A DNA stretch of 64,000 nucleotides from Bugula neritina. Lineage: Eukaryota > Bryozoa > Gymnolaemata > Cheilostomatida > Bugulidae. The translations under genes were made by a program, and so were the position numbers. Under the pieces are notes generated by a model. It did not search any database. It was given only the letters and a program-made list of their open reading frames with translations, and was not told the DNA's origin. The DNA is taken from the NCBI GenBank assembly GCA_964035545.1, contig OZ037765.1:33603004-33667003 (forward strand). Reading direction: 5' to 3'. Positions 1 to 64,000 of this stretch are shown in pieces (within the stretch, counting starts at the first letter, position 1; each line of letters opens with the position of its first letter).

Positions 1-809
1 TGCGGCCCGCAAGGCTCACGGGCAGTATCTACCTGGCTTGGGGAGGCTAATGTGGTGACCAGTTTATCTAGCATGTCAGTCATCTGTGAGATTTTTGACG
101 CTAGCGACATCTGGTTCACACTAGCCACCGCGGAGGGTTCCGCATTTAATTCGGTGTGAGCAGTAGAGTGCTCCGTGGTCACCTGGCGGGAGGCCACGCG
201 GTTGCGGTGCATATGAGTCGCCAAGAGATAGGCTTCTCCCACCGCAAGTGCATCTTCGACTGTGGTGACTCCCCTCGCTTGGAGTTGATGGTGGAGCCCC
301 AAGTCGTTGATGGACTGCACGAAGGCATCATAGGTATACCTCTCACGGTGTACCGGAGGGAGATCGCGGAATGCGATCTGCGCTAATGGGTACACCGTGG
401 CAGCGTGCTCTTCTAGTGACGTGTGAGGATCACGCCGCATCCTCTGTAGACGGGCCCGCGCATCTATGGGAGAGATGCCAAAACGGGCCCGCAGGGAAGC
501 AAAGATTCCGTCTATGTCAGGTCCAGCTCCGTACGGCTTAGCTTTGCCCGTCAGCGCCATCCTGAGCTTTAGCAACGCCACCCTTGGCGGCCATTCTGCA
601 ATCTCCATTACATCCTGGAATTCTTGGATGAACTGCTCCACTGCTTCTTCGCCAGTGAAGTTGGGCGCCTTCAGCCGATATCTATCTTCACCATGCTCTC
701 TAAGAATTCTCACTTCTTCATCTAACACCACTGGTTCCACAGGTATATCAACATTATCTCTCTCACCTTCATTCAGTGGAATGGGTAGCTCCGTGCCGTC
801 TTCTGCCAT
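1..809 (-). CDS. gag: Ty3/gypsy gag, 5' part, cut by window edge
   Basis: Read on the minus strand from the ATG at 809, the frame stays open for about 270 codons to the window edge. The product has a retrotransposon Gag (capsid-like) pattern and aligns over most of its length with the Gag of the complete element at 3906-5006. Shared stretches include FRLK/YRLKAP, EQF(L/I)QEF, LTG(R/K)AKPY and DARARLQ(G/R)(L/M)RRDP. The C-terminal zinc knuckle and pol would lie left of the window. It starts just downstream (on the minus strand) of a primer-binding site and LTR. The stretch is clearly GC-richer than the flanking DNA, like the other element. It is a different family from the complete element, because the LTRs are unrelated. 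No stop or frameshift is visible in this part. Confidence 0.85.
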   Translation of the reverse strand, partial: MAEDGTELPIPLNEGERDNVDIPVEPVVLDEEVRILREHGEDRYRLKAPNFTGEEAVEQFIQEFQDVMEIAEWPPRVALLKLRMALTGKAKPYGAGPDIDGIFASLRARFGISPIDARARLQRMRRDPHTSLEEHAATVYPLAQIAFRDLPPVHRERYTYDAFVQSINDLGLHHQLQARGVTTVEDALAVGEAYLLATHMHRNRVASRQVTTEHSTAHTELNAEPSAVASVNQMSLASKISQMTDMLDKLVTTLASPSQVDTAREPCGP

Positions 810-825
810 GACTGCTATACGCAAG

Positions 826-843
826 ATCCCACTGCTGCCACCA
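826..843 (-). other. Retrotransposon primer-binding site
   Basis: On the minus strand TGGTGGCAGCAGTGGGAT begins one base after the LTR end. The complete element has the same first 14 bases at the same one-base spacing (3838-3855). Priming by a tRNA with a GGCAGC acceptor stem is inferred; I did not assign the tRNA. Confidence 0.65.
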
Positions 844-844
844 C

Positions 845-1196
845 TGTAGTAATTTGTGCAATTACTGAGCGTGAGTTATTTACTTGCGTATAGTTAGCTG
901 GTTATTCTGTTATCAATTACTAAGGTAGCTGTCGAGTAATTATATTTATTATCCACAATAAAGCATAAACCAAACATCACATCAAATTATCCTATACAAG
1001 AGTCAACTACTAACACATGTTACTACTACAAGCCTCCGCTTACAACAACGTGATATAATGTTAATAACCCGGGAAGTGTCATGTGAATCGGAAGCATATC
1101 TTCCGGAGCTGCTAATTGGTTGCTACATAAGAGTCTAAGTATTCCAAGAGTAGGGAGAGGGCGATTCCTGTATTTGTACTTGCACTACTCACTACA
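845..1196 (-). repeat. Probable 5' LTR of the left, minus-strand Ty3/gypsy element
   Basis: The 352-bp interval is bounded on the minus strand by TGTAGT and ACTACA, a 6-bp terminal inverted repeat of the usual TG...CA type. Its inner end lies one base from the primer-binding site. A minus-strand AATAAA lies at 950-945. The partner LTR is outside the window, so the outer boundary at 1196 and any target duplication cannot be confirmed. Confidence 0.55.
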
Positions 1197-3115
1197 GTAC
1201 TAACTGTGGTGTATGAGCATGTTAATTCAAATTGAAAATGTTGGAAATTACTTTTGCATGTATTGAGAAAACTGGTATTTGTATTTTAGATGAAGTGGGC
1301 TACTAGATGATCAGGTTTTGCCAAAGAAATACTAGAATGTCTACTCAGGACATCCTTTCTATAATGTCAGCTGCAGCGTTTATAGGATGTTTAGATTCTC
1401 TACTCCACTCTACTCTTTTTCTATATTCAAAAAGGATAATACTCTACAATTGTCACCTATATCTCAAGACTCTACCTGCCAAGATAGGACTTTTATCAAC
1501 GGATATAAAGCTATAAAAATTAAACTTAAAATAATCGATAGGACTAATCACCCTAGCAATGTGTCCTTTGGTTAGACTTTTGCAGCTTGATTTTTTATAG
1601 ATTCTGCTTCTTTACAAAGTCAGTCTTGCCATTATTCATTATTTGATGTTTGAGAAAAATAATTCGGAAACTAACCTATTATTTCCCCATGTTTTTAATA
1701 TACTTATAGGATGTATTTATATAAAAAGGCCTGACTTGCTCCTTCACAATAGTTAACAGCTGTTATACCTTCTGCATGTTCAGTTTATTTATAGAACTTG
1801 TTACTTCTATGCCTCATCATATGTATATAGAATAATTATGTTATGCTTTCAGATCCACACTGATCTTTATTTGTGATCTTTAGTAATGGCTATCTGGTGT
1901 TTAACTAAATATAAATCTGGTTGATTTGTTACATATGCCTAAATTCTTGAGTCAATTCTTGTTATGAAATGTTATATCTGCAGTATCAAAATATAGCAGA
2001 TAGGCTAATGCATTGCTAATATTTGAGCTGATTAAATGACACCTATATCAGACTGAAAAAAAAAGAATCCACAATGGACATCTTTTATTTTATCTTAAGG
2101 AGGCTTTCTTTTCAAAATCTCAATACTTGCCTAGCCAAGATTAAAACTTTTCATCTTGAATGTTTTACTCAGGCAAGCATAGCGTCAGTCAGTAAGTCTA
2201 ACTAGACACAGCTTTTTCTATTAGATGCTAAATTTAGAAACATACAATATAGTTGATAATCTTGGTTCTGAGTTGGTATACGAGTCCTTGATATCACGCT
2301 TGAGTGAACACTGCGTTAGCGGTTGCCAGCAGTACACAGTAGCCCAGTGTTGAGCAACTAGATATAGCTCATAGTCAATTTGTACATTCAGCTAGAAACC
2401 ATGTAGGCTTGATTGGACTCTTCAGAGTTTAGACTGTATACAACAGGAAGCAAATATAGAATATTTATAGCACAGGCTCCTACCTTTTATATATAAGTTC
2501 CAACTAACTTCAATGAGTGTTGATTATTGCTTATAGTACCAAAGGGACAACACAAGTACTATAGCTTTATTAGAAACTTACAGCAATCAAATCCTTTACC
2601 CAAACTCAAAGGAGCCGAACAAAATACTGCATATCTGCCCTTTACAGCTACCAATGAATTCTCACATGCATAACTATCTTACCTACGCAAGCCTCTTTAC
2701 TATGCTTATAAGCTATTGGGCCGTCTGTTATAACTGATAGTATAAGAGTCAGCACTAAGAAGTCAATTTTAGCTTTTAGTTGGTGCAACTAAAAATGATT
2801 TTAATAATAAAGGTATTATTGGTTTAAGGTTAGTCAATAGTATTGAACAGATCAATAGTCTAGCCTGAAAATAATATGTTTTGAGAAAAGAGCATCTCTC
2901 TAAACTATTTGTTGCATCTGCATTCTCAGTTATTTAAATAATATCTGCATTATCATTTGAAAAGTTATAGTCAATAATTATTTCATTAGACTAGCCAAGT
3001 AAATAAATATTGAGTAAAAGTATAAACATTTAGCTTGCTTCCAAAATCTGAAATAGTTTTACATTATACGCTGAACAGAAATTATGAAAATCATCCTCCT
3101 TTGTGCATCAAGTAT
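1197..3115. other. Intergenic AT-rich DNA
   Basis: I see no coding region, RNA gene or clear repeat structure here. It separates the two oppositely oriented gypsy elements and ends at the target-site duplication of the complete one. Short open frames (for example 1307-1516) show no protein-like composition. Confidence 0.5.
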
Positions 3116-3370
3116 ATTGTGTGGTAAAATTGTGTATAGTAACTAATGCTTGTATTCCCCTTACTATTATTATCTTCATTCCCATGGAATGCGTGTTTTC
3201 TTAGATATACATCATTACTTAGCTATAGTATTGTAACAGCTAAGTGTTATGTTGGCAATGATAGGATTAGCTATTATTCCCAGCTACTTATTACTACTAA
3301 CGTGACTGGATTAGCTATTGTTTCTGACTGCTCACAGGAACACTTATATAATCAAGATAACCGGGATTTC

Positions 3371-3458
3371 CCTGCGAAGTTCGCTCGATTCGAGCGATTC
3401 CTTTATTCTAGCCCTGCGAATCCCCTGCGATTCGAGCGAATTCCCTCGAATTCGCTCA
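3371..3458. promoter_or_regulatory. Palindrome-rich block upstream of the LTR TATA box
   Basis: GATTCGAGCGA occurs twice here, together with inverted partners such as TTCGCTCGA and TCGAATTCGCTC, within about 90 bp and 30-120 bp upstream of TATAAAAG. The block is repeated in the 3' LTR at 11315-11402. A role as enhancer or factor-binding cluster is inferred from position and symmetry only. Confidence 0.4.
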
Positions 3459-3487
3459 GAACATTCTGGTGGGAATGTTTCCCAATG

Positions 3488-3495
3488 TATAAAAG
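3488..3495 (+). promoter_or_regulatory. LTR TATA box
   Basis: TATAAAAG lies mid-LTR, 411 bp upstream of the gag ATG, in the position expected for the U3 core promoter. The same octamer is in the 3' LTR at 11432-11439. Confidence 0.75.
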
Positions 3496-3691
3496 GAAGC
3501 CCTCAACACAGTAGAGTCAGTCTTCAGCCAGCAGCACAACAGGACACATCTCGGAGCTACCAAGCCAGGACAATAACACACGTAGTTAATTATCCTATAC
3601 TTTGTTTACCAGTTTACTAGTAAGTTTTCCATACATGTAAGGAGTTGTCCTCTCTAACTGCTATTTTTGGATTTATATATATTATGGAGTA

Positions 3692-3697
3692 AATAAA
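3692..3697 (+). terminator. LTR polyadenylation signal
   Basis: AATAAA lies about 200 bp downstream of the TATA box. The 3' LTR copy at 11636-11641 would act on the genomic transcript. Confidence 0.55.
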
Positions 3698-3837
3698 GGG
3701 GATTGTGAGTATTACATTTCTTATTTATTGTGCATAAATACCCTCTTACAAAGAGTCACTGTGTTCAATCAGCTAACAACCCACACCAATAATTGCATGC
3801 AGCGAATCATAACATTCTACGCATAAAATTATTACAC

Positions 3838-3855
3838 TGGTGGCAGCAGTGAGAT
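3838..3855 (+). other. Primer-binding site
   Basis: TGGTGGCAGCAGTGAGAT starts one base after the LTR ends at 3836. The first 14 bases are identical to those of the unrelated left element, which supports both calls. Confidence 0.75.
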
Positions 3856-3905
3856 AATCGTCTGGTACAGACTAAGCTGATGCTCCCCCACGGGGAGAGA
3901 CAACA

Positions 3906-5006
3906 ATGGATCCATTGAGGCCAGCGCCAGAGCTCGGGCTCGATGATGAAGCAGCAGGAGGACGCTTCACCCTAGAGGCATTGATTCGGACTCTCTGGGA
4001 AGACAGGGCAGCTGCACAGGCTCCACCTGGTGACAGGTTCCGCCTTAAAGGGCCAGTCTTCGACGGTGAAGGAAATGTAGAACAATTCCTACAAGAATTC
4101 CGCGAGGTGGCCGTGGCCTCCCAGTGGCCGGCCCAGGTGGAATTACTGCAACTACGGTCCTGCCTGACAGGTCGAGCCAAACCCTATGCGGTAGGCCCGA
4201 ATAGAGACCACATCATTGAGGCTCTGCGCGGCCGCTTCGGATTTACCGTCCGGGACGCGAGAGCCCGCCTCCAAGGACTCCGACGAGACCCTAAGGTCTC
4301 ACTACAGGATCACGCCAACAAAGTGGAGCAGCTAGTCCAGGTAGCCTACGGTAACGTAGACCTGGAGTCACGCCAGGCCATCACCTGTGATATCTTCCTG
4401 CAATCGCTCAATAACCTGAGCCTGCAACGGTATCTCTTGGCAGCTGGGGTCGACACCATTGAGGCTGCTCTGGCCAGAGGAAAGGCGTACTACCAGATCG
4501 GCGGGAGTCAGGACTGTGACAGCAGTGCCCGACGAGTCGAGTCAGACTGGGGAGAGGCTGCCGAAGACACTCGGCCGAGGCCTCAAGTAGCGGCCGCCGC
4601 CACTACACCCCCAACCCCACCCGAACTCTCCATGGTATTGGAGGTGGTGGACAAACTGCAAGGAGAGATCGCAACATTGCGACGGGCCCAAACTACTGAC
4701 AGACCGGATCGGTCATATGGTAGTCAGCCCAACAAGGACGCTCAGTTAGAGCCTAGGGTAACAGCTACTGCACCTACCCCATCGACCTCAGCCGAAGTCT
4801 CCATGGTACTGGAGGTGGTGCGAGATCTACAGGCCGAAGTTAAGGCCCTGAGACGGGCCCAAACTACTAACCGGCCGAATCAGCCACGTAGTAGTCGCCC
4901 CGAAGGGTCTTCTCTCACGTGTTGGAAGTGTGGGACAACAGGTCATGTGCAACGAGACTGTCCCCGAGGACGCAGCGGTCTTTTAAACACCCAAGGCCTG
5001 CGGTAA
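3906..5006 (+). CDS. gag: Gag polyprotein with zinc knuckle
   Basis: A 366-residue structural protein. The N-terminal 200 residues carry the retrotransposon Gag/capsid pattern, with conserved EQFLQEF, LTGRAKPY and ARLQGLRRDP stretches shared with the left element. Two imperfect repeats around MVLEVV-L (residues about 240-330) look helical and coiled-coil-like. A CCHC zinc knuckle, CWKCGTTGHVQRDC, spans residues 339-352 and should bind genomic RNA. The ATG at 3906 lies 50 bp past the primer-binding site and is the first in this frame. The stop at 5004-5006 lies 15 nt past a slippery heptamer and inside the loop of a hairpin, so a fraction of ribosomes should shift into pol. Base composition is GC-rich against AT-rich surroundings. 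Confidence 0.93.
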   Translation: MDPLRPAPELGLDDEAAGGRFTLEALIRTLWEDRAAAQAPPGDRFRLKGPVFDGEGNVEQFLQEFREVAVASQWPAQVELLQLRSCLTGRAKPYAVGPNRDHIIEALRGRFGFTVRDARARLQGLRRDPKVSLQDHANKVEQLVQVAYGNVDLESRQAITCDIFLQSLNNLSLQRYLLAAGVDTIEAALARGKAYYQIGGSQDCDSSARRVESDWGEAAEDTRPRPQVAAAATTPPTPPELSMVLEVVDKLQGEIATLRRAQTTDRPDRSYGSQPNKDAQLEPRVTATAPTPSTSAEVSMVLEVVRDLQAEVKALRRAQTTNRPNQPRSSRPEGSSLTCWKCGTTGHVQRDCPRGRSGLLNTQGLR

Positions 5007-8000
5007 TCTCCGCCACCCGCAGGCCGATTCTCCATACTCACCCGAGGAGGGTTTACTCTGCACCCAGGGAGGCGCAGACGGAACCCCCCTCAGCCGAATG
5101 GCAAGCTCCCCGGAGAACTTGGAGGCCGAAAGGCCTGCCCGAACCTCCAGCTTGGCCACTCAACAACCGGTTCGCGGGGTTACCCGAGGAGGTTGTGGAG
5201 GAGGATACTGATTCCGACCGGGATTTCCCCCGACTGCCCTCCAAACCTCAGAAAACCCCCGTGGTCCCTAGGACGTGTAAGAGGCCTACCGTCCAGACCC
5301 AAGAAGTGTCTCCCCCAGAGACAGACTACTCGAAGCACACCCAACCATACGGAAGCAGCTATTTCCTGCCTGGCAAGATTGCGGGCAAAGCTGCCACCTT
5401 CCTGTTGGACACCGGGTGCACCACAAACCTTCTGAGTAGGCGTCTCTTCGACACTCTTGGCGCTCGGGAGCGGGAAAGCCTCAAGCCGTATAATGGTGAG
5501 CACGGTACGTTGGCGGACGGATCGAGCATACCGTTTTACGGCCTCATCTCACTACCCGGAAGAGTTCGGGATCTCGTAATCCGCGAGACCTTCATAGTGA
5601 GTCACCTGAAAGAAGATGCTATCCTTGGCATGCCCTTCCTTGAGGAGCACCAATGCCACATGGACTTCAACAAGTCAGCAATAGTGGTGGATGGCAAGGA
5701 ACTTACCTGCGTGGATAAGTTCGGCAGGCCTCTGGTAGGAGGCGTACAGGTGGTCCGGGACAGCCTGATTCCCGGGCGCTCTCAGGCTACACTCCGGTGC
5801 AGGGTCAACTGCAAGGAGATCTCTGAGCTAGGGGTTGTGGAGGGCATGCACGGAAAGGTACAGTTGGCAAACAGCCTGAATCGGCTAGACTGCCGTGGAG
5901 AGTTCCTGGTGCAGTGCATCAACCCCTACGCGGAGCCGGTGAAGTTATCGGCTGGTTCACTGGTGGGCAGGTATCACTCGGTTCAGGAGACTGATGTTGG
6001 GCCCACACTCGATGCGACGTCGGAGACACCGAGTCGCCCCCTGGAGTCTGGCATGGGACCAGTCCCAGAGCATGTGGCGGAACTATACAAGGGAGCCTGT
6101 GGTGGTTGTGGAAGTAACGTGGAGCGCCAACGGATGGCCCAGTTACTTCGAGAGTACCACGATGTATTCAGCCAAGGAGACGAGGACATGGGGTTGACTA
6201 ACGTAGTGCGGCACGAGATACCCCTAGTAACAGGGACTGCCCCCATACGACAACCCACTCGACGGCTGGGCCCGGAAAAGGAGAGGGAGGTTAGCCGGCA
6301 AGTCCAGGACTTGCTTGATCGGGACCTGATTGAGCCAGCCCACGGTGCGTGGAGCTCACCAGTCGTTCTGGTCAAAAAGAAGGATGGGAGCTGGAGATTC
6401 TGCGTTGATTACCGCAAGTTGAACAGCGTCACCATCCAGGATGCCTACCCTCTCCCCCGGATAGACGAGTCGCTAGATGCCCTCGCGGGAAGTAGATACT
6501 TCAGCACGCTGGACCTACTGAGTGGATACTGGCAAGTACCCCTCAGTCCTGATGCACAGGACAAGGCCGCGTTCATCACCCGCGATGGCCTCTGGAGATG
6601 GAAGGTGTTGCCATTCGGGCTGACATCCGCCCCGGCCACCTTTCAGCGGCTCATGGAGCAGGTCCTCAGTGGGTTACACTGGAAGACGCTGCTAGTCTAT
6701 CTGGACGACGTCATTGTTATCTCGCCAGTCTTTTCGACTCATGTCAGTCGTCTGCGCGAGGTCTTTGACCGTCTCCGGGCCGCCGGGCTAAAGCTTAAAC
6801 CCTCGAAATGTGCCCTCCTGCAGCAGGAAGTCAAATATCTCGGACATGTGGTCAGCCGGGACGGCGTTGCCACCGACCCCGAGAAAGTACGGGCCGTACA
6901 AGACTGGACTGTTCCCCAAGATATCCATGAACTAAGAGCGTTCCTAGGACTGGTGGGATATTACCGGCAGTATATCCCTGAATTCGCAGGTATGGCACAG
7001 CCATTAAATCGGCTAACCGCCAAAGGAGTCCGGTGGCGTTGGACTCAGGAAGAACAACAGGCTTTTGATCATCTCAAGGCCCGGCTAGTGGAGGCACCCA
7101 TCCTGGCTTACCCCGACCCGACCAAACAGTATATCTTGGATACAGACGCTAGCGACCACAGTATGGGGGCTGTGTTGTCCCAGGTACAAGGAGGTACCGA
7201 GGTAGTGGTGGCGTACTACAGCAAGGCCCTCTCCTCCGCCGAAAGAAACTACTGCACGACCAGGAAGGAACTCCTAGCAGTAGTTAAGGCGGTGAAGCAT
7301 TTCCGGCCATATCTATATGGTAGAACGTTCAGATTACGAACTGACCATACATCACTGATATGGCTGTGCAAACGGGCCGAACCCTCCAGCCAGGTTGCCA
7401 GGTGGCTCGAAATACTTGCAGAATTCTCATATCGGATTGAACATCGCGCCGGCCGGAAGCATGGAAATGCTGATGGTCTGAGCCGTCGTCCAGAGAGAGA
7501 CTGCAAGCAATGCCTCCATATAGAGAAGCGGGACGGGGGACCCGCTCGCTCGGAAGTCGAGACACAACTGAAGAAAACAGAAGCTTACAGGTGGGAACAA
7601 GGCCGACTGCAATCCGATGTCCATTCAGATGCTGTCCAGGCCCTTCGGGTCAACCCCACCTTAGCCAGAAATGTCCAGGACTTGTGCCGATTACAGGAAA
7701 CCCTGCCGGGGGTAGTGGGAGAGATATTCAGGGCCAAGAAGGAGGGGCGCCAGCCAAGTGAAGAGGAGCAGCGGCAGAAGGGCGTTGAATTCCAACAGTT
7801 CTGCCACCGCTGGGACTCCCTCAAATTCAACTCAGACGGATTGCTAACCATCTCCTTGGCAGCAGACAGGCAACACCAGGAACGGGAGCGGGTTGTGTGC
7901 CCACACCCCCTCCGGAGAGAGCTCATCTGGGAGACTCACAAGCAAGCCCATGCGGGGACCAGTAGAGTGATTCGGTGCCTACAGATGCGGTGGTACTGGC

Positions 8001-10846
8001 CAGGGATGACAAGGGATGTGAGGCTACAGATCCGGCAATGTGAAATCTGCCAGGCGAGTAAGCATGGCCGTTCTACCGAGACCACGGGACGGCGCAGGCT
8101 GTACGCCGGTCGCCCGTGGCAGACAGTGGCAGTCGACTTGGTGGGTCCCATGCCGACGTCCGCTCGTGGAAACAACTGGATTCTGGTACTAACGGATCAT
8201 TTTACTAGGTGGGCAGATGCCTTGGCAATCCCGGACGCCTCCGCCCCGACGGTAGCCCGCGCTTTAGATCAGCACGTTTTCTGCTATTTCGGGCTACCGG
8301 AGCAGATCCACACAGATCAAGGGGCACAGTTCCAATCACAGCTGATGAGGGACCTCTGTCGGGTATGGGGGGTCAACCAAAGTAGGACCACCCCCTACCA
8401 CCCCCAAGGAAATGGCGTAGTGGAACGCAACAACAGGATGTTGGGGGACGCCCTGAGGAGTCTACTACTAGGGAAAAGCCAAGAAGAATGGGACGCCGTG
8501 CTACCCCAGATCATGCGTGCATATCGCAGTACTCCCCACTCTAGCACCCAGGAGACACCCAATTTCCTAATGCTAGGCCGGGAAACGCGGGTCCCGGATC
8601 ATCTCACGTACCACGTCCCCCTCCCAGAGGGACCTGTCCACGAATACGTGAGAGAGCTGGTTGATAGGATGCGGACGGCCCATGAGGTCTTAAGGGAAAA
8701 ACAATGGCAAGTGCGAGGGGAAGACTCGGACGAGCCCCCACTCTACCAGGCTGGCGATTGGGTATGGATGATTAGTTACAGGAGGAAGCGCGGACAGTCG
8801 GCTAAATTACAGCCCAAGTTCGTGGGACCATACTGCATCATCGAAGTGCTACCCAATCACACGTACCGCGTAGAACGCTCCGGACAGATTTCCGTCCAAA
8901 GCGAGAAACGCTTAAAACCGTACTGGGCCAGCCCTGGGGCAGTAGGACAAGCACCACCACTCCTGGAGCCAGCACGACGACCCACCGGGGGAGGAAGAGC
9001 GCCCCCCACCCGAGAGTGGGAACTTCCCTATAACATACCGGAGAGAAACCCCGAAGCACAAGAACCACCCCCCACTGTGCAAGAGCCCCCCGAGCAACCA
9101 GCACCTCAGGCGCCCCCACCAGTGAGACCACCCCCCGCCATACCAGAGAGGTTAGACCCACCTACCCTGGAAGTAGGAGAGAGTAGAGCCACCAACCCTG
9201 GGGGACAGGCCACTTTGCCAGACACAGAAGGCCTAAGGCGTAGCCAGAGGACTCGAAGACCTCCTGGGTACTTAGGGGAATATTACTGTGGCCAGATAGG
9301 GAAAGGATACCCTATCTCGGAGGACGAAGGGCCCCCCTTGTATTACAACTATTCACCACCCAACCACACCACCAGGGAGGCTCGATATCGGCAGGGGATC
9401 ACTTCGATGTTCCTCACCCAGATCGGACAAAAACCCGATCCCGAAGTTGGAAAAACCCAGGCGAGGGACTCTCGCGATAAACCACGAACGCATACTTCGT
9501 TCATTCCAATCGCAGCAAGCACACACGCCACACGGAATTTAATCTCTCGCCATCTAACAAATATGGATATTACACCCACTCACCTGAATGTTGAAGAAGA
9601 GTCCAGCGCACACCCTGGTAAGTCCACTAGACTAGAATTACCTCCTATACCGGAGAATTGTCTAGGTGGTGATGACCGTAGGAACTCGAACTCTGATTCC
9701 CAGAGTAAGTTCGAGATGTGGAGGACTCACACTTGGAACTCTAGAGGGTCAGACTCAGAGTCACCCAACAGAGATTACCTACTTGACCAGGACATCCAGA
9801 GTATCACTCTACCCCCACCTCGGCAGCTCGCAGTATCGCGACGAGTGCCATATAAGGATATCACTAATAATAGAGTGAGTCAGCCATCACGAGTTGGAGA
9901 TATCGGTCAGACTCGACCAGCTCAACTCTCTATTTCTGTTGTAGACACCGACAAAGTCGTAGAGCCTGCCTCTACGACTCTCACCTCATTCGGAAGATCC
10001 TCCGAAATCGCGACACCCCAGGAACAAGTAATGGAGGGAGATACAGAGACCCCTGCCACTGTTGTCGATATTGGACTAGATGAAGGGGAGGAACAGTCTA
10101 TCCTGTCCTCATCTGAAACTACAGACCCCCCTCAAAGACTAGGAGGAGCTGGAGAGTTAGGATTACCACGCGTCTTCAGCACCCGGTCTCACTGGACCAG
10201 CACCAAGACGCGGATCCTGATAGCTGAGGCCTGCGGGGAGCCTAGCAACACCAAGTGCCCCACCTGTGGGCGGAGCTTTACCTCACACAGGCGACTACGG
10301 ATACACGTCCAACAACATTACGTTAACTCATTCTGTCCATGTGGGGAGTTTAGCTTTCAGCGTGACTACGTGCTCAAGCACCAACGTATCGGCCGCTGCC
10401 ACACGGGCAGAATTTTTGATGTAGATGCGGACAATTACCTAGAATTCAGGGACTTGATTCTCCCCTACATCAGCGATCCCAAGAAGAGGGAGCTGTTGTC
10501 CCAAGGGTTCCCGGCCTGTCGACCCACTAGTCAGACGCAACCGCCAGAAGACCCCCCAAGTTGTGAGTTGCCACCCACCCAGCCTCTCCGGGTAGTGGTA
10601 ACTCGAGCCGAAGCTACTACAGAAGGAGACCGCTGGACGCCACGAGAAACGGCCCGAACTAGAAGAGAACGGCGTAGACAGGGCGCACCGAGGCCGCGTA
10701 GTACCACTCCCTATACTACTAGGCACACACACCGTGGGCCACCGGAGAGTCTGGAGGATGTATATCGTGGCCTGGACAGGATCTCTGAGGAACTAGGACG
10801 CATACGACGCAGACTGCAGGACCTGGAGCAGCCCGCTCGACCCTAA
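4919..10846 (+). CDS. pol: Pol polyprotein (PR-RT-RNaseH-IN) with C2H2-finger extension
   Basis: The open frame is 1,975 codons and is in the -1 frame of gag. It is probably made only by frameshifting, so the ATG at 4919 is not the true start; pol-specific reading begins near codon 24. Protease: DTG at 164-166. Reverse transcriptase: YLDD at 594-597. RNase H: DTDASD from 741. Integrase: zinc-binding H1007, H1011, C1041, C1044 and a DD35E triad D1073, D1133, E1169, followed by a GPY/F-like VGPY at 1302-1305. About 630 further residues follow: a proline-rich tract, an acidic/Ser-Thr-rich region, a C2H2 finger (C1780, C1783, H1796, H1800), a second degenerate finger (C1806, C1808, H1821, H1828), and a short C-terminal coiled-coil-like segment. 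No chromodomain is evident. All listed catalytic residues are present. Confidence 0.95.
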   Translation: MLEVWDNRSCATRLSPRTQRSFKHPRPAVISATRRPILHTHPRRVYSAPREAQTEPPSAEWQAPRRTWRPKGLPEPPAWPLNNRFAGLPEEVVEEDTDSDRDFPRLPSKPQKTPVVPRTCKRPTVQTQEVSPPETDYSKHTQPYGSSYFLPGKIAGKAATFLLDTGCTTNLLSRRLFDTLGARERESLKPYNGEHGTLADGSSIPFYGLISLPGRVRDLVIRETFIVSHLKEDAILGMPFLEEHQCHMDFNKSAIVVDGKELTCVDKFGRPLVGGVQVVRDSLIPGRSQATLRCRVNCKEISELGVVEGMHGKVQLANSLNRLDCRGEFLVQCINPYAEPVKLSAGSLVGRYHSVQETDVGPTLDATSETPSRPLESGMGPVPEHVAELYKGACGGCGSNVERQRMAQLLREYHDVFSQGDEDMGLTNVVRHEIPLVTGTAPIRQPTRRLGPEKEREVSRQVQDLLDRDLIEPAHGAWSSPVVLVKKKDGSWRFCVDYRKLNSVTIQDAYPLPRIDESLDALAGSRYFSTLDLLSGYWQVPLSPDAQDKAAFITRDGLWRWKVLPFGLTSAPATFQRLMEQVLSGLHWKTLLVYLDDVIVISPVFSTHVSRLREVFDRLRAAGLKLKPSKCALLQQEVKYLGHVVSRDGVATDPEKVRAVQDWTVPQDIHELRAFLGLVGYYRQYIPEFAGMAQPLNRLTAKGVRWRWTQEEQQAFDHLKARLVEAPILAYPDPTKQYILDTDASDHSMGAVLSQVQGGTEVVVAYYSKALSSAERNYCTTRKELLAVVKAVKHFRPYLYGRTFRLRTDHTSLIWLCKRAEPSSQVARWLEILAEFSYRIEHRAGRKHGNADGLSRRPERDCKQCLHIEKRDGGPARSEVETQLKKTEAYRWEQGRLQSDVHSDAVQALRVNPTLARNVQDLCRLQETLPGVVGEIFRAKKEGRQPSEEEQRQKGVEFQQFCHRWDSLKFNSDGLLTISLAADRQHQERERVVCPHPLRRELIWETHKQAHAGTSRVIRCLQMRWYWPGMTRDVRLQIRQCEICQASKHGRSTETTGRRRLYAGRPWQTVAVDLVGPMPTSARGNNWILVLTDHFTRWADALAIPDASAPTVARALDQHVFCYFGLPEQIHTDQGAQFQSQLMRDLCRVWGVNQSRTTPYHPQGNGVVERNNRMLGDALRSLLLGKSQEEWDAVLPQIMRAYRSTPHSSTQETPNFLMLGRETRVPDHLTYHVPLPEGPVHEYVRELVDRMRTAHEVLREKQWQVRGEDSDEPPLYQAGDWVWMISYRRKRGQSAKLQPKFVGPYCIIEVLPNHTYRVERSGQISVQSEKRLKPYWASPGAVGQAPPLLEPARRPTGGGRAPPTREWELPYNIPERNPEAQEPPPTVQEPPEQPAPQAPPPVRPPPAIPERLDPPTLEVGESRATNPGGQATLPDTEGLRRSQRTRRPPGYLGEYYCGQIGKGYPISEDEGPPLYYNYSPPNHTTREARYRQGITSMFLTQIGQKPDPEVGKTQARDSRDKPRTHTSFIPIAASTHATRNLISRHLTNMDITPTHLNVEEESSAHPGKSTRLELPPIPENCLGGDDRRNSNSDSQSKFEMWRTHTWNSRGSDSESPNRDYLLDQDIQSITLPPPRQLAVSRRVPYKDITNNRVSQPSRVGDIGQTRPAQLSISVVDTDKVVEPASTTLTSFGRSSEIATPQEQVMEGDTETPATVVDIGLDEGEEQSILSSSETTDPPQRLGGAGELGLPRVFSTRSHWTSTKTRILIAEACGEPSNTKCPTCGRSFTSHRRLRIHVQQHYVNSFCPCGEFSFQRDYVLKHQRIGRCHTGRIFDVDADNYLEFRDLILPYISDPKKRELLSQGFPACRPTSQTQPPEDPPSCELPPTQPLRVVVTRAEATTEGDRWTPRETARTRRERRRQGAPRPRSTTPYTTRHTHRGPPESLEDVYRGLDRISEELGRIRRRLQDLEQPARP
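4982..5025 (+). promoter_or_regulatory. Programmed -1 ribosomal frameshift signal (gag-pol)
   Basis: In the gag frame the heptamer T TTA AAC (4982-4988) matches the X XXY YYZ rule. After a 6-nt spacer, GGCCTGCGG (4995-5003) pairs perfectly with CCGCAGGCC (5017-5025), giving a 9-bp GC-rich stem with a 13-nt loop that contains the gag stop. Pol lies in the -1 frame relative to gag and is open from before this site. Loop bases CGCC could also pair with a downstream GGCG, so a pseudoknot is possible. Confidence 0.9.
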
Positions 10847-11049
10847 TGGTGGCACTTCTCTTTATGTAAATATATATTCTTGTGTGTATTAATTCATTAT
10901 CCCTTAGCATTTTCTATCTTATATATTTTTGTTTGTGTGACTAGATTAGCCATTCCAGAACTCCCTTACATGTATTTTCTTTTATTTTCTTCTTTTTTTT
11001 TATTATTATATTTTTTTTTTAATTATATCAGAAAGGGGTTGTACTTTCT

Positions 11050-11063
11050 GATGGAGGGGAGTG
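11050..11063 (+). other. Polypurine tract
   Basis: GATGGAGGGGAGTG lies directly before the 3' LTR, where the plus-strand primer is expected. The 200 bp between the pol stop and this tract is T-rich and non-coding. Confidence 0.7.
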
Positions 11064-11780
11064 TGTGGTAAAATTGTGTATAGTAACTAATGCTTGTATT
11101 CCCCTTACTATTATTATCTTCATTCCCATGGAATGCGTGTTTTCTTAGATATACATCATTACTTAGCTATAGTATTGTAACAGCTAAGTGTTATGTTGGC
11201 AATGATAGGATTAGCTATTATTCCCAGCTACTTATTACTACTAACGTGACTGGATTAGCTATTGTTTCTGACGGCTCACAGGAACACTTATATAATCAAG
11301 ATAACCGGGATTTCCCTGCGAAGTTCGCTCGATTCGAGCGATTCCTTTATTCTAGCCCTGCGAATCCCCTGCGATTCGAGCGAATTCCCTCGAATTCGCT
11401 CAGAACATTCTGGTGGGAATGTTTCCCAATGTATAAAAGGAAGCCCTCAACACAGTAGAGTCAGTCTTCAGCCAGCAGCACAACAGGACACATCTCGGAG
11501 CTACCAAGCCAGGACAATAACACACGTAGTTAATTATCTTATACTTTGTTTACCAGTTTACTAGTAAGTTTTCCATACATGTAAGGAGTTGTCCTCCCTA
11601 ACTGCTATTTTTGGATTTATATATATTATGGAGTAAATAAAGGGGATTGTGAGTATTACATTTCTTATTTATTGTGCATAAATACCCTCTTACAAAGAGT
11701 CACTGTGTTCAATCAGCTAACAACCCACACCAATAATTGCATGCAGCGAATCATAACATTCTACGCATAAAATTATTACA
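11064..11780 (+). repeat. 3' LTR of complete gypsy element
   Basis: A 717-bp copy of 3120-3836 with three substitutions, followed by the ATTG target duplication at 11781-11784. Confidence 0.95.
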
Positions 11781-11785
11781 ATTGT

Positions 11786-13783
<1,998 letters not shown>

Positions 13784-15670
13784 TTATAGTCAAGAAGTAA
13801 CCTCCAATTATCTTTCACTCATTACACTTTGAAAAGTGGCCACGCAATTTTTTTAGAAATGGAGAGATTTAAGGGTCCTAATTAATCTGTGAAAACTCTA
13901 GACTGTTCTGTGCACCCAGTTAGCCACAAAAGCACTTCAAACTTTTTAAATGAATCAGGAGTTGTCTTCTCTCAATGTTTTTGTAAATCCGCTAAATATC
14001 TTAGAATTATCAAAGCTAATTTATTTTATATAAGCAAAAATCTTTGCTGATAATTATAGATATGCTTCTCACTTTTTTGTTATAAAAACTCTAAATTTGT
14101 CTGTCCACCCAGTTAGTCACAAAAGCTATTTAAACTATTACAGGAGTTGTTTCCCCACAACTTTGTCCAAATCTGTTGAGTATTATCTTGAAATTATTGA
14201 AGCTAGTTTATTATATATACAAGCAAAAACTTTTGCAGATAATCATAGATGTGCTTTTCACTTCTCTGAGTTTAATTCTAGTGATTTTCTTGTGAAAACA
14301 TCTAAAAAAATGGACTATATGGACGAAAACAAGCAAAGGAATGGGTTTTTAGTTATAAGCCAAACATTATTTTTGATCAGTTATAAAAAAGCCGAATTAT
14401 AAGTAAATCTGTGTCTGACAATGATTTTTTTCCAATTTTTATTATAATAACTACTTTTACAAAAAAAGTAATTAGAAGCATGAGCAGGGTGGTCTGGACT
14501 CCGGAAGATGTTATTTTAAATGTGTACAATTCAGGTTTGCCAATAAATTTAAGCTGAACTATATATTATATATAGGCAATTTGGTTTTTAAAACAATGCT
14601 TTTGGTTAAAATGCATATTTTTATACTATAATATAATGACTCTAGAGTCAATTTAGCTCAGTTATAGTTACAGAAGAAATACCCTGAAGCTTTCCTATAA
14701 TTTAAAATATAAATGGTTATATTTAAGCCACCCATTAAAAAAATGATCTTGGGCTGCCTTTTTCAAAGATCATAAGCATGTAATTTTTTCATGTGTGCCA
14801 TGAAATAATAATTTCCTATATTAGCAAATAAAACAAGCTGCGTTTGAAACCGGTGCATTTTTGTGTAAAACGCATGGGGTAAAAATACCTCAGAGAACTA
14901 TATTGTTATTATAGTTGTTTCATGAATACAAAAAAAATTGCATGCAGCTAGAATTTTTTAAATGGAGTGGAATTTCTGAGAAAACAGAACTTAAATGCTG
15001 GCAATGAGATTACGAGGAAGCAGGTACACAAACTTCGGTGTCATCCCAGATAGAGGCTAAGCTAAATTTCCTACTTAGAAGCTAGTTATTCATTTTGGTA
15101 AAATGTATTTTTATGTGCAATTTTTTTTAATATTATTGGAATATATGTACATTTGAATAAACTTCGATCAATTGCTTGTTACTAAGCACATAAATAAATT
15201 CCTTCAATCTGCATTAACTTATTAATTTTGTATATTTTTTTATGCATTTTGCATGTTGTTTGAAAAGACATTTTTGTAATAAATATCCATTTAAGATAGT
15301 GTCTATTATTAATGCATTACTACTTTTTGTCCCATAAATTCGTAAAAATAATAGAATATTATTTTAGATAATTCATGTTAGCTACTATAGCTATTAGCAT
15401 AATATAGTAGCTATTCAGCAATCCATACAACAGTTATATAGGTAACATTAATATATATGGGAACAAAATAAATATAGCGTCTATCTGGGAAGAAACCATA
15501 ATCATAGTAAGTATTTGGATGTCAACATTGCAGCAAATAAATCCTGACCAAAGTTGTGTGCTGCATTTACTAGATTTCATGCTTTAATAGGTTGTGATTT
15601 GACTATAGTGCTTTTTATGGAAAAAGATAGAGCAAAGCCCACTCTCTTTTGAAAAATTATTCAGAATGTA

Positions 15671-16190
15671 TGGGAAGCTTTGAACACCTTGGGAAGTATT
15701 TCAAGCTGCCAGCCATTACAACGACTGAAGTAGAACAGTTTGTCTGTAAACTTTATGGAGCAGGAAATTCAAATATAGATGATGTTTGATACACTGTATT
15801 TTGTTCGCTGTCTAAAATAACTCAATACAGTTTGCCTCTAACAAAAGATAAATTAAATTTGCACGTAAAAATAGCAAATTATCAAGCAGCCATTTGGAGA
15901 AGGGTGACAACAGCCTATATTGATGCACCACCCCCAGAACATCATGGAAGGGTTGTTGAGAATCCTGACAGCATAAATATAAAGTGGATGATTCAAGCTT
16001 CCGCACCTGAACATGTATATTGCAAAGTTTAAATTGCTCCTGTAAGACTGGCTGCAACATATCAAGATGTGGATGTCAGAAATCTCAAAAGCAGTGCATG
16101 CACTGTTGTTTGTCAATGTAAGGATTGTCTGAAAAGAAGCTCTATATTGGGGAAGAAGAAGCTGATGAGACCGATGGCAGTGACAATGAT
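15671..16190 (+). pseudogene. Decayed C-terminal part of a CXC-domain transposon protein
   Basis: Across three frames the plus strand reads FEHLGKYFKL, TTEVEQFVCKLYG, PLTKDKLNLHVK, ANYQAAIWRR, then a cysteine array CSCKTGC-RCGC-CQCKDC of the tesmin/TSO1 CXC kind. A stop at about 15788 and frameshifts near 16030 and 16090 break it. The same order (KLYG, LPPTK, RANYQAAIWRR, WM-APE, CXC array) is one I know from a large uncharacterised protein family that is abundant in invertebrate genomes. Parallel remnants lie at 35336-35461/39114-39330 and 62990-63380. Family function is unknown to me; encoding by the transposon is inferred from its position inside matching TIRs. Confidence 0.6.
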
Positions 16191-16544
16191 GGCGAGAATA
16201 CTTTTTCATAATAAAGCACTGGTTTCAGACATTTGTTATATATTTGGCTGCAATCAATTTGATTTTGATCATCTTTCATGCTTCTGTTTCTCTAAATAAT
16301 TTTACAAAATTCTGTTGATTTTTGCAGATGTTTAACGGCTACTGACAGACTAGCAAATGATTCACTTGGGCTCTGCTCAAAAGATTTCAATATTTATTCA
16401 TTTCAACATTTATTTTGTCCTATAATCTTATAAATATAGTTTTTTCACACGTCAGCATGACTTGGTTTTTATTTTTGTATAAATAGCTTGGTCATACAAT
16501 TATTCTGCATGCTTATGCTGCATGCAATATGTCGATTCATAACA

Positions 16545-16546
<2 letters not shown>

Positions 16547-16637
<91 letters not shown>
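16547..16637. repeat. (TA)n microsatellite
   Basis: About 90 bp of pure TA repeat abutting the left arm of the hairpin at 16638. Confidence 0.95.
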
Positions 16638-16641
<4 letters not shown>

Positions 16642-16746
16642 GCCTCTTACTTAGAATTCTATGCTGATACTGAATTTAAAGACTGCAAGACGCTATCTCA
16701 AATTAAAATCAAGTTGTTTATATATATATATATATGTATATATATG

Positions 16747-16799
<53 letters not shown>

Positions 16800-16877
16800 A
16801 ACTTGATTTTAATTTGAGATAGCGTCTTGCAGTCTTTAAATTCAGTATCAGCATAGAATTCTTAGTAAGAGGCAATT
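16638..16877. repeat. Hairpin with 83-bp arms
   Basis: The left arm 16638-16720 and right arm 16795-16877 are reverse complements with one mismatch. The 74-nt loop is TA-rich. Arm sequence resembles the unpaired subterminal DNA at about 16990-17070, so it may be a recent inverted duplication of T1's own end. Confidence 0.92.
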
Positions 16878-17155
16878 AGTTTTGGTATTTCAGCAAATAT
16901 TTTTTCTTCAAGATAGATTGGTAAAATTGGATACTATTTTGCAAAATCCATGCATTTCTTTTTATCACCCAGCCAATATGTCGATTTGTTTTTTGCAATA
17001 ACTTGAGTTTGGGTAGAGATAGAATTCTAGAGTTTGTAGATTCAGAATCAGCACAAAATTCTGAACTAGAAACAATTTTTTTTGAGTGGCCACCTAGTAA
17101 AGTGTAATAAGCCAATTTTTTGAGCACTTTTTGGGAGGTTACTTCTAGACTATTA

Positions 17156-17948
17156 CTTTTGTGTCAACCTGTAGCCAGTGCAACTATACTTTATGTAACG
17201 AGTAAAACATACTCATTTCAAAGTACACAGTCTAAAGGGTAGGAATTACTACAAAGAAAAGTGCTGGTTAAAAGTTAATTATAATTAGAAATAAGGTGAA
17301 ATATCAGTCAGAAATTAAAAAGTGGCAACTAAAAAGGTGTATTGCTATTTCCTTTTGGCTTAATAAAAATGTTTTTTGAGGAAGAAGTACGAGAAACATC
17401 TAGGAGGGGTTCATATCCACTACTGGCAACTACCTGTTTATTGATGAAAAACTATCCAATGATAGTACAGTATTATGGTCCTATGCCTTATAATTGGCTT
17501 TGACTTTTTTATGTGTAATTACGAGATACTAAACGGATGCAAAGTATGTTGTGCATAGGCAGTTTTTTTATGCTGCTAAACAACATTCTAGGAAAATATA
17601 TACTGTAATATACATATACATATACTAAAATATATACTATACTGCAATATGCTAAGTTTTATTCTTTGTCATGATTATATAAAAATGCTTAAATAACTTA
17701 TGAAAGTTTTCCAAGTCTGACTAATTCTACACAATTAGGCCATGTTTAAGAATGGCTCTCCAAATTACTGCAGTCCACCCTTGCCATTTCATTGTATAAC
17801 ACAGGGAACTCAAGCTGAGTACAGAGAATTTAGCCACACCCTATACCCTGGATATTATTTTATATACTATATAAGCTGTGTATAAATATAAGTTACAGAG
17901 TAGTAATAATGATGTTGTGAAATAGTAATAAACATGTGACACACAAAC
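17156..17948. other. Intronic DNA of gene A
   Basis: After 17700 it resembles the introns between gene B's LRR exons (for example the ACTCAAGCTGAGTACAGAG and CCCTATACCCTGGATATT stretches), consistent with being intron 3 of gene A. No exon is seen. Confidence 0.5.
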
Positions 17949-18799
17949 CTCTCAGGTAGACTGGATATTCTACATCTATTCATATCCAACTGTTTAAGTG
18001 ATGTGAATGATGACACAACATCTGGTACTGTGTTGAGAGTATTCTCTCCTATGTCTAGTTCCTCTAACTGAGTCAGCTGACTAAGACTGTAATATAAAGA
18101 AATAGCATATAGATTACACTAGTGCTGTATAGTGTAACAGTATAGTGACACATAATGTATGTCTACTATAAACTCCTCAACAAATTCATATATAAATCAT
18201 ATCATGAGTGGAAGTGCTCTGACTCAGATATACTCAACTAAATACTCACTTATTCAGACTCTTCTTGTCAGTTATCTTACGGAGTACCAAACAAACAGCA
18301 TGAGAAGCAATCTCTCCTATATTCTTAGGAATTGTCCCCTCTAACTTGAGGTGAGTGAGTTGATAACTCCCAACTTGAGTCTTCACTTCACTCAAAGTAT
18401 ATGATTTGGTTCTAGCATTGTATACACCTTCCAAGTTTACAGGATCCTGTCCAGAATGTCTGAACCAGATTCTGAAAATCCCTGTAACACAGAGATTGTA
18501 GTATGTATTACCATACTGTAGCATTACCATTACCACACATACCTGGCTGTAACTGATGCTTATAATATTATATAATGTTTTCTACTTTATCTAATAATAC
18601 ATAATTTAGAATAGTGTAAATGTGTACGTTTACAATTGAAGTATATTAAATATATTGCTTAAAGTCAGTGAATTGTGACAAGTGTTGTATTTTCTACATT
18701 AATAAGTCATTTGATGATTTCCTAATCCAAAAGAAAGAGCATACGAATATCTGAGAGGATTGAAAATCTCACAAACGGTTACTACATACCTGAAGACAT
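17949..18799 (-). CDS. Gene A: first three coding exons of an LRR-ROC-COR-caspase paralogue
   Basis: Exons by homology to gene B and by splice sites: 18790-18799 (ATGTCTTCAG, donor GTATGT), 18250-18481 (232 nt, the N-terminal domain starting FRIWFRHSGQDPV, donor GTGAGT) and 17949-18086 (138-nt LRR cassette ending in a phase-2 donor). Frames join cleanly through all three. Only one LRR cassette is seen against five in gene B. The next DNA to the left is transposon T1, and no ROC, COR or caspase exon appears between it and the window start. Gene A is therefore either a truncated copy or continues beyond the left edge. The visible exons have no stop or frameshift. Confidence 0.65.
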
Positions 18800-19064
18800 G
18801 GTGTTATTCTGTAATGAGTCAACAAACCATTAGCCAATCATATTAGACCTTCAATAATGCCTCTACTATCCATTACAAGATCACATAATCTTCTACACGC
18901 TGAAAATATACAACAATAATATGATTAATTTTATTTTATAAAATAGTGAAAACACATGTATTTTGTATTATAAAATGCTATCAATTAATATACATATTAT
19001 AGTCTTTGTAAACTTTTGATACAATCCTCAAAATTTCCTATCCAACCAGTTGTTGAAACTCTAG

Positions 19065-19255
19065 TTGTAAAACCATCAACTTATGAGGGTATAAAACCAT
19101 CAATATGTGAGGGTGGTATAAAACCATCAACATATGAGGGTATAAAACCATCAACATATGAGGGTGGTATAAAACTAACAACATATGAGGGTATAAAACT
19201 AACAACATATGAGGGTGGTATAAAACCATCAACTTATGAGGGTGGTATAGAAGCA
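19065..19255. repeat. 24/27-bp tandem repeat
   Basis: Units of the type ATAAAACCATCAACATATGA-GGGT, with and without a 3-bp GGT insertion, repeated about seven times. Both lengths are multiples of three, so it forms an open frame by chance. Confidence 0.9.
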
Positions 19256-19886
19256 TTACATATTCAACCATTAAAGATTACAACAAAGTTACTGTGAACT
19301 GCTCAGTTAATACATGGACGATTACTAATCTATTTTTCTCACACCACAGAGAGCATGTCTGGTCCAGTAATAAGAAGTCAAAGTCGCATTTGGATTACTA
19401 CACTGATGACTGAATAGACTGGATGACACTTCAGATAAACATGGAAGTGGTTGGAATGTGATCTTGACGGTGATTAAAAACATTCACATATTAAAATTGC
19501 GATCCGAATAAGACTTGTATGTAAAATATGTTGGTAGGATAATTCTATATAAGATATGCTGATACCGAGTCAGTATTATGACTGTTACCAGGTTACATGA
19601 ACTGTTATATTCACTCACCTGTTAATAAGTGTCACCTGTGTCACTTTTTGTATTAAAGCAGGTATAGTTGAAGTGTGTCACAGCGCAGCTAATTTTAGAA
19701 TGAATAAGAAAGATGTAGTACATACAGTTAAAACATCACGCCATATAGCTACCTTATCAGAGTTTATGGTCCACCCATGTTTACACTGGCAGCTGATAAA
19801 GATGTTAGCATTCATAGAGGGGCGTAGAAATGTAAATGTGCAAGCAGTTATAATAGCTTTAGTTTGTACATGAAAATACTTGCAGC

Positions 19887-19951
19887 TGCTGACATCTCTT
19901 ACCATGACATCTCTTACCATGACATCTCTTACCATGACATCTCTTACCATG
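19887..19951. repeat. 15-bp tandem repeat
   Basis: CATGACATCTCTTAC repeated four times. Confidence 0.9.
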
Positions 19952-20309
19952 CAGATTCTGTGTCACAGTTTGTCTAAGATTAAAGGTACATAATGGTGAG
20001 ATACATCTTTAGTCTGCTGTGTTGTCTAAATTCACTATAAATCTGAAACTCTATTTTAATGAACCAGTAAATACTGCTCAGGGAATTCTCTGCTATCCCC
20101 GTGGGAGTTGCACCCACTTTACTCAGTTGCATCATAACAGAGTAGAAGATTTAAGTGAATATAAATGGTACTATACAGTGATGGGCTGTGAACTACATCT
20201 TCAAATATGTTAAGTGAAACTTTAGGTTATTTGCTCTATATGACAGATTACTAAGAATTGTATCTTGCTGGTAATTAAAATATTACTAGGTAGTTTATTA
20301 CTGCATACA

Positions 20310-21300
20310 CCTTACTAGACAGCACTGTTTTATATAATGATGAATATATAGAAACGATTGTGTATATGAAATCTGGATTAAGGTGGTTGCATGGCATTGA
20401 AAGAGCATATTATGATATATACAGGTAAAACATCACCCCATATATATAGTTAGTTACTTTATCAGAGTTTATGGTCCACCCATGTTTACACTAGCAACTG
20501 ATAAAAATGTTAGTATTCATAGTAAGTGTAATGATGCAAGCAGTAATAGTTCTAATTTATACATGAAAAAATTGCCCATTAGCTTGTCATACGTTCTAAA
20601 GTATAGTTAGTTTCTTGTACTAAGTTATAGTTAGAATTATCAGCATCTTGTTTTGTTGAATGAAAATATTAAAGAGACTGAAATGCACAGTTACAGCTAC
20701 AGTGGTTATCATGTAAATAGATATAGAAGCCAATGCAATGAAATGGATTAATAAAATTTACATTTACATTTACTGTTGCTGTGGCCTCCAGCTCACACTA
20801 AGCTTTACAATGTAGCCCTTGTCATGGAATATTCCCTTTCAGTGCCTCTCGTCCTGAAAAGGTTGGACACCCCTGATCTAGCTCAGAGTTAAGATATTAC
20901 TAAATACTTTATTGCTGCATATATATCACTGGACAACCCTGTTTTAAATAATAATGAATATATAGAAACGATTGTGTATATAAAATCTATGGAATGCGGT
21001 TGTATGACACTGAAAGAGTATATAATATATACAGGTAAAATATCACAGCGATAGTTACCTTATCAGAGTAAATGGTTCGCCCATGTTTACATTAGCAACT
21101 GATAAAGATGTTAGTATTCATAGAGAGGGTAGAAATGTCATGCTGCAATAAAATCAAGTTTTTAAATATGTCGCTTTTCTTACACTCAATAACTAAAATA
21201 ATCAGCATCTTGTTTTGTTGAGTGAAAATATTTAAGAGACTGAAATGCACAGTCACACCTATTATAGTGGTTATCATGTAAATAGAGATATAAGTCAGCG
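20310..21300. repeat. Direct duplication with about 610-bp period
   Basis: Blocks such as ATATAGAAACGATTGTGTAT (20343 and 20955), TGGTCCACCCATGTTTACAC-like and GACTGAAATGCACAGT occur twice, about 610 bp apart. A third partial copy of the middle block lies at 19735-19815. Confidence 0.8.
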
Positions 21301-23330
21301 CAATGAAATAGATGCTTATTACATTAAATGTCTAACTTATATGATATTCTGGTAAAAGTTGTATAAGTTAATAATCTACACATGACATGGAATAATACAG
21401 AGTTAGTATATTAAATATAAATAATATTATATTATGTGTGTTGTGAGCTTTCACTGGTTCAATCACCTTCACCTCTGAACTAGAGATGTGAGACAAGCAA
21501 ATCCTCTAAATTTGTTTAGTCAAGACACTGGATATTGGATTATCATGTATTGAGAGTTTCTTGTAACAGTAATGTGTTTTATGAAAGTCAACACTGATTT
21601 TCAGTAGTAATTATGAGAGCAGCAACTTCAATAATTTACCTGAGAAATTAATTTTATGCAGTGTTGCTTCATCTACCAGTTGCTATTTGCCGTTCAAACA
21701 AATACTATGGTAACCTAGTTCCTTGCATGCGCACTTTGAGTTACTAAATTGGGGCACGCCTGGTCACCCACTCACCTGTTTAAATGTAATATTAGTGTCC
21801 TGAGTCTTCACAGCCAGACATCTCCCATACCAGTCTGAATTTATTCTAACCTTAGAAATGAGTCATGGAAAGGAACAGAGCAGCTCATACTTGCTATCTG
21901 GAGATAGGAAAAAGAGAGAGAGTTGAATGGTGTATAGAGAGGCAGTTATACACAAATACATAGACAGAGCTCGGCAATTTGAAAAAAAAAATTTACTGAC
22001 TGATAACTTTAACTCTTCACATTCTCTTTTTAAACAGGCTTTGAGAAATTAAAAATATCTTCTACTTTAAAAAATATAACATTTACCTAATATAATATAC
22101 AACTTACAATATTATAAGAGATAAATTACAATAAACTTTGCCTGTAAATATATTATACACCCAATGCTATGGCGACACTATAATTGCAATTATTTTATGG
22201 AGGTGTGGTCCACATCTCCATCAGTGTGGTATACTAAATATATTGTATGTTATATTATATTTTCTGTAACAATCCACTACGAGAGTTGGTCTTTATCACA
22301 ACAACATGCTCCAGTGACTCCTAAAAGTTGCCAAACCTGCTCGAATTACTCATAGACATGTGAAATGGGAATCACCATTCAGTCTGCAAATTGTGTTTGT
22401 TTATCAAATAAACTCTAATTCTGTGTGATTAGACTTTGCTGTTGATAGTGTGCAGTGACACTTCTCCAATTAAGGGTTTGGAACAACCAGCCTGCACCCC
22501 AAACCAGAATCATTCTATAGGAAATAAAGCGAGGCTATTTAGTTGAACATAATATACATACAATAATCTAATAATATAATAATGTATAGTATTTCTCATG
22601 ACCAGCCATCAATTCACATTATGCTATTTTCTTTTCTTAGGGCTATAATGCAGCTAACAGCTTTGACTAGCAACTGCAAGCACCTTGCAGTAAGTGTCAA
22701 TACTAAGATGTAACCTAGCTGTTAGCATATTAATTACTATACCAAAATTTGTAGGCTTCCTTTTACTATTCTCCAAATATTTTCATTGACTTGCAGGCAT
22801 GCAATGTAAACAAATGCTTTTAAAACATTTTATACCTACTGTGTTTGACATTTTTATATCAGATATTGTTTGATATCACAAATTTAATTTACCTATTTTA
22901 ATACATATATTTATATTTGCTTACCCATAAACATGACTAGTTATATCCACTCTCCCGGGTTAGATCAAACATTTTTAATAGTATTTCATTCCTTCACTAC
23001 ATATTCCTTATTCAAAATTAACTTCAGTTATGTGACACAAATACTTAAAATATTAAGATGATGGTATATAGTATTTCAGTTGCCATGGTGATTAATTTCT
23101 ACTCAGATTATTGATTGTACAAGAATGACAGAGAAAAACATCTATGAACATAGTTATAATTCCTAATCATTGCAAGTAATAAATAATTTATCGTGTTGAA
23201 GTATTTATTTTCAGACTCAATTTGTTTGGGACGTAAACAATCTTTAAAATGTTACTGGGGTCCTATTTCAACATTACAAGCTGTAAAATTCAAACAATGC
23301 TAAATGTTCAGTTTTCTTCAACTTATAATC

Positions 23331-23674
23331 ATGCAGTGTCTACGTGTCAGTATCTATGTGTCAGTATCTATGTGTCAGTATCTATGTATCAGTATTTATG
23401 TGTCAGTATATATGTGTCAGTATCTATGTGTCAGTATCTATGTGTCAGTATTTATGTGTCAGTATCTATGTGTCAGTATTCATGTGTCAGTATCTATGTG
23501 TCAGTATCTATGTGTCTGTATTAATGTGTCAGTATATATGTGTCAGTATCTATGTGTCAGTATCTATGTGTCAGTATATATGTGTCAGTATCTATGTGTC
23601 AGTATACATGTATCAGTGTCTATGTGTCAGTATATATGTGTCAGTATCTATGTGTCAGTATCTATGTGTCAGTC
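23331..23674. repeat. 14-bp minisatellite
   Basis: GTGTCAGTATCTAT units in about 24 copies with small variation. Its many open frames (SVSMCQYLCV...) are artefacts. Confidence 0.95.
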
Positions 23675-25029
23675 TCAATGAATTTTTTCGAAATACTAAT
23701 TATCACGTTTACCACAGGTATAGCACCATTTAGAGCAGCAATTATATTGCAGCGGTGAGACGGATACAAAAACATCTTTCTATGTAAGAGGTTATCTTTC
23801 CTTGTCAGGTGTACTGTAGATGTGCTCATATCAAAAGGGTCATTTTATTTATTTAATTAAATGATTGACACACACAGTACCCGTTTCATCTCAAAATTAT
23901 ATTCAGCATCCGAAACAAACTTCTGAAATCATTAATAACTTCTAACAAGTTTACACTATACACGCCATTTCTACCAATCATAATATTAATTAGACAAATA
24001 TAATGATAGTTTGAAACAATTGCAGAAATTAATAACAATATATATGCAATATTATTTATATAGAGTAGGGATGAAATAGACTAGGAAACCAACAACCAGG
24101 ATTTAATCCGAAGTGAGTGCATGTGTCCTTAGAGTAAAGGGATCTCATCAGTGTTAGTTTCTACTGAAACTTAGGTATAATAATCAAAATAAACATACCC
24201 ACGCACTGCACATGTGGAAGGATTGCGATACACAATGCGTTATATATAACCACCAGTTCTAGTTACCAAAGAAATGTTTAAAATTGTGTACTTTGACGTT
24301 TTTACATAGATATTTAAATTACCCATGCTGCATCACTATATATAATAGATGTCATACTGCAACACCATATAAAGTAAGTTAATAGGATAATAAACTCAAC
24401 TGAGAAATGAAAATAAACCTCAATTTGAGCAACACTCACCTGCATTGCTGCTAAATTTATAAGTTGTCTTCTTCCCTTTGGTTTGCAGATAATTGAAGCT
24501 GTGAATCAATCAATGAGTAAGCAGAGATAAAAAGAGCGAATGTTCTGGTGAATGAATGAAATGAAGACATCAATTAAAGGCAATGAACTCCTTTCAGAGC
24601 TTCGATGATCTCTTCATCACTTCCTGTATCTTCAATTCACAAGTGACGGAGCATCGCATCAGTTGATTCTCTGCTATTTTTAGAATCAGAGAGCTAGTGG
24701 ACAGAGATGGAGCAGATGTTAACATGCATGAGTAAGATGAAGACATCAATTGAAGACAATGAACTTCATTCAGAGCTTCAATGATCTCTTCATCACTTCC
24801 TGTCAGTTAAATGAAAACAAGAAGACACCTGATTGGATGAGAGAGGCATGACATTGAATAGAGTATTAATATGAGACAATGGTTTACAGATAGTATCAGT
24901 GACGTAGTAGTATGGAGAGTATAATATAGAGATCTATCACACACATGTACACACAATACAACATACTGACAGTGTATATACACTACCTGTTACTATAGTG
25001 AGTATACAGTGTAGCCTACTTCATAGTGT

Positions 25030-25335
25030 TATACTAACTACAGTACAGTAACTACAGTATACTAACTACAGTACACTAACTACAGTACACTAACTACAGT
25101 ACACTAACTACACTACACTAACTACAGTACACTATACTAACTACAGTACACTAACTACAGTACACTAACTACAGTACACTAACTACGGTATACTAACTAC
25201 AGTACACTAACTACAGTACACTAACTACAATATACTCACTACACTACACTAACTACAGTACACTAACTACACTACACTAACAACAGTATACTAACTACAG
25301 TACACCAACTACAGTACACTATACTATACTATACA
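25030..25335. repeat. 14-bp minisatellite (ACAGTACACTAACT)
   Basis: About 20 variant copies. The partner array is at 51373-51835 in the duplicated segment and is longer, so the array changed length after duplication. Confidence 0.93.
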
Positions 25336-27200
25336 ATCTGGTGGATACAGCGGGTGCCACTTTCTCTTCTCCCAGCTTTATATTCTATTCCACAAAACAA
25401 AAGGACAGAAGAAATTAAAAGTATAAGGACTACATAAATATAGATTTTTATAAACATAAAATAGTAATAATTCAATATGAAGAACTGTTACATTGACACT
25501 GGTGTTAACAACAGGTTAAATTATAGTTCAACGTGAAGTTTATATATATTCCAATCATGCATGGTGATTTTTCTGAGAAATCAATAGCTTATTATGTATT
25601 AAAAGTTTTTAAAATCACACCACAATTATGTATTCACTCAGCATGCAGTAGTATGCATAGCTCGGGTTTCAAACTATATTGGAGATTATTCTCTTTACTG
25701 CAGTGAATAATAGCTAAACTTAGAAGTTAACCCTTGTTGTATATAATCTAAAAATACTAAATCAACTATTAAATTGCAACCTTGCAACTATTACGTAACT
25801 TCCTGTAATTACGCAAGACAGGGGGATATGTTGATTACATCTTCTTGTATTATATAGAGATAAATGTCTCCATATTGCCCTCTTTACAGTCAACTGGTGA
25901 CACAAACCTTGGAATATATTATATGATATTCAAGAAAGTGTGAGTCATATGCTCAGTATTAACAAATAAACTAGGTTAATAAATCTTCAAGATTGATATA
26001 CACATAACAGGATCAAAAACAATGTGAATTTTGGACCACACGGAGAGGTTTTCACATACCTACAACCAAAACTTCACACATGCAGAAGGCGAGAGAGCTG
26101 TGGACAGCGGATAGGTTGTTCTCCCGTGCAGTGACTCAGATGCTGTTTAGGGTGAAGTTATACAAACATGCTGCTTGTAGATGATGTAGTGAATCTAATG
26201 ACTTCTCAAGAAGCTGGTGGCATTGTGAAAGACATTATATGATGCAGATTGGAGAAGACAATTTCTTTGTTATTGAAGTTACACTATATACATTCCAATA
26301 ATAAGTTTAAATAGAAATGGAACAACCGAGTACTCGTGACTATGGTTTAGCTTTTACTGCAAACTATCTTTGATTCTGCCTTATGAGGCATAAATGACAA
26401 AGAATATGTCAATATTTGCTATACATTTACAAGATATAAGAAATATGGACTTGCATAGAATGATTATAGGACTCATTTTTTACTTTTTCCCAAAAAACAA
26501 TTGTGCAGAATATAAAATACCAGCCACAACTATTCTGCCATATGCTTGCATGAGTTCTCTTTATCACTAGAAAATTTTTTGGTTAGAGAAAGTGTTATAA
26601 GAAAAGGTAGACAACTCTACATGTTTAATAAATACTTTCTACTCTTGCTGGTAAAACTAATGGGAAGAGCAAGTATCTATGACTTTTTAATAGAATTTAT
26701 TATAGTAAAAGTACAGATGTAAAACAAAGCTCTAGTGAATCAAATGATATAAAGTATTTTGTACTACTATCTAAGACCTAAGTCAACTCTACAATATAGT
26801 AGAATACCATGCAAAACATGCATAGAAACGTTAGTTGAAAACACAAAACATTATAAAAACATGTAATGAAACACACTCATAATATTTCTATAGCAAATTA
26901 GCAACTGAATAGAAATAGTGTAGACTTGATTTGATTAAATAGCAGATAATAAGCGTGATATATAATCAGTACTCTACTCATTGCCATAGAATAATAAGAA
27001 ATAATATGAAACTGTGTAATAATAAAGTATATGTATACTGTCTCTAGTATATATCAGACTATCAGCTATAGTGTACTCTACTTTACAGCTACAAGTTGAC
27101 ACTAAGTACTCATACTCAGTGACTGACACATCAGCTGAGGTTAGCAACTCTTCAGAGTTATAAGTCAAGTAATCAAAAACTCTTCTGATGTCTAGACAAT
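25336..27200. other. 3' flank of gene B
   Basis: AT-rich and non-coding. It is conserved in order at 51836-53620 downstream of gene C, with indels (for example an extra segment near 52275-52340 and divergence at 26100-26320). I see no other gene. Confidence 0.5.
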
Positions 27201-27350
27201 CTACTCAGTATCTGGACAGACTTTGTATTTAGGAAACAATAAAACCTTTCTCAATCCAGTGAGAGTCTTTGTTACAACTGGAACCTGCTGTGTCATGTGA
27301 CTATGTTTCTCAGCCAACTTTTTAGTGACCTTTTTGACTCTCTCCTGTAC
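27201..27350 (-). CDS. Gene B exon 15: caspase p10 end and basic tail
   Basis: Acceptor ATTATTACAG, frame 0, ending with TAG at 27203-27201. It codes for VQERVKKVTKK followed by a basic tail. In caspases the equivalent stretch (V-RRVA after the DL--IL helix) closes the small subunit. The gene C counterpart at 53621-53770 encodes almost the same sequence. Confidence 0.85.
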   Translation of the reverse strand, partial: VQERVKKVTKKLAEKHSHMTQQVPVVTKTLTGLRKVLLFPKYKVCPDTE

Positions 27351-30300
27351 CTGTAATAATCAACATGGTTTATATAGAGACACCATAACAATACATATAT
27401 AGCTTTGTTTCTAACTTGAGGAATTAATGAGAATGCATTGGTTCAATAATTTGGGAAACTGCTATATAGATAATTTGAATATAAACATTGTGTACTGGCT
27501 GTATATAGGGGCCAATAAACATGGTATTAGTCTTATTTAAATATTTCTTTTTCAACTATGCTTACATAGATAAATAAAGATATAAAAAGTGCAGTGGCAC
27601 ATGACACACATCACATGCAACACATCACATGGCACACGTCACATGCAACACATCACATGGCACACATCACATGACACACACTACATTAAAGCAGAATAAT
27701 ATATGACTTACGATATCAAACAGAGAAGCAAGATCTCTATGAGAAGAATGTTTGTACAGAGTTTTAACCAACTCTCTGATGAATGGACTTCCATAGTTTG
27801 GATCTCGTATAGAATTTCGACCTGAAAAAAAATTAGTTCTTTCAAGGTTTAAAAGAGTTGACATGACACTAATATACTTGAAATACATCACTGCATACAC
27901 TCTACATTTTAGGCTTAAACTACATATGATGAGTATTAATGGTCAGCAAGAACAGAAAACATAAATTATGAGGCACTTATGCTAAATAAGAGTTTTATAG
28001 AAAGTAATATCAGTATTTCTATTTTAAGATAAAAGTATTTAACAGCCCGAACCTCAGCAGCTAGTCATCATGCAGAGAATACCTACAGCTACCAACATAT
28101 AGATGCATATATACACAGTATCATCAGTTACAAGTAGTTGAATGATTTACCATCAAAGCAAGACTGCAGTATCAACAGATCATCAACATTCAAGTCATTC
28201 CGTCTGCTTGTAGTTTGTTGAGTTTCCTGTTGAGTTTCCTGTCTGGTTGAACTCTCTCCAGACTCAGCCTCTACTCTCTCTATCTGGGCATCTGTGGCAG
28301 CTACACATTCCAATAACGATATTTTATAGATGTAAAAGAAACACTACTCTATCTATTGTATCTCTCTACTGAGAACTATACAATGTTCAATGTTCAGTGC
28401 TATACAAAAAGTTCTGAATATGAAGAAGCAAACTAGTTTATTCACAGAGAGACAACATATATCTTTCAGAGATTTCAGTAAACTGCTCATATGTTACAAA
28501 TATATGTTACAAGATATGAGTAGCACTAACATATTGTATGTACAACTCACCACTTCTACAAGCTACCACGATCACCACTTTAGGTTTCCCAGCCATGTGC
28601 TTGAAGTTGTCGGAAGACAACAAATCAAAGACATTGAGAAGCTTCACTGGTTTCACATCAGTTCCATAGAGAACTCCATGAGCACCAAATGTTCCACCAT
28701 GAGACATGAGTACAGTGACATGCATACCATAGTCTTCATTGTCAGGGCGTTGAATCTCATATTTGATATCCTTCAGCATTTGCTATCACTGGATTCAATA
28801 TATATGAAATAAGTGTGAGAATAATAATCAGCATTATATTGAGTTTGTGTTATTATGTACGTGTTAATGGAGCTTATATATATAGATGACAGAAATTGAT
28901 TGACATAAAGATTTCTGAAAGAATCCCTGACAAATTTTACTCATGCAGTGGTAAAATATTATTATATATATTAGTTTTTATCTACATTATGTTTAAATAT
29001 TGTATGTCTAAATAAAACTTATTTTGTAATGGATTTTGTCAGAGTATGTGCTGAAATGATTTGGGATTTCTGATCACTTAGAAAAGATGTTTCTGGTTGG
29101 CTTTGACTTTACCGTTTCTATAAAACCTATACTAATTATAGCTAACTTTCATTGCATGCTATTTTTAGCTGCTAAACTGAACAGCCTAACCACTGAAATA
29201 GCTTGAAAGTTCAAACTTTGAACTTCCAATTCATATTAGTAATTAGGCTGTGCAGTGCAGCAGCTAAAAATGACATGAACGAAAGTTAGCTATAATTAGT
29301 ATAGGTTTTATAGTAGTGGTAAAGTCAAAGCCAACCAGAAACGTCTTTCCCAAGAGATCAAAAATCCCAAATCATTTCAACACATACTGACACAAAATCC
29401 ATTATAAAACAAAATTAATTAGTTGGGCATACAACCTTATAACATTATTTAAATGAAAACTAATGTATATAAGTATATTTTACTACTGCATAAGTAAAGT
29501 GTGTCAGAGATTCTTCAATATATATCATGCTAGAGGACTTGGCTATAAAGTATACTTATGTGATGTTAATAATGGAAGCCAGTTCACCTCAGCTGTTCTA
29601 TTATATTTCACATCAACTTCAAAGTCCAGATTTCTCAGTACTGCTAGAGTATTTGTTACATCCACATTGGAACCTGTTCTCTTTAGCTGAGGATAACCAT
29701 GGAAGACATTGTTGTTGATAATCAAAACTTTTCCTCTGGCAGTCTCACTCATTCTGTACACCTGGGGGATGGTAGCAATTGCTGGTGTGATGTAAAACTT
29801 AATATTTCAGGTTTACATTGCAACAAGTTAAATTTTTGTGGCACAAACACAAATCCTTGCACTAGCTGTTACAGAACTTGTAAATTATGAAATGCAGAGC
29901 TTTTTTGGCATATAGATAACTCCCAGCTCTAATTTTGGGCTATGTGGCAACCGGTGGGAGGGGATGCGATGAAATGCACAGTTACAGTATTACTTCACAT
30001 GTAAGAAATCTCACTCACTAACCACAATAAAAAACATGCATATATCTCAATTATTCAGTGTTACTTGTTGAGAATAATAATACACAGGTTTATGTTTTTC
30101 AATCTAAAGTATTTTCTGAGTTAATTTAAAAAATAATAACAGCTTCCATCATGTTACTGAAATCAGATTTAGTGCTGATCAGATAATGCTCAGTCTGAAA
30201 ATGTGTATGGAGGTACCTTGTTAGAATAGAATAATTGTTTAATGTCTTCTCTTCTGGTTGTAGAAACCTCCATCTTGACATTGTGTTCTTCTTCAGGAAG

Positions 30301-33300
30301 GAAGAAATCTTTATGATCAGAGATATCACTCTCAGCATCAGATTCAACTTGAGTCTCATCTAAGAATATTACTAAGTAGTGTACTATAGGATAGATTGCA
30401 TTTCATCTAATTAGGCCAAGCTTCTCAGGTATTAATTATCAACACATATGATAACAATCATTTACATAGTTCTAGGATATGAAATCTGAGGTATGCTAAC
30501 ATGTAACTGGTTAGCTATATAGGACACACTAATACCATAAGAGTACTAGAATAGCAATTACCTTCAAAACTGCTAGACTGTTCATATTTGCTAAGGAATT
30601 TTGAAAGATCTTCTTTTTGTTCTTTAGACAAACTGGGGACTACAACGAATAATATGACTAAATTGATAAACACACAACCATATAATATTATAAACTAAAC
30701 ATAACCTTAGTCAATTAACATAACAATAAATAAATACATTAGTATATAAATTGTGAATATAGTCAACCAGAACGTGGTTGTAGTATGTGATACTCACAGG
30801 GGTTGAAGAGACACTCAGGTACAGAGGGATCTTTCTTGCATGTGAAGTGTTTAGTGTCAGATGAGTGGAGAGAAGACTTCTCTCTTTTGCCATGGTACTG
30901 GACCCAGGAGGGATTCATGAGTTTGGAAGGGTGGCGGTCCTCTTCTAGCCCGCAGTGAGGACAGAAGAATTTGCATCCTATTTTACAGGCACGCCATCTG
31001 GTCTCAACGTATTCAATAGAGGAATTAGTGATGTCAACCAGAACTTCCCATGCTCTGCATACTTGACTGGAGTCAAAGGAAACACAGATGTTTACTATTC
31101 CTGACTTGTAGTCATGTACCAGCTGATAGGTTACATCTTTGTTCACCACACGAGCTCCATTATTTTTGGCTGTTATGGAGTCTGACTCTTGAGAGAAAGA
31201 ATTGAGCATGTCTACAGCAAGCTGGTGGTAGGCATACTGTGGTAGTGGAAGGCCATCAAAACGTAGCTGAGCATGAAAGGTGACGCAACTCCTTGTGTTA
31301 GGTAAGTTGTCACTAAGGAACTCCTTACAGAAGTATGGCACAATGAATGAGCTTTCCTCATTGTTTAGCTTAGTGTGATACATTATTCTGAATGTCAGCA
31401 AAATGTTAGCAGCAACTCTCATGGCAGCATTCTCAACAAATTCCGTCTCTGTTTGTAGCAAATGTTCAAACAGCTTACCATGCATGATTCCTGTTGAAGT
31501 AAATTTATCTGCAAATGACCTGTATTCATCCAGAGTAAGAAGTTGTTGCACAGCCGAAGTGGAACTGCTAAAATCTGACAGACGCCGCTGCCAAACTGTG
31601 TCATCATGAGTGAACAGAACTTGCAGGAGTGAAGTGACTGTGGGGATGCGATAGAATATGTAAGGACGCAAGTCCTCATTATTCTTGTACCAGAGCAGCA
31701 TGCCACAGTTGTGCATGTATGTCAGGATGATGTCAAGTTGATTTTCGGTTAATGAGATGCTGTCGGAAAACTGGCTGAAGATGTCTTGGAATGACTTGTA
31801 ACCTTTGTCAAACTTCTTCAAGGCTTGTTCAACTTCCACCCAGGTTCTTGGTATTACTTTCACAAACTGCTTACTCTCTCTCAGCAGTCTCTCTCTCAGC
31901 TGTATGAAAGCTTCACAGTAAGCACTTCCAACCTTATAAATATCTTCAGCTCTGAACATATTCTTTCCTTCAAAATGTTTAATTGTTGAAAAAGCACCGC
32001 CATTTTTCCACTTGCTCTTTTCATCGCGACTGATGATTTTAAAAACATGCTTTGTGTGATGGAAAAAATGATCTTCAATCTCTTCAACCTCGCTTTCATC
32101 AATCTTATCCAAATGAGTCAACACTAAGGTAGGAGGTCCAAGGTTAGGGTAGGTCAGGTAGAGATGTGACAACCAATCAAAATACAGTCGTCTCACTGCC
32201 TCATTACCACCAATATCATGCTGCAGGGCTTCATACTGCTCCAGACTGACGACAACTATTGGGATACAATTTGGTTTCAAAGTAAACCGATATGTCGACT
32301 GATAGATTTCATGACCTCCAAAGTCAATGAATCGCAGCACATCATTATCTACACAAACATCTTCCATTTTGAACACAGGAGTTGTATCATCATCAAGTCC
32401 ACCATTTACTCTGTGAGTAAGAACTCTGGTTCTATCTGTACTCTGTAGTGTCTTAATCAGACTAGTCTTGCCAGACATAGTCTGACCAATAACAGCAACA
32501 GTTACCATGGAAACTTCTACACTGTCACCGTTTCTAATGTCTGTGTAGTATTGTTTGATAGCACCTGCTCCTTGTTGACAAACTTCATATGGTGGTGAAG
32601 CCAATGACACACAACCCTTAGCATCTATATGTGTTAGTAGAGGCATGTCAGCTATCTCTGGTGTCAGAACTTTCAGAGATTTATTTCCACTGAGGTTAAG
32701 ACTTCTCAAGCTAGATAATTGGCTGAAGTTATCAGGTAAACATGTGATCTGGTTTTTTGTCTCCTGATCTTCTAGAAAACTTGCATTGGAAATATTCAGG
32801 TGCTGGAGGTTTGATAGGCTCACAATACTATATAAATAGAATTTTTTTCAGTAATTAATATTATAATTCAGTCAAAATTATATGAGAGAAAAGTTTTTTT
32901 TCTAGCTCTATATAAATGCAAATAATAAAATTAGATTATAACTTACTGACTTATCCTTATTTCACTGTACCAATATAGTATACATTAGTATACATATTAG
33001 GGGTAACAGGGCAAAACGGGCCAAAATTTGAATTTTTTACTCGCATTCGTCTGTTTTTCAAGTTTTCAAGTTGCCGGGGCAAAATGGGCCAGTTTTTAGT
33101 AACATGTGTTACAAAATTCCAGGTGACTTTGTTTCATGAACTGTAGTTAAGGTGGCTGAAGCTTGTGGCTGGAGTGTGGAAATGCTGCGGGGGGGGGGGG
33201 GAAATGAGCAAATCATAATTTATTTATTTTAATCAAATACATGTATATTCTCTCAGTGGTGTAATAAACAATGAATATCATGACTATCTACTAGTAGCAA

Positions 33301-36300
33301 CAGCAGAATGTTTTGTATGAAATATACATTGGCGAAGTTATAATCTCACCAGATGTATGTATTAGGGGAGCTTCACCTTGTAGTTTGGTAGTCTTACCAT
33401 GATGTTTTTGATATTTTACAGAAAGAAAGTCAGAAATGGCAATATCTATAGATTTCATTAATATTTCAACTAATTTTTTGGGCAAACAAATTAATAACAG
33501 TAATTAAGGTGCAATAGTCAGGTGGCCCATTGTGCCCCTATCAACGTGCCCCTTTGTGCCTCTTGTGGCCAAGGTGAAAATAAATGTGGCTCAAGGAAAA
33601 TTTATTTTAGAACTTGCTATTATACCAGTTAAACAATGTAGAGACAAGCAATGGCAACAATATCAGTAGAACCTAGGTTTGTTACCTTTGAGTGCAAAAA
33701 GTTACAATGGCAACAATATCAGTAGAAGCTAGGTTTGTTACCTTTGAGTGCAAAAGTTACAATGGCTGAATAATTATAATGTCATTACCTTTTTATTAAA
33801 AAAATCACAACTCTAAGTCATTAAGTTCTTGCACAATTTGACCCGCTTTTTTACCCCTATGACCATTGTGCCCCTCCCCCACTGCCCCTATACACTACTA
33901 TACGTAGTATACATTACTATACATAGTATACATTACTACGCATAGTATACATTACTATGCATAGTATACATTACTATGCATAGTATACATTACTATACAT
34001 AGTATACATTACTATGCATAGTATACATCACTATACATAGTATACATTACTATACATAGTATACATCACTATACATAGTATATATTACTATACATAGTAT
34101 ACATTACTATACATAGTATACATCACTATACATAGTACACATTACTATACATAGTATATATATTACTATACATAGTATACATTACTATACATAGTATACA
34201 TTACTATGCATAGTATACATTACTATATACATAGTATACATCACTATACATAGTATACATCACTATACATAGTACACATTACTATACATAGTATATATTA
34301 CTATACATAGTATACATTACTATACATAGTATACATTACTATACATAGTATATATTACTATACATAATATACATCTCACATAAATTATAATGATTACTAT
34401 AGTCACAATAATATCCTGTATAAAGCAGGGAATCAACACAAATATGCTGTGTTACTGTGTGTATTACAACTATAAAAATGTTTAAATTAATTAGGAATAT
34501 TTCGCTAGTCTGAATAATTTCCTCCAATGTCATGTCAGAGGGAGCCTCTCTAAATAAGCACACCCTTACCATTTCATTTTGTTTAGAAGTAACCTCCATT
34601 TATCTTTCACTAATTACACTTCAAGAAGGGGGCCACACAGTTTTTCTTATAAATTGAGACTTTTAAGGGTCCTAATTAATCTGTAAAAACCCTAGACTGT
34701 TCTCTGCACCCAGGTAGCCACAAAAGCATTTCAAACTTTCAAAGGAGTTGTTTTCCCCTAATTTTGTATAAACTGGTTGAATATCTTAAAAGTAATGAGA
34801 CTCATGAGCAGGTTAGTCTGGACTCTAGAGGATATTTTGGAATTGAACAATTGAGTTTTACCAACGAATTTAAACTGAACCATATTATGCTTTATAAGCA
34901 ATGTTTTCAAAAAAGTTCTAATGATTAAAATGCATACTTTTTATACTGTTTTAATGATGACTTCCAAGATAAAACTTATTTAATTCAGTAAAAGTTATAA
35001 AGCAAATACTCTAAAGCTTTGCTATAGTTGAAAATACATAATATAATTTTAAGCCACCGATTATATAGAAAAAAGATCTGGTGGTCTCTCATTCGAAGAT
35101 CACGGGCAAGTACATCTTGTGTCACGTGTTACAAAACAAAATAATTTAATACTAGAAAACTAGGACAAGCTGTTCTAGAATGTAGACTGCCTGAGTAAAC
35201 CAGAAAAACTAACACCAGGTATTATCCAAAGTCTGAACGGGTTAATTGTCACAGACCTATAAACACAATTAAGCTAAGAGTTACCTAAGCATGTATTGCT
35301 GTTTAATATGCTCTATTCCATTCTCTAACAAAGGTGACTCAATAAAATTGGCAGCTTTATCCACAAAAACGAACTTATGCTGCACATAAAATATTTATCA
35401 GACAGCCACCAAGAGAAGGGCAACAATTGCTTTTGTCAATGCACCATTTCCAGATTATTATTAGTCTGGCAGAAAAATGCCAATTTTTGACTTAGGTTCG
35501 CAATCCCAGATAAAGTTTTTTTCTCTCCTGATTATTCAAATATAGGGTCTAGGTAAATGTTTCCAGGTGGGTGTGGACTTCTTACCCTTGAGCATTTCGA
35601 GAAATTCAAGATGGCCGCCAGGCACCAAACGATTTTTTCTAATTCAAATGTACCTACCCATTGGGGCTAAATTTAAAGTTCCAATGCTTTGAAATCTTTA
35701 GAAATTAATATAATAAAGATGCATGTGCCTTTATCATAATATGTATTATTGAGTAATAGGCAAATGATACCCAAGGGTAACTAAGCTAAGCCTTAATCAT
35801 TCATTTTTTCAAGTTTAACCTAGCCTTGCCGTGTTTATAATTTCCTTGCATCTCTGCATCAGTTTGTTCTAACTTTATGAAAATTTACTATATGGTGTGA
35901 TTTTATATGCTGATTACAAATATGTCTACCAAATAAAGTTGAAAGGGGTTCTGCAAACTTAAAATGCAACGTCATTGCCATATGAGCTAAATAGCAATTT
36001 ATTTCCAACTGGCATGCCTATCGAAAAGGTTTGTTGAACTGCCAACCTAATAGTTATTTTCAGTTTTAAAACTTTAGCTATTTTTTTTAAGTTATAAAAA
36101 GGGGTCAACAACCTTAATAACACAGCACCATGGCTTCTTAACATAAGTTAATTGCTTTATTATTGTTGCATCATTTATCTAAATATTGACATTTTTGCTT
36201 TCGTAAACTATTTCTACAATCAGCACATTTCACTTTTCCTCTAAAAGCATTTGTAAACAGTTTTTTTTATGAATGAAAATGTATTTCATACTGAGGGAAG

Positions 36301-39300
36301 TAATACATCTATTAGAACAGTTGTTCCATACCTTTTTCATACCAATCCCCTTTCATTAACGTTCACTATTAATTTCTCAATTTTTAATGACCTATGTTGG
36401 GTGCACTGAAACACTAATAGCTGAAAGTGATTTGGTAGAAGTAGTTAATTCTACTTTTGGTAGTTTCTCAAAAATGCTAAATAGAAAAGTTTCCCTAGAA
36501 TGTACAAGATCTGAGAATATTGGTGGGAGAACTGTTAAAGCCAGTCTTGATGAAAGTGTAATCACTAGCATGAAGAAGCTTGAAAAGATGTTGATTAAGA
36601 TTGCAGAGAGCTCAAGAACAGCAAAACTGTGGGCCATGTGCTTTATTGGACCAATTTTTACCATCAACACCCACATCATAGCTGTTAGAGAATGAGACTG
36701 GGCCTTACACCTAGCAATGGAAGAGGAAATGCACTATCTGCATAGCGTGAAAGTCATGCCCCATGATGTAAGGATTGAATTTGCGGCTGGTAACCACACA
36801 ATGCATCATAAACGCGGCCAGCTCGACGGCATCTGGTTGGACATGACCATTGAGGTGACCTTCGTAAGATTTGGTCACAGCAAGGGGGAATCATTGGCAT
36901 CACCGCTAAATCTGAAACTCTCAAGGTGTGGGTGTACAGCACTTCTGCATTGCATGCAACAAGATACAGTATGGCCGCAGTGACATCAGGGATGAATCTG
37001 AAATAAATGCTTTCACTACTCATAAGGATGAGATGCAATCAAGAATCCAATCTGAGTCTGTCAAATGGAAGATTGAACTCTGCAATGACCCACTAAAAGA
37101 ATGATGCCACCCAGTTGCTTTTGTCAATATTGAAGCAGATAAGTGCAACTGAGATGAGGATGCTTCGAAACATTTACAGTATGAATTGGGAAGACCATGT
37201 AACAAATGATAATATAAAGGAGGAGGCCAAAATAGAAGCTATCGCAATAGACATGAGGAGGAGACCTCTTCAATAGTATGGACATGTGCGCAGAAGAGAT
37301 ACGGAGGAAGATATTATAATGGTGGCTAAGATGAAGATACAGAGAAAGAGAAAGGGAGAGGGGGGAGGGGGCAAAAAAAGGTTAATGGATACAGTGAAGG
37401 ATGGCATACTGAAATGTGGTTTCTCAGATGAAGATGTTGACAATAGAATCAGATGACACTCTCTGATAACACTTGGTGCCCTGCAAAACCGCTACTCATC
37501 CTGGACCACAGCGTACTGGGTGAGCCCTATAATGAACAATTTGCTGCCTTCCCATGGCCTCTCAGGGGCAACAATGTAAAATATCGGAAAGGGAGTCATA
37601 CTAAATGTCTTGGTAGAAGGAAAGTGTGATTTGGTGACACTAGTGCTTTTTTTCAGGATGACTATTCATACAAGCTACCAAGTTTATGCTATGTTGCTAC
37701 AATTATGCAAAGTGCTCCTCCATGACATCTACAAGACAAAAGGTTTGGGAAACCAAGGTCAGCAATGCTATTTGCAATGTGCCTTTAACTTATGGACTTT
37801 GCCTCCTACAGATGAAGCTATTGGACAATGTCACCAGAGCACACCTCCAGGTAGCCATATGAAACTGCGGCATTAAACCCACTGGAACATTGGTAGGTGA
37901 TAGGGAATCTAATAGAATCTCTTTTCCCAAGAGGAGTAGGAAATGATGTTGTGCTTACACCAGTCAGTATCATGAAGTGGATCATGTTAGTTAATTTGGT
38001 GTGCACTCGACGACTCTGGCTTTTGGCGAGTTTTTACAATTTAGCTGCTATATTGTATATATACTTTTGCCTCAAACTATCAAAATTTTAACAAATAAAA
38101 CTGAATAATTAAGGCTTTTCCAATTATGCGTGATTTTCTATGTCTATTCCTAATTTATTATTACATTGGGATATTATATAGGCCGTGATGATTCACAAAT
38201 GTATATTTAGCTCGTATGACAATGACGCCGCGCTTAAATGTTGCAGGACCTCTTCCCAGTCATTTTTGTTATGCATAGATAGAATCAACGAATTCTATTA
38301 CCCCATATAGTAAGTTTTTATGAATTTTGAGCAAACTTTAAAATGTTTGATCATAATCTGCTGATGTATACTAAATAAAGTAAAATGGCCGAAATTCATT
38401 AAATGCTCCTGTGGAAGCCAACAATCATGCAAAACAACACGATATGGCTATTCTAGTACATCTATCCCATGCACAGAGTTCTGCCCTTGTGAAGCAGTAG
38501 CAGGAGTGTGCTGCAATGAACTAACATTTCTAATAAATGCTAATGATAGAAAAAAAATGAAAAAGGTATTTAATATGAATATATGAGTAAAAGTTTGTCG
38601 CATTTGTACGATTATATGTATGTTCAATTTTAACTTTAGCTGAGCAATATGCTGCATCTGTATCTTTTTTCACTTTCTATTCACTGGCAATAAGCAAATT
38701 TTTTCTTTATATATCTGTCCAGTGTCCAAACAGTTATTCAAAAACCTTGTATCATTTTTCTGCACCATATGTGATGTTTTATTGAAGCAATTCCGATTTT
38801 TGAGCTGAGAAACATGTCTCTTGGGTCTTTACTTTGATTCCTTTTTACTGGCATGACACATATTCATTCCAAAAGTGCGCATCTATTTTTTTCTTCAAAA
38901 AAATTTTGTTTTTGCAACATAATATAGACTTTATGCCGACTAGATTACGATTTTGTCATATTTGGCGGCCATCTTGGATTTTTCGAAATGCTCAAAGGTG
39001 GCAGGTCCACACCCACCTGGAAACATCTACCTGGACCCTCAAGATAAATAATCAAAAGAGAAAAAAACTTTATCCGAGATTGCGAACCTAACCCCCAGTT
39101 CTGCCAGACTATATGGGTAGAAACTGTTAAGAATGGCAGCATCACTATAAAATGACTGACACAAGCCCTTGTGCTCAAAAATGCATTGAAAGACATATTA
39201 TAATGCTGCTGCAATACATCCTGAAGTGAATGTCAGAAATCTCAAGTGCACTGGTGTATGTCAATGCAGGGATTGTCTAAACAGAAGATACTTTGGAGGA

Positions 39301-42300
39301 AAATAAGCAGATGAAATTAATGGCAGCAGTAATATAATTATGGTAAGAAAACTCTACACAATGGAACACTACTTTGAAAATTTTGTTATATAGTTTGCTC
39401 CCTAATATTTTTGTGATTTCGAAATGAATTTAAAGAATCTTGTTACTTTTTACAGATATTTAGTGATCACCGTCAGATCAATAGAAGACTCATTTGGTAA
39501 GTTCTCAAAAGCTGTCAACATGTAACGATAGTATATGTCTTTTAAACACTTGATTCTTTGACACATCATCATAAAAAGCTTTTGATCTTACATAACTATA
39601 GCTTCTTTAATAAACATATTATGTAGGCTTCTGCCAAATATTATAATGTGCCATCCATATAGCAAACATGTGTTTCTATTAACAACTCTAAAATAGTGCT
39701 TTGCAATTTATAGATTCAGAATCAGTGTAGAACTATAAAAAAGAAACAACCAATTTTGATTTGTCACCAACTCTTATTGTTTTTATAGAGGGCTAGTTAG
39801 TTAATAGTAAATGCTTCTTTTATTACCCATCAAAGATGTCGATTTGCGTTTTTGTGCAGAAGCTTGAGTTAGAGTAGAGATAGAATTCTAGAGTATAATA
39901 TGTAAATTTTGATCTAGAATAACAACTTTTTTTGAGTGGCGACCTAGTAAAGTGTAATAAGGTGAGTTTTTGAGCACTTTTTAGGAGGTTACTTCTAGAC
40001 CAATTGTATAAGACAGGAAGATCAGGCTGAGTACAGGTAATACGAGTAAGCTTTGTATCTTGTATATTATTTTATATACTTTAAGTGGTGTATATATATA
40101 ACTTACCAGGAGATAATAAAAATATTGTGAAGTAGTAATAAACATGTGACACACAAACCTATCAGGTAGACTGGATATTCTACATTCTCTCATATTCAAC
40201 TGTTTAAGTGATGTGAGTGATGACACATCATCTGGTACTCTGTTGAGAGTATTGTATCCTATGTTTAGTTTCTCTAACTGAGTCAGCTGATTGAGACTGT
40301 AATATATAGTTATACTATGGGAAAAGAATAAAATTACACATCACATATGTATATTATGCAGCACAGAGATATGCATGGGACCACAACTCATATTATACTA
40401 ATACAATATCTATTAGTTGTCAAAGTTATAATATCCCAGTTAAACTGGTGGCTTTAGCATCTAATATGACTTTTACAAATAATTATACTTGATTTTTGTG
40501 TATGTCAGAATATTAAAAATGTGTGATTCACCTATGAAATTTTTACAAGTCTGAATAATTCTACACATGGTCATGCATAAGGGTGCTTCTCGAAATTACT
40601 GTGGTCCACCCTTACCATTTCATTGCATAACACACGGAACTCAGGCTGAGTACAGAGATTATAGCTATACTTTGTATCCTGTATATTATTTTGTATACAA
40701 TAAATTGTGTATAAATAATATAGTTGAAAGGAAGGCAATTATGATGTGAAGTAGTAATAAACATGTGACACACAAACCTCTCAGGTAGACTGGATATGCT
40801 ACATTCACTCATATCCAACTGTTTAAGTGATGTGAGTGATGACACAACATCTGGTACTGTGTTGAGAGTATTCCATCCTATGTCTAGTTTCTCTAACTGA
40901 GTCAGCTGACTGAGACTGTAATATAAAGTTATACTATGACAAGAGAGTAAAATTACACATAACATGTATTTTATACAGCACAGAGATATGCATGTGACCA
41001 CAACTCATATTTTACAAATAATATATTATTGATGATTTGTCAAAGTTATATCTCAAGTAAATCAATGGCCTTAGCACCTAATATGATGCTTACAAATATA
41101 CTGGGTTTTGTGTATGTCATATATAACAAAAAATGTTTTAACTACTTATGAAATCTTCATGAGTGCTAATAATTTTATTTATTGTCATTCGAGAGGAGGG
41201 CTTTCCAAATAATTGCATCCTAGCTTTACTATTTAATTGTATAACACAGGGAACTCAGGCTGAGTACAAATATTATAGCCACACCCTATAGCCTGGATAT
41301 TATTTTATATACTATATAAGTTGTGTATAAATATAAGTTACAGAGTAGTGATAATGATGTTGTGAAGTAGTAATAAACATGTGACACACAAACCTCTCAG
41401 GTAGACTGGATATACCACAGTTATTCATATTCAACTGTTTAAGTGATGTGAGTGATGACACAACATCTGGTACTGTGTTGAGAGTATTCAATCCTATGTC
41501 TAGTATCTCTAACCGAGTCAGCTGACTGAGACTGTAATATAAAGTTGTACTATGACAAGAGAATAAAAAATTTGACATAATATTTTATGCAATACTGAAA
41601 TATGCATGAGGCCACAACTCTGTATTTCACAGATATATTAATTAAAAGTAAAAATAATACCCAGATAAAGTGGGCTATAGCACTTCATATGACTATATAC
41701 TAATATGTATCTACTAGAAAGTATACAATATGCTAAGCTTTAAACGTGGTCATAATTACACTCTACCCTTACTATTTAATTGTATAACACAGAGAACTCA
41801 GGCTGAGTATAGAGATTATAGCCACACCCTATAGCCTGGATATTATTTTATATACTATATAAGTTGTGTATAAATATAAGTTACAGAGTAGTAATAATGA
41901 TGTTGTGAAGAAGTAATAAACATGTGACACACAAACCTCTCAGGTAGACTGGATATTCTGCAGTCACTCATATCCAGCTGTTTAAGTGATGTGAGTGATG
42001 ACACAACATCTGGTACTGTGTTGAGAGTATTCCATTCTATGTCTAGTATCTCTAACTGAGTCAGCTGGGAGAAACTGTAATATAAAGTTATACTATGACA
42101 ATAGAATAAAATTACACATAACATGTATTTTATGCAGCACAGAGATATGCATGGGACCACAACTCATATTATACTAATACAATATCTATTAGTTGTCAAA
42201 GTTATAATATCCCAGTTAAACTGGTGGCTTTAGCATCTAATATGAAGCTTAGAAATTTACTGGTTTCTCTTGTATGTCATAACATCCGAAATTCTTGAAT

Positions 42301-44123
42301 TACTCATGAAATTTTCACGAGTCCTAACACTTTTACTCATGGTAATTTGAGAGGAGGGTTCCCCAAATAATTACACTCTATCCTCATTATTGAATTGTAT
42401 AACACAGGGAACTCAGGCTGAGTACAAATATTATAGCCACACCCTATAGTCTAGATATTATTTTATATACTATATGAGTTGTGTATAAATGTAAGTTACA
42501 GAGTAGTAGTAATGATGTTGTGAAGTAGGAATAAACATGTGACACACAAACCTTTCAGGTAGACTGGATATACCACAGTGATACATATTCAACTGTTTAA
42601 GTGATGTGAGTGATGACACAACATCTGGTACTGTGTTGAGAGTATTCCCTCCTATGTTTAGTATATCTAACTGAGTCAGCTGAGAGAGACTGTAATATGA
42701 AGAAATAGCATATAGATTACACTAGTGCTGTATAGTGTAACAGCATAGTGACACATAATGTATGTCTACTATAAAATCCCCAACAAATTCATATATAAAT
42801 CATACAATGAGTGGAAGTGCTCTGACTCAGATATACTCAACTAAATACTCACTTATTCAGACTCTCCTTGTCAGTTATATTACTGAGTACCAAACAAACA
42901 GCATGAGAAGCAATCTCTCCTATATTCTTAGGAACTGTCCCCTCTAACTTGAGGTGAGTGAGTTGATAACTCCCAACTTGAGTCTTTACTTCACTCAAAG
43001 TATATGATTTGGTTGTAGCATTGTATACATCTTCCAAGTCTACAGGATCCTGTCCAGAATGTCTGAACCAGATTCTGAAACTCTCTGTAACAACACAGAT
43101 ATTGTATTATCATCATACAGAGGCTGCAACTAATGCTTATGATATTCTAAATGTGTGGCTACACTTTCTTTTTACCACAACTTTATCACAGCCAGTTAAT
43201 GCAGGTTAAATAATTACAGATGGTTCACAGTGTATTCTACTTCATGTATAAATATTTTGTCAATCTCTCAATAATCGCCAAACCCATTTAGTTGCAGCTG
43301 CTATAATAGTTATCAAATACATTTTTTATAATCAGTTGAAAGAACTTTGGACCTACCGGACAGCTCGAGTATTAGAAGTCATATATATATGCTAAGTATA
43401 ACTATACCAGTCTGTGATAAACTCATAATGGTCAACTCTGTACACATGACATGCAGTTTAAACAGGCAATTATTGTGAATGTTTTTAATTACAGAGACCA
43501 CTTTTTAAGTCTATATAACTGCCTTTGAAATTGTCTAACATTTTATATAGTATTTTAAAGCAGAAAATCCACCTTATAGTTTAACAAAAAGTTGGCTTTT
43601 AAACCAGATTTGGTTGGGTGTTACACATTTTACCATGCAATCATTGTGTTGCTTTTCATCCTAAAGACATGACATGACCATCATAGTTAATATTTTAGCT
43701 AATGAGCGTCAATGCTATACCACGCTCTACTTTTCTACCACTATACTATTAGGAACGTAATCCCAGCATGTTATTTGGAAGAAAGTGCTTTTGGTATTTT
43801 TCCAAAGCTCTTCTGATATATTCAAGTAATGCAGGATTTATATTCATATATAGCAAGATATAGTTGCTTACTTAATGTAGCCAACCCAAGTTTTTTTTTC
43901 TACACTCTTTTGTGACATCTACCGGTTGTTCTGCTTGTAGCTAAAAGCCTCTAATCTATATAATGTGTTTCTTTTTAAATTTTGCATCAGAAAAGATTAT
44001 GTTTTCAGAATATTAGAAGCATGAAATGCATTTAGCTTTAGTCCAATTTAACAGAGAAAGAAAAACACTACATTGAATACATTAGAATAATGGTAGATTA
44101 CCTCCAGAAGTGTCTTCTTCCAT
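27201..44123 (-). CDS. Gene B: LRR-ROC-COR protein with C-terminal caspase-like domain, 15 exons
   Basis: Exons, 5' to 3': 44102-44123, 42853-43084, 42552-42689, 41937-42074, 41394-41531, 40778-40915, 40159-40296, 30798-32827, 30562-30639, 30217-30359, 29588-29761, 28551-28782, 28151-28300, 27712-27821, 27201-27350. Every junction has GT/AG and phases match throughout. Order of parts: N-terminal domain of unknown type, five LRR cassettes, further LRRs, ROC GTPase, COR-like region, Cys-rich tail, acidic linker, caspase-like p20 and p10. The start ATG at 44123 has an in-frame TGA 21 nt upstream in genomic DNA. ROC-COR proteins are nucleotide-dependent switches and caspases are Asp-directed Cys proteases, so a sensor-protease role in immunity or death is inferred. 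The weak point is intron 7 (7.3 kb), which contains transposon T2; a transcript is needed to prove the join. Confidence 0.7.
27712..27821 (-). CDS. Gene B exon 14: caspase p10 core
   Basis: Acceptor TTTTTTTCAG, donor GTAAGT. It encodes IRDPNYGSPFIRELVKTLYK, matching the caspase small-subunit pattern SWR-x-GSWF-QxLC-xL. The substrate-pocket Trp of SWR is Ile here, while the Arg is kept. The helix end HRDLASLFDI corresponds to the caspase DLL-ILT segment. Counterpart in gene C: 54113-54222. Confidence 0.85.
28151..28300 (-). CDS. Gene B exon 13: p20/p10 linker and first p10 strand
   Basis: Acceptor AATGTGTAG, donor GTAAAT. The first part is a Glu/Gln/Ser/Thr-rich linker with QETQQETQQTT. The end, VDDLLILQSCFDG, aligns with the first p10 strand (ADFLVAYSTVPG in typical caspases). 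The gene C version (54821-54949) is 21 nt shorter, all in the linker. Confidence 0.8.
28551..28782 (-). CDS. Gene B exon 12: caspase catalytic exon (His and Cys)
   Basis: Acceptor CCAGTGATAG, donor GTGAGT. It contains the catalytic His in VLMSHGG, the caspase-type YGTD, the GKPKVV strand and the catalytic Cys in VACRSG. The usual pentapeptide is QACRG; here Gln is Val and the residue after CR is Ser then Gly. Gene C (55505-55736) has LACRNG. The exon ends just after the Cys loop, phase 1. Confidence 0.88.
29027..29404. mobile_element. Fold-back MITE in the p20 intron of gene B
   Basis: The ends ATGGATTTTGT and ACAAAATCCAT are flanked by TA, and arms of about 160 bp pair with few mismatches (for example ACCTATACTAATTATAGCTA and its complement). 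No coding. Gene C keeps only the left arm (55975-56193). Confidence 0.85.
29588..29761 (-). CDS. Gene B exon 11: start of caspase p20
   Basis: A 58-codon exon, phase 0-0, acceptor ATCCCCCAG, donor GTGAAC. VYRMSETARGKVLIINNNVF matches the first p20 strand (Y-M---RG-ALIINN-F). KRTGSNVDVTNTLAVLRNLD matches the R-G---D---L---F--LGFEV helix, including the first substrate-binding Arg. Gene C counterpart: 56200-56373. Confidence 0.88.
30217..30639 (-). CDS. Gene B exons 9 and 10: linker between COR-like part and caspase
   Basis: Exon 9 (30562-30639) encodes SLSKEQKEDLSKFLSKY, a predicted helix. Exon 10 (30217-30359) encodes an acidic segment DETQVESDAESD followed by REDIKQLFYSNK. Aspartates in DETQ and ESD contexts are plausible autoprocessing sites separating switch and protease; this is inference. 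Counterparts in gene C: 57248-57325 and 56828-56970. Confidence 0.82.
30798..32827 (-). CDS. Gene B exon 8: LRR end, ROC GTPase, COR-like region, Cys-rich tail
   Basis: A single 2,030-nt exon (phase 2 in, phase 1 out). It begins with about 100 residues of LRR. The ROC domain has P-loop GQTMSGKTS (near 32487-32461), switch-II DFGGHE and a THLD base-recognition motif. A COR-like region follows (QLDIILTYMHNCGMLLWYKN and on). The C-terminal part has a C-x3-C-x3-C-x2-C cluster ending FFCPHCG and a later FTCKK/C/C pair, possibly zinc-binding. ROC-COR proteins usually act as GTP-dependent dimers. The gene C exon (57487-59525) is 9 nt longer and closely similar. Confidence 0.92.
32998..33892. mobile_element. 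Short element with GGGGCAAAATGGGC-type inverted ends
   Basis: The left end TAGGGGTAACAGGGCAAAAC and right end (reverse complement TAGGGGCAGTGGGGGAGGGG, then CACAATGGTC) are inverted-repeat-like. The counterpart at 59698-60505 has ends AAGGGTATAACGGGGCAAAA and AAGGGTAATGGGGGCACAAT. Both copies contain a minus-strand open frame and a poly-G run. It sits in intron 7 of gene B and the same intron of gene C, so it predates their duplication. Confidence 0.5.
33291..33485 (-). other. Open frame kept in both duplicated copies, function unknown
   Basis: It encodes about 64 residues including KHHGKTTKLQGEAPLIHTSG. The counterpart 59982-60182 is similar with only an in-frame 1-codon difference. It may be a remnant of the element's protein, or a fragment kept open by chance and recent duplication. 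No family recognised. Confidence 0.35.
33893..34375. repeat. 19-bp palindromic minisatellite
   Basis: Units ACTATACATAGTATACATT, each self-complementary around TATACATAGTATA, in about 25 copies. The counterpart array at 60500-60765 in gene C's intron is shorter. Confidence 0.93.
35336..35461 (+). pseudogene. T2 coding remnant, 5' piece
   Basis: In one frame the plus strand reads TKTNL-LH-K then ATKRRATIAFVNAPFPDYY, matching the LPPTK-RANYQAAIWRRATT-ID-P part of the T1 remnant. It is interrupted at 35462 by the nested transposon and continues at 39114. Confidence 0.5.
36387..37143 (+). pseudogene. Decayed middle part of the transposon protein family
   Basis: Read with frameshifts: SRTAKLW, then LH/HSV, AGNHTMHH, DGIWLDMTIE-TF-R-GH, GIIGITAKSETLKVWVYS, HKDEMQSRIQSES and VNIEAD. 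This order matches the middle of the uncharacterised invertebrate family whose C-terminus is the CXC array. At least two frameshifts (near 36690 and 36890) and stops disable it. The LINE fragment starts where the reading ends. Confidence 0.55.
37115..37456 (+). pseudogene. C-terminal fragment of an RTE-like LINE reverse transcriptase
   Basis: EMRMLRNIYSMNWEDHVTND, YGHVRRRDTEEDIIM and KKRLMDTVKDGI match the conserved end of RTE-type LINE proteins (MLRW-G---DR-RN, W-GHV-RR, RPKKRW-D-V). One in-frame TAG precedes YGHV. A stop at 37454-37456 is in the expected place. It is a truncated, dead insertion. Confidence 0.65.
37740..38000 (+). pseudogene. Decayed C-terminal part of the nested element's protein
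   Basis: Reads LPPTDEA, then in another frame NVTRAHLQVAI and NCGIKP, then PVSIMKWIM. This corresponds to the LPPT, RAHLQVAIW and W(M) segments before the CXC array in the same family. Frameshifts and stops are present. Confidence 0.4.
39114..39330 (+). pseudogene. T2 coding remnant, 3' piece with CXC cysteines
   Basis: Continues the piece at 35336-35461 across the nested element: VETVKNGSITIKWLTQ-like reading, then CTGVCQCRDCLNRR. The counterpart at gene C is 63140-63345 and is uninterrupted. Confidence 0.45.
40159..42689 (-). CDS. Gene B exons 3-7: five 138-nt LRR cassette exons
   Basis: Exons 42552-42689, 41937-42074, 41394-41531, 40778-40915 and 40159-40296 are each exactly 138 nt, phase 2 at both ends, with acceptor TATTACAG (ATATTACAG in most) and donor GTTTGTGTG. 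Each encodes 46 residues, two LRRs of 23, with the pattern LSQLTQLE-LDI--NTLNTVP and VVSSLTSLKQLDM--C-ISSLPE. Flanking introns are also similar, with spacing 543-619 bp, so exon and intron were duplicated together. LRRs normally form a ligand- or partner-binding solenoid. The variable positions sit in the INC-like ascending faces. Confidence 0.9.
42853..43084 (-). CDS. Gene B exon 2: N-terminal domain
   Basis: A 232-nt exon, acceptor TTGTTACAG, donor GTGAGT. It encodes SFRIWFRHSGQDPVDLEDVY and then a segment ending at the first LRR. The gene A exon at 18250-18481 is the same length and very similar. I do not recognise the family. Confidence 0.85.
44102..44123 (-). CDS. Gene B exon 1: start codon and seven residues
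   Basis: ATGGAAGAAGACACTTCTGGAG with donor GTAATC. The frame joins exon 2 in phase 1. Gene A has a similar short start exon (18790-18799). A longer 5' extension is not excluded. Confidence 0.55.
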
Positions 44124-44167
44124 GTTTGACCTATATACACTTCATTGAGTGTTGAATATCATCTACA

Positions 44168-44224
44168 TTATAGCAGTTGAATCTCTTCTTTGTAGCTATT
44201 GGTGTGACTAATCTTTTGAATAAC
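44168..44224 (-). other. Candidate exon just upstream of the gene B start
   Basis: Acceptor TTGTTTTGTAG, then an open frame VIQKISHTNSYKEEIQLL and stop at 44170-44168. In phase 0 it would join the candidate exon at 49609-49728. It may be part of a small upstream gene, an upstream ORF or a 5' untranslated exon. Low support. Confidence 0.25.
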
Positions 44225-44793
44225 CTACAAAACAAGATAGATTGAACATTGTTTAGTATTTTCATATAAATGATAGCTTTCACAATAATTATATGCTGAA
44301 AGTGTAAATATATAGGAAAAAACAGTCTATACTCAAGATGGCATCAGCTATTTTAAATCATTTGTAATAGTTATATATATCAGGGTCATTCCATGCCAAC
44401 TCAACAAGGTTTTTGAGGATTTTCACGAACCCGTCTCAGTTTTTTTCAAGACTCTAGTATGGTATTCCAAAATATGTCAATTGGAAAAAATATCAAATAT
44501 TACCCCGTAATTCCCACTAGTTTTGTATTTATGGCACTTTTTGTGAGCAAAGATTGGTAAAAAATCGGTACTTTTTTTATAGGTTTTGGTACCGAAGGTC
44601 AACGTCGTGGATTTGTGTCTCAGAGACAATCCAAGACAAACTTTTTATACTTTTATGGATAAAAGTTCTACATAATTTTATTCAAATTAAAGCAAAGAAA
44701 TTGCCATAAGTGTTGACAAATATTTTCTGTTGCATAACGTTTTTAGGTCAAAAATTTGTAATTTTTCAAAACCGTCAATTTTCTGGCACTTAA

Positions 44794-45561
44794 AGGATTG
44801 CTCTATCTTGTCTAATAAATGGCCATTTAGGTCAAAAACACATAATATTGTGTTTTTCTAAGCATGCATTGACAAAAAGCATTTGACCAAAGGTAGAAAA
44901 AGTTAGTTGAAGTTGAGGGTGTAGATTGGTAACAGCCAAAACGCCGATTTTGAAATGAGCTGGGAAATGTGACGTAACAGCGCCAGCATTCCTGCTGGTC
45001 ACGTGACTATACAAATGAATAACTATAGAAATATGACTGTGACATGTGATCTTTCAGCTTGTAATTTGTATATTTATAGAAGTGCAAATGTGAATTATCT
45101 CAATCTATAGTTTTTGACATTTTAAATAACATGTATGTGATAACTTTAGGCCATATTTTGCTTGTAAACATTAGAAAAAAGCATTGCAAAAACATGCATT
45201 CTTCAGGATGAATGCCTGCGATCGATCTAAACTAGGTCAGATTGTGCAATATTACGGGCACACCAAAGCTGACCTATATAGCGCACTGTAACTGCTTGAG
45301 CGTTATTGGTTGATGTTGTGCTCAGCAACCTTGAATACTAGCGTTATAGTTAGCACGTGCAGCATAGTTACTGGCGTTCACACGTCACGTATTAGGCTAT
45401 TCTTTTTCATGGCTGAAAATTTTACCTCCCTCAAAATTGGAATTTTGAAAAGCTATTTTCTAGGCACATATTCTTTTGCAAAGTCACAATTGTTTGCATA
45501 CACATTATATTATAGTTCATAATTATAATGTGATTGTAATAAACTAAGATTGAGCAATCCT
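44794..45561. mobile_element. 768-bp TTAA-flanked MITE inside the left arm
   Basis: TIRs AGGATTGCTCTATCTT and (reverse complement) AGGATTGCTCAATCTT, flanked by TTAA at 44790-44793 and 45562-45565. The opposite arm has the empty site CACTTAAAGCTCACC (around 47690-47704). TTAA duplication is typical of piggyBac-like and Kolobok-like elements. No transposase. Confidence 0.9.
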
Positions 45562-46738
45562 TTAAAACTCACCTTTTACAAATAGCTATGATCTTGGTAT
45601 TTTTTACACCTATCCTAAAAACTATGTTATATATATCACATTAGAAAAGTTTCAGCTTTTTACTGGCATAAGTTTCATCACAATTGCGTGTTGAAATCCT
45701 ACAATTTTGAAATTATATACCATTTCATGAGGAGAAAACTCTATGTGGGTATAAATGAACTTTTTTAAAAACAGTTTCATTTTAAAGATGTTGGCATATA
45801 TATTGTGTTATATTAAAAACTTTTTCTATTGTTTTATTTTTGCCTATATTTAAAACTACACTTTATACAGTTGCTGAAACATGCATAAAGTCATAAAAAA
45901 TACCAAAGATTTTTACATATTATCTGCAATCATTTTCACAACATTTAAATTTAATTTGGATCTCAGTAATCATTGTATTTCATAAAAGTGATTTATGTCC
46001 TGACTGGTTGAAAAAGTGCTCCACTAAGCATGAAATCTGAAATCATCTTCATGATTCACGAAATTTGCAACTGTTTTTGAAATTCTTATATTAGGCAGCT
46101 GCTCCGTCAGAGAAATAATGAATTTTCTTCAAGTGAGAGACATTTTCTTCACCAGATTCAGGACTGTTTTCTAAAACATGCTGATGGAAACAGTGTCATA
46201 TTTTGCAAACAACCACTTATTATACACATGCAGTAATTAAGTTTAATCTCCAAATCTTCAACAGGATATGCCACAAAGGGATTTACGGCAGGTTAGGAAT
46301 TTTCCCAGTGAAACCACTGCACTGAATTGTAACAATTAGTTCTTCAAAACCAAAAATTGTCAGGCCATAGCATGTTATGTCTATGCACCTAAATATGTAA
46401 ATTTCAATATTTACGCAAGATTTTTTGGTTTATCAAGAAATTGAGAATTTTTTTCTCTAATTTACTATATAGGCCCTACATAGTTGAAGAAACAATTGCT
46501 AAAGCCCGCATTTCTCCTTCACTCCATCCTTCACTCACTCATCCACACCCTCAGCCACCCATCATCTCTTACCTTCTTCCACACACATACACACACAGAC
46601 ACACACACACCCACCCTGTAAAAAACCTGCTCTCTCAGTTTGGCTGGCTTGCTAATAATAAAATACATTTTGTCAGTATGCCTCGTGAAGGTATCTCTAC
46701 TTGATAAATTTACAAGTTGGTGATTGTTTGGTAAAGGA

Positions 46739-46913
<175 letters not shown>

Positions 46914-48154
46914 GTGCATGGGGAGCAAGTGAGGGGGGTACAAATGGAAGGGCAGAGAATAATGAGAAATTAATATACTGAAAGCATTGAACCTATCATG
47001 TCGCAGCATGACAAAATACATTAATTTAGTGGAATATTTACTCATGAGAAAACAATGTGCAAACATTTATTCTTTGAGAAATATAAATTTATACATATAA
47101 AACCACAAGTGATATAATTGTAATAATGTTTTTTTCTATTTACTAGATTTAAACCTAATATTGTGCGTTTAAATTCAAACAGTTTATACCGGTTTTTTAA
47201 AACGAACCCATTTCAATCAATCTTTATATGAAGTATATTAATGATTACTGAGATCCAAATTAAATTTAAATGTTATGAAAATGATTGCAGATAATATGTA
47301 AACAACTTTGGTATTTTTTATGACTTTAAGCATTATTCAGTATCTGTTTATATAAAGTGTATTTTTATATATAGGCAAAAATCGAAAAACGCATCAATTT
47401 AATCCAAGATTTTTCCATGAAGGAACAATACACAAATTTTCAGCTTTTTATATAACGTAATATATCCTAACATCTTTAAAATGAAACCATTTTTAAAAAA
47501 AAATTGTATATACCCACATTGAGTTTTCTCCTCATGATATAGTACATAATTTCAAAACTGTAGGATTTCAACACGCAATTGTGATGAAACCTACGCTATA
47601 GTAAAAAGCTGAAACTTTTCTAATGTAATATATATAACATAGTTTTTAGGTGTAAAAAATACCAAGATTATAGCTATTTGTAAAAGGTGAGCTTTAAGTG
47701 CCGGAAATTGACGATTTTGAAAATTTACCAAATTTTTCTACCAAAAAACATAATGCATCAGAAAATTTTTCTCAACACATATATAGCAGATTTCCTGCCT
47801 TAATTTAAATAAAATCATGTAGAACTATTGTCCATAAAAGTATGAAAGGTTTGTCTTGGATAGTCTCCGAGACACAAATCTATGAAGTTGACCTTCGGTA
47901 CCGAAACCCACGAAAAAAGTTATGATTTTTTACCAACCTTTGCTCACAAAAAGTGCCATAACTACAAAACTATTAGGAATTAAGGGCTAATATTTGATTT
48001 TTTCTTACTTGACATATTCTAGAATGCTCTACTAAAATTTCAAAAACCTGAGATGAGTCAGTTTTGGCCATGTTGAGTTGGCGTGGAATGGCCCATCAGC
48101 TATTTTAAATCATTTGTATTAATTATTCTTGCTTTGACTCTTAGTATTGACATT

Positions 48155-49133
48155 AAGTAGTCTGTCTGTGTGTCTACAGTAGGTAGTCTGTCTGTGTGTC
48201 TGCATTGAGTAGTCTGTCTGTGTGTCTACAGTAAGCAGTCTGTCTGTGTGTCTACAGTAATTAGTATGTCTGTGTGTCTACAGTAAGTAGTCTGTCTGTG
48301 TGTCTACAGTAAGTAGTCTGTCTGTGTGTCTACAGTAAGTAGTATGTCTGTGTGTCTACAGTGAGTAGTCTGCCTGTGTGTCTACAGTAAGTAGTCTGTC
48401 TGTGTGTCTACAGTAAGTAGTCTGTCTGTGTGTCTACAGTAAGCAGTCTGTCTGTGTGTCTACAGTAATTAGTCTGTCTCTGTGTCTACAGTAAGTAGTC
48501 TGTCTCTGTGTCTACAGTGAATAGTCTGTCTGTGTGTCTACAGTAAGCAGTCTGTCTGTGTGTCTACAGTAATTAGTCTGTCTGTGTGTCTACAGTGAGT
48601 AGTCTTTTTGTGTGTCTACAGTAAGTAGTCTGTCTGTGTGTCTACAGTAGGTAGTCTGTCTGTGTGTCTGCATTGAGTAGTCTGTCTGTGTGTCTACAGT
48701 AAGCAGTCTGTCTGTGTGTCTACAGTAAGTAGTCTGTCTGTGTGTCTACAGTAAGTAGTCTGTCTGTGTGTCTACAGTAATTAGTCTGTCTGTGTGTCTA
48801 CAGTAAGTAGTCTGTCTGTGTGTCTACAGTAAGTATTCTGTCTGTGTGTCTACAGTAAGTAGTCTGTCTGTGTGTCTACAGTGAGTAGTCTTTTTGTGTG
48901 TCTACAGTAAGTAGTCTGTCTGTGTGTCTACAGTAAGTAGTCTGTCTGTGTGTCTACAGTAAGTAGTCTGTCTGTGTGTCTACAGTGAGTAGTCTGTCTG
49001 TGTGTCTACAGTAAGTAGTATGTCTGTGTGTCTACAGTAAGTAGTCTGTCTGTGTGTCTACAGTGAGTAGTCTGTCTGTGTGTCTACAGTAAGTAGTCTG
49101 TCTGTGTGTCTACAGTAAGGTGTCTGTCTGTGC
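48155..49133. repeat. 26-bp minisatellite
   Basis: Units like AGTAGTCTGTCTGTGTGTCT + ACAGTA in about 37 copies with minor variants (GCATTGAG, TTTTTGTG, TCTCTGTG). Variant units recur in the same order, so higher-order duplication is likely. Confidence 0.95.
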
Positions 49134-49608
49134 TTACATAGTTATAATTTACTTTACAAATTCTAAGGATTATGTAGACCCTAAACATAGAAATACAGCA
49201 GATTGAATATTATAAGTGTGTGCAACAAGAGAGTGTATCAAATATTATTTAATTATGATTTTATCAATCTTACTTATACAACCTACACTAAATCGTATGT
49301 AAACGGAATAGGTAACATTATTTTAATATATTATATGTTTATAGCAACTCTAATTAGGTCTACATTTACATCACCTTCTTGGCAATAATATGTTTTGGAA
49401 TATTCACTAAATGTGGTTTTTCATTCAGCTGTATAAATCTACTCAGCCTCATTCATCGAAACTGGAAAGTATTGCTATAGTAATAATAAAGCCACACAGA
49501 ATACTTAATTAGTTCTCCTAATAAACCTTCATTCTATACTATAGTTTAACTAAACTACACACTGAGTTTAAGTAAATAACTTCACAGTGTTACTATAATA
49601 AGACATAC

Positions 49609-49728
49609 CTGCATGTTCCGTATTACACCTGGATATAGTGTCAGTATGTGGAGATAATCTGAAAGAAAGATCTTATTTTGAGATGAAGAGAAAATGGAGT
49701 CACAGTCTCCATCTTCACTGCTGGGAGA
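49609..49728 (-). other. Candidate 40-codon exon of unknown gene
   Basis: Bounded by acceptor ATATTATTAG and donor GTATGTC, with an open frame including SSEDGDCDSIFSSSQNKIF and YLHILTLYPGVIRNMQ, phase 0 at both ends. Composition is protein-like. The helix-like pattern loosely recalls death-fold domains, which I cannot confirm. It lies upstream of gene B on the same strand. Confidence 0.3.
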
Positions 49729-49733
49729 CTAAT

Positions 49734-50480
49734 AATATAATGAATCAATGTGTATACATGCCTAGAGTGGAGGGTTAGACAGAATGAATAGGTCTATTGG
49801 GTAGTCAGTAGATATTGAAAGTAGTTTGCAGTTGCCAAGCAACATGAAAGCTATTTCAAAGAGCAATATTATTACGTTAGGCAAATTTCAATATTCTGAA
49901 TAGTGTTTGCTATGTTATTATACTTTATACATTATAAACAAGACTCTATTGTTACTCATATTCTACACATTTTTCTAACTTCATTGTTAGCAATTAGTTG
50001 CTTGGCTAATTTTTGTTTTTGTAGGTTTTACTTACAATTTAATGACTAAGTTTATGTTTTCAGATATTTCAAAGCCCTGTTAGATGTGCATACCAATAAA
50101 AACACTTTTCATAATATGAGTATACAGAGTCCTTATTAGCAGGTTAGTGTTTATACTCAGTTTAACAGCATGTCACTACCTAACTCTTATAATGTGTGCC
50201 TACATGTATATGACAGATTATATTATAGGATTATGTCGCTTAGAAGACTCTCCAATATATATTTCCTATATTTTGTCTTGAATGCTGAAAGGTTTCCTAA
50301 GAGTAATGCTATGAGAAACATAAATATTTTGCACATTTATATTTATTTTAATTTTTACCATAAAATGAATTTACAGACAAGTATATATGTTACACATATT
50401 ATGTATATGTAGTGCTACTATATACTGTGTATAAGTATAGGAGTGTTTAATGCTTGTATCATTTATGGGAAGCTAAGCTA
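49734..50480. other. Intergenic AT-rich DNA
   Basis: No gene or RNA recognised. The open frame 50170-50412 lacks support. Confidence 0.4.
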
Positions 50481-50890
50481 TAGATATAGTATAACAGTGT
50501 ATATCTACATTATATAATATTAGATTTAGTATAACAGTGTATATCTACAGTATATAATGTTATAGTTAGTATAACAGTGTATATATCTACAGTATATAAT
50601 ATTATAGTTAGTATTACACTGTATATCTACAGTATGTAATATTATATTTAGTATAACAGTGTATATCTACAGTATATAATAATATAGTTAGTATAACAGT
50701 GTATATCTACAGTATATTATATTATATTTAGTATAACAGTGTATATCTATCCTATATTATATTATAGTTAGTATAACAGTGTATATCTACAGTATATATA
50801 ATATTATAGTTAGTATAACAGTGTATATCTACAGTATATAATATTATAGTTAGTATAACAGTGTATATCTACAGTATATAATATTATATA
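50481..50890. repeat. About 40-bp tandem repeat
   Basis: Units containing AGTATAACAGTGTATATCTA and CAGTATATAATATTATAGTT in about ten copies. Confidence 0.92.
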
Positions 50891-51372
50891 GTCAGTATAA
50901 CAATATAGTATACAGCAATAGGCAGACCCTATTATGGATACTGAATATATTTTATATTGAAGTAAACTGTATCTTGAATTCAGAGTGACGGAGCATCTCA
51001 TCAGTTGATTCTCTGCTATTTTTAGAATCAGTGAGCTAGTGGACATGCAGAGATGGAGCGGATGTTCACATGTATGAGTAAGATGAAGACATCAATTGAA
51101 GACAATGAACTTCATTCAGAGTTTCAATGATTTCTACGTCACTTCCTGTCAATTGAATGAAAGCAAGAAGACAGCTGATTGGATGAGAGAGGCATGACAT
51201 TGAATAGAGTAATATGAGACAATGGTTTACAGATAGTATCAGTGACGTAGTAGTATGTAGAGTATAATATAGAGATCTATCACATACATGTACACACAAT
51301 ACAACATACTGACATTGTATATACACTACCTGTTACTATAGTGAGTATACAGTGTAACCTACTTCACAGTGT

Positions 51373-51835
51373 TATACTAACTACAGTACACTGACTACAG
51401 TACACTAACTACAGTACACTATACTAACTACACTACACTAACTACACTATACTAACTACAGTATACTAACCACAGTACAGTAACTACACTACACTAACTA
51501 CAGTACAGTACACTAACTACAGTACACTAACTACAGTACACTAACTACAGTACGCTAACTACAGTACACTAACTACAGTACACTAACTACAGTACACTAA
51601 CTACAATATACTAACAACAGTACACTAACTACAGTACACTAACTACAGTATACTAACTACACTACACTAACTACAGTACACTAACTACAGTACACTAACT
51701 ACAGTACACTAACTACAGTACACTAACTACAATATACTAACAACAGTACACTAACTACAGTACACTAACTACAGTATACTAACTACACTACACTAACTAC
51801 AGTACACCAACTACAGTACACTATACTATACTATA
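51373..51835. repeat. 14-bp minisatellite (ACAGTACACTAACT)
   Basis: About 32 variant copies; partner of 25030-25335. An internal block of roughly 130 bp is itself repeated. Confidence 0.93.
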
Positions 51836-53620
51836 CAATCTGGTGGATACAGCGGGTGCCACTTTTTATTTTCCCAGCTTTATATTCTATTCCATAAAAC
51901 AAAAGGACAGAAGAAATTAAAAGTATAAGAACTGCATAAATATAGATTTTTTATAAGCATAAAATAGTAAGAACTGTTACATTGACACTGGTGTTAACAA
52001 CAGGTTGAATTATAGTTCAACATGAAGTTTATATATATTTCAATAATGCACGGTAACTTTTTTGAAAAATCAATAGCGTTATGTATTAAAATTTATAAAA
52101 TCACACCCCAATTATGTATTCACTCAGCATGCAGTAGTATGCATAGCTCGGGTTTCAGACTATATTGGAGATTATTCTTTGTACTGCAGTGAATAATAAT
52201 TAAACTTAGAAGTTAACCCATGCAATATATAATCTAGAAATACTAAATCAACTGTCAAATTGCTACTCTGCAACTATTATGTAAATTCAATGAAAAGGGA
52301 ATGAACTTTCAGAGTCTATAGCCAGCTCAATGTAATCTAAACCACGTATATGTCCTGTAATTACACACAAGACAGTGGGATATGTTGATTATATCTTCTT
52401 GTATTATATAGAGATAAATGCCTCCATATTGCCCTCTTTACAGTCAACTGGTGACACAAACCTTGGAATATATTATATGATATTCAAGAAAGTGTGAGTC
52501 ACATGCTCAATATTAACCAATAAACTAGGTAAATAAATCTTCAAGATTGATATACACATAACAGGATCAAAACAATGTGAATCTTGGGCCACACGGAGAG
52601 GTTTTCACATACCTACAACCAAAACTTCACACATGCAGAAGGCGAGAAAGCTGTGGACAGCGAATTATATGTTGTTATAGGTTGTTATAATTGATCACAT
52701 GATAGTCATCAATGACAATGTTAGAACCAAACTGATGTCAAAATAGGAGTACTCGTGACTATGGTTTAGCTTTTACTGTAAACTATCTTTGATTCTGCCT
52801 TATGAGTCATAAATGACAAAGATTATATCAATATTTGCTATACATTTACAAGATATAAGAAATATGGACTTGCATAGAATGATTATAGGACTCATTTTTT
52901 ACTTTTTCCCAAAAAACAATTGTGCAGAATATAAAATACCAGCCACAACTATTCTGCCATATGCTTGCATGAGTTCTCTTCATCACTAGAAAATTTTTTG
53001 GTTAGAGAAAGTGTTATAAGAAAAGGTAGACAACTCTACATGTTTAATAAATACTTTCTACTCTTGCTGGTAAAACTAATGGGAAGAGCAAGTGTCTATG
53101 ACTTTTTAAATATAATTTATTATAGTAAAAGTACAGATATAAAACAAAGCTCCAGTTAATCAAATGATATAAAGTATTTTGTACTACTATTTAAGACCTA
53201 AGTCAACTCTACAATATAGTAGAATATCATGCAAAACATACATAGAAACGTTAGTTGAAAACACAAAACATTATAAAAACATGTAATGAAACACACTCAT
53301 AATATTTCTATAGCAAATTAGCAACTGAATAGAAATAGTGTAGACTTGATTTGATTAAGTAGCAGATAATAAGCGTGATATATAATCAGTACTCTACTCA
53401 TTGCCATAGAAAAGTAAGAAATAATATGAAACTGTGTAATAATAAAGTATATGTATACTGTCTCTAGTATATATCAGACTATCAGCTATAGTGTACTCTA
53501 CTTTACAGCTACAAGTTGACACTAAGTACTAATACTCAGTGACTGACACATCAGCTGAGGTTAAGAACTCTTCAGAGTTATAAGTCAAGTAATCAGAGAC
53601 TCATCTGATGTCCAGACAAT

Positions 53621-56600
53621 CTACTCAGTATCTGGACAGACTTTGTATTTAGGAAATAATAAAACCTTTCTCAAGCCAGTAAGGGTCTTTGTTACAACTG
53701 GAACCTGCTGTGTCATGTGACTATGTTTCTCAGCCAACTTTTTAGTGACCTTTTTGACTCTCTCCTGTACCTGTAATAATCAACATGGTTTAAATAGAGA
53801 CACCATAACAATACATATATAGCTTTGTTTCTAACTTGAGGAATTATTGGGAATGCATTGGTTCAATAATTTGGAAAACTGCTATATAGATAATTTGAAT
53901 ATAAACATTGTGTGGTGGCTGTATATGGGGGTCAATAAACATGGTATTTATCTTATCTAAATATTTCTTTTTTAACTATACTTTCATAGATAAATGAAGA
54001 TATAAGAAGTGCGGTGGCACATGACACACACTACATGACACATCACATGACACATATCACAGGACACACATCACATGACACACACTACGTTAAAACATAA
54101 CATATGACTTACGATATCAAACAGAGTGACAAGATCTCTATGAGAAGAATGTTTGTACAGAGTTTTAACCAACTCTCTGATGAATGGACTTCCATAGTTT
54201 GGATCTCGTATAGACTTACGACCTGAAGTAGTGTAATAAATGACTTATATAAAAGACATGCAGTCATATAGAGTCAGAAGCACCACTTGATAATACTAGG
54301 TCAGGGATTCTGATATAAGCAGACAGAGTTTACAGAACTCTTTGGTAAATGAGATGTTAAGTTGTGTATCTGTTACTTTATAATTATCAGAAGAAGTCAA
54401 TATGACCTTGCTATTGGGAATAACTTGTTCCCTACTGTATAGCAGCTAATGAACAACTACAAAAACCACACAACTACAAATAATTGTAAAATATAAAATA
54501 TAAACTGTAATTGAAAATATAGTTCATACTATAATGTGTGAGTATCTGTAAGGTTGCACTGCTATGATAATTCATTCTATCTGTACAACACTTATGATCT
54601 GCATGTACCACTAGATGAGCATACAGGTGGCCCTGAAGTACTTTACTGATAACAGAAAAGAAAATACTCCAAGCTATTAATTTGTGTATGAATTAAATAA
54701 TAGTATAAAAATAAATATAATTAAATTGGAGAAAAAGAATATAATATATTGCTACAAATTGAAAACATGCAAATAAATCAATGAGCATTAAGTAGACCAG
54801 ACATGTCTGTAACAGCTTACCATCAAAACAAGACTGTAATATCAACATATCATCAATGTTGAAGTTCTTCCTTTCCTTTTCAATTTGCTGACCTCCATCC
54901 TGACTTTCCTCTCCTTCTGAGCTTTCCTCAGATTGGGCTTCTATTTTCTCTACAAGTACACAGACAGTAGCTACATATATTGTATGATAACAGATTCTGT
55001 CAACATATTGGTGAAGTTTGAATTTTCACAGCATTCAATTTCTCAAAATCTGATCTGTTACTTGTTTGATAGTGTGGTGGGAGATAACTCCACACTGTGA
55101 AGTGAGTTGGGCTGTAAGAGATCTATAATAACACTAATGAGCCTTTTCTAACAGACGTGTGTAGATATATTTCAGTGTATATTATAGGTATGTTTTAGTA
55201 GATTATCCAAATTATTGCTAAACATGAGTTTTATGTTTCTTTGATAAATTGTAAAAGCTGAACCAAAAACGTTTTTAAAGTTTTGCATTGGTGCAACAAT
55301 CAGAAATATAAAAAATATAAATACATCAAATTAGCTCATACACTTACTAGCCATTCTGAAAGTTACAGCGGAAATGAAATATTGGCAGTTAATGCAAACT
55401 TTTTGTAAAAATAAAAACTCAATATATAAAAATATTTAACCGGTCAGCAATGGGAAGAAATAGAAACACTGAATTGTTATGTGATAAAATACTGCAGTGT
55501 TTACCATTTCTACAGGCCAGCAAAATCACAACTTTAGGTTTCCCAGCCATGTGATTGAAGTTGTCCGATGATAGCAGATCGAACACATCTAGAAGTTTTA
55601 CTGGTTCCAGATCAGTTCCGTATAGCATTCCGTAAGCTCCATAAGTGGCACCATGAGACATGAGTACAGTGATATGCATACCATAGTCTTCATGGTCAGG
55701 GCATTGAATCTCATATTTAATATCCTTCAACATTTGCTGTCAATAAATTTAATATATTAAATTAGTGTGAGAATAATAATCGGCATTAGATTGAGTTTGT
55801 GTTGTTATGTGTTAAGGGAGCTTATAGATAGATGACAAAAAGTAATTGGCATAAAGATTTCTGAAAGAATCCCTGACAAATTTTACTTATGCAGTGTTAA
55901 AATATTATTATATATATTAGTTTTTATTTACATTCTGTTTAAAGATTGTACACCTAAATAAAATTTGTTTTATAATGGATTTTGTGTCAGTATGTGTTGA
56001 AATGATTTGGGATTTCTGACCGCTTGGAAAACACATTTCTGATTGGCTTTGACTTTACCGTTGCTATAAAACCTATACTAATTATAGCTAACTTTCATTG
56101 CATGTCATTGTTAGCTGCTAAACAACACAGCCTATAATCACTGAAATAGCTTGAAAGTTTAAAGTTTGAACTTTCAATTCATATTAGTAATTAGTTCACC
56201 TCAGCTGTTCTATTATATTGCACATCAACTTCAAAGTCCAGATTTCTCAGTACTGCTAGAGTATTTGTTACATCCACATTGGAACCTGTTCTCTTTAGTT
56301 GAGGATAACCAGGGAATACAATGTTGTTGATAATCAAAGCTTTTCCTCTCGCAGTCTCACTCATTCTGTACACCTGAGGGATGAATGCAATTATTGGAGA
56401 TGTGTAAAACTTAGAAAATCAAGTTTATACTACTACAAGTAAAATTTATGTGGCACAAACACAATCACTTGCACTAGCTGTTTCAGAACTTGTTAATTAT
56501 GAAATGCAGAGCCTTTTTGTATATGGATAACTCTTAGCTCTAATTTTGGGTTATATGACAACCAGTGTGAGGAGAAGCAATGAAATGCACAATTACAGTA

Positions 56601-59525
56601 TTACTTCACATGTATGAAATCTCACTCACTAACCACAATAAAAAACAAGCATATATCTCAATTATTCAGCGTTACTTGTTGAGAACATTAATACACAGGT
56701 TTATATTTCCTAATCTAAAGTACTTTCTGAGTTACTTTAAAAAATAATAACAGTTTCCATCATGTTACTGAAATCAGATTTAGTGCTGATCAGATAATGC
56801 TCAGTCTGAAAATGTGTATGGAGGTACCTTGTTAGAATAGAATAATTGTTTAATGTCTTCTCTTCTGGTTGTAGAAACCTCCATCTTGACATTGTGTTCT
56901 TCTCTAGGAAGGAAGAAATCTTCATGATCAGAGAGATCACTCTCAGCATCAGATTCAACTTGAGTCTCATCTAAAATATTACTGATTAGCATAAAGCATG
57001 CTATAATATTTACTATGTACTGTATACGAAATTCTAAGATAAGATTGTTATTGATTGTTCAGTAGTACACACCTCTATGATGGCACAGAATCACATGGTA
57101 TGTGTCAGCATTACATTAACACATTCCATTAATGGACATTATTACATTATAACATATACTTATAAAATATAACAGAGATCATGATGCAAGTTGAATTGTT
57201 AGTCATCTAGCTACTTCAACATAGTATGAGAAAAGTATATTATTTACCTTCAGAGCTGTTAAATCTTTTATATTTGCTGAGAAAGCTTGAAAGATTTTCT
57301 TTCTGCTCTTCAGACAAACTGGTGACTGTAAAAAGTAATATGAATGTATTGATGAACACACAACTACATATTGAACTATTATAAAGTAATGAAACCTTAC
57401 TCAAATGATTTAAAAGCTGCATACATATGAGTATATAAATTGTGAATATAGTCAATCATAACGTGGTTGTAGTATGAGATACTCACAGGGGTTAAGGAGA
57501 CACTCAGGTACAGAGGGATTGTTCTTGCATGTGAAGTGTTTAGTCTTAGATGAGTGGAGAAAAGACTTCTCTCTTTTGCCATGGTACTGGATCCAGGAAG
57601 GATTCATGAGTCTGGAAGGGTGGCGGTGCTCCTCTAGCCCACAGTGAGGACAAAAGAACTTGCATCCTATCTTACAGGCACGCCATCTGGTCTCAAAATA
57701 TTTAATAGAGGAGTTGGTGATGTCAACCAGAACTTTCCATGCTTTGCATACTTGGCTGGAGTCAAAGGAAACACGGATGTTTACTATGCCTGACTTGTAG
57801 TCATGTACCAGCTGATAGGTTACATCTTTGTTCACCACACGAGCTCCATTATTTCTGGCTGTTATGGAGTCTGCGTCTTGAGAGAAAGAATTGAGCATGT
57901 CTACAGCAAGCTGGTGGTAGGCATACTGTGGTAGAGGAAGACCATCAAAACGTAGTTGAGCATGAAAGGTGACACAACCCCCTGTGTTGGGTAAGTTGTC
58001 ACTAAGGAACTCCTTGCAGAAGTATGGCACAATAAATGAGCTTTCTTCATTCTGTAGTTTACAGCAGTACATTACTCTGAATGACTTTAGAATCTTAGCA
58101 GCAACTCTCATGGAAGCATTCTCAACAAATTCTGTCTCTGTTCGTAGCAAATGTTCAAACAGCTTAACATGCATGATTCCTGCTGAAGAAAATTTATCTT
58201 CAAATGACCTGTATTCATCCAGAGTAAGAAGTTGTTGAACAGTCGAAGTGGAACTGCCAAAATCTGACAGACGACGCTGCCAAACTGTGTCATCATGAGT
58301 GAACAGAACTTGCAGGAGTGAAGTGACTGTGGGGATGTGATGGAATATGTAAGGACGCAAGTCCTCATCATTCTTATACCAGAGCAACATGCCACAGTTG
58401 TGCATGTATGTCAGGATGATGTCAAACTGCTTTTCAGTTAATGAAATGATGCTGGAAAACTGGCTGAAAATGTCTTGGAATCGCTTGTAACCTTTGTCAA
58501 ACTTCTTCAAGGCTTGCTCCACTTCCACCCAGGTTGTTGGTATTGCTTTCACAAACTGCTTACTCTCTCTCAGCAATCTCTGTTTTAGCTGTATGAAAGC
58601 TTCGCAGTAAGAGTTTCCAACTTTATAAATATCTTCAGCTCTGAACATATTCTCTCTTTGAAACAGTTTTATTTTTGCAAAAGCACCTCCATTTTTCCAC
58701 TTGCTCTTTTCATCGCGACTGATGATTTCGAAAACATGCTTTGTGTGATGAAAAAAACGATCTTTAATCTCTTCAACCTCGCTTTCATCAATCTTATCCA
58801 AATGGGTCAACACTAAGGTAGGAGGTCCAAGTTTAGGATAGGTCAGGTAGAGATGTGACAACCAATCAAAATACAGTCGTCTCACTGCCTCATTACCACC
58901 AACATCATGCTGCAGGTCTTGATACTGCTCCAGACTCACAACAACTATTGGAATACAATTTGGTTTCAAAGTAAACCGATATGTTGACTGATAGATTTCA
59001 TGACCTCCAAAGTCAATGAATCTCAGCACATCATTATCTACACAAACATCTTCCATTTTGAATACAGGAGTTGTATCATCATCAAGTCCACCATTTACTC
59101 TGTGAGTAAGAACTCTGGTTCTATCTGTACTCTGTAGTGTCTTAATCAGACTAGTCTTGCCAGACATAGTCTGACCAATGACAGCAACAGTTACCATGGA
59201 GACCTCTACACTGTCACTGTTTTTAATGTCTGTGTAATATTGTTTGATAGCACCTGCTCCTTGTTGACAAACTTCATATGGTGGTGAAGTCAATGACTCA
59301 CAATAATCAGTATCTATTTCTGTTAGTAGAGGCATGTCAGCTATATCTGGTGTCAGAACTTTCAGAGTATCATTTCGCCTGAGGTTAAGATGTCTCAAGC
59401 TAGATAACTGGCTGAAGCTATCAGGTAGACATGTGATCTGGTTTTTAGCCTCCCGATTTAGTATATATTGTAGAGAATGTCCATTAGAGATATTCAGATG
59501 CTGGAGGTTTGATAGGCTCACAATA
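53621..59525 (-). CDS. Gene C: LRR-ROC-COR-caspase paralogue, 3' eight exons
   Basis: Exons 57487-59525, 57248-57325, 56828-56970, 56200-56373, 55505-55736, 54821-54949, 54113-54222 and 53621-53770, all with GT/AG sites and matching phases, ending TAG at 53623-53621. The ROC P-loop GQTMSGKTS, DFGGHE and THLD are intact. Caspase His (LMSHGA) and Cys (LACRNG) are present. The first exon listed starts in phase 2, so upstream LRR exons are required; they must lie beyond the right edge, past the T2 copy starting at 60995. Relative to gene B: exon 8 is 3 codons longer, exon 13 is 7 codons shorter, and the p20 intron has lost DNA close to its donor. No disabling mutation is seen. Confidence 0.85.
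55505..56373 (-). CDS. Gene C caspase p20 exons
   Basis: 56200-56373 encodes RMSETARGKALIINNIVF and the KRTGSNVDVT helix. 55505-55736 encodes LMSHGATYGAYGMLYGTD and the catalytic LACRNG, donor GTAAAC. Relative to B, G in SHGG is A and ACRSG is ACRNG, so the two loops next to the active site differ between paralogues. Confidence 0.86.
55975..56193. mobile_element. Half of the fold-back MITE in gene C
   Basis: Left arm and centre of the element found whole at 29027-29404. The right arm and about 180 bp of intron are missing, and the sequence resumes 6 bp from the p20 exon donor. Confidence 0.8.
57487..59525 (-). CDS. Gene C large exon: LRR end, ROC, COR-like, Cys-rich tail
   Basis: A 2,039-nt counterpart of gene B exon 8, with acceptor TATATAG and donor GTGAGT. 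Most differences from B are single residues. The largest divergence is in the LRR segment just after the acceptor, where gene C has a 3-codon insertion near SLQYILNREAKN. Confidence 0.92.
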
Positions 59526-59697
59526 CTATATAAATACAATGTTTATTAGTAATTAATATTATAATTCAGTCAAAATTATATGAGAGAAAAGTTTTGTTTC
59601 AAGCTTTATATAAATGTAAATAATAAAATTAGATTAAAACTTACTGACTTATCCTTATTTCACTGTACCATATATAGCATACATTGGTTTACATATT

Positions 59698-60505
59698 AAG
59701 GGTATAACGGGGCAAAACAGGCTAAAAATTGAATTTTTTTCTCTCATTCATCTGTTTTTCAAATTTTCTAGGTACCGGGCACAATGGGCCAGTTTTAGTA
59801 ACATGTGTTACAAAATTCCAGGTGACTTTGTTCTATGAACTGCATAGTTAAGGTGGCTAAAGCTTGTGGCTGGAGTGTGGAAGCGCTGGGGGGGGGGGGG
59901 AGAAAATAAGCAAATCATAATTTATTTTAATCAAATACATGTATATTCTCTCAATGATATAATGCACAACGAATATTATGACTACCCATTATAGTAGCAA
60001 CAGCAGAGTGTTTTGTATGATGTATACATTGGCGAAGCTATAATCTCACCAGATGTATGTATTAGGGCAGCTGAACCTTGCAGTTTAGTAGTCTTACCAT
60101 GGTGTCTTTGATACTTTACAGAAAGGTCAGAAATGGCAATATCCATAGATTTCATTATTATTTCAACTACTCTTTTGGGCACACAAACTAATAACGGTGA
60201 TCAGGGTGCAATAATCAAGTGGCCCATTGTGCCCGGTGTGGCCAAGTTAAAAAATACATGTGGCTCAAAGAAGATTTATTTTAGAATTTGTTATACCAGT
60301 TAGACAATATAGACACAAGCAATGGCAACGATATCAGTAGAAACTAGGCTTGTTACCTTTGAGTATAAAAAAATACAGTGGCTGAATAATTACGTCATTA
60401 CCTTTTTATTAAAAAAATCAAAACTCTAAGTCATTAAGTTCTTGCACAATTTGATCGGCTTTTTGTACCCTTATGACCATTGTGCCCCCATTACCCTTAT
60501 ACATT
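59698..60505. mobile_element. Gene C copy of the GGGGCAAAATGGGC-ended element
   Basis: Counterpart of 32998-33892 with the same poly-G run (59889-59900) and the same minus-strand open frame. Confidence 0.5.
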
Positions 60506-60765
60506 ACTATATACATAGTACACCATTACTATACATAGTATACATCACTATACACAGTATACATTACTATACATAGTATACATTACTATATACATAGTAT
60601 ACATTACTATACATAGTATATATACATCACTATACATAGTATACATTACTATATGCATAGTATACATCACTATACATAGTATACATTACTATACAGAGTA
60701 TAGCCTACATTACTATACATGGTATACATTACTATACAAAGTATATATTAATATACATACTATAC
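60500..60765. repeat. 19-bp palindromic minisatellite, gene C copy
   Basis: TACTATACATAGTATACAT-type units, fewer and more degenerate than at 33893-34375. Confidence 0.88.
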
Positions 60766-60994
60766 ATTTTACATACATTATAATAAATATTATAGTCACA
60801 ATAATATCCTGTATAAAGCAGAGAATCAACACTTCACATTATGACTACAAATATGCTGTGTTACTGTGTGTATTACAGCTATAGAAATGTTTAAATTAAT
60901 TATAGGAATATTTCGCTAGTCTGAATAATTCCATCCAATGTCATGTTAGAGGGGGCCTCTCTAAATAATCACACTACACCCTTACCATTTCATT

Positions 60995-63900
60995 TAGTTT
61001 AGAAGTAACCTCCATTTATCTTTCACTCATTACACTCCAAAAAGGGGGCCACACAATTTTTCTTAGAAATTGAGACTTTTAAGGATCCTAATTAATCTGT
61101 AAAAACCCTATAAACTGTTCTCTGCACCCAGGTAGCAACAAAATCTCTTCAAACTTTAAAAGGAGTTGTTTTCTCCTAATTTTGGATAAACTGGTTAAAT
61201 ATCTTAAAATTATTAAAGTTATTGACATTAAATATTGTAACTAATTTTGCAAAAAAGGTAATAAGACATAAGAGCAGGGTAGTCTGGACTCTAGAGAATA
61301 TTATAGATTTGTACAATTGAGTTTTACCAACAAATTTAAACTGAAATATAATTATGTTTTATAAGCAATATTCTTCAAACAATGCTGTTGGTTAAAATGC
61401 ATACTTTTATGCTATTTTAATGATGACTTCTGAGTCAACATTCATTTAGCTCGGATAAAGTTATAAAAGAAATACTTTAAAGCTTTGCTATAATTGAAAA
61501 TATATAATATAATTATGTTTAAGCCAACGATTATGAAAAGACGAACTGGTGGTGCCTTATTCAAAGATCATGGGCAAGCAATTCTGTTTTGTGTGTCATG
61601 TGTCACAAAAAGAGTGATTCAATACTAGAGAGCTAGGACAAGCTAACCCCCAGTTTTGCCAGACTATGAGTAAACCAGAAAAACTAACACCAGGTATCAT
61701 CCTAAGTCTGAACAGACCTATAAACACATTTGAGCTACGGGCCACCTAGGCATGTATTGCTGTTATAAAAAAAATATCCCTACCCAAATTTTAGGCAATA
61801 TATTGGCCCATCACATTAGACAGTATGGAAGAAGCGTAAATGATAAAAATGAAAACACGAGTCCAATAAAAATTTCCTTGCTAAACGCATATAAGCATGG
61901 CCATAGCTAGTCGACCTATGATAAAAGTAACTCACATCTTGATTACCTCTTCCAATTCTATTAACATTGCTCTGTACTTGTGGACTTTATTAGAGTTTGG
62001 TTCTGGTATAGGCTAATAGCATGTTAAACTTAATCTTATATAAATAAGAATTTTATGAACCTATATACGTGCTCCCATGAATGCTATTGAAAAATAATTT
62101 ACTGCAGACTGCTATGCTTAACACATTCTTTTGTGTAAAAGCCCACTATTATCTTTGATGAAAAGACAAAACTTGAAGAACTGAAAGCTGTTCCTACATT
62201 TGGTTTGCACGCTGATATACTCTTTACAGAAATCATTATAACGGTCTTATTGCCCTATTCTTCATGCAAGATAAATTTTTCTGTACGACTTATTTAGAAA
62301 CCAGCTTTAAGAATATGGAGGGATTAAGGTATGCTATGATATGTGATCATGGAACAGCTGTTTTTGGTCTAAATCAAATATTTCTAGTCAACTTTTTGCA
62401 ATTTCTTAGCAATTAGTAACAAGAAAAATTGTGGTGCATTTTTTTGTAAAAAACATAAAGTGAAAAAAGGCTATAATAGAGAAATAATTATTTTCCTAGC
62501 TGTTGGGTTTGAGAAAAACTGAATTTAGCTAGAACTTTCATTTTTAAAATTTATATTTATTCACAAACGTGGTTATCATTTATATATATATGGAATATGA
62601 AATGGAGAGCAATAAACTTGAGTTCATGGCAGCAGACAGCTGACAACAGAGCTGCGTGGAGAGCTGCAACCAAATTTAAGCCTAATCCATAAAACAGTCA
62701 TAGTCGTATCGACTGACTGCAAGAGAGATATATATATATATATTTAGATGTCAATTTTGCTACAAATTAATGTGGATATGAGTTATGTGCAGTGAGTGCA
62801 CTTCCATGCTTTACCAGGTTGTGATTAAATTAGCACTTTTATGGAAAAAAAAGAAACCAATTTATATTCCTTCTTGAAAAACCATTCAGAATGTGTTGAA
62901 AGCTTTGAACAGCTTGGAAAGTATACTTCAAGTCACAACTGCACCTACTTAAATAGAAAGTTTGTAAATAAGCAGAGATGATGTTTGATATGCTTTATTC
63001 TGTTCTCCAACAAAGATGACTCAATAAAATTTGCAGCATTCCCCACAAAAATGAATTTATGCTGCACGTAATATATTTATCAAACAGCCACCAAGAGAAG
63101 GGCAACAATTGCTTTTGTCAATACACCATTTCCAGATTATTATGAGTAGAAATTGTTGAGAATGGCAGCATCACTATAAAATGACTGACTCAAGCCCGTG
63201 TGCCCAAAAATGCATTGAAAGACACATTATAATGCTGCTGCAATACATTCTGATATGAAAAACAAAAATTTCAAGTGCACTGGTGTAGGTCAATGCAAGG
63301 ATTGTCTAAACAGAAGATACTTTGGAAGAAAATACACAAATGAAATTAATGACAGTTATATATAATTATGGTAAGAAAACTATGTACAATAAAACACTAC
63401 GTTGAAACATCTGTTATATAACTTGCTTCAAACAAGAAATTTTACAATATATACATGTTTCAATCATCCCAATATTTTTGTGATCTTGAAATAAATTTAA
63501 AGAATCTTGTTACTTTTTACAGATATTTAGTGATTACCGCCAGATCAATAGAAGACTCATTTGGTAGGTTCCCAAAAGATGTCAACATGTAACCATAGTA
63601 TATGTCTTTTAAACACTTAATTCTTTGACACATCAGCATAAAAAGCTTAGGTGATCTTACATAACTAGCTTCTTTAATAAACTTATTACGTAGGCTTCTC
63701 CCAAATGTATTAAGTATCATCCATATAGCAAACATGTAATTTGATTGACAACACAGTTTTGAATTGAATAGTGTTTTAAAATTTATAAATTCAGAATCAG
63801 TGTAGAAATATAAAAAAGAAACAACAAATTTTAGTTTCTCACCTACTTTTACTGTTTTTATAGAAGGCTGGTTATTAGTGGATGCTATTCTGCACAATCC

Positions 63901-64000
63901 TCGTTTACTTTTATTACCCATTTAAGATGCCAACTTGCTTTTTTGCAATAGCTTGAGTTAAAATAAAGATAGACTTTTAGAGTATGTAAATTTGGAATCA
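60995..64000. mobile_element. T2 copy in gene C's intron, right end outside window
   Basis: Starts TAGTTTAGAAGTAACCTCC after ATT (60992-60994), as at 34579. It lacks the nested element. The last bases match T2 sequence about 100 bp from its right end, so the terminus should lie just past the window. Confidence 0.78.
62990..63380 (+). pseudogene. T2 CXC-type coding remnant, uninterrupted copy
   Basis: Reads ATKRRATIAFVNTPFPDYYE, then NGSITIK-LTQ, then CTGVGQCKDCLNRR with frameshifts. The second CXC cysteine is Gly here. It shows the original sequence across the site occupied by the nested element in gene B. Confidence 0.5.

Follow-up and report, generated by a model that had tools for sequence, protein, structure and literature searches.

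A gene family joining LRR, ROC-COR and caspase exons in the bryozoan Bugula neritina: a probable one-protein immune sensor-protease

The question raised by this locus is whether an animal Roco-type protein can carry its own caspase, that is, whether the LRR, ROC-COR and caspase exons that follow one another on the same strand encode a single chain. The sequence-only reading of the window (the whole analyzed stretch of 64,000 nucleotides of the Bugula neritina genome) had placed eight consecutive, phase-matched exons at 27201..32827, running from a ROC GTPase into caspase p20 and p10, and had taken the product for a sensor, switch and protease in one protein, with a role in defense or cell death.

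Structure and domains of gene B

The eight exons were confirmed at 32827-27201 on the minus strand, with GT-AG introns and compatible phases, and make up the 3' part of gene B, which extends upstream through five LRR exons and an N-terminal exon to a beginning near 44123. The complete model comprises 15 exons on the minus strand (44123-27201) with a product of 1336 aa, the reading frame being uninterrupted until the TAG at 27201. Exon 1 (44102..44123) contains a candidate start ATG (peptide MEEDTSG; the start codon is a proposal), and exon 2 (42853..43084) encodes an N-terminal module that has no Pfam match of its own and is present in a second copy in gene A. Five LRR cassettes follow, each of 138 bp and all in a single phase: a (42552..42689, phase 2-2), b (41937..42074), c (41394..41531), d (40778..40915), and e (40159..40296). 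Exon 8 (30798..32827) encompasses, according to Pfam and profile comparisons, the final LRRs, the ROC GTPase, COR and a Cys-rich end, and is followed in the gene model by two linker exons, e2 (30562..30639) and e3 (30217..30359), the latter encoding an acidic SDxSD stretch and then IKQLFY. The caspase part occupies the remaining five exons, namely, the first p20 exon with RGKVLIINN (29588..29761; Pfam and PDB matches), the second p20 exon with the catalytic His (SHG) and Cys (ACRS) (28551..28782; Pfam and active-site reading), an exon linking p20 to p10 (28151..28300), the p10 exon with GSPFIREL (27712..27821; Pfam), and the terminal p10 exon with the stop codon (27201..27350). All these exons lie on the minus strand, and the ROC, p20 and p10 motifs cited in the earlier reading are present in gene B.

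In a Pfam search, the conceptual protein matched Peptidase_C14 at 1.2e-39 (136.9 bits, with a cut-off of 21.4); the match spans residues 759-1003 and profile positions 1-229 of 233, so that p20 and p10 follow in order, and the absence of a caspase match, which would have spoken against a ROC-COR protein with a caspase end, is excluded. In the PDB, the caspase part matched caspase-1 (8wra, E 2e-20), and each of the 60 matches listed is either an animal caspase or a reconstructed ancestor of these. The matches of gene B to the other profiles were all below the respective cut-offs: COR-A at 7.8e-8 (32.8 bits, cut-off 35.3), Roc at 2e-4 (22 bits, cut-off 27), and LRR_8 at 1.1e-5 (25.6 bits, cut-off 27). 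Given that Roc was matched by all five members of alignment A2 (E up to 0.001), the ROC assignment is firmer for the family than for gene B alone; COR-A was matched by just one of the five. The P-loop GxxxxGK[S/T] appears in gene B as GQTMSGKTS, and G114, G119, K120, and T121 are unchanged across 36 ROC-COR sequences. The profile built from these 36 sequences finds 3dpu at 4e-17 across ROC (an entry listed as a Rab family protein, which we take to be the Chlorobium Roco) as well as the LRRK1 and LRRK2 structures, and profile-profile comparison with 12 LRR-ROC-COR proteins yields a collinear order of LRR, ROC, and COR (probability 99.7, 523 columns). Judging from the ROC P-loop and the COR behind ROC, gene B can be classified as a predicted Roco gene, and the p20-p10 order together with the catalytic His and Cys makes both gene B and gene C predicted caspases. 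Kinase, ankyrin, and death domains had no Pfam match in the gene B protein.

A large family with a common layout

The arrangement is repeated, as had been suggested, in gene C (53621..59525, minus strand), where the same set of eight exons with the same phases leads from ROC-COR to the caspase (59525-57487, 57325-57248, 56970-56828, 56373-56200, 55736-55505, 54949-54821, 54222-54113, and 53770-53621); the model covers the gene from ROC-COR onward, with any upstream exons outside it. Splice-aware alignment of protein B alone to gene C agrees with the internal splice sites of the model save for one acceptor, that of the sixth exon, which is uncertain (54949 in the model, 54970 in the alignment). 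Conservation between B and C is lowest, at 46% identity, in the exon linking p20 to p10, and the two proteins are identical in the terminal p10 exon. The dN/dS ratio for this pair is 0.31 in ROC-COR and 0.25 in the caspase part; linker exon e3 carries four non-synonymous changes but lacks synonymous ones and, taken by itself, shows no constraint. Gene A contains a copy of the N-terminal exon at about 18.2-18.5 kb and, behind it, a single LRR cassette (17949..18086, minus strand); none of the ROC exons listed genome-wide maps to this section of the window.

COX1, read with code 5 from contig C295, is 100% identical to B. neritina A9UK96, and a sponge as the source of the genome was rejected on this basis. 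Across the B. neritina genome, there are at least 80 ROC-COR loci, on five scaffolds, and 70 of the 80 have a neighboring family member within 150 kb. A caspase match lies within 12 kb downstream on the same strand in 69 of the 80, on the opposite strand in none, and upstream on the same strand in one. Nine of the remaining 11 loci were followed up: in eight, spliced alignment places caspase exons, and in the ninth, a match lies at 12.2 kb. In the 25 loci that were fetched with downstream DNA, p20 exons are present throughout and p10 was seen in 20; in three others (L022, L029, and L032), the sequence stretch ends ahead of any p10, and in two (L009 and L020), p10 was searched for in the fetched DNA and not found. 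The effector is of a single kind, caspase, in all 27 genes that were read. Some copies may be broken, as exemplified by L009 and L014, each with one frameshift step, and L027, with one stop; stops also occur in 14 of 65 ROC stretches, reflecting either introns or decay. A frame of 2363 aa around a ROC exon on C1 derives from a masked stretch and was discounted.

Both catalytic residues are retained in 18 of the 26 readable genes, including B and C, where the active sites are canonical (SHG, ACR), whereas eight have lost one of them (Cys to Ser in six, Cys to Tyr in one, and His to Leu in one). These counts were taken from the raw reading frame because splice-aware models misplaced the end of the second p20 exon in several paralogues. 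The earlier label of a one-protein sensor-switch-protease is partly supported: the gene models speak for the fusion, but 'protease' does not fit every member. At the other end of the protein, variation among six LRR cassettes is concentrated mostly at predicted ligand-facing positions: at six such positions, set from the LRR consensus but chosen after the alignment had been viewed, dN is 0.546 against a dS of 0.029, compared with 0.065 and 0.070, respectively, at the other cassette positions.

One chain or two genes, and the possible function

We infer that LRR-ROC-COR and caspase form a single protein in gene B, as in most of the at least 80 loci, given the matching phases, the linker common to paralogues, the genome-wide co-occurrence, and a gene model from Watersipora. 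The competing view, that two adjacent genes, one for LRR-ROC-COR and one for the caspase behind it, have been co-duplicated as a unit, draws on the in-frame ATGs in e3 and close to where the first p20 exon begins, but a Met ahead of RG.LIINN is a usual feature of caspases, phases agree over every junction in B and C, and e2 and e3 contain no in-frame stop. Moreover, the linker ahead of the caspase is shared by the Bugula subfamilies and Watersipora P0045, an LRR-ROC-COR gene model that connects ROC-COR with the linker and ends where the Bugula caspase exon attaches. The correlation between ROC-COR and caspase p20 distances (r 0.55, 0 of 999 permutations, 26 genes) is equally compatible with linked genes. 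Also in favor of two genes, the 21 and 91 matches listed in two database searches include no protein with PF00656, and hence none that combines it with Roc, so that the arrangement with a caspase is seen in the gene models of one species only, B. neritina; these matches come mostly from short metagenome contigs in which introns are unmodelled. On balance, we regard separate adjacent genes as highly improbable.

The single-chain protein would then consist of an N-terminal module, a cassette-built LRR sensor, a ROC-COR switch, an acidic linker and a metazoan-type caspase (p20 and p10) activated by induced proximity, a reading that we consider reasonably likely, and the family is probably a one-protein immune sensor-protease. 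The scheme, which extends to a single transcript, location, activation route, targets, and immune role, would run as follows. The LRR face would bind a microbial, damage or non-self ligand; binding would alter ROC-COR in its nucleotide or dimer state and bring two caspase domains together. Activated by induced proximity, these would undergo self-cleavage at the p20-p10 boundary before turning to downstream targets, with cell death or alarm signaling as the outcome. In the bacterial Roco, GTP favors the monomer, and the proposed switch could run in either direction. With three gasdermin-type exon matches in the Bugula genome, a pore-forming protein is conceivable as a substrate. Genes that have lost the catalytic Cys or His would act as regulators or decoys, in the way that cFLIP does toward caspase-8.

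An unlikely alternative is that the family is mainly regulatory, with the caspase domain serving for binding or dimerization and catalysis being incidental; the eight of 26 genes that lack Cys or His would fit, as would the Ser, instead of the Arg of B and C, behind the Cys in the other Cys-keeping copies, but the majority of copies with both residues, the canonical sites of B and C, and the dN/dS of the caspase part argue for catalysis. Alternatively, the family might serve self/non-self recognition in colony fusion and not the sensing of microbes, with variable LRRs reading kin type and the caspase killing cells at incompatible contacts. The animal is colonial, the family is large, clustered, and diversified on the LRR face, and bryozoan allo-incompatibility is mentioned in the available text of PMC8195603; we nevertheless consider this role quite improbable compared with the proposed immune sensor-protease, for which a function in defense or cell death, as originally suggested, appears plausible.

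Relationship to known systems and implications

The NLR and caspase-1 inflammasome likewise combines an LRR sensor, an NTPase switch, and a proximity-activated caspase, but Bugula would carry the whole set in one chain, with a Roco GTPase as the switch. Gene B, in which Pfam and profile comparisons identify the NTPase as ROC rather than the NACHT or NB-ARC of an NLR, may work like an NLR although it is not one. The Bugula genome yielded one partial NACHT match and no NB-ARC match, a scarcity that is merely suggestive because intron-split domains can escape the search.

The earlier reading knew of no described ROC-COR-caspase. A bacterial LRR-ROC-COR-caspase architecture has, however, been described by domain analysis (Kaur et al. 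2021, PMC8195603), in a group of LRR-AP-GTPase(ROC)-COR conflict proteins whose C-terminal effector may be a caspase, TIR, trypsin, or another domain; among the titles, abstract openings, and passages of open-licence papers examined, none describes an animal one. As far as the available text of PMC8195603 goes, the bacterial proteins share with those predicted for Bugula the order of variable LRR, ROC, COR, and a C-terminal effector that can be a caspase, and several copies per genome; LRR, ROC, COR, and C-terminal caspase would likewise lie in one chain if the Bugula gene models correspond to single transcripts. Unlike them, the Bugula genes belong to an animal, contain introns and LRR exon cassettes, reach tens of copies, and have a single kind of effector (27 genes), with animal caspases as the listed PDB matches. 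In database searches, ROC-COR also has its best named relatives among animals (Watersipora and Branchiostoma), the Watersipora ones being named MFHAS1 homologue and lrrA-like.

The animal Roco proteins LRRK1/2, DAPK1, and MFHAS1, as listed in the portion of PMC4104024 available, share the LRR-ROC core with gene B, which by Pfam has a caspase in place of their kinase, ankyrin, or death domains. The same text reports at least 17 ROCO genes in Trichoplax, whose partners include CARD, death, and TIR among other domains, an expanded animal ROC-COR family tied, as in Bugula, to death-type domains, but caspase is not among the partners named in that text and legend. In the accessible part of PMC5094078, actiniarian NG1 and NG3 similarly combine lineage-specific animal Roc/Ras and COR with an immune effector, NG1 of sea anemones being LRR-ROC-COR (low threshold)-TIR; they end in TIR and those of Bugula in caspase. 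The LRR-ROCO family of Ectocarpus (Zambounis et al. 2012, as cited in PMC4104024) resembles that of Bugula in gene clustering and in separate repeated LRR exons that invite shuffling, but Ectocarpus is a brown alga, its LRR exons are 72 nt instead of 138 nt, and the cited passage does not mention a caspase.

Tentatively, and with somewhat more doubt than confidence, we suggest that bryozoans might have mostly replaced the NLR-inflammasome relay with one-chain receptors, in which fast-diversifying exon-cassette LRRs are wired via a Roco GTPase to an executioner caspase and Cys-dead copies act as brakes, a separately formed counterpart of bacterial LRR-ROC-COR-caspase suicide sensors. If the single-chain reading is true, Bugula would possess a large animal receptor family with sensing, nucleotide switching, and proteolysis on one chain, which would open inflammasome-like activation to study in an adaptor-free system. 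Gating of a protease by a Roco GTPase through proximity would become testable, with a bearing on the ROC-COR of LRRK2 and DAPK1. An animal would have reached the architecture of bacterial defense proteins, and the family would be a candidate recognition repertoire of a colonial marine phylum.

Gene structure and variation in the window

Eight minus-strand exons of gene B (32827-27201), assembled manually with GT-AG introns, splice into an open frame of 1021 aa ending in TAG. The sequence-only reading had proposed this run of exons, and the open frame, the introns and the matching phases confirm it; all the sequence motifs that it cited are found in gene B. Its domain assignments fare differently in Pfam, where the conceptual protein matches Peptidase_C14 strongly (1.2e-39, nearly the entire profile), whereas the matches to COR-A (7.8e-8), Roc (2e-4) and LRR_8 (1.1e-5) fall below the curated cut-offs for this protein taken singly. 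Residues 749-1009 resemble animal caspases, including caspase-1 and caspase-3, in a PDB sequence search (best 2e-20; 60 of 192 matches listed). The original observation is correct and extends further than first described: the exons placed at 27201-32827 stand, but the gene model starts upstream of them, the proposed full model (44123-27201, with a proposed start codon) comprising 15 exons and 1336 aa. The eight exons are preceded by an N-terminal exon and by five LRR exons, every one of them exactly 138 bp long. All five LRR exons are entered and left in phase 2, and the ROC exon likewise starts in phase 2, so that gain or loss of LRR cassettes leaves the frame intact.

Gene C (59525-53621, minus strand) repeats the arrangement, as had been claimed, with eight exons identical in layout to those of gene B. 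A splice-aware aligner, with protein B as the sole query, reproduced its internal splice sites with one exception: the p20-p10 linker exon, which is 46% identical between B and C, received an acceptor 21 bases upstream of the manual one. The dN/dS ratio between the two genes is 0.31 in ROC-COR and 0.25 in the caspase part.

Among six LRR cassettes (five of B and one of A; a seventh, in locus L023, was excluded as belonging to another subfamily), the six predicted ligand-side positions of the two LxLxxN/C strands have dN 0.546 and dS 0.029, compared with 0.065 and 0.070 at the remaining 39 positions, and 14 of the 26 extra residue types fall within the six ligand-side columns (permutation 0.00011), in a small sample of non-independent cassettes with positions chosen after the alignment was inspected. 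In ungapped comparisons, cassettes a, b and c and the gene A cassette form six pairs that are more alike in the 80 bp of intron behind (0.93-0.97) than in the exons (0.88-0.93), whereas the nine pairs that include d or e show the reverse (introns 0.70-0.81, exons 0.88-0.93).

The N-terminal exon is common to genes A and B (43084-42853 and ~18.5-18.2 kb, minus strand); it could be an unnamed domain, the scanned gene B copy having no Pfam match of its own. Open frames at 36360-39088 (plus strand), within the 7.3-kb intron preceding the ROC exon of gene B, are perhaps transposon debris, with no Pfam match in the three scanned. Next to gene A lies a plus-strand gypsy-type LTR retrotransposon (LTRs 3118-3836 and 11062-11780; frames 3876-5003 and 4895-10843) with reverse transcriptase, RNase H, integrase, protease and zinc knuckle; it is probably a young insertion because its 719-bp LTRs are 99.58% alike.

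A family across the genome

A profile of family alignment A1 (n=36: B, C, 18 database proteins and 16 loci) matches over ROC, in a PDB profile search, 3dpu (4e-17) and 4wnr (1e-16), which we take to be Roco proteins of Chlorobium and Methanosarcina, respectively, as well as LRRK1 (2e-8) and LRRK2 (9e-8); LRR-only structures match equally well (4u09 best overall, 1.4e-18), and all these matches stop short of COR in their best stretches. Pfam matches COR-A in one of the five members of a second alignment, A2. When the family profile is aligned with a profile of 12 LRR-ROC-COR proteins, of which 7 are named Nostoc, the two stay collinear, beginning in the LRR part, crossing ROC and COR and continuing into the Cys-rich end (probability 99.7, 523 columns), so that the Cys-rich region named by the sequence-only reading is probably the end of COR.

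Two sets of ROC loci, 39 chosen for long open frames (460-733 aa) among 150 Roc matches listed and at least 65 found with the gene B exon as query (65 of 137 candidates scored), merge into at least 80 distinct ROC-COR loci. These are distributed over five scaffolds (35, 26, 10, 7 and 2), and 70 of the 80 have a neighbour from the family within 150 kb. Among the Peptidase_C14 matches listed (150 of 176, from 150 of 295 candidates scored), a same-strand caspase match follows within 12 kb downstream at 69 of the 80 loci, with none on the opposite strand and one upstream on the same strand. Eight of the remaining 11 have caspase exons in spliced alignment (L017, L021, L028, L029-L032 and L043), another (C6:2539420) has a caspase match 12.2 kb away, and C6:5055498 and C5:14733638 fall outside the spliced-alignment count. 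All 25 loci fetched with downstream DNA (L009-L032 and L043) contain p20 exons (for L015, this exon lies in the neighbouring stretch L041), and 20 contain p10; the stretches of L022, L029 and L032 end ahead of any p10, and none was found in the fetched downstream DNA of L009 and L020. A 26th locus, L042, is represented by its upstream side, largely masked. No listed ROC locus precedes 68 of the 150 listed caspase matches, some of which must be ordinary caspases, and others may be family members whose ROC exon went unscored.

In the raw reading frame of p20b, the second p20 exon, the catalytic His and Cys are both kept in 18 of 26 genes (27 minus L029, where the stretch ends early), B and C among them. 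Cys is replaced by Ser in six (L014, L015/L041, L016, L017, L023 and L024) and by Tyr in L032, and His by Leu in L019. With 18 intact and 8 altered active sites, the family is predicted to contain both proteases and dead copies.

Stops are present in 14 of the 65 ROC stretches from the gene B exon search. In one ROC-COR subfamily (C7:5.06-7.72 Mb and C1:0.35-0.36 Mb), followed by caspase matches, all 11 listed copies have one or two in-frame stops in the big exon, which may reflect an extra intron rather than decay. On other contigs (including C58, C90, C99, C210, C144 and C36; L001-L003 and L005-L008), Roc/Rab-like matches are readable only across TAA and TAG, as would be expected from a ciliate code; together with additional COX1 genes on C17, C65 and C196, this suggests cobiont contigs within the assembly. 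The COX1 gene on contig C295, translated with the invertebrate mitochondrial code, is 100% identical to that of Bugula neritina. Nuclear scaffold 6 carries a further COX1 copy that covers the profile in full (C6:11174072-11175412), which reflects either insertion of mitochondrial DNA into the nuclear genome or a misassembly.

One protein or two genes

An LRR-ROC-COR gene adjacent to a separate caspase gene could give the same gene order; we consider this very improbable given that exon phases match from ROC-COR into the caspase and that the linker exons between them, e2 and e3, contain no stop, although e3 holds an in-frame ATG and lacks signs of constraint between B and C (4 non-synonymous, 0 synonymous changes), as two genes would allow. 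The linker, an acidic SDLSD stretch followed by IKQLFSNTDKV, is common to several subfamilies, and in another bryozoan, Watersipora subatra, protein P0045 (936 aa, named MFHAS1 homologue; Roc match below the Pfam cut-off) carries it in the order LRR-ROC-COR-linker, which also argues against two genes. P0045 terminates five residues past the junction where the caspase exon joins in Bugula, with final residues, VILIS, that look like read-through into an intron. Distances of ROC-COR and p20 correlate across 26 genes (r 0.55, 0 of 999 permutations), as expected if both parts travel together, but two linked genes would produce this equally. Judging from the genomic sequence, ROC-COR and caspase likely share one transcript.

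Known relatives and possible role

As far as the consulted parts of these papers go, bacterial LRR-AP-GTPase-COR proteins have at least 24 domains in the C-terminal slot, including a caspase as in the Bugula family, and the metazoan case named is the kinase of DAP (Kaur et al. 2021, PMC8195603). Sea anemones have a single gene with LRR, Roc/Ras, low-threshold COR and TIR (PMC5094078), the effector thus being TIR where Bugula has a caspase. The consulted part of a 2014 review of Roc (PMC4104024) names LRRK, DAPK1 and MFHAS1 (the last confined to deuterostomes), the animal examples given by the sequence-only reading, but also at least 17 ROCO genes in Trichoplax that carry CARD, death or TIR domains, among others, so that the list of that reading was too short for animals; the review also covers an LRR-exon family of Ectocarpus. 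Domains in an NLR figure for the sponge Dysidea include CASc and COR, sharing of one protein being unstated in the part consulted (PMC12909245), and a sponge protein may join the two. Caspase, leucine-rich, immune and apoptosis do not occur in the text of one Bugula genome paper (PMC7576161), and the consulted part of another (PMC11480708) has no mention of immune topics. That no ROC-COR-caspase had been described holds for animals in the literature surveyed, mostly titles and abstracts, and fails for bacteria: the architecture is known from the latter, with no animal description found.

Caspases become active by proximity, and Roco proteins run a nucleotide-linked dimer cycle. Deduced from domain anatomy, the mechanism would have the LRR part as sensor and ROC-COR as a switch of dimer state, such that pairing of the caspase domains would activate them by proximity; dead copies might be modulators, by analogy with cFLIP. 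We regard a one-chain LRR-ROC-COR-caspase sensor with this mechanism in a bryozoan as reasonably probable, its odds slightly lowered by the ATG and the lack of constraint in e3, by L009 and L020 without p10, and by the Trichoplax and Dysidea papers. A putative immune role is the best reading of the family. Exon-by-exon searching, which can overlook split domains, matched three gasdermin-like exons, one NACHT and no NB-ARC in the genome, which would fit the family doing the work of NLRs. More tentatively, such one-chain receptors may have replaced most of the NLR-inflammasome relay in bryozoans.
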